A stretch of DNA of 41,169 nucleotides, from NCBI GenBank assembly GCA_025435355.1, contig JANJFQ010000004.1:1-41169 (forward strand). The letters are read 5' to 3'. This document shows, in pieces, positions 1 through 41,169 of this stretch (the first letter of the stretch is position 1; every line of letters begins with the position of its first letter). Position numbers and translations under genes: made by a program. The stretch is from Candidatus Methanophagales archaeon (GTDB taxonomy: Archaea; Halobacteriota; Syntropharchaeia; Alkanophagales; Methanospirareceae). A model generated the notes under the pieces. That model did no database searches and was not told where the DNA came from. It saw only the letters and a list, made by a program, of their open reading frames with translations.

Positions 1-277
1 TTGCCATGTTCGCTAACTGTTCGATTTCTTCTTCTTTTGTTCGAGGCGTTATTGGTGCCTGCGGCGCTTGCGGTTGTGGTTGCGAAGGCATTGGTTGCTG
101 CATGCCAAGTCCCATGCCTCTGCCCATGCCTCGCCCTCTACCGCCGCCTCGTCCTCCGTCCATGCCCGTACCAACTCCGGGGCTCATCCCTGCACCCATA
201 CCTGCATGAGCGGCAACAGTCGAACCCCCAATCTCGCTTAGTTTACCGTTTTTATACATCTCAAATGCTTCTTTCAC
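1..277 (-). CDS. NifX-like C-terminal fragment with Gly/Met-rich tail (partial at window edge)
   Basis: Read on the minus strand from a GTG at 277, the frame stays open to the window edge. The first ~20 residues (VKEAFEMYKNGKLSEIGG) resemble the last helix and strand of dinitrogenase iron-molybdenum-cofactor (NifX/NifB-type) domains. A low-complexity tail follows, rich in Gly, Met and Arg, then Pro and Gln (GRGRGMGRGMG; QPMPSQPQPQ), a tail style common in archaeal members of that family. The rest of the domain is absent: upstream codons in this frame read YEYIFTWGKKKIKKGK, without an ATG, and do not look like NifX. So the gene is either 5'-truncated or starts at a non-standard codon. TATA-like sequence lies around 305-335. 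The start is uncertain and the stop is outside the window. Confidence 0.45.
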   Translation of the reverse strand, partial: MKEAFEMYKNGKLSEIGGSTVAAHAGMGAGMSPGVGTGMDGGRGGGRGRGMGRGMGLGMQQPMPSQPQPQAPQAPITPRTKEEEIEQLANMA

Positions 278-359
278 CTTTCCCTTTTTGATTTTTTTCT
301 TCCCCCATGTGAATATATATTCATAACAGCATATAAAAACTACTTGTCTAAAAATGTAG

Positions 360-475
360 GTGGCACATCTTCGCTAAACCGGTATGTACATCGCGATCTG
401 GGCCTAGCTTGCTGGAGTCCGCCTATGAGACCCGCCGGGGTTCTGAAGGGCGGCATTCGTCGGCGGGTGAATGAT
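360..475. other. GC-rich segment with strong stem-loop, possible structured RNA
   Basis: This stretch is much richer in G+C than its AT-rich surroundings. It contains a perfect 8-bp inverted repeat, ACCCGCCG at 430-437 and CGGCGGGT at 461-468, enclosing a 23-nt loop that is itself GC-rich. In AT-rich archaeal genomes such islands often mark non-coding RNAs. I do not recognise a tRNA (no T-arm motif), SRP RNA, RNase P RNA or a clear C/D or H/ACA guide RNA. No convincing ORF covers it. Confidence 0.3.
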
Positions 476-483
476 TTTCCAGA

Positions 484-514
484 CTCTCCGCGTTCTCTGT
501 GGGCTCAGCGGTAA
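484..514. repeat. Dispersed 'CTCTGCG/GAACTC' type repeat, copy 1
   Basis: The segment (CTCTCCGCGTTCTCTGTG followed by GGCTCAGCGGTAA) belongs to the same degenerate family as 4534-4563 and the two copies in 16031-16150. All lie between genes or immediately upstream of them. Here the repeat falls inside the 5' extension of the SpoIIM-like ORF, which argues for the downstream start at 568. Confidence 0.6.
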
Positions 515-567
515 ACAAGTACACCTTTTGTTTTATTTATAAAGCGTATCCCTTTTTAATAACTAAT

Positions 568-1149
568 ATGGAAGAAAAATTATCGCTGCGTGAATATCTT
601 TATTCTCTTCGATTCTACATCCTGTTCGTTTCCGTTCTTTTCGTTGGCTCCATTGTCATCGGGTATATGGGTTTCCTGAGCGAGATGTTTAGTGAGACAT
701 TGGAGTTGATTCAACAGCTTAGCGAGAATATAAAAGATTCTACACAGGAATACCCATCATGGATACTTTTTTTGGCTTTCTTTATCGTGATATTCTTGAA
801 TAACTCTTTCACTTGCTTCCTTGACGTCATATTGGGACCGCTGATAGGCATTTTCCCTATGTTTTCCGCATTTATCAATGGCGGTTTACTCGGCTGGTTT
901 GCACAGGAAGAGGGTCTGATTGTCTTTCTTGCGATAGTGCCGCATGGAATATTTGAGATACCCGCTTTTTTGTTCAGTGCTGCGATTGGCTTGCGACTGG
1001 GGCGAGAAGTTTTAAAAAGGAAAAGCGAGAGGCATTTAAAAAAGGAGTTGAAGAAGGGGTTGGTGGCATTCCTCATGCTGGTCTTGCCTCTTCTTATTAT
1101 TGCCGCTCTTATTGAATCGGTTTTGATTGTTGCAACGACAAACTTTTAA
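568..1149 (+). CDS. SpoIIM / DUF95-like integral membrane protein
   Basis: A protein of about 193 residues with several hydrophobic segments. The first is near the N terminus (FYILFVSVLFVGSIVIGY), followed by a central set and a C-terminal one (GLVAFLMLVLPLLIIAALIE). The motif VPHGIFEIPAFLFSAAIGLR is characteristic of the stage II sporulation protein M family, which is widespread in archaea that do not sporulate and whose function there is unknown. I chose the ATG at 568 because the longer ORF from 499 runs through a dispersed repeat. A TATA-like TTTATTTATAAAG lies about 25 nt upstream, suggesting a nearly leaderless transcript. The gene ends 27 bp before the MBL-fold gene, on the same strand. 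Confidence 0.75.
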   Translation: MEEKLSLREYLYSLRFYILFVSVLFVGSIVIGYMGFLSEMFSETLELIQQLSENIKDSTQEYPSWILFLAFFIVIFLNNSFTCFLDVILGPLIGIFPMFSAFINGGLLGWFAQEEGLIVFLAIVPHGIFEIPAFLFSAAIGLRLGREVLKRKSERHLKKELKKGLVAFLMLVLPLLIIAALIESVLIVATTNF

Positions 1150-1176
1150 GAAAAGTTTTAAAAGAAAGTTTGAGAA

Positions 1177-1824
1177 ATGAGAATTAAAGAAGGCGTGTAT
1201 TGGTATAGCGAGAAAGGATTGCTTGATGCAAACACATACGTGATAAAGGATGAAATCACAGTTCTCATAGACCCGGGGTTGGAAAATTATCTTGGACGGC
1301 GACTTAAAGAAATGCAGGAAGACGGAATAGACCCGAAAGAAGTTGATTTTATAATGATTACACATCTTCATCCTGACCACTGCGACGCAACAGCTTCATT
1401 CAAGGACGTTTCGGGTGCAAAAGTTGCATTACATCCATCACAAGTGGAATATTTTGATATTATAACTGAAGAAACTTCGAGGTTCCTTGGCATTGGCATA
1501 GCAAAGAAATTCGAGGTGGATTTGGTGTTTGAGGAGAGTATAGGTAACACCGAGTTGCGGATATTGCATACACCGGGGCATTCTCCAGAAAGTATATGTT
1601 TTTACGCTTCGGATAAAAAGATTTTGATCTGTGGAGATTTGGTGTTTGAAAGAAGCGTAGGAAGAACTGATTTGCCTTTTGGTAACAAAGAAGAGCTAAA
1701 AGACTCCATTAAAATGCTGTCAACACTTGATACTGAACTTTTGTTGCCGGGGCATGGTGCGATAATAGAAGGAAGAAACAAAGTCAAAAGAAATTATGAA
1801 TTTGTAAGAGAATTTTATCTCTAA
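1177..1824 (+). CDS. Metallo-beta-lactamase-fold hydrolase (glyoxalase II-like)
   Basis: A 215-residue, single-domain protein. The family metal-binding residues are all visible: THLHPDHCD (H63, H65, D67, H68), HTPGHS (H135), CGDLVF (D154) and LLPGHG (H193). This is the complete set for a binuclear metal site, so the enzyme is expected to be an active hydrolase. The fold covers hydroxyacylglutathione hydrolases, lactonases and many others, and the substrate cannot be read from the sequence. The gene is probably co-transcribed with the SpoIIM-like gene upstream. Its stop overlaps the convergent FwdA-like gene by 4 bp (1821-1824). Confidence 0.85.
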   Translation: MRIKEGVYWYSEKGLLDANTYVIKDEITVLIDPGLENYLGRRLKEMQEDGIDPKEVDFIMITHLHPDHCDATASFKDVSGAKVALHPSQVEYFDIITEETSRFLGIGIAKKFEVDLVFEESIGNTELRILHTPGHSPESICFYASDKKILICGDLVFERSVGRTDLPFGNKEELKDSIKMLSTLDTELLLPGHGAIIEGRNKVKRNYEFVREFYL

Positions 1825-3278
1825 ACACCCTCACTCGTACCTATAAAACAATCATCTACCTTTAGATGCTCAGCCCTAAATGACCTTCTGTTGCATATCC
1901 GTTCTATCATTTCACGCTCTTTCGTATTCTCAACCTCTTCCTTCGTTCCTTTCGGCTCAAAATAAAATCTCTTTTTCTCCACCCCATCACTGTCCTTATT
2001 CAACTTCCCTTCGTATATCACCATTTCTCCACCTTTCAAAAGATACGAACAATTACGTAGTCGCTCCTCTAACTCTCTTCCGTCTGTATGTTCTCCTATA
2101 TCATATACCGCAATATCCGCATCCGCACCTATACCTAAATGACCCTTATTTTTTAAGCCAAGTTGCCTTGCTGGATTCGTTCTCGTTATTTCCGCTAACT
2201 CATATAACGAATATTCAACGTCAGGTAACTCCTCATTCGTTAGCTCTTTTCTGTTACCGCGGTTCAACAACCCTGCGAATATCTTTGGATAAGAGGAAAA
2301 GAAGCATCCATTGGGGCTATCGGTGGAAAAAGAAATGCAGCATGACTTCAAATATTCTAAAGCTTCCAGTGCAAATCTTATCGAGTAAAATGCCTTTTCA
2401 TCCACTCTTTTCTTATCGTTCACCTTTGAAAATATCAATGGCTTCTCTAACCCTATGTCCACGCTAATGAAATTTTCACTCTCAGCAGCAGAATACCCAA
2501 TTCTTATATTTTCCTCATTCTCCGAAGGGCTAAAAATGCCGAGGTCAACAGCTCCGCCCTTTCTTAATACTTCCCTCGCTGCTTCGTATCTTTCATCATT
2601 ATCTATACCCGAAGCGATATGAGCCAAACAGAAAGCACTTAAAACATCTGTATCTTCGTCTAACAACTCAGGATACGTCCTCAACTGTATCTTCGGCACC
2701 TCCCATGAGTTGATTAGTTCATAAAAGAAATTCAAACATTTCTTCTCGCCTATATCACGATAAAAAAAACCTTTTTTCGCATATCTCACCCCCGCATCGT
2801 ATATCTTCACGCTTATGGACTTCGTGAGGTCTAAAAGAAAAAGAATTACGTGCTTCACACTTCCCTTATCGCCTTCTCTTATTTCCTTTTCTATGTCATA
2901 TAAGCTCAGAACAAGGACTGCTGAAGTGTCCACCACGGGAATGCTGCTGAGTTCGTGATGCACGTAACTTGCAGTGTTCAAGGTCATTAAAGGCTCGTTT
3001 ACGTGCGTATAGCCCATCCTCGCATAAGTATGTCCTATTTCTGCAACGGTTGGGAATCCAAACGTGAATCTCGTTAAGTTCAGTCCATACGTCGCTACAT
3101 GGCTGTGCACGTCTATCCCACCGGGCATTACTGTTTTATCTGCTGCATCTAATATCTCTTCGGGTTTTATTTCCTCCACTATCTTACCATCGGCAATGAA
3201 AATATCCATCTTTTCGCCGTCCACTCCATTCAGAGGGTCGTAAACCGTGCCGTTTTTTATGCACGTCTTCATCTTCAT
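1821..3278 (-). CDS. Divergent formylmethanofuran dehydrogenase subunit A (FwdA/FmdA) homologue
   Basis: A 485-residue amidohydrolase-superfamily protein. FwdA hydrolyses formate/formylmethanofuran at a binuclear zinc site in the first step of CO2 reduction (or the last step of methane oxidation). Family hallmarks are seen: MPGGIDVHSHVA (HxH at 58/60), a lysine in SVKIYDAG (K158) where the carboxylated lysine is expected, LAHIASG (H220) and FSTDSPNG (D320, the catalytic Asp motif). The family motif IHLHxNN appears to be replaced by IQLRTY (198-202), so at least one zinc-ligand histidine is missing. The protein is also shorter than typical FwdA (about 570 residues). It stands alone, without fwdB/C/D neighbours. 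It may be an inactive or repurposed paralogue. Start at ATG 3278; a second ATG is two codons in. Confidence 0.75.
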   Translation of the reverse strand: MKMKTCIKNGTVYDPLNGVDGEKMDIFIADGKIVEEIKPEEILDAADKTVMPGGIDVHSHVATYGLNLTRFTFGFPTVAEIGHTYARMGYTHVNEPLMTLNTASYVHHELSSIPVVDTSAVLVLSLYDIEKEIREGDKGSVKHVILFLLDLTKSISVKIYDAGVRYAKKGFFYRDIGEKKCLNFFYELINSWEVPKIQLRTYPELLDEDTDVLSAFCLAHIASGIDNDERYEAAREVLRKGGAVDLGIFSPSENEENIRIGYSAAESENFISVDIGLEKPLIFSKVNDKKRVDEKAFYSIRFALEALEYLKSCCISFSTDSPNGCFFSSYPKIFAGLLNRGNRKELTNEELPDVEYSLYELAEITRTNPARQLGLKNKGHLGIGADADIAVYDIGEHTDGRELEERLRNCSYLLKGGEMVIYEGKLNKDSDGVEKKRFYFEPKGTKEEVENTKEREMIERICNRRSFRAEHLKVDDCFIGTSEGV

Positions 3279-3410
3279 GTCACGTGTTTGTTAGGTGCTT
3301 TAACGTATTGGTATGAAAATACCTTATCATTTTCATGCTCATGGGTGTCCCTTTGGGTCACGAAGATTTCTTTTTAAAAGAATCTGTACTAAGAAAATTA
3401 ATTTAAACTC
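3279..3410. other. Intergenic AT-rich segment
   Basis: Nothing coding is supported here. It is the upstream region of the FwdA-like gene on the minus strand. A weak hairpin-like tract (TTTCTTTTTAAAAGAATC) is present, and an IS end follows at 3411. Confidence 0.4.
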
Positions 3411-3428
3411 AATTATGGGACAGCCTCT
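3411..3428. repeat. IS terminal sequence, right-end type
   Basis: AATTATGGGACAGCCTCT is the exact reverse complement of the left end at 4008-4025. It is nearly identical to the right end at 4213-4230, including the preceding AAACTC. It is a remnant IS end, and together with 4008-4025 it brackets the hicAB pair. Confidence 0.75.
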
Positions 3429-3506
3429 TCAATGTAAGGTGAATTGGTTGGGACTTTTAGTAAACATATTTAAGAAGCAAAAGAAATATTGAAATGGTGA
3501 TTGAAA

Positions 3507-3746
3507 ATGGCAGAAGCTAAAAAAGTTCATCTACCTGTTCTTGTGGAGAAGGATGAAGATGGTTTTTTTGTGGTCGAATGCCCGCTTCTTCAGGGATGCT
3601 ATACGCAGGGAAAAACACTGGACGAAGCGTTAAAAAACATACATGAGGTGATTGAACTGTGCATTGAAGAACAGAAGGAAGAAATTGTGGAACAGCTTGA
3701 CGCAATCCAGGAGTTCAGCTACCATGTTGTGTCAGTAGCAATATGA
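3507..3746 (+). CDS. hicB: HicB-family antitoxin
   Basis: A 79-residue protein with the HicB N-terminal fold signature: VLVEKDEDGFFVVECPLLQGCYTQGKTLDEALKNIHEVIELCIEE. HicB antitoxins neutralise the HicA mRNA interferase and often repress their own operon. I chose the ATG at 3507 over the TTG at 3501; GGTGAT just upstream could serve as ribosome-binding site. The gene overlaps hicA by 4 nt (ATGA), typical of translationally coupled toxin-antitoxin pairs. Here the order is antitoxin first, and the toxin is broken. The pair lies between IS ends. Confidence 0.85.
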   Translation: MAEAKKVHLPVLVEKDEDGFFVVECPLLQGCYTQGKTLDEALKNIHEVIELCIEEQKEEIVEQLDAIQEFSYHVVSVAI

Positions 3747-3970
3747 GCAGATTGCCCGTTGTCTCTGGAGAAAAGGCAGTTAACTGTTTTGAAAAGCTGG
3801 GTTATGTGGTCGTAAGACAAAAAGGAAGTCATATTCGTATGTGGCACTAATCTGATAGAAGCAAAAAGCCTTTAACGATTCCAAAACACAAAGTGCTTGG
3901 CAAAGGGCTGTTAAGAAAACGTTTAAGAGATGCTGAGATAAGTATTGAGGAGTTCCGCGTGTTGTTATGA
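3743..3970 (+). pseudogene. hicA: hicA toxin with an in-frame nonsense codon
   Basis: Read from the ATG at 3743, the frame gives MSRLPVVSGEKAVNCFEKLG, then a segment with RQKGSHIRMWH, a TAA at 3848-3850, and, in the same frame, SDRSKKPLTIPKHKVLGKG and a family-like C terminus (LRDAEISIEEFRVLL) ending at 3970. GSHIRM and the catalytic-type histidine are characteristic of HicA double-stranded RNA-binding-fold toxins. Apart from the single stop codon the reading frame is intact over 75 codons, so inactivation is recent or a sequencing error is possible. hicB remains intact. Confidence 0.85.
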
Positions 3971-4007
3971 TGAGGCCAGACGAACAACCAAGGATGCCCC
4001 CGAATTC

Positions 4008-4230
4008 AGAGGCTGTCCCATAATTAAATAACTTTCCGATACTTTTATATGCTTTAAACCCCGTATTAACGTTATGGCATTCATAAGAAGACTCCGAAAT
4101 CAAAATTGGCTATTTCCCCCGAGTATAGCAGACTTAATCGAAGAAGACCACATTTGTAGACACGTAGATGAGGTAGTAGAAGGTATAGACCTTAAAAGGA
4201 TCGAGAAAACTCAATTATGGGACCGCCTCT
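4008..4230 (+). mobile_element. Deleted IS1182/DUF772-type insertion sequence remnant (MITE-sized)
   Basis: Left end AGAGGCTGTCCCATAATT (4008-4025) and right end AATTATGGGACCGCCTCT (4213-4230) are inverted repeats differing at one position. Between them lie a TATA-like promoter (CTTTTATATGC) and only the first ~45 codons of a transposase, so most of the element has been deleted internally. The retained ends could still be mobilised in trans by a full-length relative. Confidence 0.75.
4074..4206 (+). pseudogene. Transposase N-terminal fragment (IS1182-like)
   Basis: The sequence MAFIRRLRNQNWLFPPSIAD followed by LIEEDHICRHVDEVVEGIDL matches the typical N terminus of IS1182/DUF772-type transposases. 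The frame then runs into the element's right terminal repeat and stops at 4304, so everything after about 4206 is not transposase. The DDE catalytic core is absent. Confidence 0.75.
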
Positions 4231-4323
4231 TAAAACCAAAAAAGTTGGTTTTGTTAGAAAAAGATAAAGAAGTTAAGTCCGAGTGGGACCCTGCCTATGG
4301 ATAACGTGGATGCCACGCATTTT

Positions 4324-4432
4324 AGAGCTTGTCCCATAATCAGATATTTTGCGAAAATAAATGCTTATTTTTCGATATAAACTCTTATTTGTACTTCTTT
4401 TTGTTGAGATTTTGGATTGTGAGACCGCCTCT
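4324..4432. mobile_element. Short inverted-repeat element (MITE-like)
   Basis: AGAGCTTGTCCCATAATC (4324-4341) and GATTGTGAGACCGCCTCT (4415-4432) are imperfect inverted repeats related to the ends of the adjacent IS remnant. The 73-bp interior is AT-rich and non-coding. This is best read as an older, more diverged non-autonomous copy of the same element family. Confidence 0.6.
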
Positions 4433-4533
4433 ATACAGGTTGGGGCTTTACGTGACGTGGTTGAAACTTTAAATATCCAAAAGGCATAAAGAATATATAT
4501 GAAACTAAAAGTCGTTTTAGAATTTACATACTT

Positions 4534-4563
4534 TCTCTGCGAACTCAGCGTTCTTTGCGGTAC
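4534..4563. repeat. Dispersed 'CTCTGCG/GAACTC' type repeat, copy 2
   Basis: The segment reads TCTCTGCGAACTCAGCG followed by TTCTTTGCGGTAC, of the same family as 484-514 and 16031-16150. It lies just upstream of the AsnB-Dph6 fusion gene and inside the spurious 5' extension of that ORF. Confidence 0.6.
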
Positions 4564-4607
4564 ATTTGAACTGTGACAAAGTCAAGCTACAATATCGAAA
4601 GATAAAA

Positions 4608-6644
4608 ATGCACGAAATAATCGGAGTTTTTAACCACGAACCCGAAAAATCAGCAGAGCTTGTAATCAAGGGTTTAGAAGTGCTGAAGAATAGAGAAGAT
4701 GCAGGTTTCTGGATTAGCACCGGGAACGGCGATTGGTATTCAAAAGACTTGCAAGAATTAAAACAGATTGTGAAGAAGGATAGTAAAAATTGCATTGCCT
4801 CATGTTCCTGTTTCAAAGAAAGTTCTGCTGGTAAAAGTAAGTTCGTAGCAGACGCAGAGATATATAATTTGAACGAATTAAAGGAAAAAAGGTTTGAAGG
4901 TGCTTATGCATTTGCGTATTGGGTAGGCGATGAGTTGTACATAGCGCGAGATACAATAGGTTTAAAGCCTGTTTGTTTCGCACACGCCGATGGATTCGCG
5001 TTTGCTTCGGAAAAGAAAGTGTTGGAAGCAATGGGATTCGCACATGCAATTGAACTTGACCCACGAGTGCTTTTGAAATACAACATAAAAGAAGACAGGT
5101 TGAGTTTCGAGAAAAGAAAGTTCTTTTACGTTGTGCCCGAGATAAAAGCGGATAAGGATAAGCTAAAAGAAGAATTGCTGAACTTGCTGCGAGAAAGTAT
5201 TTCGAGGAGGCAGGAGGAGAAGTTTGGCGTGCTCTTTTCCGGCGGATTGGATTCCACACTTATCGCTTACATCTGCAAGGATTTTGGTGCTGATTTTGTT
5301 TGTTATACCGTGGCAGTTGAAGAGCCGGAAATGAAGGAAGCAGAGGATTTGAGGTATGCGAAGCGGATTGCTGCGGATTTGGGCTTGAAGTTGAAAATAA
5401 AGAAAATGGGGGTTGAAGAGCTTGAGAAATATCTCAAAGAAGTCGTTCCCTTGATTGAGGATACAGACGTTGTAAAAGTTGGCGTGGCGTTGCCTTTATA
5501 TGTTGCATGCGAGCTTGCAAGGGAAGACGGTATAAAAACGGTTCTCTACGGTATCGGCGCTGAGGAGTTATTTACAGGCTATGAAAGACATAAACGAGTA
5601 AAAAAGGAGGATTTGAATACAGAATGTTTAGCCGGTCTGTTGAGGATGTACGAGCGCGACCTTTACAGAGATGAACTGGTGGCGAAGTCGCTGGGGATTT
5701 CGTTACGCGCACCATTTTTGGCTCCAGACCTTGTGGATTACGCATTGAGAATACCCGTGTCGTATAAATTGTTAGATGCTGAGAACAAGGTGATTTTAAG
5801 AGAAATAGCGAGAGACCTTGGGCTGGAGGGAGTTGCAGGCAGGAAAAAAAGAGCGGTGCAATATGGCTCAAATTTTCTTAAGGCGATAGAAAAGCTCGCA
5901 AAGAGAAAAGGGTTCAGGTATAAGAAAGATTTTTTGAGGACTTTTTATACTTCTCGGAACATAAAGTTGGGTTGCCTTTTCAGCTCTGGTAAGGACAGTG
6001 CTTATGCACTCTGGCTCATGCTAAAGGAGGGCTATCCCGTGGAATGTTTAATCACCCTAAAAAGTAGTAATCCCGAATCGTATATGTTCCACACGCCTGC
6101 GATAGACCTGGTAGAGCTGCAAGCCGAAGCGATTGGCTTGCCTCTGGTTATGAAAGAGACAGCGGGCGAGAAAGAAAAGGAACTGGAGGATTTGCGAGCT
6201 GCATTTAGGGAAGCGAAGACGAGATACGGGATAGAAGGGGTTATAACAGGTGCCTTATGGAGTAATTATCAAAAAGAACGAATAGAACGAATTGCAATGG
6301 AAGAGAACCTCAAGGTGTTCTCGCCTTTATGGCATATCAACCAGGAAACGGAGATGCGACTCGTGGTAACCAATCTCGAGGTAATTTTCACGGGCATCAG
6401 TGCGTATGGTCTGGACAAGAGCTGGCTTGGTAGGCGGATAACAGAGGAGGACGTTGACCGGTTGGTTGCGATGGACATTGAGATGAACGTCTCAGGAGAG
6501 GGCGGGGAATTTGAATCTTTGGTGTTGGATGGACCAATGTTCAAGAAAAGGCTTGTCATATTGAAAAGCGAGATAGTGGAGGAGGATGAGAATACTGCAA
6601 GATTAGTGGTGAAAGAGGCGAAATTGGACACGTCCGCATTTTAA
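4608..6644 (+). CDS. Asparagine synthetase-like / Dph6 diphthine-ammonia ligase fusion
   Basis: A 678-residue protein made of two enzymes. Residues 1 to about 165 resemble a class II glutamine amidotransferase domain, but the protein starts MHEIIGVF where asparagine synthetase has MCGI: the nucleophilic Cys2 is replaced by His. Residues ~200-430 form an AsnB-type ATP pyrophosphatase (FSGGLDSTL near 210; YGIGAEELFTGYERH). Residues ~455-678 form a Dph6/DUF71 domain (SSGKDSAYA at 459, TGALWSNYQKERIE, LGRRI, GEGGEFESLVLDGP). Dph6 amidates diphthine on elongation factor 2 using ammonium. An ATG at 4608 gives a family-like start; the earlier TTG at 4566 lies in a repeat. Diphthamide synthesis is the safest role for the C-terminal half. 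The N-terminal half probably uses free ammonia or is an accessory domain. Confidence 0.85.
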   Translation: MHEIIGVFNHEPEKSAELVIKGLEVLKNREDAGFWISTGNGDWYSKDLQELKQIVKKDSKNCIASCSCFKESSAGKSKFVADAEIYNLNELKEKRFEGAYAFAYWVGDELYIARDTIGLKPVCFAHADGFAFASEKKVLEAMGFAHAIELDPRVLLKYNIKEDRLSFEKRKFFYVVPEIKADKDKLKEELLNLLRESISRRQEEKFGVLFSGGLDSTLIAYICKDFGADFVCYTVAVEEPEMKEAEDLRYAKRIAADLGLKLKIKKMGVEELEKYLKEVVPLIEDTDVVKVGVALPLYVACELAREDGIKTVLYGIGAEELFTGYERHKRVKKEDLNTECLAGLLRMYERDLYRDELVAKSLGISLRAPFLAPDLVDYALRIPVSYKLLDAENKVILREIARDLGLEGVAGRKKRAVQYGSNFLKAIEKLAKRKGFRYKKDFLRTFYTSRNIKLGCLFSSGKDSAYALWLMLKEGYPVECLITLKSSNPESYMFHTPAIDLVELQAEAIGLPLVMKETAGEKEKELEDLRAAFREAKTRYGIEGVITGALWSNYQKERIERIAMEENLKVFSPLWHINQETEMRLVVTNLEVIFTGISAYGLDKSWLGRRITEEDVDRLVAMDIEMNVSGEGGEFESLVLDGPMFKKRLVILKSEIVEEDENTARLVVKEAKLDTSAF

Positions 6645-6652
6645 AGTATAGT

Positions 6653-6674
6653 AATCTGTGTAATCTTGTGGTTA
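6653..6674. repeat. Dispersed 'AATCTGTGTAATCTTGTGG' repeat, copy 1
   Basis: AATCTGTGTAATCTTGTGG followed by TTA is almost identical to 8784-8803, between cas2 and cas4, and occurs inverted at 8710-8727. It lies in the 55-bp gap between two converging genes. Confidence 0.65.
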
Positions 6675-6699
6675 TAAAAGGAGCTAAACAAATTACATT

Positions 6700-7317
6700 T
6701 TAACTTAGAGCTTCTTTTAGGCTATCAAGATTGAATTGCGTATTTGCACAGCCATTTTTTGTTAACGGAATCCCTTTGATAGCCAATCCTTCTGATTCTA
6801 CGAATCCTATTCCTAATTTTATTTCCTCGGGGCATGCAATCCCCAAAACGGCATCACAATTTATGTTTCCCAAAATTTTCTTTAGACAGGACCCACCAGG
6901 CAAAATAAATACTTTATAACCATTTTTTTCCCCAAGCTCAGTCGCTTGATTTGCTAAGCAATCAGTTGAGCAGTGGTTGCAGAAATAAGAAGAAAATTCT
7001 GCGTCAAAGTCCGCTTTGCACCTAAAATCCATGTAGTTTCTGCAGCAATGTGGAACGAACAACATTTTCTCTTTCGCTTTTTTGAAATCTTTTTCATAAA
7101 CCAAATTTTTAATATGAATATCTGCCAGGTCTTCGACAACAGAAATTGCGTCTTCCAACTGAATTCCAAGTATTTTATCCACTCCGAATTCTCTAACGAT
7201 ATTCTTTGAGACCTTCCCCAATTTCTTGTGCAATTTTCGTTTATTCACTATTTCTGCAATGTCTTTGAAAAACTCTCTTGGAAGTTTTGTCAAATCGTAG
7301 TTGAAAGAATATGACAT
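6700..7317 (-). CDS. DUF116 family protein, cysteine-rich
   Basis: A 205-residue protein starting MSYSFNYDLTKLPREFFKD. An amphipathic N-terminal half is followed by a Cys-rich half: VPHCCRN, CNHCSTDCLANQA, GGSCLKK, GIACPEE and NGCANTQ. This arrangement matches DUF116, an uncharacterised family of anaerobic archaea and bacteria. The many cysteines suggest a metal or Fe-S site. I chose the ATG at 7317 because the longer ORF runs into the divergent cas1 promoter. It is transcribed away from cas1; whether it is functionally linked to CRISPR is unknown. Confidence 0.75.
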   Translation of the reverse strand: MSYSFNYDLTKLPREFFKDIAEIVNKRKLHKKLGKVSKNIVREFGVDKILGIQLEDAISVVEDLADIHIKNLVYEKDFKKAKEKMLFVPHCCRNYMDFRCKADFDAEFSSYFCNHCSTDCLANQATELGEKNGYKVFILPGGSCLKKILGNINCDAVLGIACPEEIKLGIGFVESEGLAIKGIPLTKNGCANTQFNLDSLKEALS

Positions 7318-7369
7318 AATTTTATATCTAAATTTTATGCTTTTAAAAGTATGCATAAACATAAAAAAA
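7318..7369. promoter_or_regulatory. Divergent DUF116 / cas1 promoter region with palindrome
   Basis: This 52-bp AT-rich gap has a TATA-like TTTATATCTA and an inverted repeat, TTTATGC (7334-7340) and GCATAAA (7353-7359), around a perfect CTTTTAAAAG (7340-7349). The placement suits control of either or both divergent genes. No strong Shine-Dalgarno precedes cas1, so its transcript is probably nearly leaderless. Confidence 0.45.
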
Positions 7370-8392
7370 ATGCAATTGGTGATTAACACATACGGGTCTT
7401 ATCTGAGGAAGAAGGGAAACTGTTTCTTGGTGAGAAAAGAGGATAAGGTATTTGAAGTTTCTGTGAATAAAGTTGATAGCATTTTGATCACTACGGCGGC
7501 GTATATTTCCACGGATGCAATCAAGTTTGCAGTGGATAACAATATTGATATCGTTTTTCTCGATTCTTATGGGGACCCGTATGGACGTGTGTGGCATCCA
7601 AAATTAGGAAGCACGACGTTGATACGAAGGCGACAACTGGAGCTGTATGACAAAGAGGAGGGGCTGACGCTGGCAAAGAAATGGGGTATTCAGAAGTTTG
7701 ATAACCAGATAGAGTTATTGAAAAAGTTGAAGAAGACGAGAGCGGAGAAAAAAGATGAATTGGAAAGATGCGTAGCTGAAATAGGGCATTCGAAAGAGAG
7801 AATGAAGGTTTTAAAGGGCACAATCGAAGGAAGAAGACAGACGATGTTGGGTATAGAAGGCATGGCATCAAGAACATATTTTGAAGCGCTATCCTCAATC
7901 ATGCCGGAGAAATTCACATTTGAAACGAGGAGCAGAAATCCGGCGAAGGACGAGTTTAATGCTATGCTGAATTATGGGTATGGCGTTCTGTATTCAATGG
8001 TGGAGAAAGCGTGCATTATTGCGGGTTTAGACCCTTATATTGGATTTCTTCATACTGACAACTACAACAAGAAGTCGCTGGTCTTTGACATAATAGAAAT
8101 GTTCAGGACGTTCGTGGATGAAACCGTGGTTCATCTGTTCAGCAAACGAAAGGTAAAGGAGGAATATTTTGATAGGACAAACTTTTTAAAAAAGGTTGAT
8201 GCAACAAGCAAACAGAACGGGTTGAGTTTGAATAAAGACGGTAAGGCAGTGCTGATAGAAGCGTTAAACGAGACTTTTGAAAAGACAATGAAGTATAAGG
8301 GCAGGAATATAAAGACGAAGAACGTTATTCAATTTGAGTGTCATAGAATCGCGAACGGATTGATTAAAAAGACACAGATTGACGCAGATTAA
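7370..8392 (+). CDS. cas1: CRISPR-associated integrase Cas1
   Basis: A 340-residue protein. Cas1 forms the spacer-integration complex with Cas2. Starting MQLVINTYGSYLRKKGNCFL, it has an N-terminal beta domain and a C-terminal helical domain. The metal-binding residues are seen: E163 in GIEGMASRTYFEAL, H228 in GFLHTDNYNKKS and D240 in VFDIIEMF. The ATG at 7370 was chosen because it begins the conserved N-terminal strand. The last codons (KKTQIDAD) are made by a dispersed repeat that also spans the stop codon. cas2 follows 20 bp downstream. Confidence 0.96.
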   Translation: MQLVINTYGSYLRKKGNCFLVRKEDKVFEVSVNKVDSILITTAAYISTDAIKFAVDNNIDIVFLDSYGDPYGRVWHPKLGSTTLIRRRQLELYDKEEGLTLAKKWGIQKFDNQIELLKKLKKTRAEKKDELERCVAEIGHSKERMKVLKGTIEGRRQTMLGIEGMASRTYFEALSSIMPEKFTFETRSRNPAKDEFNAMLNYGYGVLYSMVEKACIIAGLDPYIGFLHTDNYNKKSLVFDIIEMFRTFVDETVVHLFSKRKVKEEYFDRTNFLKKVDATSKQNGLSLNKDGKAVLIEALNETFEKTMKYKGRNIKTKNVIQFECHRIANGLIKKTQIDAD

Positions 8393-8400
8393 CACAGATA
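8371..8400. repeat. Three-unit 'ACACAGATT' dispersed repeat forming the end of cas1
   Basis: Three consecutive 10-mers, GACACAGATT, GACGCAGATT and AACACAGATA, cover the last cas1 codons and the stop. They resemble the other 'CTGTGTAATCTTG' repeats in this window. The unit probably inserted or expanded at the gene end. Confidence 0.6.
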
Positions 8401-8412
8401 AGGAGGTTCACT

Positions 8413-8700
8413 ATGCTTGTATGGGTGATATACGACATATCGGATGATAGGGTAAGGGGTAAGGTAGCGAAGATATGCAAAGGTTACGGGCTTTACCGGG
8501 TGCAGAAGAGCGCTTTCTTAGGCGATTTGAATAAAAACGAAGCGGATTCCATCGCGTTGGAGTGCGAAGAGCTTATAGAAGAAGCTGATTCGGTATTCGT
8601 GTTTCCTATGTGTGACGATTGTTTCAAGAAGATAAAATTGATTGGCGAAGGGTTTGATAAGGATTTGATTAGCGATAAGGTGGTTACGAAAATATTTTGA
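8413..8700 (+). CDS. cas2: CRISPR-associated protein Cas2
   Basis: A 95-residue ferredoxin-fold protein that bridges Cas1 dimers during spacer integration. The N-terminal strand MLVWVIYDISDDRVRGKVAK carries the conserved Asp of the family. LYRVQKSAFLGDL and the C-terminal VFVFPMCDDC segment are also typical. The Shine-Dalgarno AAGGAGG (8400-8406) is well placed before the ATG. Confidence 0.95.
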   Translation: MLVWVIYDISDDRVRGKVAKICKGYGLYRVQKSAFLGDLNKNEADSIALECEELIEEADSVFVFPMCDDCFKKIKLIGEGFDKDLISDKVVTKIF

Positions 8701-8709
8701 TATTTAAAA

Positions 8710-8802
8710 AACCACAAGATTTACACAAACCTTTTTGCAAGCAAAAAGCTTTACCAAAAATATTAAGAAAACTTGAGTGAAAATCTGTGTAATCTTGTGG
8801 TT
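8710..8802. repeat. Inverted repeat structure between cas2 and cas4
   Basis: The left arm AACCACAAGATTTACACA (8710-8727) and right arm TGTGTAATCTTGTGGTT (8786-8802) are near-perfect inverted repeats able to form a long stem. Nested inside is a second hairpin at 8727-8758. The structure separates cas2 from cas4 and could attenuate read-through or protect RNA ends. It also consists of two repeat families seen elsewhere in the window. Confidence 0.6.
8727..8758. repeat. Dispersed hairpin repeat (AAACC..hairpin..GCTTTACCAAA), copy 1
   Basis: AAACC, then the hairpin CTTTTTGCAAGCAAAAAG, then CTTTACCAAA. The same layout, with a variable palindromic core between constant AAACC and GCTTTACCAAA flanks, recurs at 24004-24037, 24115-24152 and 25500-25533. 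Confidence 0.6.
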
Positions 8803-8811
8803 AAGAAAAAA

Positions 8812-9399
8812 ATGAGTGCTGAAGTGTTTATCACTGTTTCGGATGTGATGGAGTATCTGTTCTGCCCGAGGTTTATTTATTTCATGTATTGTTTGGGGAT
8901 ACCGCAGCATGAGGAGAAAAGGTATAAGGTTTTGAAGGGTCGCGAGTTGCACGATGCGAGGGAGAAGGTGAACAAGAGCTACATAAGGAAGAAGTTACAA
9001 TGCGTGAGAAAGGATATTGCGGTTTATTTAGTATCGAGGAAATATTGTCTCAAGGGCGAGGTGGATGAAGTTTTGTTTTTAGAAGATGGAACAGCGGCAC
9101 CGCTGGATTATAAGTTTGCGGAGTTTAAAGATAAAGTGTTCAGGACGCATAAGTATCAATCGGCATTATACGGGTTGATGATTGCTGATAATTATGGTTT
9201 AAAAGTGAATCGCGGGTTTGTGTGTTATACGAGAAGTAATCATTTGGTGAAGGAGGTGAAGCTCAGTGATAAGGATTTTGAACGTGCAATCGCGACAGTG
9301 AATGAGGTATTGGATATTATTCAAAAGGGTTTTTATCCTGAAGCGACAAAGTATAAGGCACGGTGCGTGGATTGCACGTACCGGAATATTTGCGTGTGA
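8812..9399 (+). CDS. cas4: CRISPR-associated exonuclease Cas4
   Basis: A 195-residue RecB-family nuclease that trims prespacers and checks the PAM in type I systems. The N-terminal iron-sulfur Cys is in EYLFCPRF, and the C-terminal cluster cysteines are in CVDCTYRNIC. The nuclease motifs are HDAREK, GEVDEVLF, PLDYKF and YQSALYGLM. I chose the ATG at 8812; the longer ORF from 8773 runs through a dispersed repeat. The gene completes the adaptation module cas1-cas2-cas4. Confidence 0.93.
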   Translation: MSAEVFITVSDVMEYLFCPRFIYFMYCLGIPQHEEKRYKVLKGRELHDAREKVNKSYIRKKLQCVRKDIAVYLVSRKYCLKGEVDEVLFLEDGTAAPLDYKFAEFKDKVFRTHKYQSALYGLMIADNYGLKVNRGFVCYTRSNHLVKEVKLSDKDFERAIATVNEVLDIIQKGFYPEATKYKARCVDCTYRNICV

Positions 9400-9425
9400 G
9401 ATAAAAGGTGTGGAAGGGGGAAGGG

Positions 9426-9548
9426 ATGGAAGAAAAAATGAAGAAGCGGATTATCGGAAATGATGTGAGTGGTTTTATAGCAAAAAATATACGGATTTGT
9501 ATATATACAAATTTGTATTTTTTGACGACAAAAAGGTGGTTTGAATGA
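9426..9548 (+). CDS. Possible 40-codon leader ORF before cas8b
   Basis: From ATG 9426, preceded by a G-rich purine tract, a 40-codon frame runs through the palindrome and ends in a TGA that overlaps the cas8b start by 4 nt (ATGA). Such overlap can give translational coupling. The peptide (MEEKMKKRIIGNDVSGFIAK and on) matches nothing I know, and the palindrome alone could explain the region. This is a weak call. Confidence 0.2.
   Translation: MEEKMKKRIIGNDVSGFIAKNIRICIYTNLYFLTTKRWFE
9481..9524. promoter_or_regulatory. 44-bp palindrome overlapping the cas8b promoter (candidate operator)
   Basis: The perfect 18-bp core ATTTGTATATATACAAAT (9495-9512) is extended on both sides by CAAAAAATA and TATTTTTTG arms, with a small internal asymmetry. 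The TATA-like centre lies about 40 bp upstream of the cas8b ATG, with GGTGGT (9535-9540) as ribosome-binding site. A symmetric site over the core promoter is what a dimeric repressor or activator would bind. It separates the adaptation genes from the interference genes. Confidence 0.6.
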
Positions 9549-11425
9549 TTGAGGCGATAAGAAGGATTGGAGGGTATACGCTTGAGAAGGAAGGAAAAAG
9601 CCTTGATAATCCTTTGGATATTTTGGTGGACGATCCTGCAAATAGAGACACAAAGAACATATTATTTATCCTTCTTAAAAGTGGAATAAATGGGTTTGAG
9701 TATAAAGGCGTAGAACTTGAGGAATATTCCAAAGAAAAACGTGAGAGATACGCATATAAAAAAGGTGCTCCAAATGGTACTGATATAACACCAACATCAA
9801 TGATTACCACGGTTGAGTCTACATTTGAAAGAACCAAGTTTTTACCATGGTTCAAAAAGTATGATAAACTCGGATCAAATGATGATATTAATTTTTTAGT
9901 AAAAGTGGGTATGTGTGTTCGACAAAATAGCGGAGAGATTTTAAGCGACCTAAAAGACAAGTACGATAAAGAAAACAATATTATTAGTTTGAAAATTGAC
10001 AACAAATATCTTGGAGATTATGACGCATTTTTAAGAATCTTAGTTGATAGAGCAAAGGAAAATCTTTATTCAAAGTATGGAAAAGTATCAAAATCAGAGA
10101 ATCAGATATGTTCAGTCTGCAATCAAAGAGGGGCGGAGGTTTATGGTTTCGTGGACACTTATAAATTTTATACCGTTGACAAACCCGGTTTTGTAAGTGG
10201 AGGCTTTCAACAAGAGGATGCATGGAAGAATTATCCGGTATGCTTAAACTGTGCATTAACACTTGAAGCAGGTAAGAAATATCTTGGGAATAGCATGAAT
10301 TTTAATTTTTATGGATTTAACTATCTCTTGATCCCTAAATTTGTTACTGGTGTTGGGGAAGAGACAAAAAAAGAGACTTTCAAAATTATAGAACAACAAC
10401 AAGATCCAAAGTTTAGGAGAAAGGAAATAAATCGGTTGACTTCGGATGAAAAAGAGATATTGGTGTTAATGAGCGAACAAAAGAATTATTTAAATCTAAA
10501 TTTTATGTTTTATGATGCCCCAAAGGGATATAACGGAGCCGTTTTTAATGTTCTTCTTTATATCGAGGATATTTTACCTTCGAGATTGAAGAAATTATTT
10601 AATTGCAAAGAAGTTGTAGATACAATTGATATTTTCAACGAATGTATGATTTCTGTGTTTGAAAATAAAAAGAAAACGGGTGAAAAACCATTGGAATTTA
10701 ATTTTGGAGTATTACGTACATTTTTTCCACGAGTAAGCAATAATAGAACTTACGATAAATACTTCTTGGACATTGTAAACAAGATTTTCACAAACAAACT
10801 AATCGACTACAACTTCCTGATGAATTTCATTATGCAGAAAATACGGGATGATTTTATAAATAACAATCCCACTAAAATATCAACACTAAAGGGTTTTATG
10901 CTATTGAACTATTTAAACAACTTAGGGATAATAAAACTTAAGGAGAGGAGAGAGATGAATAGTAAAGAGGCAGAAGAGAATTGGGAACTATTTGAAGGGG
11001 CAGCATCAGGTGAGAGAAAAGAGATAAGCCAAAAAATTAGTTCTTTTTTCAGTAGGTTTGGCGATTTCTTTGATAGCGATGCAAAGAAGGTGGTTTTTCT
11101 CGAAGGTGTTCTAACACAATTTTTGTTAAATATCCAATACCAGGAAAGAGGAGCGACACCCTTTAAGGTTAAACTAAAAGGATTAAACTTAGATGAGAAA
11201 CAAGTTAAAAAACTTCTGCCAGAAATACAAAACAAGTTAGAGGAATATGGTAAAAATTATTATCGGACTCTGGAATCATTAATTTCAAAGTATTTCATTT
11301 CAGCAGGAAATGGATGGAAGATGTCAAATGATGAAACAAGCTTTTATTTTGTGCTTGGAATGAATCTTCATTATATCTTTAAAACAAAGAAGGAAAGTAG
11401 TAATGGAGGCAAAGAAAATGAGTGA
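9545..11425 (+). CDS. cas8b: Type I-B Cascade large subunit Cas8b (Csh1-like)
   Basis: A 626-residue protein. Cas8b is the large subunit of the type I-B interference complex and takes part in PAM recognition and target-strand handling. Position and length fit. A zinc-finger-like pair of CxxC motifs, CSVCNQRGAEVYG (~residue 190) and CLNCAL (~230), is typical of the Csh1 (TM1802) family. The family is poorly conserved in sequence, and identification leans on the adjacent Csh2-type Cas7. The stop overlaps the cas7 start by 8 nt. Confidence 0.88.
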   Translation: MIEAIRRIGGYTLEKEGKSLDNPLDILVDDPANRDTKNILFILLKSGINGFEYKGVELEEYSKEKRERYAYKKGAPNGTDITPTSMITTVESTFERTKFLPWFKKYDKLGSNDDINFLVKVGMCVRQNSGEILSDLKDKYDKENNIISLKIDNKYLGDYDAFLRILVDRAKENLYSKYGKVSKSENQICSVCNQRGAEVYGFVDTYKFYTVDKPGFVSGGFQQEDAWKNYPVCLNCALTLEAGKKYLGNSMNFNFYGFNYLLIPKFVTGVGEETKKETFKIIEQQQDPKFRRKEINRLTSDEKEILVLMSEQKNYLNLNFMFYDAPKGYNGAVFNVLLYIEDILPSRLKKLFNCKEVVDTIDIFNECMISVFENKKKTGEKPLEFNFGVLRTFFPRVSNNRTYDKYFLDIVNKIFTNKLIDYNFLMNFIMQKIRDDFINNNPTKISTLKGFMLLNYLNNLGIIKLKERREMNSKEAEENWELFEGAASGERKEISQKISSFFSRFGDFFDSDAKKVVFLEGVLTQFLLNIQYQERGATPFKVKLKGLNLDEKQVKKLLPEIQNKLEEYGKNYYRTLESLISKYFISAGNGWKMSNDETSFYFVLGMNLHYIFKTKKESSNGGKENE

Positions 11426-12398
11426 AGTGATAAAAAATAGGTCGGAAATAGTATTTTTGTACGATATAAAGGATGCGAATCCCAATGGGGACCCATTGGA
11501 TGAGAATAAGCCAAGAATAGATGAAGAAACGGGAATAAACATAGTAACTGATGTCAGGTTGAAGAGGACTATAAGAGATTACCTGATGAACTTTAAAAAT
11601 GAGGAGATATTTGTTAGAGAAATAACCGATGAAGCGGGTAAAATACAAGACGCTAAGCTAAGGGCAAAAGATTTTCTAAAAGAGGTGGTTGATCTGGGAC
11701 AGAGGGGCTTTAATGAACAGAAAAACATAATTAAGGACAAAATAGTTAACGACTGCATTGACGTCCGATTGTTCGGCGCCACGATACCTCTCGATTTAGC
11801 AATAAAAGAAGGAAGTAAATCAAAAAATGTTACTGGCTCTATAACTCTAACTGGTCCTGTTCAGTTCAGGATGGGCAGGTCATTGCATAAAGTTGAGATG
11901 AAACATATTAAAGGAACTGGTGCATTTGCTTCTAAAGCTGGTTCAACGCAAAAAACATTTAGAGAAGAGGATATTTTACCATATTCTTTAATCGGTTTTT
12001 ATGGTATTATCAATGAAAATGCAGCAAAACATACGCAACTAACAGAAGACGATGCACCTTTACTTTTAGATGGGATGTGGAATGGAACTAAAAATTTAAT
12101 TTCAAGAAGCAAAGCAGGACAGATGTCGAGATTACTATTGAAAGTGAATTACAAAGAAAAGAATTACCATATCGGAGATTTGGATAAGCTCATTAAGATA
12201 AAAGACATTGAAAAGCTAAATCAAGAGAAGATACGGGATATTTCGGAAATCGCCTTGGATACAACTGAATTGATTCAAACATTGAACGAAAACAAGGATA
12301 AAATCGAAAGTATTGATATAAAAATCGGTGATAGAGTGAATATTGATTTTAGTGGTTTGGACGAAAGTATAACCCAAAATGAGATCTCGTTCGAGTGA
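11418..12398 (+). CDS. cas7: Type I-B Cascade backbone subunit Cas7 (Csh2)
   Basis: A 326-residue RAMP-fold protein that forms the helical backbone along crRNA. The N-terminal region (EIVFLYDIKDANPNGDPLDE, then RIDEETGINIVTDVRLKRTI) is diagnostic of the Csh2/Cas7 group. SITLTGPVQFRMGRSLHKV and GTGAFASKAG also match. I chose the ATG at 11418 because GGAGG at 11405-11409 is correctly spaced for it; the upstream ATG 11403 overlaps that site. Translation is coupled to cas8b. Confidence 0.94.
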   Translation: MSEVIKNRSEIVFLYDIKDANPNGDPLDENKPRIDEETGINIVTDVRLKRTIRDYLMNFKNEEIFVREITDEAGKIQDAKLRAKDFLKEVVDLGQRGFNEQKNIIKDKIVNDCIDVRLFGATIPLDLAIKEGSKSKNVTGSITLTGPVQFRMGRSLHKVEMKHIKGTGAFASKAGSTQKTFREEDILPYSLIGFYGIINENAAKHTQLTEDDAPLLLDGMWNGTKNLISRSKAGQMSRLLLKVNYKEKNYHIGDLDKLIKIKDIEKLNQEKIRDISEIALDTTELIQTLNENKDKIESIDIKIGDRVNIDFSGLDESITQNEISFE

Positions 12399-12406
12399 GT
12401 AAAAGT

Positions 12407-13168
12407 ATGGCTCAAGAGCAATCGATAAAACAGGTGTTAATATTTGATGTATGGGGGTGTTACGCACATTTTAGGCGGTTCTATACTACTACCTCGCCTC
12501 TCACATTTCCTATTCCACCACGAACTGCGTTATGCGGCTTAATCGCAGCTATAATTGGGAAAGACAAGGGGGATAATGAATATTTAAAATATTTCACACT
12601 AAACGAGGCATCAATTGGTTTAAGATTGCTCAATCCAGTAAAGAAGGTAATGATTGCAGAGAATTTGATACACACGAAAAATGCAAAGGGTCCGGGAATG
12701 AACTTAATAACAGAGCGAACTCAAATAAATTTCGAGTTTCTGAAAGATCAGAAGTATAGAATTTATTTTCATCATACAGATGAGGATCTTTATCAACAAC
12801 TGAAAGAGAACTTAATAAGCCACAAATCAGTATATACCCCCTGTCTTGGTTTAAGCGAGAATATAGCAAATTTTGAGTTCGTGGGTGAATTTAAAGTCAA
12901 ATCAGAAACTACTGAAGAATATGTCCAAATTAATTCTGTTTTACCAACTGAAAAGATTGCGGAAAAACAGGGTATAAAATTTAGTTTTAACGGTGAGTAT
13001 TTCTCGATAAGAGTCCCAATAGAACTAAATTTAGATAGAGTCGTTACAAAATACAGTGACATCTTTTTTGAAAGAACCGGTAAGCCTGTAGAAGCTAAAC
13101 TAATAAGTCATTACTGGAGCATAGATTATATAGGCAAAACAAATGAAAACATCGTTTTTATTGAATAA
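12407..13168 (+). CDS. cas5: Type I-B Cascade subunit Cas5
   Basis: A protein of about 253 residues. Cas5 caps the 5' handle of crRNA. The N-terminal segment VLIFDVWGCYAHFRRFYTTT with FPIPPRTALCGLIAAIIG is the conserved Cas5 region. I prefer the ATG at 12407; a GTG at 12395 would give a 4-nt overlap with the cas7 stop and four extra residues. The 3' end overlaps cas3 by 26 nt. Confidence 0.92.
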   Translation: MAQEQSIKQVLIFDVWGCYAHFRRFYTTTSPLTFPIPPRTALCGLIAAIIGKDKGDNEYLKYFTLNEASIGLRLLNPVKKVMIAENLIHTKNAKGPGMNLITERTQINFEFLKDQKYRIYFHHTDEDLYQQLKENLISHKSVYTPCLGLSENIANFEFVGEFKVKSETTEEYVQINSVLPTEKIAEKQGIKFSFNGEYFSIRVPIELNLDRVVTKYSDIFFERTGKPVEAKLISHYWSIDYIGKTNENIVFIE

Positions 13169-15650
13169 TCTTAAATCACATCCGAATAGGCTTTTAAAAG
13201 ATCATCTTTTTAACGTTGGAAAATACTGCAAGGAGACTTTATCATCAAAAAAACTAAACATAGAGAAATATATTGATTTCGATACGCTTCAGGATGTTGC
13301 TTATTTAATTGGTGTGACCCACGACTTCGGTAAGGCTACTTCTTATTTTCAAAATTATATAAGTGAGAAAGATGAATCAATGAGGGCGAAACTAAAAACC
13401 AAACTAGAGACCCATCATGGATCTGTTTCATCCATTTTCACATATTATGCTATAAGAGAGTACCTACAGAGCAAAAACCTGCAGGATAAAAGATATTATG
13501 AATACCTACCAATAATAAGTTTTTTAGTCGTAAAGCGACATCACGGGAATTTACACAATGCTGATGATGAAGTTATTGATTTTGATGAAAAAGATGATGA
13601 AATTTTAGAGAAACAGATCGGTTCCATTGATTTTAGAGAATTAAACGAAATTTATGGTTTTTTATTATCAAAGATAAATCTTGATTTTGATTGCAGAGTT
13701 ATTGAAACTAAAATTTTACATTCAGAACCAGTTGATATTTACGGTAAACAAGAGTTCCAAAAAGATTATGTAAAAGACCTATCGAGAAAAGAGAATAGAC
13801 TAATCCGTAACATAGATGAAGAACATACTCTACTATTTTATTTTGTAACTTTGTTGCTATATTCAATACTTCTGGATGCGGATAAAACAGATGCTGCTAA
13901 TTTAGAAGAGATAGAACGAGTTGATATAAATGAAAATATCATTGATGAATATAAAAAACTTAAATTCGGCGACAAAGAAGATAAAAATAGGAAGATAAAC
14001 GAGATGCGAAATGAGATTTACGAAGAAGTTCTATCAAATGTAGAGCGTATAAACCGGGATAAAGATAAAATTTTGTCATTAAATGTTCCAACAGGTACGG
14101 GTAAAACACTTACAGCATTATCTTTCGCACTAAAATTAAGAAAAAGAATAGAAAGCGAAAGAGAGTATAAACCAAGGGTAATATACTCTTTGCCATTTCT
14201 GAGCTTTATAGATCAAAATTTTGCTGTTTTCGAAGACGTTTTTGAGACGGTTAATAAAGAAAAACCAACTTCAGACATACTCCTAAAACATCATCACCTA
14301 TCGGATGTGGTTTACACAACAAAAGAAGATGAATTTGAGAATGTAGATAAAGACATAGGTAAAGACCTTCTTTTAATTGAAGGTTGGAACTCTGAGATTA
14401 TTGTTACGACTTTCATTCAGTTTTTTCATTCATTGATATCAAACAGAAACAGAGCAATAAGAAAGATCCATAATATCACAAATAGTATTGTTATTTTAGA
14501 TGAGGTTCAGGCGATACCGCATAAATATTGGCTACTGCTGAATAAAATAATGAAATTTTTTGCAGAGCAGTTTAATACCTATTTCATATTTATCACTGCC
14601 ACACAACCGTTAATTTTTGATGAGACAAAGAAGGAGATAAGCTCGTTAGTAGAAAATAAGAGAAAATATTTCAACTCTCTAAATAGGGTGAAGTTGATAG
14701 CAAATTTAGAATCCGTTTGCCTTGATGATTTCAAAGAAATATTGAGGAAAGAGATAATGCAAAATCACAATAAAGATTTTTTAGTCGTCCTAAATACGAT
14801 TAAATCTTCAAAAGATATTTATGACTTTGTTAAGGGACTAAATATTAAAAATGTTGGACTTTATTACCTTTCAACGAATGTAATCCCGAAAGAGAGACTA
14901 ATAAGAATCAAAAAAATAAAAGGGAAAAGCGCAACAAGGCATATTATTATCAGCACTCAACTTATTGAAGCAGGGGTAGACATAGATGCAGCTATTGTTT
15001 ATCGCGATTTTGCACCACTGGATTCAATAAACCAAGTCTCTGGAAGGTGCAATAGAAATTTTGGTGATAAACAAGGTATCGTTAAACTTTTTATTTTGAG
15101 GGAAGATAAAAATGGAAGAGCATACTACCCTCATACGATCTATGGTAGTTTCATTATTTCTAAAACTAAAGAAGTGTTCAAAGAAATTGATAAAGAGGAG
15201 ATGGAAGAAAGCGAATTCCTAAAGTTAAATGAAAATTACTTTGAAAAAGTAAATATCGGGAAAAGTGAAGACGAGTCAAATAGTATTTTAGAAAAAGTTG
15301 AAAGGCTAAAGTTTAGTGAACTGTCCGATTTTAAGTTAATTGAAAAGGATTATTCCGAAGTCGATGTTTTTATCGAAGCTGATGATAATGCCAAATCAGC
15401 ATGGCAGGAATATCAAGAAATTAAATCAATAGATGACCTAAGGGAGCGGAAAAAGAGATTTTTGGAAATTAAGAAAGAATTCTACGATTATGTGATTTCA
15501 GTTCCTGAAAAATTTAAGAATCAAGTTGGCTTTGACGAAAAGATGGGTATTGGGTATATCTCAAAAACTGAGATAGAGCAGGGGATTAATTATAATCAAG
15601 AGACAGGGTTCAAAGGAGAAGAAGGTAGTGCTGGAACTTTACTTTTTTAG
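13143..15650 (+). CDS. cas3: CRISPR-associated helicase/nuclease Cas3
   Basis: An 835-residue protein. It is recruited by target-bound Cascade, nicks the displaced strand and unwinds and degrades the target DNA. The N-terminal HD nuclease domain shows HLFNVGKYC and THDFGK (H60, D61), then HHGSVSS and KRHHGNLH. The superfamily 2 helicase has Walker A VPTGTGKT (about 315-322), a DEVQ box at 453, FITATQP (motif III), STQLIEAGVDID and QVSGRCNRN (motifs V and VI). HD and helicase are fused and complete. The C-terminal region (~700-835) is charged and variable. The next reading frame after its stop is the truncated cas6 relic. Confidence 0.95.
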   Translation: MKTSFLLNNLKSHPNRLLKDHLFNVGKYCKETLSSKKLNIEKYIDFDTLQDVAYLIGVTHDFGKATSYFQNYISEKDESMRAKLKTKLETHHGSVSSIFTYYAIREYLQSKNLQDKRYYEYLPIISFLVVKRHHGNLHNADDEVIDFDEKDDEILEKQIGSIDFRELNEIYGFLLSKINLDFDCRVIETKILHSEPVDIYGKQEFQKDYVKDLSRKENRLIRNIDEEHTLLFYFVTLLLYSILLDADKTDAANLEEIERVDINENIIDEYKKLKFGDKEDKNRKINEMRNEIYEEVLSNVERINRDKDKILSLNVPTGTGKTLTALSFALKLRKRIESEREYKPRVIYSLPFLSFIDQNFAVFEDVFETVNKEKPTSDILLKHHHLSDVVYTTKEDEFENVDKDIGKDLLLIEGWNSEIIVTTFIQFFHSLISNRNRAIRKIHNITNSIVILDEVQAIPHKYWLLLNKIMKFFAEQFNTYFIFITATQPLIFDETKKEISSLVENKRKYFNSLNRVKLIANLESVCLDDFKEILRKEIMQNHNKDFLVVLNTIKSSKDIYDFVKGLNIKNVGLYYLSTNVIPKERLIRIKKIKGKSATRHIIISTQLIEAGVDIDAAIVYRDFAPLDSINQVSGRCNRNFGDKQGIVKLFILREDKNGRAYYPHTIYGSFIISKTKEVFKEIDKEEMEESEFLKLNENYFEKVNIGKSEDESNSILEKVERLKFSELSDFKLIEKDYSEVDVFIEADDNAKSAWQEYQEIKSIDDLRERKKRFLEIKKEFYDYVISVPEKFKNQVGFDEKMGIGYISKTEIEQGINYNQETGFKGEEGSAGTLLF

Positions 15651-15657
15651 ACTTACA

Positions 15658-15741
15658 ATGCACCTCAAAACCTTAAAACTAATCTTAAAATCCGACAGAC
15701 CTGTGGAAGAAGCCACCACGAAGTTAAGAGGCTTTATTTAA
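15658..15741 (+). pseudogene. Truncated relic of cas6 (first ~26 codons)
   Basis: Seven bases after the cas3 stop, this frame reads MHLKTLKLILKSDRPVEEAT followed by TKLRGF. That matches the N terminus of the intact Cas6 at 16283 (MNLKTLKLTLKSDRPVKEAA then AKLRGF), and the DNA is also clearly homologous over about 78 bp. The match stops abruptly where the hicB-like gene begins on the other strand. So an earlier cas6 copy sat directly behind cas3, as in an ordinary operon, and was cut off. The divergence says the two copies are not a very recent duplication. Confidence 0.85.
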
Positions 15742-15982
15742 GAAGCTCGATTAGTTCATCTTTTGCCACTACTTCTACTGTTGTCCCGTAGGAGTCAACA
15801 GATACTTCAGGCATGTCTTCAAGCCCAAAACTCTCGATGTAAAGCTCGATAGCCTCTTTGAGATTCTTCTGTGCTTCCACAAGAGATTCGCCTTGTGACG
15901 TCACGCCAAGTTCTGGACACCTTGCCACAAAGAATTTACCTTCCTGGATGATGGACACCAGAAACACCTTTTTGTTCTCCAT
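15734..15982 (-). CDS. HicB-like antitoxin-fold protein, solitary
   Basis: An 82-residue protein starting MENKKVFLVSIIQEGKFFVA and containing CPELGVTSQGESLVEAQKNL and KEAIELYIE. This is the same fold as HicB antitoxins (UPF0150), though the C-terminal half differs from the 3507 copy. No HicA partner follows or precedes it. A Shine-Dalgarno-like GAGGTG lies upstream of the ATG. It is oriented against the cas operon and its stop codon overlaps the end of the cas6 relic, so it marks the insertion that broke cas6. Confidence 0.8.
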   Translation of the reverse strand: MENKKVFLVSIIQEGKFFVARCPELGVTSQGESLVEAQKNLKEAIELYIESFGLEDMPEVSVDSYGTTVEVVAKDELIELLK

Positions 15983-16030
15983 TATTTATATTTCACCTCT
16001 TATTATTTTGACTTTGTCATATTTAAAATT

Positions 16031-16150
16031 TACCGCTGAGAACGCTGAGTTCACAGAGAAAATAAGGGGTTAGGGGTTTAGTTGTCAGGTATTAGTAACC
16101 CTAAAACCTAAACCTACATCCTCTGCGTTCTCCGTGAACTCTGTGGTTAA
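16031..16150. repeat. Pair of inverted 'CTCTGCG/GAACTC' repeats, copies 3 and 4
   Basis: Copy 3 (16031-16060, reverse: TACCGCTGAGAACGCTGAG and on) and copy 4 (16119-16150, forward: CCTCTGCGTTCTCCGTGAAC and on) are inverted. The enclosed ~58 bp also has partly complementary TTAGGGG and CCTAAA tracts. The whole could fold into a long hairpin between the solitary hicB and cas6. Confidence 0.6.
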
Positions 16151-16225
16151 TCTGACAATGTCAAGTTATTATTTGATTGAAGAACATGATAGAGTGGTGG
16201 AAAGGTTAAGAGCAATATGACACCT

Positions 16226-16282
16226 TTTTTTATATATATCTTCTGCTCCTTTTAGTATTGGTAAATTTTTAGGTGATGTACC
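16226..16282 (+). promoter_or_regulatory. cas6 promoter and ribosome-binding site
   Basis: TTTTTATATATATC (TATA box centred about 16232) followed by AGGTGAT (16271-16277) before the ATG at 16283. This indicates that cas6 has its own promoter after being separated from cas3 by the insertion. Confidence 0.6.
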
Positions 16283-16954
16283 ATGAACCTAAAAACGCTA
16301 AAACTAACCTTAAAATCCGACCGCCCCGTAAAAGAAGCCGCCGCGAAGTTAAGAGGCTTCTTCACCACTCGCTTCAACGAATACGCACTTCTTCATCAGC
16401 ATGTCGAGGTGGACAAACTACTCTATAAATATCCACGTATCCAGTATAAGATATTAGAAGGCACAGCGTTCGTGCTGGGCATAGAAGAAGGTGCAGAAGT
16501 TTTAAAAGAAGTTTACGACAAATACGATGAGATACAATTAGGCAAAAACGTATATACCATTGTAGAACGCGGTATAACCCTAAAAGAAGAGGAATTCGGC
16601 ATTTCCACGGAAATAATAAGTTATGAGTTCATCACACCCTGGATAGCGTTGAGTCAGGCTAACTACCAGCGATATTTAGAATCGAAGCGAGAAGACCGAA
16701 GAGAGCTTTTACGGAGGACGCTTATTGGAAATATTCTATCGGCATCGAAAGGGTTGGATTATGTGGTTCTGGAAGAGATAAAGCTGGAAATCGGGAGGTT
16801 GCGACTGAGGAAGTGCGAGCTTAAAGGGACGTCATTTATTGGGTTCTTAGGTAGGTTCATGGTGAATTTTGTTATTCCTGATTCCATGGGGCTTGGGAAG
16901 TCGGTTTCGAGGGGGTTCGGGACTGTGAGGAGGGTGATTGATAGAGCAAGTTAA
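16283..16954 (+). CDS. cas6: CRISPR RNA endoribonuclease Cas6
   Basis: A 223-residue RAMP protein that cleaves the array transcript within each repeat, leaving the repeat-derived 5' handle. Candidate catalytic histidines are at 38/40 (LLHQHVE). The family glycine-rich loop is at the C terminus: MGLGKSVSRGFGTVRRV. The preceding ~80 bp of coding DNA is homologous to the relic at 15658. The gene ends 117 bp before the first repeat, so Cas6 and its substrate array are adjacent and co-oriented. Confidence 0.94.
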   Translation: MNLKTLKLTLKSDRPVKEAAAKLRGFFTTRFNEYALLHQHVEVDKLLYKYPRIQYKILEGTAFVLGIEEGAEVLKEVYDKYDEIQLGKNVYTIVERGITLKEEEFGISTEIISYEFITPWIALSQANYQRYLESKREDRRELLRRTLIGNILSASKGLDYVVLEEIKLEIGRLRLRKCELKGTSFIGFLGRFMVNFVIPDSMGLGKSVSRGFGTVRRVIDRAS

Positions 16955-17071
16955 ATAATCTGCTAAGCATGTATTTATATAGCGATGAATAAAAAATATA
17001 TGTGAAAACATGATGGGAAAAAGGAGCAAGGAGATAAGAGAAAAAGGGGTGAAGAAGGGAAAATTGCCGCA
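16955..17071 (+). promoter_or_regulatory. CRISPR leader
   Basis: AT-rich, then purine-rich non-coding DNA between cas6 and the first repeat. TATA-like GTATTTATATAGC lies near 16970-16982 and AAAAAATATATG further down. The repeats end in ATTGAAAC at their right-hand end, the usual 3' end of type I repeats relative to the leader, so this is the leader side and new spacers enter here. Confidence 0.75.
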
Positions 17072-20000
17072 GTCGCAGAGGCTAATCCAATAAAACAAGG
17101 ATTGAAACTAGAATTCGCAACAAGGTTTCATCAACAGATAAATGGGTCGCAGAGGCTAATCCAATAAAACAAGGATTGAAACAGGAAAAAAAGGAGGTAA
17201 AAAAATGGGTGAAGAAAAGTCGCAGAGGCTAATCCAATAAAACAAGGATTGAAACATTCTACCTTGAATGCCTTTAGTTAAGGTAATTGTCTGTCGCAGA
17301 GGCTAATCCAATAAAACAAGGATTGAAACTCGCATCAACATACAGTGGCGTTACAATTACTACTTCGTCGCAGAGGCTAATCCAATAAAACAAGGATTGA
17401 AACATGGTTGAGTTGGCGTTATAAACGGCGAGTATTTCCGTCGCAGAGGCTAATCCAATAAAACAAGGATTGAAACCCTATGATTTTACCCCATAACCAG
17501 ATTATCGCATTAGTCGCAGAGGCTAATCCAATAAAACAAGGATTGAAACACCATGTCCTACAAAGAAACTAACCAAAGAAGATGTGTCGCAGAGGCTAAT
17601 CCAATAAAACAAGGATTGAAACTTTCGTGAATCCACAGATAGAGCGTGAAGTGTCGCGTCGCAGAGGCTAATCCAATAAAACAAGGATTGAAACACCATT
17701 GTTGTTTCCGTATAAATGGCTGTTTTAAATAGTCGCAGAGGCTAATCCAATAAAACAAGGATTGAAACATCATATCCAACCACCCCGTCTGGCTCGAAGC
17801 CATTGTCGCAGAGGCTAATCCAATAAAACAAGGATTGAAACCGACAAAGCAGGATTCTCAATCTCAGGAACGAAGCGTCGCAGAGGCTAATCCAATAAAA
17901 CAAGGATTGAAACTTAGGTCCTATCGGTGCTGTAATATACGCAATCAAAGTCGCAGAGGCTAATCCAATAAAACAAGGATTGAAACAATAGCTCCATCGC
18001 TTTCTCTTCTCGCTGTACTACTGTGTCGCAGAGGCTAATCCAATAAAACAAGGATTGAAACATAACAGGTGAGAGTGTAGTAAAAGCATTAGCAAAAGGT
18101 CGCAGAGGCTAATCCAATAAAACAAGGATTGAAACAATCCATGCATAACCAAAAACTATTATCGCCAGCTCGTCGCAGAGGCTAATCCAATAAAACAAGG
18201 ATTGAAACGCCATATTTCTGCTTTCCATGTCGTCATTGCTCAGTGTCGCAGAGGCTAATCCAATAAAACAAGGATTGAAACCAGGAGAAACGAACAAGTA
18301 TAGCAAAAGCAATGCGAGAGTCGCAGAGGCTAATCCAATAAAACAAGGATTGAAACTATACTTTCACTCCTTATATATAATTAAGATCAATAAGTCGCAG
18401 AGGCTAATCCAATAAAACAAGGATTGAAACATAATCAATGTATTCGCAGTATCCATAAGTCTTCTATTGTCGCAGAGGCTAATCCAATAAAACAAGGATT
18501 GAAACGCAAAGCCTTACAACTATGTAATTTACGACGGCTTCGTCGCAGAGGCTAATCCAATAAAACAAGGATTGAAACACGAAGCTGCCACCAGCTATTT
18601 TCTGAGCAAATTTAGTCGCAGAGGCTAATCCAATAAAACAAGGATTGAAACCCACTCTTCGCAGATATTCAAGAGGCATTACAATAGTCGCAGAGGCTAA
18701 TCCAATAAAACAAGGATTGAAACTCTTCAGGCTCGGTCAGTATAGCAGCAAATATTTCGTCGCAGAGGCTAATCCAATAAAACAAGGATTGAAACAAAGG
18801 AGTATTCGCTGGAACAGTAGAAAAAGTAAAGGGTCGCAGAGGCTAATCCAATAAAACAAGGATTGAAACTGCATGAATGTAAAATACCAATGAAGCTAAC
18901 GATAGGTCGCAGAGGCTAATCCAATAAAACAAGGATTGAAACTCTCGAATGCTATTGTAGGATTAGACGTTTCTGTTCCGTCGCAGAGGCTAATCCAATA
19001 AAACAAGGATTGAAACAATAGACAAGAAAGAAACATCTATTACATCAGTCATCGTCGCAGAGGCTAATCCAATAAAACAAGGATTGAAACAAATGATGGG
19101 CTCACTTGGAACGATAGCATACGATATGTCGCAGAGGCTAATCCAATAAAACAAGGATTGAAACGATAGGTGACGTTACTCGACTGCCTTTGAGATTGCG
19201 TCGCAGAGGCTAATCCAATAAAACAAGGATTGAAACGAACCGGCACATCGAAATGCGATGTACTTCCTTTTTTGTCGCAGAGGCTAATCCAATAAAACAA
19301 GGATTGAAACCCATATCTCCGCTTTCCAGGTCGTCATTGGTCACTTGTCGCAGAGGCTAATCCAATAAAACAAGGATTGAAACAATCAGAATTAAAGAGG
19401 GGTGTCGAACTTTTAAATGTCGCAGAGGCTAATCCAATAAAACAAGGATTGAAACCCGTTCGACGTGCCGTCTTTCTTATGGAAGCCCAGGTCGCAGAGG
19501 CTAATCCAATAAAACAAGGATTGAAACCATCCCAAAATTTATTGTGTTTTTCATACATCACAAAGTCGCAGAGGCTAATCCAATAAAACAAGGATTGAAA
19601 CACAGAGATGAAGCGAGCGAAAGCAGAGCTTGAAAACGTCGCAGAGGCTAATCCAATAAAACAAGGATTGAAACAAAGCTTGGGAAGAGCATCAATATAG
19701 GATATGGTCAGTCGCAGAGGCTAATCCAATAAAACAAGGATTGAAACAAATCGCTTCGCTCTATCTTAGCTACGATAGAAATAAGTCGCAGAGGCTAATC
19801 CAATAAAACAAGGATTGAAACAATGCGGATATGTCTTCCCGGTCAAGTCATGCCGCAGGTCGCAGAGGCTAATCCAATAAAACAAGGATTGAAACACCTG
19901 GGATGGCGCACGTATCTGGAGCTGTGATGATTGTCGCAGAGGCTAATCCAATAAAACAAGGATTGAAACACCACTCCCATTTACTCAACATTTTATTTAT

Positions 20001-23000
20001 TCCTCGTCGCAGAGGCTAATCCAATAAAACAAGGATTGAAACATGTCCTTGGTATTTGTTTATTTAACCCATGAGAAGTCGCAGAGGCTAATCCAATAAA
20101 ACAAGGATTGAAACTATACTCATATTCTCAATATATTATTGAGGTGATGGTCGCAGAGGCTAATCCAATAAAACAAGGATTGAAACAGTGCTTATGATGT
20201 AATAAAAAATATTAGATATATTAGTCGCAGAGGCTAATCCAATAAAACAAGGATTGAAACCATGGAATACGCAAATGCAGCAGGCGAATCGGACTGGGTC
20301 GCAGAGGCTAATCCAATAAAACAAGGATTGAAACTTTATTCTCTACTCTCAAAACGAGTACCCTCACGAGTCGCAGAGGCTAATCCAATAAAACAAGGAT
20401 TGAAACTCAGTGTACAAACCGGCAACTGGGACGATGGCGCAAGTCGCAGAGGCTAATCCAATAAAACAAGGATTGAAACTCGTTTCCGTATCTCTATTAT
20501 ATGAGCTTTATTAAAGTCGCAGAGGCTAATCCAATAAAACAAGGATTGAAACTCCAGTTTCGCAATTTTACCCATTCCCGCATCACTGAGTCGCAGAGGC
20601 TAATCCAATAAAACAAGGATTGAAACCCGTTACAGCGAGCGTTTGTGTCCAGTCTGTATTAGTCGCAGAGGCTAATCCAATAAAACAAGGATTGAAACAA
20701 TGAGGAAGAAGGCAATGAAAGCGATAGCCGAAATAGGTCGCAGAGGCTAATCCAATAAAACAAGGATTGAAACTTTCTGATTTGGCTCGCACGACACCTA
20801 TGTTTTTCATGTCGCAGAGGCTAATCCAATAAAACAAGGATTGAAACTTTTACTCATTGGACTCATCACCTGTTTTTCTCTGGTCGCAGAGGCTAATCCA
20901 ATAAAACAAGGATTGAAACAATACCCATATTGTAATATATTATTAGTAGTGCTATAGGTCGCAGAGGCTAATCCAATAAAACAAGGATTGAAACCCAAAA
21001 GCCGATGTCATTCTTGGCAGCACGCCATGCGGTCGCAGAGGCTAATCCAATAAAACAAGGATTGAAACGATATACAAAAAAGGTAAGCGAATCCCAAAAA
21101 AGCGTCGCAGAGGCTAATCCAATAAAACAAGGATTGAAACTTAAAGTAAAGGTTTTTATTCTCTCTGTTATTTTCATGTCGCAGAGGCTAATCCAATAAA
21201 ACAAGGATTGAAACTTATCAAACTAATCCTCAAAACTGTTTCAAAAAAATTGTCGCAGAGGCTAATCCAATAAAACAAGGATTGAAACACTGTGCATGCT
21301 CCGCTTCCGCATCAGTTTTTGGCATGTCGCAGAGGCTAATCCAATAAAACAAGGATTGAAACCTTCAAAAACAAAAGAATCTATTATTCACAGAAAAATG
21401 TCGCAGAGGCTAATCCAATAAAACAAGGATTGAAACTAGCAATATAGGCACTTTAACAAGCATGGCGTTTCCGGTCGCAGAGGCTAATCCAATAAAACAA
21501 GGATTGAAACGAACACCCAGATCCGGCATAGGTATAGGTATAGGTATGTCGCAGAGGCTAATCCAATAAAACAAGGATTGAAACACACGAGTACATTATG
21601 CTGCGGGTGGAACATCCCGGGTCGCAGAGGCTAATCCAATAAAACAAGGATTGAAACTACTGCGCCGGTAAATCCTGTAAATCAATCGCAATTTGTCGCA
21701 GAGGCTAATCCAATAAAACAAGGATTGAAACGAAGTAAATCAAGTATAAGACAGGGAATAGCTCAAAAGTCGCAGAGGCTAATCCAATAAAACAAGGATT
21801 GAAACTTGTGGGATAAACGGCGGACCGAGAATGAGCTCGTTAGTCGCAGAGGCTAATCCAATAAAACAAGGATTGAAACTAGCCTTCTAATTCTTCTTTA
21901 CTTACCATTTTTACCGTCGCAGAGGCTAATCCAATAAAACAAGGATTGAAACGTATTTGCAGCGTCTGCGAACTCCTGTGTAATACCTTGTCGCAGAGGC
22001 TAATCCAATAAAACAAGGATTGAAACAATAGACTAAGCGAGACAAAGAGTGTATATGATGAAAGTCGCAGAGGCTAATCCAATAAAACAAGGATTGAAAC
22101 TTAAACCAAAGAAAACATACCAGTTTTCTCTACAACTGTCGCAGAGGCTAATCCAATAAAACAAGGATTGAAACAATAGAGCTGTCCCAGCGAATATTTG
22201 TAATCTTTCAGTCGCAGAGGCTAATCCAATAAAACAAGGATTGAAACCAAAACCAAAAGCAAGCATAGGGGGCGTATTGTGGTTGTCGCAGAGGCTAATC
22301 CAATAAAACAAGGATTGAAACAATGAGGCAGTGATAGATAATTTAGCGGCACTGGAAGTCGCAGAGGCTAATCCAATAAAACAAGGATTGAAACATATGG
22401 AGTGGCTTCGAGCACGGGCAGGTGGTTGGATAGTCGCAGAGGCTAATCCAATAAAACAAGGATTGAAACACCACCTTTTCCGCGATCCACGGTATAATAT
22501 CTTTTTGTCGCAGAGGCTAATCCAATAAAACAAGGATTGAAACCCGAATTGTGTGTTCGATGTCACAACAAATACCACAGTCGCAGAGGCTAATCCAATA
22601 AAACAAGGATTGAAACTTGATTGCGTATAAGGTGTATTTGTAGCATCCAAGGTGTCGCAGAGGCTAATCCAATAAAACAAGGATTGAAACTTTACCATTT
22701 GGCTTCGCGTACTTTTTTTGGTCTCCAGTCGCAGAGGCTAATCCAATAAAACAAGGATTGAAACTTAGAGAAGGTGCAATAAAAGACGTCTCGCCAAACT
22801 AGTCGCAGAGGCTAATCCAATAAAACAAGGATTGAAACAAATAAAGATAATCTACAAGACTTGTTCCACCCGTTGTCGCAGAGGCTAATCCAATAAAACA
22901 AGGATTGAAACACTCGAAGGTCGTATAATATTGGAATGATATTACTGTCGCAGAGGCTAATCCAATAAAACAAGGATTGAAACAATATCTGATCTGTTAC

Positions 23001-23942
23001 AGCTGTCCCCAAGTCAAGATGTCGCAGAGGCTAATCCAATAAAACAAGGATTGAAACTTTCAAAACCGGGAGGAGAGTATAATGGGAAGACAAGTCGCAG
23101 AGGCTAATCCAATAAAACAAGGATTGAAACTCCGTTTCAGCGTTCCTGTCACATCTACCTTCCCTGGGTCGCAGAGGCTAATCCAATAAAACAAGGATTG
23201 AAACGTTTCAGTTCTTTTATGTGCTCATATCGTTTCTCATGTCGCAGAGGCTAATCCAATAAAACAAGGATTGAAACCTATCATGACGCTAAAAACAGTC
23301 GCTCAGATAGCATAGTCGCAGAGGCTAATCCAATAAAACAAGGATTGAAACCCCAGTGTATCTTCATCAGACGATTATAGATATGCCGTGTCGCAGAGGC
23401 TAATCCAATAAAACAAGGATTGAAACAGGCTTGGACGAAGCGTGACAATAAAATAATATTGAAGGTCGCAGAGGCTAATCCAATAAAACAAGGATTGAAA
23501 CTTTTGTCCGTTGGCTCACCACGCTCATCGAGTTTGCGTCGCAGAGGCTAATCCAATAAAACAAGGATTGAAACCCATTACCATCCTCTGTGATTGAGGT
23601 AATTGCGAATGTCGCAGAGGCTAATCCAATAAAACAAGGATTGAAACCTGATTTTATAGTGACCTCCATTTCCGATGTCTTCGGTCGCAGAGGCTAATCC
23701 AATAAAACAAGGATTGAAACATCCATATGACTTAACGTTCACGGGTCTATTTTCTGAAGTCGCAGAGGCTAATCCAATAAAACAAGGATTGAAACTCGGT
23801 GTAAACCACATGGTAAGATATATGAGCCAGGTCGCAGAGGCTAATCCAATAAAACAAGGATTGAAACAAAAATATGGCATCTAATGTGAAGAGCAAGTAT
23901 AACGAGTCGCAGAGGCTAATCCAATAAAACAAGGATTGAAAC
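17072..23942 (+). CRISPR. CRISPR array, 94 repeats of 37 bp and 93 spacers
   Basis: The 37-bp repeat begins GTCGCAGAGGCTAATCC and ends AACAAGGATTGAAAC. I counted 94 repeat starts by eye, from 17072 to 23906, at intervals of 72-75 bp, giving spacers of 35-38 bp. I saw no degenerate repeat, not even the last one. The repeat ending GGATTGAAAC is typical of type I-B. The spacers are unique, except for one pair: the spacer at 18209-18244 and that at 19311-19346 match at 30 of 35 aligned positions. All ORFs predicted inside the array are translations of the repeat. Confidence 0.98.
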
Positions 23943-23945
23943 AAC

Positions 23946-23966
23946 AAACCTTTTAGAAAAAGGTTT
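23946..23966 (+). terminator. Hairpin just after the last CRISPR repeat
   Basis: AAACCTTT (23946-23953) and AAAGGTTT (23959-23966) form an 8-bp stem with a 5-nt loop, starting 4 bp after the array. It resembles the dispersed hairpin repeats nearby and could end or protect the pre-crRNA transcript. Hairpin termination is not general in archaea, so the role is inferred. Confidence 0.4.
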
Positions 23967-24003
23967 AATCCAAAAAATAGGCGTGGAAAAGGGAAAAGTA
24001 GTT

Positions 24004-24037
24004 CTTTTGGTAAAGCTTTTCTTTTAGAAAAAGGTTT
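24004..24037. repeat. Dispersed hairpin repeat, copy 2
   Basis: CTTTTGGTAAAG, then a CTTTTCTTTTAGAAAAAG hairpin, then GTTT. Part of the adjacent CTTTTAGAAAAAGGTTTgATCC sequence also occurs at 23950-23972. It lies in the 210-bp gap between array and tiaS, which has no gene. Confidence 0.6.
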
Positions 24038-24114
24038 GATCCAAAAATAGGTTTCCTTGGCGAGAAACGTTTACTAAAACTGTTTGAGTGGTTTTTGCGA
24101 AGCAAAAATAATAC

Positions 24115-24152
24115 TTTCTTGGTAAAGCTTCTTTCTTTAGAAAGAAGGTTTA
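24115..24152. repeat. Dispersed hairpin repeat, copy 3
   Basis: TTTCTTGGTAAAGC, then a TTCTTTCTTTAGAAAGAA hairpin, then GGTTTA. It ends exactly at the tiaS stop codon and could act at the 3' end of that transcript. Confidence 0.6.
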
Positions 24153-25499
24153 TCATCTGCCCGGATGAATTTTTCTATTCGCTCCTTCCATACGCATACG
24201 GACCAAAGGTTTCGATATATGCCTTCTTGCAACCGGTGGGACTTCATATAAGCCTTCTTCTACACCGCTATCTACAATTACGCTATCCTTATCCGCACGA
24301 TGAGTCCCGCAGCGTTTACACCGGTAGCCCTGCAACCGTCCCGCAGATTCCATAGTCCGCCCGCACTTATCACATCTTGGATTCCTCTCCTCTACGAGAT
24401 TCAATTTCCTTAGCTCTATCTTCTCGAGGTTTAATGTTTTCTTCTTCAGTGACCCGAACACCGTAATCTCATCACCAACTCGCAGTTTCCTTATAATATC
24501 ACGGAATCCCTTCGTCGGTTCATACGCAATGCACTCGATACTTCTTTCCTCTGTCTTCCCGGATAGTAAGATAGAGAATACCACATGCCCTCCTTCTATC
24601 GTCCGCGGATTTGAACCAACCACGCCGTCCAGGACATATGAGTGGTAGTCTTGCAGCTTTTCCTTTGCTTCTTCACACTTTATCAAATGAAAATCCGTGC
24701 CTTGATTTGTGATGAATAACTTTTCTCGCTCCACAGGTTCTGCATGCATGTGTTCGTAAGCTTTGTATATAGCATCTACGCTGTCGCCTCTTATCCCAAA
24801 AAGGACTGGACATGGAGAATGAGGAGCAAAAACCAGTTTATTATTCGCCACATCTACCGTATCCCAGGTTAAAGGATACGTAGCCGCATCTGATTTCCTC
24901 ACACTCGCTTCGTCTATAACTCTTAACGTCCCCCATCTTTCCTTTCGCCGGTATGCCATCAACTCGTAAGTGAAGTCGTAATAATTGGGCTTGGTTTTTT
25001 GTAACACTAAAAACGAAGCAGCAGCTAAAGCGCCTATTAGCCCTCGCTTATTCTTCAACGCGAAGTAATCGAGGTGCAAATTGGAAATAATTTCATAAGC
25101 ATTTTTTATCTTCATCACTTCTCTCACTGCGTTTTCGTAAAAGTTCTTTAACATGCCATCGTTTTCTTTTCCTCTAATCCTATCTAAAGCGTGATCATCA
25201 ATAAAAACAACACCAGGGTTTGTTCCTTCTTCTCTTAATTCCGATAGCTCACTTACCCGCGCTTTGACAACTTCTTTCACTTCTCTCTCCTTACGCTCCT
25301 TTTCCACGCTTAGTTCTATCTCAAAAGATACTGCTCCGTTGCCTCTTGTTTTAAAGGGTATGCAGGGATTAAGTCTTACTAATCTCGGAGTCGATATGTT
25401 CCCATACCCATGTTTCTTTAGCTCATCAACTAAAACTGCACATAAATATGTGGTGCACATTCCTTTTCGCGAATCTGTATCGTCTATTCCGATGATCAT
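24153..25499 (-). CDS. tiaS: tRNA(Ile2) 2-agmatinylcytidine synthetase TiaS
   Basis: A 448-residue protein. TiaS attaches agmatine to C34 of tRNA-Ile2 with ATP, so that the anticodon reads AUA; it is archaeal and essential. The N terminus MIIGIDDTDSRKGMCTTYL is the family signature, followed by RLVRLNPCIPFKTRGNGAV, CPVLFGIRGD, FITNQGTDFHLI, an OB-fold region (about 320-375) and a C-terminal zinc ribbon CDKCG...CKRCG. All parts are present. Copies of the hairpin repeat flank both ends. Confidence 0.96.
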   Translation of the reverse strand: MIIGIDDTDSRKGMCTTYLCAVLVDELKKHGYGNISTPRLVRLNPCIPFKTRGNGAVSFEIELSVEKERKEREVKEVVKARVSELSELREEGTNPGVVFIDDHALDRIRGKENDGMLKNFYENAVREVMKIKNAYEIISNLHLDYFALKNKRGLIGALAAASFLVLQKTKPNYYDFTYELMAYRRKERWGTLRVIDEASVRKSDAATYPLTWDTVDVANNKLVFAPHSPCPVLFGIRGDSVDAIYKAYEHMHAEPVEREKLFITNQGTDFHLIKCEEAKEKLQDYHSYVLDGVVGSNPRTIEGGHVVFSILLSGKTEERSIECIAYEPTKGFRDIIRKLRVGDEITVFGSLKKKTLNLEKIELRKLNLVEERNPRCDKCGRTMESAGRLQGYRCKRCGTHRADKDSVIVDSGVEEGLYEVPPVARRHISKPLVRMRMEGANRKIHPGR

Positions 25500-25533
25500 A
25501 AACCTTTCTTTATAAAAGAAAGCTTTACCAAAG
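25500..25533. repeat. Dispersed hairpin repeat, copy 4
   Basis: AAACC, then the hairpin TTTCTTTATAAAAGAAAG, then CTTTACCAAAG, in the same orientation as copy 1 and inverted relative to copies 2 and 3. It begins directly at the tiaS start codon, so tiaS is bracketed by inverted copies. Confidence 0.6.
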
Positions 25534-25837
25534 AAATTTATTCTTTATCTCTCAAAGAGTTTTAAGCAAAAGATACTTTTTTATCTTCTTCCTTCTCCCC
25601 CTTTTCCCTGTTCCGTACGGAAAATCACCATCTGATGTTAAAACCGGAAATGAATTATGTCCGAGGTTTTCACGATTGAAACAATTGATGATCATTTTTT
25701 TAGTAACAACCTATTTAGTCTCTTACATGAAGATAAGATAAAGATGGAAAGGAAAAGGAAGTTAAACACATAAAATCTGTAACAGTGCCCCGTACGTGGT
25801 GAATATCAGAGGGGGTAAAAAGGAGGTAAGGATAAAA
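25534..25837. other. Upstream region of the toxin-like gene
   Basis: A 304-bp gap. It holds a perfect 12-bp palindrome, TTCCGTACGGAA (25611-25622), and a second GTACG motif near 25791-25796. A 38-codon ORF (ATG 25657 to TAA 25771; MSEVFTIETIDDHFFSNNLF and on) is possible but matches nothing I know. A strong Shine-Dalgarno GGAGGT (25822-25827) serves the ATG at 25838. Confidence 0.5.
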
Positions 25838-28800
25838 ATGGTAGGCGGTAAATTGAAAAAATTAGCATCAATTACCATTGTTCTCTTATTAATAGCAACC
25901 GCAGTCAGTTCTATCGAAAGTTTCTCGATTGATTCTTATACCAAGAAGAATACAGAAACAAAAGCCTTGAAGCCCCTGTCAACTCACGACGTTTTTAATA
26001 CCGTGAAAATATCAGAATGCGATTTCCTTGCCAACCAAACTCAATGCGGGTTACTTCGGCTTTCAGCGAAATCGGATGAAATGTCGAAAAATTATGCGAA
26101 TGCCATAAGTGTCGTAAAATTAATGGAAACTTCAGTGAGCGGCTATTCGAAAAGCAAGATAAGCTTGACTTCGAACTCAAAACCCTCTGAATCTGTATCA
26201 GACTATAAATCCGCACAGATTCTACCTGCTTCATCCTCTTCCAAGGCATTTAATCTCTCTCTTTTGGGTTCAACCAGCACAGTAACATGTTCATTCCACG
26301 CCGGTGGAGGATGTAATCCAGAGGACTTACCTTCCTCATGCACTCCCTCTTGTGATGGCACCCTCAGTGGATGTGATTGTGAAATAGATGATTACTACTG
26401 TTATGAAGTGGGGAGTTGTTTCAGCGAGTCGGGCTGCGATTCCGGCGGTAGAGATTATACAAAAACATGTAATTGTGAAGTCGGAAGTTGTCCTACGGAT
26501 TATCCGCACTGTTGCGGCGGTTCTTGCTGGAGTGATTGCACCAACCCTGATTATCCGCACTGGAATTGTAAATCAGACGGCACGGTTGGATGCTGTCATA
26601 AAGATTACGCATATTACTGTGAAAAGTTGCAAAGTTGTTGCGTAAGTCAGGAATTCTGCGATAGATATGAATACTGTGGAGGTTCGTCGTATATCTGTGT
26701 AGACCCTGCGAATCACCCCACCTGTTATAGTGGACAATTTTATTGCTGTGCTTACACCAATCCCTTTTACTGCCCTACTTCAATTCATTATGATTGCTGG
26801 CACACGAGAGAAAACCCTTGTGCCGGTTTCGCTGTCTTAACTGGTGTAGTTCAAGACGGAGATAAAAATCCTATTCAAGGGGCGATCGTGAAATGGACTT
26901 ATTGTAATGACACCCTGGTCATCTCAGATACCACCGACATTAACGGAGCTTTCTATTTGAAGGCGCCCGCGGGCTCTTACAAACTGAAAGTCACCTCCAA
27001 CAGTATCACCTATCCCTTCATCGTGAACGGAACCGAGTGTTATTACTACGCTCCCGATGCTTATTCTTATCTTCTCACCATCGCTACCAGAACGACCTTA
27101 CACGGTTATATCAAAGACCTCGACAACAATCCGCTGGAAGTAACGGTTGAGTTACATGATTGTTCCTCTGATACGTTAATCGCTTCAGATGACACAGATA
27201 GCACCGGTTACTTCTCCGTAACCGCCGATGCGGGACATTACAAAATACACATTGCCATCACGGAAGCGTATAGAATAAAACTTGTTGACAGCGAAGGCAA
27301 TGATTGTTTCCTTTTGGTTGGAGACGTTGACATCGGCACGCTGAATATCAATCCTACGCCGGATTGCTCAGTGTTCAACTATATGTGTTACGGTCCGGAT
27401 AAGAACATAAAATTGTTCAATTGTTATTGGGACGATGGATGTTTGTGCTATGGACAGGAATGCAGATGCGGATGCACGGATGGGGCGCCGGAATGCGACC
27501 CCTGCGATGTGGGAACCATCTACGTGGACGTTGATAATATAAATGAGAACTATAATCCGCTGCCCGGAGCGCGGGTTTATCTCGAAGGTGAATATAAGGG
27601 GACTACCGATTCTTTTGGTAAGAAGACGGTGAGTGCCGGTTATGGCTACCGAGAAGTTAAGGTTGAATGTCCAGACAGTAGTGATTGTGATACTAAAACT
27701 CGTTATGTTGATGGCGATGAATATTTGTATTTTGATTGTGACTGCGACACGCATAGAGGCGACCTTCATGTGAACGTGGATAACGTTAATGGCTATCCAG
27801 TAGCGAACGTTTATGTATATGTGGATAGCGAAGAAGGGGCGTTAACCAATCCTTTTGGGTATGCATACATCGAAGATGTCCCTCACGGCGTTCACCACAT
27901 AGATATAAGATACAGAATAACGAATCCGGATTACGAAGGGGATTATCAGAAATCACTGGATGTAACTGTGGACGAAACGAAAGAAGTCGTTAATTTCATT
28001 GCTACACTGCCCGGTGAATCTCATCAGGCGCAATCAAAAGGCGACTGCTCTAATTTCTCTCGAATTGACAATTTCACACCGGAAATTGCTCCACTGGCAG
28101 TCGCGGTGGCTGTTATTGACATTGCATCAGTCGCCTGGAGCACGGACGAGTTCTGTAAGTGTGTGTTTCAAGAAGAGGGTTCTTTTGGCGTTCCGCAGTG
28201 TATAAATGCGATAAAAGGCTGTGTTGGTGACACAAGGAATTGTATTGCGGAACTCCGCGAGAATGCAGGACCTACTGCGGATAGATGTAAGTTTGAGGAG
28301 GCGATGCTTGTCGGTGATGCTGCATCTCCGTTCATACCCGCCGGAATTGCAGGTCACGGCTTGGCTATGGTCGTTGGTAAAAGCCGTGTGCTTAGACTCG
28401 TGGATGATATTGGCGAGGCGGGGAGGGTTATAGGCAAAAAAGGAGAGGATTTGGTTTCGTATGTAAAAGAGGGTTTGGAGAGATTCGCAATGTGGTTCGA
28501 TGACCTTGGTAAGTTTAAGAAGTTCATTGTGGAAGGGACAGAACATTGGAGTGATGATGCTCTGGAAGGTTTAGAGAGGATAGCCATAGCTGGAGGTGGG
28601 GGACCTAAAGGAAAGGATATTGCGAAGAAGTTTGTGGACCAATTAGGCGATGAATACGCTCAAAAGATAGCGAAAGGTGTTAAGGAGCTTCAAAAAAGGA
28701 GAATAGCTGGTGCTGATGAGTTAGCTGATGAGATTGGAAAAGCTGCGGAAAAAGAAAATTGGGAACAACTTAAGGGTGCTATTTTCGAAGCAGAAGTCGC

Positions 28801-29113
28801 TGCTGATTCTAACTATATTGATAATGTAGCTGCACTCAGGAGAGATATACCTCACGGGGAAATTGATATCCTTTTGAAAAATGGGGACATTATTGAGTGT
28901 AAAAATATTAAGTGGGTTTCTCCCCGTTCTGATAGTAGTAAAATAAAGAAGATAGTAAAGCAAGTTGGTACTTTTAGAAAATATGATTCTAATGTGAATA
29001 TAAAGGTTATATTTAAGGAACTCCCTACTACTGTGAGATCTGATATCGAATCAAGGTTGACCGCCACCCACGGCAATGATGTGATGAACTATGTAACATT
29101 GGAGGTGTTTTGA
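25838..29113 (+). CDS. Secreted multi-domain protein, candidate polymorphic toxin with C-terminal nuclease domain
   Basis: A 1091-residue protein. In order: a Sec-type signal peptide (KLKKLASITIVLLLIATAVS); a cysteine-rich region (~150-330, many CC and CxC); two carboxypeptidase-regulatory-like beta repeats (~331-500, for example VVQDGDKNPIQGAIVKWTYC); a second Cys-rich stretch (~507-556); two more such repeats (~557-690); a hydrophobic/Cys segment (~740-820); a charged helical region (~830-975) with HWSDDALEGL; and a C-terminal domain (~980-1091) with FEAEVAA, GEIDILL (D1010) and DIIECKN (E1020, K1022). The spaced D...ExK with a following KQVGTF helix fits the PD-(D/E)XK nuclease fold used by many toxins. 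The modular exported stalk plus C-terminal nuclease is the polymorphic-toxin plan. The ATG at 25838 has a well-spaced GGAGGT. The next gene starts 1 nt after the stop. Confidence 0.7.
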   Translation: MVGGKLKKLASITIVLLLIATAVSSIESFSIDSYTKKNTETKALKPLSTHDVFNTVKISECDFLANQTQCGLLRLSAKSDEMSKNYANAISVVKLMETSVSGYSKSKISLTSNSKPSESVSDYKSAQILPASSSSKAFNLSLLGSTSTVTCSFHAGGGCNPEDLPSSCTPSCDGTLSGCDCEIDDYYCYEVGSCFSESGCDSGGRDYTKTCNCEVGSCPTDYPHCCGGSCWSDCTNPDYPHWNCKSDGTVGCCHKDYAYYCEKLQSCCVSQEFCDRYEYCGGSSYICVDPANHPTCYSGQFYCCAYTNPFYCPTSIHYDCWHTRENPCAGFAVLTGVVQDGDKNPIQGAIVKWTYCNDTLVISDTTDINGAFYLKAPAGSYKLKVTSNSITYPFIVNGTECYYYAPDAYSYLLTIATRTTLHGYIKDLDNNPLEVTVELHDCSSDTLIASDDTDSTGYFSVTADAGHYKIHIAITEAYRIKLVDSEGNDCFLLVGDVDIGTLNINPTPDCSVFNYMCYGPDKNIKLFNCYWDDGCLCYGQECRCGCTDGAPECDPCDVGTIYVDVDNINENYNPLPGARVYLEGEYKGTTDSFGKKTVSAGYGYREVKVECPDSSDCDTKTRYVDGDEYLYFDCDCDTHRGDLHVNVDNVNGYPVANVYVYVDSEEGALTNPFGYAYIEDVPHGVHHIDIRYRITNPDYEGDYQKSLDVTVDETKEVVNFIATLPGESHQAQSKGDCSNFSRIDNFTPEIAPLAVAVAVIDIASVAWSTDEFCKCVFQEEGSFGVPQCINAIKGCVGDTRNCIAELRENAGPTADRCKFEEAMLVGDAASPFIPAGIAGHGLAMVVGKSRVLRLVDDIGEAGRVIGKKGEDLVSYVKEGLERFAMWFDDLGKFKKFIVEGTEHWSDDALEGLERIAIAGGGGPKGKDIAKKFVDQLGDEYAQKIAKGVKELQKRRIAGADELADEIGKAAEKENWEQLKGAIFEAEVAADSNYIDNVAALRRDIPHGEIDILLKNGDIIECKNIKWVSPRSDSSKIKKIVKQVGTFRKYDSNVNIKVIFKELPTTVRSDIESRLTATHGNDVMNYVTLEVF

Positions 29114-29114
29114 G

Positions 29115-30092
29115 ATGGCAGAGCCAGTAGAAATAATTTTTTTTATAAGAGAAAGAGTTCTTGATGAGAAATTTGTATACGATTTAGTCGAACCTTTAAT
29201 AGATGTGGGATCAAAGTACAACGAACCACGAGAAGAATTACGTGGAACCAAAGGATTCCCTGCCACATTAGAGGACCAAATAAAAGAAGTACTCTCAAAT
29301 AACATCAGCTGGATAGATCTCATTTACAAAGGTATATTACATTATACACTTTGGTTTTACACTGATGACCCATTCAAATATAAAGGAAGTAGGCTTGGCA
29401 AGATTGGAATAGATATACCTAGGTCTGCATTAAATCCGACTTATTGGCATGAGATAAGTGAGGAAGTGGCAACCAAAAGAAAAAGATGTATCCAAAATGC
29501 CAAATTTACCATAGAAATTGCAAAATTACTCTGGAATGCTTTAGAACCAAAACCAATCTATGGTGTTGGTGATGAAGCTCCTGAAGAAGGACTTTCTGTT
29601 ATCTGTCCTACCCGGGAAGAGATATTAAATCTAAAAATAGAACCCTATACTTTCTGGTTAAACTTTTATGGTCCAGAGATAATAAAAAAGTTTGGGAAAG
29701 ATAAATTATTATCTATGCCTGCTTACAAAGTTGAGGAATTGAAAGAAGGGATTATGTTCCTTAGGTCCCCATTACCTTTTGATTATGATATGGATACACA
29801 TAAGCGAATATGTGACCACCTCGGCTGGAAAACGTATTATGTGGATATATTTAACATAGATAAACCGAAAATTAGGGAGATAGGTGCTTATGGAAAAGAA
29901 TTTCAATATATAAACGCTTTAAGGAAATACTTGGAGCGGGATATAGACGAATTCCTGGATAGAGTGAAGGGAGGAAGGGTTTTTGTAATGCTTGAAACAC
30001 CTTCAACTAAACCTGTTCCAGAGCACGTGAGAGAAATGGAGAAATGGCTAAGGGAAGAAATGGAAGTGGAAGTAAAGGAAATTAGGTGGTGA
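29115..30092 (+). CDS. Candidate immunity protein for the upstream nuclease toxin
   Basis: A 325-residue protein without signal peptide or membrane segments, hence cytoplasmic. It is rich in aromatic and charged residues (ISWIDLIYKGILHYTLWFYT, NPTYWHEISEEVATKRKR, EPYTFWLNFYGPEIIKKFGK). I recognise no domain with certainty. Immunity is inferred from position: its ATG follows the toxin-like stop after one base, and the toxin's last codons include the ribosome-binding site GGAGGT (29101-29106), so the two are translationally coupled. Cognate immunity genes of polymorphic toxins are found at exactly this place. A general accessory protein is an alternative. Confidence 0.5.
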   Translation: MAEPVEIIFFIRERVLDEKFVYDLVEPLIDVGSKYNEPREELRGTKGFPATLEDQIKEVLSNNISWIDLIYKGILHYTLWFYTDDPFKYKGSRLGKIGIDIPRSALNPTYWHEISEEVATKRKRCIQNAKFTIEIAKLLWNALEPKPIYGVGDEAPEEGLSVICPTREEILNLKIEPYTFWLNFYGPEIIKKFGKDKLLSMPAYKVEELKEGIMFLRSPLPFDYDMDTHKRICDHLGWKTYYVDIFNIDKPKIREIGAYGKEFQYINALRKYLERDIDEFLDRVKGGRVFVMLETPSTKPVPEHVREMEKWLREEMEVEVKEIRW

Positions 30093-30265
30093 TGAAAATG
30101 AAAAAAACTGTAGCAATCGTATACGTTTTGGTATTGCTTATATGCGTGGGATTCGTGAATGGAAGAGTTGTAGTTAGTGGCGATTCTCCTGAGACAAGTG
30201 TTGTAATTGAAAATATGGGATTTAAATCAGGTATTATACATTACGTCTTATGGGGGATGAATTAA
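30092..30265 (+). CDS. Short secreted peptide / signal-peptide remnant of an orphan cassette
   Basis: A 57-residue ORF overlapping the previous stop by one base (TGATG). It has a clear Sec signal peptide (MKMKKTVAIVYVLVLLICVG, then FVNGRVVVSG) but almost no mature part. It overlaps the next ORF (30250) in another frame, and the two together look like one secreted gene split by a frameshift between about 30226 and 30265. Confidence 0.5.
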   Translation: MKMKKTVAIVYVLVLLICVGFVNGRVVVSGDSPETSVVIENMGFKSGIIHYVLWGMN

Positions 30266-30492
30266 GTCAAACTGCTTTAGACGGCTGGAATAAGGCTTTA
30301 AAGAACGTTGACAAGCAAACTAGGAAGGAGCTTCTAGAGAGCTTAGGGAAAAGTGGAGCGGATAGAGCAGGTAAAAACTTAGCTGAGATGGCAGATGATG
30401 CAGCAGAATGGATGGCGAAATCCGAGATTGGCAGAAAAGCATTGAAAGAATGGGGTGATGATGCACAGGAAGGGTTGGCGAAGATGTTTTAA
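30250..30492 (+). CDS. Pretoxin-like helical fragment (orphan cassette)
   Basis: An 80-residue, highly charged, helical ORF: MGDELSQTALDGWNKALKNV ... KSEIGRKALKEWGDDAQEGL. The WGDDAQEGL stretch recalls HWSDDALEGL in the region just before the nuclease domain of the upstream toxin-like protein, suggesting a partial copy of a related C-terminal cassette. It has no nuclease motif. It stops shortly before the IS at 30524. Start and independence are uncertain. Confidence 0.45.
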   Translation: MGDELSQTALDGWNKALKNVDKQTRKELLESLGKSGADRAGKNLAEMADDAAEWMAKSEIGRKALKEWGDDAQEGLAKMF

Positions 30493-30523
30493 AAATATGA
30501 CGAAAAATTTGAGAATAGTCTTA

Positions 30524-32077
30524 ACCTTAACTCCGTCAAATCACAGGGAACATATAATTACTAACTGCCGTATAAAACATGCTTTTATGATTTAACGAGA
30601 TAATAAAACCGAAAAGCTTTTTATTTAGTATGTTCCCTACATGATTTTATGGGGAGCATAGAAGAGTGGGCGAGAAAGTGGTTGGAAAATCAGCGACACG
30701 AGGGTAAGACGTGTCTCGAAATCAAGATGCGTGGGTTATGTCTATCATTCAACCAATCGTTACGACAAAGAGATAAAAAAGGGACGGAAAGTGTCAAAAT
30801 ACCTCGGAAAACTCGACAAAGAAAAGGGATTTACTCCGAAGGGACAAAATAAAGTTGTCGGTCCGCGAAATATCACTGAATATGGCAATTCGATGCTACT
30901 ACACGAAATGCTGAAGGACATTAAACCCCTATTGAAAGAGGGTTTTCCCGATCACTGGGAGGAGATATGCGCTCTTGCTATGGTGGGCGTTTCTGGCAAT
31001 GTTCCATTAAAACGGGCGAAAGATGCATGGGAAAAACTCTACAATGCCGACGATATTAATCCAAGTCTAAACCCGAAGAATCTCTCTAACGTGTTGCGCG
31101 ATGTGGGCGTAAATCGAGCTGGTCAGAATGTCGTATTCAGGGAACTTACAGATATGAGCAATCAACTTGTTTACGATCTGAGTTCCGTGTTCTCACGCTC
31201 TATGAGCATCAGTCAGGCTGAGAAGGGCTACAATAAGGATAAGATACCGTTACCTCAGATCAATCTTGCTCTCTTGTGCAGCGCAGACACGGAGTTGCCC
31301 ACAATGATTCGCTCTCTTCCTGGCAGTGTGAAGGATATAAAAACGCTCTATCACTCGATCAATGAACTCGATATTGGTGGTAAGGTCCTCGTTCTTGACC
31401 GCGGTTTCTTCTCTGAAGGCACCATAAAGTTCCTGGGAGGTAAGGAGAACTCCTACGTGCTCCCGGCAAAGAGGAATAGCCGTTATTACGATACACGTAT
31501 CCATCTCAACGAATACTTTTCCTACCACAGTCGTTTGATTAAGTGTGGAAAACGGAAATACAACGATTTTTACCTCTATCTATTTGAGGATCAGGATCTC
31601 CGGCTGGAAGAACAGAAGACTCTGTACAGGAAACAGGACGAGCACGAGATCGAGAAGGAAAAATTCAATATAGGGATGAAGAAGGCAGGGAAGATCCTTA
31701 TTGTCTCAGATATGGATGTCGAGAAGCTGGAAATTTATCTGCTCTACAAGAAACGAGAAGTGGTTGAGAAGATGTTTGACACTTACAAGACGGTTCTTAA
31801 TGCGGACAAGCTCTACCTGCAGGACGATGAGAGTGTCTTCGGACACGTATTCATAGCGTTTCTTTCACTCTATATCCACTGTAAGCTGGAGCAGCTCTTG
31901 AAGAAGGCGGAACTCAATCATAAGTTCACTCCGATTGATCTGTTATTCAAATACAGCAAGGTCTACCATCTTGAGATGCGTGGACGTGGCATGATTACTG
32001 AGGTTCCAAAGAAGATGAGGGATCTGGATGAGGCACTTGGGTTATATATGTTCCCCAAAATGATTCGGAGTTAAGGT
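30524..32077 (+). mobile_element. Insertion sequence, IS4/IS1634-like, with TIRs and 4-bp target duplication
   Basis: Left end ACCTTAACTCCG (30524-30535) and right end CGGAGTTAAGGT (32066-32077) are perfect 12-bp inverted repeats. A second block of homology follows inside (GGGAACATATA at the left, TATATGTTCCCC at the right). CTTA flanks both sides (30520-30523 and 32078-32081) as a probable target-site duplication. The 1554-bp element carries one transposase gene, which is frameshifted. Confidence 0.85.
30649..32074 (+). pseudogene. IS4-type DDE transposase, frameshifted near its 5' end
   Basis: The first frame (MGSIEEWARKWLENQRHEGK then TCLEIKMRG) breaks near 30731-30736 in a CGTGGGTTA context. 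The protein continues in the +1 frame as VGYVYHSTNRYDKEIKKGRK and so on to 32074, about 475 residues in all. The DDE core is intact: LVLDRGFFSEGTIKFL and the Y-(2)-R-(3)-E-(6)-K-like YKKREVVEKMFDTYK. A single-base loss or gain is the simplest explanation. Programmed frameshifting is possible, but I see no classic slippery heptamer. Confidence 0.75.
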
Positions 32078-32144
32078 CTTAAGTGATAAACCTAGCTCTA
32101 TGGGCGGTATAACATCTGTGTATCCTGATTAGGAGGTGTAAAAG

Positions 32145-32657
32145 ATGAAATATACGTATAATGCAAAAATTTTGGATGTTAAACCAAACACATTGGATGA
32201 AGGTGATAAAAACTGCATAGTGGATGCCTATATCGAAGTAAAGGTGAATGAACTCAAAATTTGGTGCTTTGTTCCCTATTGGAGAACTTACTTTCCTTAT
32301 AGCAACAGGCGACCTCGTCATCCTTATGGTGTTGGTGAAACACTTGTAAAAAACCTGATAGGCAAAACTATTGACTTGTCTTTTAAATTCCTTAACCTAA
32401 AAACTGAACTTTCTGATGAGTGGATAAGGAAAATTATTCCAGTAGCTCCGAGTATGCCAGTTGTCAATTACACTATTATAGGTGAAGTAACTAACAAAGG
32501 GCCTTTCTCCAGAGAACCGGGTAAATTTGAATACCTTCAGGTTGACTGCGGTTTCATAGTAAATGATCTCGGGGTTGAAAAGGATAAGTACAAGATAGGC
32601 GACTACATAAAAGCGGAAGGCAGACTGGATGCTCATTTGTTGAAGAAGAAAAGTTAG
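32145..32657 (+). CDS. Hypothetical protein, possible second immunity gene
   Basis: A 170-residue cytoplasmic protein (MKYTYNAKILDVKPNTLDEG; WCFVPYWRTYFPYSNRRPRH; a C-terminal part VDCGFIVNDLGVEKDKYKIG followed by DYIKAEGRLDAHLL). The KIGDYIKAEGRLD ending suggests a small beta barrel, but no family is certain. AGGAGGTG (32130-32137) is a strong ribosome-binding site. Before the IS inserted, the gene lay only about 100 bp behind the orphan cassette at 30250-30492, so it may have been that cassette's immunity gene. Confidence 0.5.
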   Translation: MKYTYNAKILDVKPNTLDEGDKNCIVDAYIEVKVNELKIWCFVPYWRTYFPYSNRRPRHPYGVGETLVKNLIGKTIDLSFKFLNLKTELSDEWIRKIIPVAPSMPVVNYTIIGEVTNKGPFSREPGKFEYLQVDCGFIVNDLGVEKDKYKIGDYIKAEGRLDAHLLKKKS

Positions 32658-32742
32658 AGAAAACGAAGAGAAGTGTTTGTTGAGAGGTGAAAAGTGAGAC
32701 TCACTAAGCTAAATGTAGTGTCCACAGCATGTTGCCGCAAGT

Positions 32743-32752
32743 TTTATATAAT
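32743..32752 (+). promoter_or_regulatory. TATA box for the 32794 small gene
   Basis: TTTATATAAT lies about 42 bp upstream of the ATG at 32794, leaving a short leader that holds AGGAGGG (32781-32787). This is a good archaeal promoter arrangement and supports the small gene being real. Confidence 0.5.
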
Positions 32753-32793
32753 CTGCATTTCAGATATAATCTTCAAAAATAGGAGGGAAAGAG

Positions 32794-32967
32794 ATGGATA
32801 TTCTGTACAATTTGGACTTTATCCAGAATAGCATCAATAAAACCCCGGCGGAGGTCAGAATTGCAGTAACAGGCAACAAACAGGAATATTCACCTCCCAG
32901 AGAACTGGAGAAATGGGATGCTTTCTATCGTTCTATACAGGGTAGAACAAAACAGGCAATATGTTAA
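32794..32967 (+). CDS. Small protein of unknown function (57 aa)
   Basis: MDILYNLDFIQNSINKTPAE followed by VRIAVTGNKQEYSPPRELEK and WDAFYRSIQGRTKQAIC. It has a strong Shine-Dalgarno AGGAGGG at good spacing and a TATA box upstream. No signal peptide, membrane segment or known motif is seen. It may be a true small protein or the 5' remnant of a longer gene. It stands alone before the site-2 protease. Confidence 0.5.
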   Translation: MDILYNLDFIQNSINKTPAEVRIAVTGNKQEYSPPRELEKWDAFYRSIQGRTKQAIC

Positions 32968-33136
32968 TGGACATTACATTTAGCCCAATTAAATTCCTTC
33001 TTTTTCTTCCCCATACTATCACCTATTCATATATCTACTATGGGTTTATTTAAAATTTTTGCCCCAAAACCCTCCAAAAGAAAAGATTTAATATATACAT
33101 TCAATATCTTTCTAATTAAGTGTGGGGTAGGAAAAA

Positions 33137-34825
33137 ATGGGTTCATATTATTTAACGCTGGTGCTGTACGCATTTCTGATTTACTGGCTTATTGTGTTAG
33201 TTCTCAACAGAAAGGGCATTTTACAGCGATATAATATCTCTGTATTCGGACCCATTCTGATGATTAGAACGACGAAGGGGAAGAAATTGCTGGAGAGATT
33301 GGCAAAAGGCGAGTTAAGGGAAAGATTCTGGAGAACTTATGCCAACGTCGGCACTATTTTAGTGCTTATAGCCATGATTTACATGTTTATTATCGTGGTC
33401 GTATTCAGTAATTATGTGATGTTTACGGTGCAACCGGAACCAACGGAGTTACATGAACCGAGGAATTGGCTGCTTATACCTGGGTTAAACGAGTTCATAC
33501 CTTTGTGTGCATGGATTGGTTTGGCTGTTGCGTTAGTGGTGCACGAGCTTTCTCATGCGATATTGAGCACCGTAGAGAAAGTAAAAGTGAAATCAATGGG
33601 GCTTTTAGTCTTAGTTATACCAATAGGAGCATTTGCAGAGCCTGACAGCGAGCAACTATTTGGTGAAACAGGTAAAAGCAGCGTTGAAAAGACGATGGAA
33701 GAGAATGAGACCGGAGGAGCAGAACGGGGAAGTAAGAAAGTAGCATCAGCACGTGAAAGAACTCGCATACTTTCTGCCGGTCTGACGAGCAATTTCGTCG
33801 TGGCGTTAATTGCTTTTGCACTTTTCTTCTCCCTTTTGTTCGCTATTCAGCCTGTCAGCGATAGAATGTTTTTTGTTTATGACGTTGTAGAAGGTAGCAC
33901 CGCGTATAATGCGGGTATGACCCCTGAGATGTTCATTACCGGGATTAATGGCACAAAAGTTACAAATGCAAGCGTAGAGAGAATGAATAAAGCAATAGAA
34001 GAAAAAGAGAGGGTGATTTTCAATGTGTTGGATAAAAATGGTGAAGAACGAGAAATAGTGGTAGAAGGTGGTTATGAAAGTGAAGGGGTGCAGGTAATAG
34101 ACGTTACAGAAAGTTTCCCTGCGGATAAAGCCGGTATAAAAGTGGGAATGAGCATAATAAAAATGGACGACGTGGCTATCGCCGATTACCGCGATTTTTT
34201 TGCGTTTATGAACCGCACAACGCCAGGACAAGAAGTAGAAGTGCAAACAAGAGTGGGAAATTTTAGTGTGGTGCTATGTAAAAATCCCCATGCCAACAAG
34301 GGTTTCTTAGGTGTTACCGTTGCGAATAATCCATTGGGGATAATTATAGTGGAATCGCAATTTTCTCACGTATATCTGGACTATCTGCGACGCATACCTT
34401 CTTCTTTTACGACACTTTCACCACGTCACTGGTTAAGTGGCTGGGGGACGTTGATGATAATGCCATTTTCACCTCTTCCTGAGGGAGGCTTCAGTACCTT
34501 TAATCCCTTTCTCTCTCATTTATACGAGCCGGTAGGTGCTGCATCATTCTTTGGAAGTAGTATTTTTTTCATTGCCGACGTGCTATTTTGGACGGGATGG
34601 ATAAACCTCCTGGTTGGACTGTTTAACTGCCTACCTGCCATTCCCCTTGACGGCGGCTACGTATTTCGCGAGATGCTGAACCCGGTGTTAAGGATCGGTA
34701 TAAAGGATGAAGGGAAGAAAGAAAAAATTTCAAAGGTAATTACCGCAGCTATCGCAATTTTTATCGCCTCTTCCATCGCTTTCATGTTAATAGGTCCCTT
34801 TCTCCTAAAATTTGTTTTTCCATAA
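33137..34825 (+). CDS. Site-2 protease (M50 family) with PDZ domains
   Basis: A 562-residue intramembrane metalloprotease. An N-terminal membrane hairpin precedes the zinc motif HELSH (H136, E137, H140) inside a membrane segment. Two PDZ-like regions follow (~260-330, VVEGSTAYNAGMTPEMFITG; and ~335-390, FPADKAGIKVGMSIIKMDD). The last part has the second active-site motif LPAIPLDGG (D505). Residues ~165-205 form a charged insert (TGKSSVEKTMEENETGGAER). All catalytic elements are present. Such enzymes release membrane-bound regulators or clear signal peptides; the substrate is unknown. A TATA-like TTTAATATATAC lies at 33087-33098. Confidence 0.92.
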   Translation: MGSYYLTLVLYAFLIYWLIVLVLNRKGILQRYNISVFGPILMIRTTKGKKLLERLAKGELRERFWRTYANVGTILVLIAMIYMFIIVVVFSNYVMFTVQPEPTELHEPRNWLLIPGLNEFIPLCAWIGLAVALVVHELSHAILSTVEKVKVKSMGLLVLVIPIGAFAEPDSEQLFGETGKSSVEKTMEENETGGAERGSKKVASARERTRILSAGLTSNFVVALIAFALFFSLLFAIQPVSDRMFFVYDVVEGSTAYNAGMTPEMFITGINGTKVTNASVERMNKAIEEKERVIFNVLDKNGEEREIVVEGGYESEGVQVIDVTESFPADKAGIKVGMSIIKMDDVAIADYRDFFAFMNRTTPGQEVEVQTRVGNFSVVLCKNPHANKGFLGVTVANNPLGIIIVESQFSHVYLDYLRRIPSSFTTLSPRHWLSGWGTLMIMPFSPLPEGGFSTFNPFLSHLYEPVGAASFFGSSIFFIADVLFWTGWINLLVGLFNCLPAIPLDGGYVFREMLNPVLRIGIKDEGKKEKISKVITAAIAIFIASSIAFMLIGPFLLKFVFP

Positions 34826-34845
34826 ACGCTGTTTCTAAAAAGGGG

Positions 34846-35328
34846 TTATTTTGCAAAAACGCCAATAATATCATCCCTTGCTATTAGCCCTACCAACTTC
34901 CCTTCGTCATCTACCACAGGAATCCTGTTAAAATCGTTTTTATGCATTATCCGAGCAGCGTCTGAAATAGAGTCATCGGGTGAAATCGTTACCAGTTTTT
35001 TTGACATCACGTCCTTTACGTATCCTTCGAACAGCGTTTCAATTTCATCCGGGATTTTCTTTACCTTCTTCATGTAGCCGGATATAGAGAACACCGGGAA
35101 AGGATTAAGTGGGTCTACATCAGGAAAGGGAATCGTTGCAGTCAATCTCATAATGTCCGCTTCACTGATTACACCAATAACCCTTCTCTTGTCATCAATC
35201 ACCGGCGCACCGCTAATTCTATTCGCTCTAAACGTCTCAGCTACGTAACGAATCTTATCGCTGGGCTTGAATGCTATAACTTTAGTTGTCATCAGTTCTT
35301 TTACTTTAACGTTTGTTTTTGTTTGCAT
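34846..35328 (-). CDS. CBS-domain protein
   Basis: A 160-residue protein consisting of two CBS domains: VKELMTTKVIAFKPSDKIRY ... GAPVIDDKRRVIGVISEADI, then VKDVMSKKLVTISPDDSISD ... RIPVVDDEGKLVGLIARDDI. CBS pairs bind adenosyl nucleotides and act as energy or ion sensors. No effector domain is attached. I chose the ATG at 35328, preceded by AGGTGGT; the GTG at 35337 overlaps that site. The gene is the last of a cluster that starts at the EMC3-like gene and is a tandem paralogue of the next one upstream. Confidence 0.9.
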   Translation of the reverse strand: MQTKTNVKVKELMTTKVIAFKPSDKIRYVAETFRANRISGAPVIDDKRRVIGVISEADIMRLTATIPFPDVDPLNPFPVFSISGYMKKVKKIPDEIETLFEGYVKDVMSKKLVTISPDDSISDAARIMHKNDFNRIPVVDDEGKLVGLIARDDIIGVFAK

Positions 35329-35339
35329 TGATACCACCT

Positions 35340-35804
35340 TTATATATCATAAAGTGAAGCGATTATGTCTGCGCGGGTAACTATTCCAACTAACTTGTTA
35401 TTTCCATCCACAACAGGTAATCTATTAAACCCCGTGGAGTGCATAATCTGTGCGGCATCATCAATTAACGCATCCGGCGGTACGGTTTTAGGATTCATTG
35501 ACATTATATCTTTCACTTTCATCTCGCTCGCTTTTTCGATATCTCGCTGTACATCGTGTAATTGCTCACCACGTAAATTTAAAAGGTCCATAGCCGTAAA
35601 GAGAGGGGTGTACCAGCGAAAATTGTCCAAGAGTTTTAGAATATCCGCCTCACTAACCACCCCAACTACTTCCTCACGGTCATTGAGAACTGGAACCCCT
35701 GCTATGTTATTCCCTTTGAATACCACTATAACTTTTAGCACTGTATTATTCTCCTTTACCGTAATTACGTTTCTTGTCATAATCTCTCCAACTTTCTCTT
35801 TCAT
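35340..35804 (-). CDS. CBS-domain protein, tandem paralogue
   Basis: A 154-residue protein with two CBS domains: VGEIMTRNVITVKENNTVLK ... GVPVLNDREEVVGVVSEADI, then VKDIMSMNPKTVPPDALIDD ... RLPVVDGNNKLVGIVTRADI. Layout and motifs closely match the downstream neighbour, including an insert between the domains, so the two arose by duplication. The ATG at 35804 is 2 nt from the stop of the EMC3-like gene, so co-transcription is very likely. The longer ORF upstream is a shadow of that gene. Confidence 0.9.
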   Translation of the reverse strand: MKEKVGEIMTRNVITVKENNTVLKVIVVFKGNNIAGVPVLNDREEVVGVVSEADILKLLDNFRWYTPLFTAMDLLNLRGEQLHDVQRDIEKASEMKVKDIMSMNPKTVPPDALIDDAAQIMHSTGFNRLPVVDGNNKLVGIVTRADIIASLYDI

Positions 35805-35806
35805 TT

Positions 35807-36475
35807 CTACATTCCGCTCCTTATTCCTAACGTTTTTCTTATCACTTGCGTCAGTGGGAAAGAGCATGCGATATACCAGAACAACCAGTAAGGCAGTCTC
35901 AGACGGATCACAAAGAACTCCGAAAGTTCCTTCATACCTATCAAAGGAAAAATCACCTTCACTCCGGATAGGTTTCCACTCGCATATTGCCACATCCAGA
36001 AGAATATCGGTAGAGTAATAATCATAATGTAAATCATGGGCTTAAATTGTTGCCTCATCATCTCACCGGAAAATTGTGTTTGCTTTCTCATCACCTCCGC
36101 CCTCTTCGTTTCTATTTTCTTCAGCTTATGCTTGTTGTCCTCCTTCTTCGCCGCCATGTATTCCTTCTGAAGATCCCGTAACTGCTTCTGAAACTCCTTC
36201 GACTTCGCCATTAGCTCCCAATTCATCGTGTATTTTTGTATTACCGAAGTATAAATACCTGTAATAACCGCTAAGATGAGGAGGGTGATTAAAAAATTAT
36301 CAGGACCCACGAAATCGGCGAAAGGACCAAGAACGACGTTCAAGGCGCTGCCTATCTGGTTTCGATATGATACCGAACCAAGCATGACGAAAAGCCCTAA
36401 ACCCATAGCTGCTCCTTCTACGAGCTTTTTCACCTTCTCTTTCTTTCGCTGTAGAGCTTTATCTTTCTTCACCAT
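35807..36475 (-). CDS. EMC3/TMCO1-like (DUF106) membrane protein insertase
   Basis: A 222-residue protein of the archaeal DUF106 family, part of the Oxa1/YidC/Get1/EMC3 superfamily that inserts membrane proteins next to the ribosome or Sec translocon. A hydrophobic helix (LITLLILAVITGIYTSVIQKY) precedes a long charged coiled coil (MAKSKEFQKQLRDLQKEYMA ... KTKRAEVMRKQTQ type), then PMIYIMIITLPIFFWMW and the last helix FWYIACSFPLTQVIRKTLG. Start at ATG 36475 (MVKKDKALQRKKEKVKKL); a TATA-like ACTTTAAATATATG lies upstream. The gene leads a small operon with the two CBS genes. Confidence 0.88.
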   Translation of the reverse strand: MVKKDKALQRKKEKVKKLVEGAAMGLGLFVMLGSVSYRNQIGSALNVVLGPFADFVGPDNFLITLLILAVITGIYTSVIQKYTMNWELMAKSKEFQKQLRDLQKEYMAAKKEDNKHKLKKIETKRAEVMRKQTQFSGEMMRQQFKPMIYIMIITLPIFFWMWQYASGNLSGVKVIFPLIGMKELSEFFVIRLRLPYWLFWYIACSFPLTQVIRKTLGIRSGM

Positions 36476-36525
36476 CTTTCGCTGTGGAAAATAAATTAAA
36501 GTGCATATATTTAAAGTTCTCAAAA

Positions 36526-37365
36526 TTACACCATATCACCCAACACCTCAGCCATCGTGGCATGCAAAACCAAATCCTTCTTTAGTCGCTCAACTATCCG
36601 CCTCTTCGCATATTCATCTTCCACAAATTTAATATCACGATAGGAAACGTTTTTTAGAACGAGCCCGAAAGCAGGTGCTGGTTCGATTTCCTCCTTTAGC
36701 CGTAGTTCCAATAGCGCCTCTATCCATCTTTTGTCTTTTATGTCACTGCCAACCATTCTCAACGCCGAGACTATTTTCCTCACCATTTTACGCAGAAAAC
36801 CGCTTGCTTCTATATCTATGATGACAAACAAATTTCTTTTTCCTATATCTATCCGCTTTATCTCCCTTATTGTTGAATGACTTTCAACCTCGTGGTCATG
36901 ACCCTGAAGCTGAGAGAAGTTAGAGAGATCACGAACTCCGATAAACAGCTCAGATGCCTCTCGCATGCGAGTTATATCCAAATCAGTTTGAAAAAATAGA
37001 AAATACCGGTATTCACGACTTACAGCATCCTTGCGTGCATTAAATCCTGAATGCGGTTTTGCAAGTGCATACGCCCATATATCGTCAGGAAGCATACTGT
37101 TTATCATTCGTGGTGTCAAGTTTGGATTTGAAGTGTCAAAGGAAACGACCTGTGCGAGAGCATGCACGCCTTTATCGGTTCTACCAGCGGCGGAATAATT
37201 TGCTGATTTCCTGTCTTCGATAACATCGAGTTTCTTTAACGCCTCGAAGAGTTCACCTTCTATGGTCGGCAGCTCAGACTGAGGCTGAATCTGAAATCCA
37301 TGATAATTAGTTCCGAGGTAGCCAATTTTGAGTGCTACTCTTTCCTTTATTTTCTCTTCTTCCAT
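36526..37365 (-). CDS. truA: tRNA pseudouridine(38-40) synthase TruA
   Basis: A 279-residue protein. It isomerises uridines 38-40 of the tRNA anticodon arm. The catalytic Asp is in AAGRTDKGVHA (D64). YHGFQIQ near the N terminus, FNARKDAVSREYRYFLF and GFLRKMVRKIVSAL are further family motifs. Length and all core motifs are normal. The gene is transcribed in the same direction as the EMC3-like gene, with a 50-bp gap containing a promoter for the latter. Confidence 0.95.
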   Translation of the reverse strand: MEEEKIKERVALKIGYLGTNYHGFQIQPQSELPTIEGELFEALKKLDVIEDRKSANYSAAGRTDKGVHALAQVVSFDTSNPNLTPRMINSMLPDDIWAYALAKPHSGFNARKDAVSREYRYFLFFQTDLDITRMREASELFIGVRDLSNFSQLQGHDHEVESHSTIREIKRIDIGKRNLFVIIDIEASGFLRKMVRKIVSALRMVGSDIKDKRWIEALLELRLKEEIEPAPAFGLVLKNVSYRDIKFVEDEYAKRRIVERLKKDLVLHATMAEVLGDMV

Positions 37366-37490
37366 CCCTCACTTTGGAATTGTAGTTGGATTTTTAAAAG
37401 CATGTTTAATCGAGAAGTATTTTAATGGAAATGGATTTAGATTATCATCTTGGCTAAACATCGCTTAACGATAAAAGGGGCGAGTGATAA

Positions 37491-38435
37491 ATGTACACGC
37501 TATATATAAACATTGGGTTCCTTGTCATATCTTTCATAATGCTGAATTACAGCACGGACTATTTCGTAAGAGGATTGGGTGCATTTTGCAAAAGATTTAA
37601 AATCCCGGGGTCTATTGCGGGGGCATCGATTGCCGCGATGGGTAGTAGCGCCCCTGAATTCGGAACATCCGTTTTTTCTGTTGTAGAAGCACATCCCACG
37701 ATAGGTCTGGGGACAATCATTGGCTCCGCAATATTCAACATCACATTGCTCGTTGCCATTTCAGCCTGGATTAGAAAGTGTAGTGTGAGCCGGGATGTTC
37801 TTTATCGTGATGGATTATTCTACCTCCTTGCGGTGCTCATCACGATCATTTCCATGAGCGACGGGAAAATTTCTCGATATGAAGCAGTCTCATGGACGTG
37901 TGTTTACGTGGTTTATCTCGCATGGCTAATATGGGATGCAAAAAGGAAAAAAGAGGAGTTCAAAGCGGATATTGATATACCGTCGAATAAGAAAGGAGTG
38001 GTATACCTGGTAGGCGGTCTCCTATTCATCATTCTTGCGGCTGCATTGCTCGTGCGTTCCACGATAACAATCACAGAACTCATGGGCATACCGGATTTTG
38101 AAAGCATTTTTAGTCTGGTACTCATCGCCATTGGTACTTCTATATCGGATCTTTTCGTATCAATACATGCGGCAAGGAATGGTATGGGGAGTTTAGCAGT
38201 CTCCAATGCTATCGGGAGCAACACGTTCGATCTTTTAGCATGCCTGGGAATTCCGTTATCTTTTCTAGCGGAAACCCCAGTGGTGGAAAATATCGGAATA
38301 TCCATGCCCTACCTCCTCGGTTCTTTTCTCATCTTTCTCCTGCTCGTTAGAATTGGATGGCAGCTAAATAAAAAGGATGCGGGCATCCTCTTCGCTGTAT
38401 ATGTGCTGTATATCGCGATTATCTTACTGCTGTGA
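37491..38435 (+). CDS. Na+/Ca2+ antiporter, CaCA superfamily
   Basis: A 314-residue membrane protein of about ten helices with the two inverted alpha repeats of the family: AMGSSAPEFGTSVFSVVEAH ... GTIIGSAIFN (about 48-85), and AIGTSISDLFVSIHAARNGM ... NAIGSNTFDLLACLG (about 210-250). The usual ion-coordinating acid is kept as Glu in repeat 1 (SAPE) and as Asp in repeat 2 (SISD, where SLPE is common). It should exchange calcium or another cation against sodium or protons. The last 12 bp overlap the convergent gatA. Confidence 0.9.
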   Translation: MYTLYINIGFLVISFIMLNYSTDYFVRGLGAFCKRFKIPGSIAGASIAAMGSSAPEFGTSVFSVVEAHPTIGLGTIIGSAIFNITLLVAISAWIRKCSVSRDVLYRDGLFYLLAVLITIISMSDGKISRYEAVSWTCVYVVYLAWLIWDAKRKKEEFKADIDIPSNKKGVVYLVGGLLFIILAAALLVRSTITITELMGIPDFESIFSLVLIAIGTSISDLFVSIHAARNGMGSLAVSNAIGSNTFDLLACLGIPLSFLAETPVVENIGISMPYLLGSFLIFLLLVRIGWQLNKKDAGILFAVYVLYIAIILLL

Positions 38436-39899
38436 GCGATTAGCGAGGGTGTCGAAACACAGAGCAGCTTTCAATATCTTATCCTCTTCAAAATGCCCGC
38501 TAACAAGCTGCAAGCCTATTGGCAATCCATTTGAAAATCCACAGGGAATGGATATAGAAGGAACACCCGCTAAGTTAACAGGCACAGTGTTAACATCCGC
38601 GAGATACAAAGAAAGAGGGTTTTTTATCTTTTCTCCGAGCTTAAAAGCAACAAAAGGCATCGTTGGCATCGCTAATATATCATGCCGTTTCAACGCAGCC
38701 TCAAATTCGTTTTTTATCAGCGTACGCACCTTTAACGACTTCAAATAATATCTGCCGTAATAACCTGCCGAGAGCGCGTAAGTGCCAAGAATAATCCGCC
38801 TTTTCACTTCGTCTCCAAATCCTTCGCCACGTATCCTCGAAAACGTAGTATGCCAGTCCTCATCTTTTCCACTCCTGAGCCCGTATCGGAGCCCATCAAA
38901 CCTCGCGAGATTCGACGATGCCTCTGACATCGCAATGACGTAATACGCAGCAAGCGCATATTTCAGGTCTCGCATGCTTATCAGCTCGTATTCGGCACCC
39001 GAATCCTCGAATTTGTGCACTGCGTTCCACACTGATTTTTCAACTTCTGCGGAAACACCTTCGATGAACTCCTTTGGAATACCTATCCTCATGCCCTTGA
39101 CCTCTTTATCTACATCTGCATCTTCATTCCTGTTTAGCGAAGAAGCGAGGTAGTTCGTTGCAGTATTATTTTTTATCTTTACCTGCGTGCTGTCCCTTTC
39201 ATCCTTCGCCGCTAACACTTCTAAGAGCAGCGCAGTATCCGTTACATTAGACGCCATTGGTCCTATCTGTTCCAACGAATTAGCATACGCAATGAGCCCA
39301 TATCTCGATACAAGCCCGTAAGTGGGCTTCAGCCCAACCACGCCACAGAAAGAAGCAGGGCATCGGATAGAACCGCCGGTATCGGAGCCAAGAGCGAGAA
39401 CCGTTTCACCTGCCGATATTGCCGCTGCACTACCTCCCGAAGAGCCTCCTGGCACCCTGCTGAGGTCATGCGGGTTTCTCGTTGGTCCATAATAGCTTGT
39501 TTCTGTGGAAGTCCCCATGCAGAACTCGTCCATGTTTGTTTTCCCTATGATTATCGCTCCTTCACGCTTTAGCGCTTCTATTACCGTGGCATCGTAAGGC
39601 GGAATATAACCCTTAAGAATTTCGGATGCACACGTGGTTTGAATTCCTTTCGTGGAGATGCTATCCTTGATGGCGATGGGCACGCCAAGCAGCTTTTTAT
39701 GCCTGTATTCCTCTTCATTCCTCTTCTTATCCACTTCTCTCGCTTTCTCCACTGCGTTCTCTTTGTTTAACGTGATAAAACAATTTAGTTCGCTTCTTTC
39801 TATTCTATCGTAGATTTTCAATATTAACTCCACACACGATATTGTTCCACTTTTTATACCCTCTGCGACCTCTATTGCAGTTAAGTCATCATTTTTCAT
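38424..39899 (-). CDS. gatA: Asp-tRNA(Asn)/Glu-tRNA(Gln) amidotransferase subunit A
   Basis: A 491-residue amidase-signature enzyme. It releases ammonia from glutamine to amidate mischarged tRNA together with GatB and GatC. The Ser-cisSer-Lys triad is visible: K78 in VPIAIKDS, the cis-Ser in PGGSSGGS (about 153) and the nucleophile S177 in DTGGSIR. YGLVSRYGLIAYANSLEQIG and the C-terminal VPVNLAGVPSISIPCGF are strong family signatures. gatB and gatC are not in the window. The gene shares a divergent promoter region with the radical SAM gene. Confidence 0.96.
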   Translation of the reverse strand: MKNDDLTAIEVAEGIKSGTISCVELILKIYDRIERSELNCFITLNKENAVEKAREVDKKRNEEEYRHKKLLGVPIAIKDSISTKGIQTTCASEILKGYIPPYDATVIEALKREGAIIIGKTNMDEFCMGTSTETSYYGPTRNPHDLSRVPGGSSGGSAAAISAGETVLALGSDTGGSIRCPASFCGVVGLKPTYGLVSRYGLIAYANSLEQIGPMASNVTDTALLLEVLAAKDERDSTQVKIKNNTATNYLASSLNRNEDADVDKEVKGMRIGIPKEFIEGVSAEVEKSVWNAVHKFEDSGAEYELISMRDLKYALAAYYVIAMSEASSNLARFDGLRYGLRSGKDEDWHTTFSRIRGEGFGDEVKRRIILGTYALSAGYYGRYYLKSLKVRTLIKNEFEAALKRHDILAMPTMPFVAFKLGEKIKNPLSLYLADVNTVPVNLAGVPSISIPCGFSNGLPIGLQLVSGHFEEDKILKAALCFDTLANRSQQ

Positions 39900-39928
39900 C
39901 TGCCTTGTAGGTTTTTATTTTTAGTTAA

Positions 39929-39962
39929 CTTTATATAACCTTAATCACCCTCTTTTATAAAC
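39929..39962. promoter_or_regulatory. Divergent gatA / radical SAM promoter region
   Basis: CTTTATATAACC (39929-39940) read on the minus strand is a TATA box about 35 bp upstream of the gatA ATG. CTTTTATAAAC (39952-39962) lies about 33 bp upstream of the ATG at 39995 on the plus strand. This predicts a short leader for the radical SAM gene. An AGGAGGG at 39971-39977 precedes an out-of-frame ATG at 39978 that would give only six codons. Confidence 0.5.
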
Positions 39963-39994
39963 TATTACAGAGGAGGGATGCCCGTTAAACAGAA

Positions 39995-41169
39995 ATGAAA
40001 ACGAAGTCATTATGCCCGGAATGTCTTGAAGTTATAGATGCGGAAGTGTACGACGAGGGTGGTAAGACACTGATAAAAAAGAAGTGTGAGAAGGACGGCG
40101 AATTTGATGACGTATACTGGTCGGATGCTTCGCTCTATCACAAATTCGCAAAGCGGCGATACGAAGGCAATGCGGGAATCACGCTAACAAAAACCAGCGA
40201 TAAAGGCTGCCCTTTCGATTGTGGACTCTGCCCAGAGCATAAGAGCTCGACAATGCTCGCACTTATAGACCTCACGAACAGGTGCAACCAGAAATGCCCG
40301 ACGTGTTTTGCAAATGCCGCAGTCGCGGGTTACCTCTACGAGCCGACGATGGAACAGTTGAGGGAAATGATGGAACTGCTCAGGAGTGAGACACCTCCTT
40401 GCCCTGCGGTGCAGTTTGCGGGCGGCGAACCAACGATAAGAGAAGGTTTTGTGGATATTGTAAGAATGGCACGTAACGTTGGCTTCTCGCATATTCAAGT
40501 GGCGACAAATGGGATAGCGTTAGCAAAGAGCGAAGAGTTTTGTCATCAATTAAAAGAAGCGGGCTTGCATACGGTGTATTTGCAATTCGACGGGGTGACT
40601 GACGAACCGTATAAGACATTAAGGGGCATTCCCGCATTAAAAACGAAGTTAAAGGCGATAGAGAGCTGCCGGAGAGGAGGATTGAAGAGTGTAGTGCTTG
40701 TTCCCACGCTTATGAAAGGTGTGAATGACGACCAGGTGGGGGATATAGTAAGATTTGCGGCTGAGAACCTGGATATCGTAAAAGGAGTGAACGCACAACC
40801 CATCGCTTTTGAAGGAAGAATAGATGAATCCGAGAGGAAAGAGGGAAGAATAACAATTCCGGATTTCATAAACCTTCTGGAAGAGCAAACAGATGGCGAA
40901 ATACCTCGTGAGAGTTTTTATCCCATTCCGTTCGTCGTTCCCTTCTCTTATTTCGTGGAGGCGTGGAAAGGAGTGCCACAGTTGGAATTCACGGTTCATC
41001 CTCACTGCGGCGCTGCAACGTATGTGTTTGTCGAAAACGAGAAGTTCATACCGATAACGGAATTCATAGACGTTGAAGGGCTGCTGGAGTTCATAATGGA
41101 GGAGGCGGAAGAGATAAGTAAATCGAAGATTGGCAAACTGAAAGCGATAGCGAAGATGACGATGTTGGG
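39995..41169 (+). CDS. Radical SAM protein, tetraether lipid synthase (Tes)-like, 3' end outside window
   Basis: Open from ATG 39995 to the window edge, about 391 codons. The N terminus has a cysteine motif (LCPECLEVID), then CPFDCGLCPEHKSS, and the radical SAM cluster motif CNQKCPTC in LIDLTNRCNQKCPTCFANAA. The GGEP motif follows in VQFAGGEPTIREGFVDIVRM. The order (extra Cys pairs before the CxxxCxxC) matches the MJ0619/Tes family, which makes tetraether lipids by joining phytanyl chains. VHPHCGAATYVF in the second half supports an additional cluster ligand. Tetraether lipid synthesis is likely, but related methyltransferase-like radical SAM proteins cannot be excluded. Confidence 0.8.
   Translation, partial: MKTKSLCPECLEVIDAEVYDEGGKTLIKKKCEKDGEFDDVYWSDASLYHKFAKRRYEGNAGITLTKTSDKGCPFDCGLCPEHKSSTMLALIDLTNRCNQKCPTCFANAAVAGYLYEPTMEQLREMMELLRSETPPCPAVQFAGGEPTIREGFVDIVRMARNVGFSHIQVATNGIALAKSEEFCHQLKEAGLHTVYLQFDGVTDEPYKTLRGIPALKTKLKAIESCRRGGLKSVVLVPTLMKGVNDDQVGDIVRFAAENLDIVKGVNAQPIAFEGRIDESERKEGRITIPDFINLLEEQTDGEIPRESFYPIPFVVPFSYFVEAWKGVPQLEFTVHPHCGAATYVFVENEKFIPITEFIDVEGLLEFIMEEAEEISKSKIGKLKAIAKMTML

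Follow-up and report, generated by a model that had tools for sequence, protein, structure and literature searches.

The locus examined here raises the question of what a protein half derived from asparagine synthetase (AsnB) does when it is joined to Dph6, the diphthine-ammonia ligase that completes diphthamide on the translation factor EF-2, and has lost the cysteine at which AsnB takes ammonia from glutamine. It lies in a 41,169-nucleotide stretch of DNA from a Candidatus Methanophagales archaeon, referred to below as the window. Since 2012 the ammonia source for archaeal diphthamide has been an unsettled matter, with the fusion to a glutamine amidotransferase (GAT) as one hint. In that year the architecture GAT-II-AsnB-DUF71 was published from Methanohalophilus mahii, Methanosalsum zhilinae and Candidatus Nanosalinarum, and GAT-II was suggested to supply ammonia to both ligases; the function of the AsnB-like domain was already queried by one of the reviewers (PMC3541065). 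The architecture itself is known, and what the sequence comparisons appear to add is the decay of the glutaminase, the complementarity between fused and separate Dph6, and data on tRNA charging.

The protein is encoded by a single forward-strand frame of 678 amino acids at 4608-6644, with an ATG at 4608 and no internal stop, in which MHEIIG at the N terminus, SGGLDS (residues 211-216) and SSGKDSAYA (residues 459-467) all lie. An alternative TTG start at 4566 (ORF 4566-6644) would add MNCDKVKLQYRKIK (4566..4607), and no MCGI is found in this added stretch. A remnant of a class-II glutamine amidotransferase (4608..5057, residues 1-150) is delimited by alignments to canonical AsnB and by a partial GATase_7 match (37.8 bits, restricted to residues 94-140). 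It is followed by an AsnB-type PP-loop ligase domain (5058..5933, residues 151-442), identified by Asn_synthase (140 bits), alignment motifs and Foldseek, with SGGLDS at 5238-5255, YGIGAEE, the counterpart of AsnB SGEGSDE, at 5547-5567, and RKKRAVQYGS at 5841-5870. A short linker (5934..5951) joins this to the Dph6 domain (5952..6626, residues 449-673), which carries SSGKDS, NPESYMFHT, SNYQKER, SAYGLDKSW and SGEGGEFES and matches Diphthami_syn_2 at residues 455-670 (220 bits). With NCBIfam models, the protein scores 270.5 bits for TIGR03679 (Dph6_archaeal, cut-off 197.3) and 177.6 bits for the AsnB equivalog, below its cut-off of 267.1. The order of domains is that of the published M. mahii and M. 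zhilinae proteins, and the frame, Pfam and NCBIfam together confirm the reading of the earlier note that two ATP-dependent ligase modules, one AsnB-like and one Dph6, are joined in one chain. In an AlphaFold model of the protein (input of 28 relatives, mean pLDDT 85, pTM 0.80), the first two parts match E. coli AsnB (1CT9), which is the best Foldseek hit ahead of human ASNS and beta-lactam synthetase, and the last part matches Pyrococcus furiosus Dph6 (3RK1, TMt 0.92). A Gat-QueC identity was dropped, as QueC reaches 31 bits against 140 for Asn_synthase.

A fused frame in a single assembly could be the product of a sequencing or assembly error, for example an indel near 5940 that merges two genes, and Methanococcoides and genus g36 do carry the two as separate, overlapping genes (here g-codes denote genera, f-codes families, and G and L handles the genomes and loci compared). 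Yet the same frame is present in most of the window's family and also in Methanosarcinaceae: 56 fused loci were read, and neither a gap nor a frame break was seen at the junction in any of those compared. As the frame of the relatives crosses the junction, a merger near 5940 is rejected, and we give this explanation practically no credence. All three parts are under purifying selection (dN/dS), and most genomes have either the fusion or the overlapping genes. In the sister family f2 the AsnB-like and Dph6 genes lie apart, and two genera taken as Methanosarcina-like (g68 and g78) have an ordinary Dph6 and, for AsnB, only a weaker match. In the trees, which have no reliable outgroup root, the window protein clusters with the fusions of Methanosarcinaceae, and fusion-type Dph6 groups apart from ordinary stand-alone Dph6; with no outgroup to root the Dph6 tree, the fusion could either predate or postdate the split from f2. 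The same fusion is also seen in two loci outside the phylum search, labelled Altiarchaeota and uncultured archaeon (L070, L071), with Cys2 retained, where transfer or mis-binning is possible.

In the case of the Dph6 half, the key PP-loop and substrate residues listed in PMC3541065 are all kept (the PP-loop, SYM-HT, E78, YQ and GEGGEFE). The domain is like the archaeal Dph6 PF0828 of P. furiosus (3RJZ/3RK1) in sequence (3RJZ, E=9.7e-53), fold and key residues, but differs from it in being fused and in falling into a separate tree group from stand-alone Dph6. The genome, which is 82% complete, also contains dph2, dph5 and an EF-2 with the target histidine (IHRGPAQ). A search for a separate dph6 in this genome gave no Dph6 proper. 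The only other DUF71 gene, on contig C42, matches PF01902 with 198 bits, but it was dropped as a second Dph6 given its 29% identity and its B12-type motif (CGEHGEYHTF); the window protein itself has SGEGGEFES in place of the ENGE(F/Y)H-type motif of that group. Because the key residues are kept, the rest of the pathway is present and the other DUF71 is of the B12 type, the C-terminal part is, judged from sequence, most likely the working Dph6 of the cell. Yeast Dph6 uses ammonium (PMC5354562).

The glutaminase part is in a very different state. Residues are numbered here after E. coli AsnB, and the canonical AsnB site is Cys1, Asn74 and Gly75 in mature numbering. Aligned to canonical AsnB, the window protein has Cys2 replaced by His, Asn74 by Asp and Gly75 by Ala, so that neither the cysteine nucleophile nor the oxyanion hole is present, and Arg49 and the Asp98 loop are lost as well. 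The earlier note had read MHEIIG in place of MCGI as a missing nucleophile; this is real but understates the damage, which extends over several positions of the site. Its conclusion that the amidotransferase part is unable to hydrolyse glutamine gains support from the loss of all five residues, and on these grounds glutamine hydrolysis by this part cannot be expected. An overlooked upstream start with MCGI is ruled out, since the relatives begin at the identical aligned Met, mostly with MC there. Residue 2 is Cys in 37 aligned rows (one of them a separate AsnB) and another residue in 31, with H, Y, S, T, A, G, Q and M as substitutes and at least nine state changes at this position on the tree of the AsnB half. 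His2 is confined to the genus of the window, where it occurs in both species in which the locus was found, and since it is not conserved beyond that genus no special role for it is indicated.

Other positions suggest that the decay is older than the loss of the cysteine. Asn74 is replaced by Asp in every ANME-1-like member that aligns there, and Gly75 is gone whether Cys2 is present or not; most ANME-1-like relatives retain Cys2 while having lost both oxyanion-hole residues. As these were already lost in members that keep Cys2, the site was decaying before the window protein lost its cysteine, which makes that loss a late one. In most pairwise comparisons of relatives dN/dS is higher for the GAT remnant than for the other two parts; it reaches at most 0.62 and so stays below 1. 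Loss of Arg49 was dropped as proof that the glutaminase is dead, because some stand-alone archaeal AsnB (L079, L091) are without it too; by sequence, the change of Asn74 to Asp and the loss of Gly75 are firmer signs of inactivity. Among the separate AsnB of Methanophagales/ANME-1 records, Glu is found at this position in L084 and L088 and Arg in L086 and L092. In most ANME-1-like members (L013-L038) the region of Arg49 is occupied by a cysteine-rich stretch, NCIACCSC, which could conceivably be a metal site.

These observations bear directly on the 2012 proposal, in which the GAT-II part splits glutamine and the ammonia is passed to Dph6 and the AsnB domain. The proposal has something to build on, as some Methanosarcinaceae (e.g. 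G271, G056) and L070 and L071 keep Cys2 and Asn74 and mostly Asp98, and the missing Arg49, nearly always Leu in these proteins, is shared with L079 and L091. Even here, however, Gly75 is Cys in all Cys2-bearing Methanosarcinaceae, with Arg49 changed to Leu in all but one, and L070 and L071 likewise have Cys at 75. In Methanohalophilus and Methanococcoides both Cys2 and Asn74 are gone, and the genome taken as M. mahii (G065), itself a named example from 2012, has a fusion that begins MMQKLISIFN, with no recognisable glutaminase site; a second Methanohalophilus protein (G195; named record L072) has an identical start. With the glutaminase part decayed, the idea of ammonia supply fails for the window gene and for M. 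mahii, and we regard it as very improbable. Glutamine hydrolysis is thereby removed as a likely ammonia source in most members of the fusion.

The AsnB-like half has been treated otherwise by evolution. SGGLDS, G-x-G-[AST]-E-E and RKK-QYGS are conserved in the alignment of the relatives, with the PP-loop and RKK-QYGS invariant or nearly so, and dN/dS for this half is 0.04-0.25, including 0.07-0.18 in genomes of genus g5, where the motifs are kept. Conservation of the AsnB ATP site makes it probable that the N-terminal half is a ligase using free ammonia or an amine. In the fusion, Ile or Leu stands in place of the catalytic Glu348 of AsnB and Glu in place of Asp351, with YGIGAEE where AsnB has SGEGSDE, so that the acceptor motif is unlike both the bacterial (GEGADE) and the archaeal (GQGADE) form; Glu is not universal at 348, as the stand-alone archaeal AsnB compared have Gln. 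These changes could also mean that the ligase reaction is lost and ATP binding retained.

A further line of evidence comes from genomes in which the attached Dph6 has itself broken down. Key residues of the PP-loop or substrate motifs of the fused Dph6 are lost in G026, G017 and G261, which belong to one genus, and in G031, and the fused Dph6 is missing from two more genomes of that genus (G033, G039). An ordinary Dph6 encoded separately (41-45% identity) is present in each of the six, and in the Dph6 tree these genes fall into a single clade together with one from family f12. By comparison, a separate Dph6 was found in 0 of the 33 genomes of the family with an intact fused Dph6, many genomes being drafts in which the absence of a gene is uncertain. 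The complementarity gives a Fisher P=3e-7, uncorrected for relatedness, and as the genomes are non-independent about two events would suffice to produce it. In all six the AsnB-like half is conserved. The earlier note had proposed that the N-terminal half acquired a substrate-presenting, regulatory or ammonia-using role: the conserved ATP site points in the ammonia-using direction, whereas a purely presenting or regulatory role towards the attached Dph6 is disfavoured because the half stays under purifying selection where that Dph6 is degenerate or missing.

The same facts have to be weighed if the AsnB-like half is taken as a catalytically silent scaffold, or a module that docks Dph6 to EF-2. 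The prevalence of fused or overlapping genes and the loss of Glu348 would fit such a role, and yeast Dph6 is likewise joined to extra domains, which it needs (PMC3585130). These are RidA (YjgF) domains, unrelated to the AsnB-like half and proposed as an ammonia source (PMC3541065, PMC3585130). Against a silent scaffold stand the invariant ATP-loop motifs and the selection on the half despite a degenerate or absent attached Dph6, except if the half works in trans for the separate Dph6, as it could in the six genomes. On balance we consider a scaffold unlikely.

The half might instead be an ammonia-dependent asparagine synthetase that is joined to Dph6 incidentally. Its homology to AsnB is strong, also in fold, and it is apparently the sole AsnB-type protein in several genomes (e.g. 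G074, G263, G017, G039), but the diverged catalytic motif and the sub-threshold equivalog score both count against this. The window genome moreover has a separate AsnB on contig C225 (82-88% identical to AsnB in Methanophagales/ANME-1 records), which answers whether an asnB exists apart from the fusion. No asparaginyl-tRNA synthetase scores above cut-off in any of 48 genomes, and GatB does so in 47 of the 48 (in the window genome it is an edge fragment), and tRNA charging therefore does not need free asparagine. Taken together, this makes asparagine synthesis a poor candidate. A comparably slim chance is given to the AsnB-like half installing a second, previously undescribed amide on a component of translation, EF-2 or another, which would make the fusion a two-step protein-modification enzyme.

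The reading that we prefer, and hold to be fairly probable, is that a working, ammonium-dependent Dph6 is linked to a ligase of AsnB descent which glutamine no longer feeds and which has a substrate of its own. The C-terminal Dph6 would use ATP to adenylate the diphthine carboxylate of EF-2, which free ammonium would then amidate. The N-terminal two thirds would derive from an AsnB that depended on glutamine, its glutaminase having since decayed. We infer that its PP-loop domain binds ATP and acts as an acyl-adenylating ligase, with ammonia from solution or a substrate-borne amine, on an acid that is unlikely to be aspartate. Both ligases would be held together, in fused or overlapping genes, presumably for a common complex or substrate, possibly in contact with EF-2, and the AsnB-like half would not depend on catalysis by its attached Dph6. 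There are ligases of the AsnB fold, beta-lactam and carbapenam synthetase, that function without glutamine. Their structures (1JGT, 1Q15) are the next-best folds to the window model, and such a glutamine-independent AsnB relative is the favoured analogy for the AsnB-like half. They differ in belonging to secondary metabolism, using an intramolecular amine (PMC6594144) and lacking a Dph6, and are not closely related in sequence; from AsnB itself (1CT9), which shares the overall GAT-II and PP-loop fold and SGGLDS, the window protein differs by its missing glutaminase site, the changes at 348 and 351 and the fused Dph6. The data indicate that the AsnB-like half is retained in its own right, and a vague argument from gene fusion thereby becomes a testable question about a ligase of methanogens and of archaea that oxidise methane anaerobically.

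The surroundings of the gene give few hints about the substrate, as no gene neighbourhood is conserved beyond the close relative G001, and the upstream genes are common to the window and G001 alone. Directly downstream lies a DUF116 gene (6703-7389, reverse strand), which adjoins the fusion in G015 (L187) too; G001 has just a distant DUF116-like pair. Translation genes elsewhere in the window, all on the reverse strand, are TiaS (24156-25499), a tRNA pseudouridine synthase (36529-37365) and an amidase, probably GatA (38427-39899). The region 7364-23900 holds a type I-B CRISPR-Cas system with cas1, cas8b, cas7, cas3 and cas6b, whose array contains the repeat GTCGCAGAGGCTAATCCAATAAAACAAGGATTGAAAC about 93 times.
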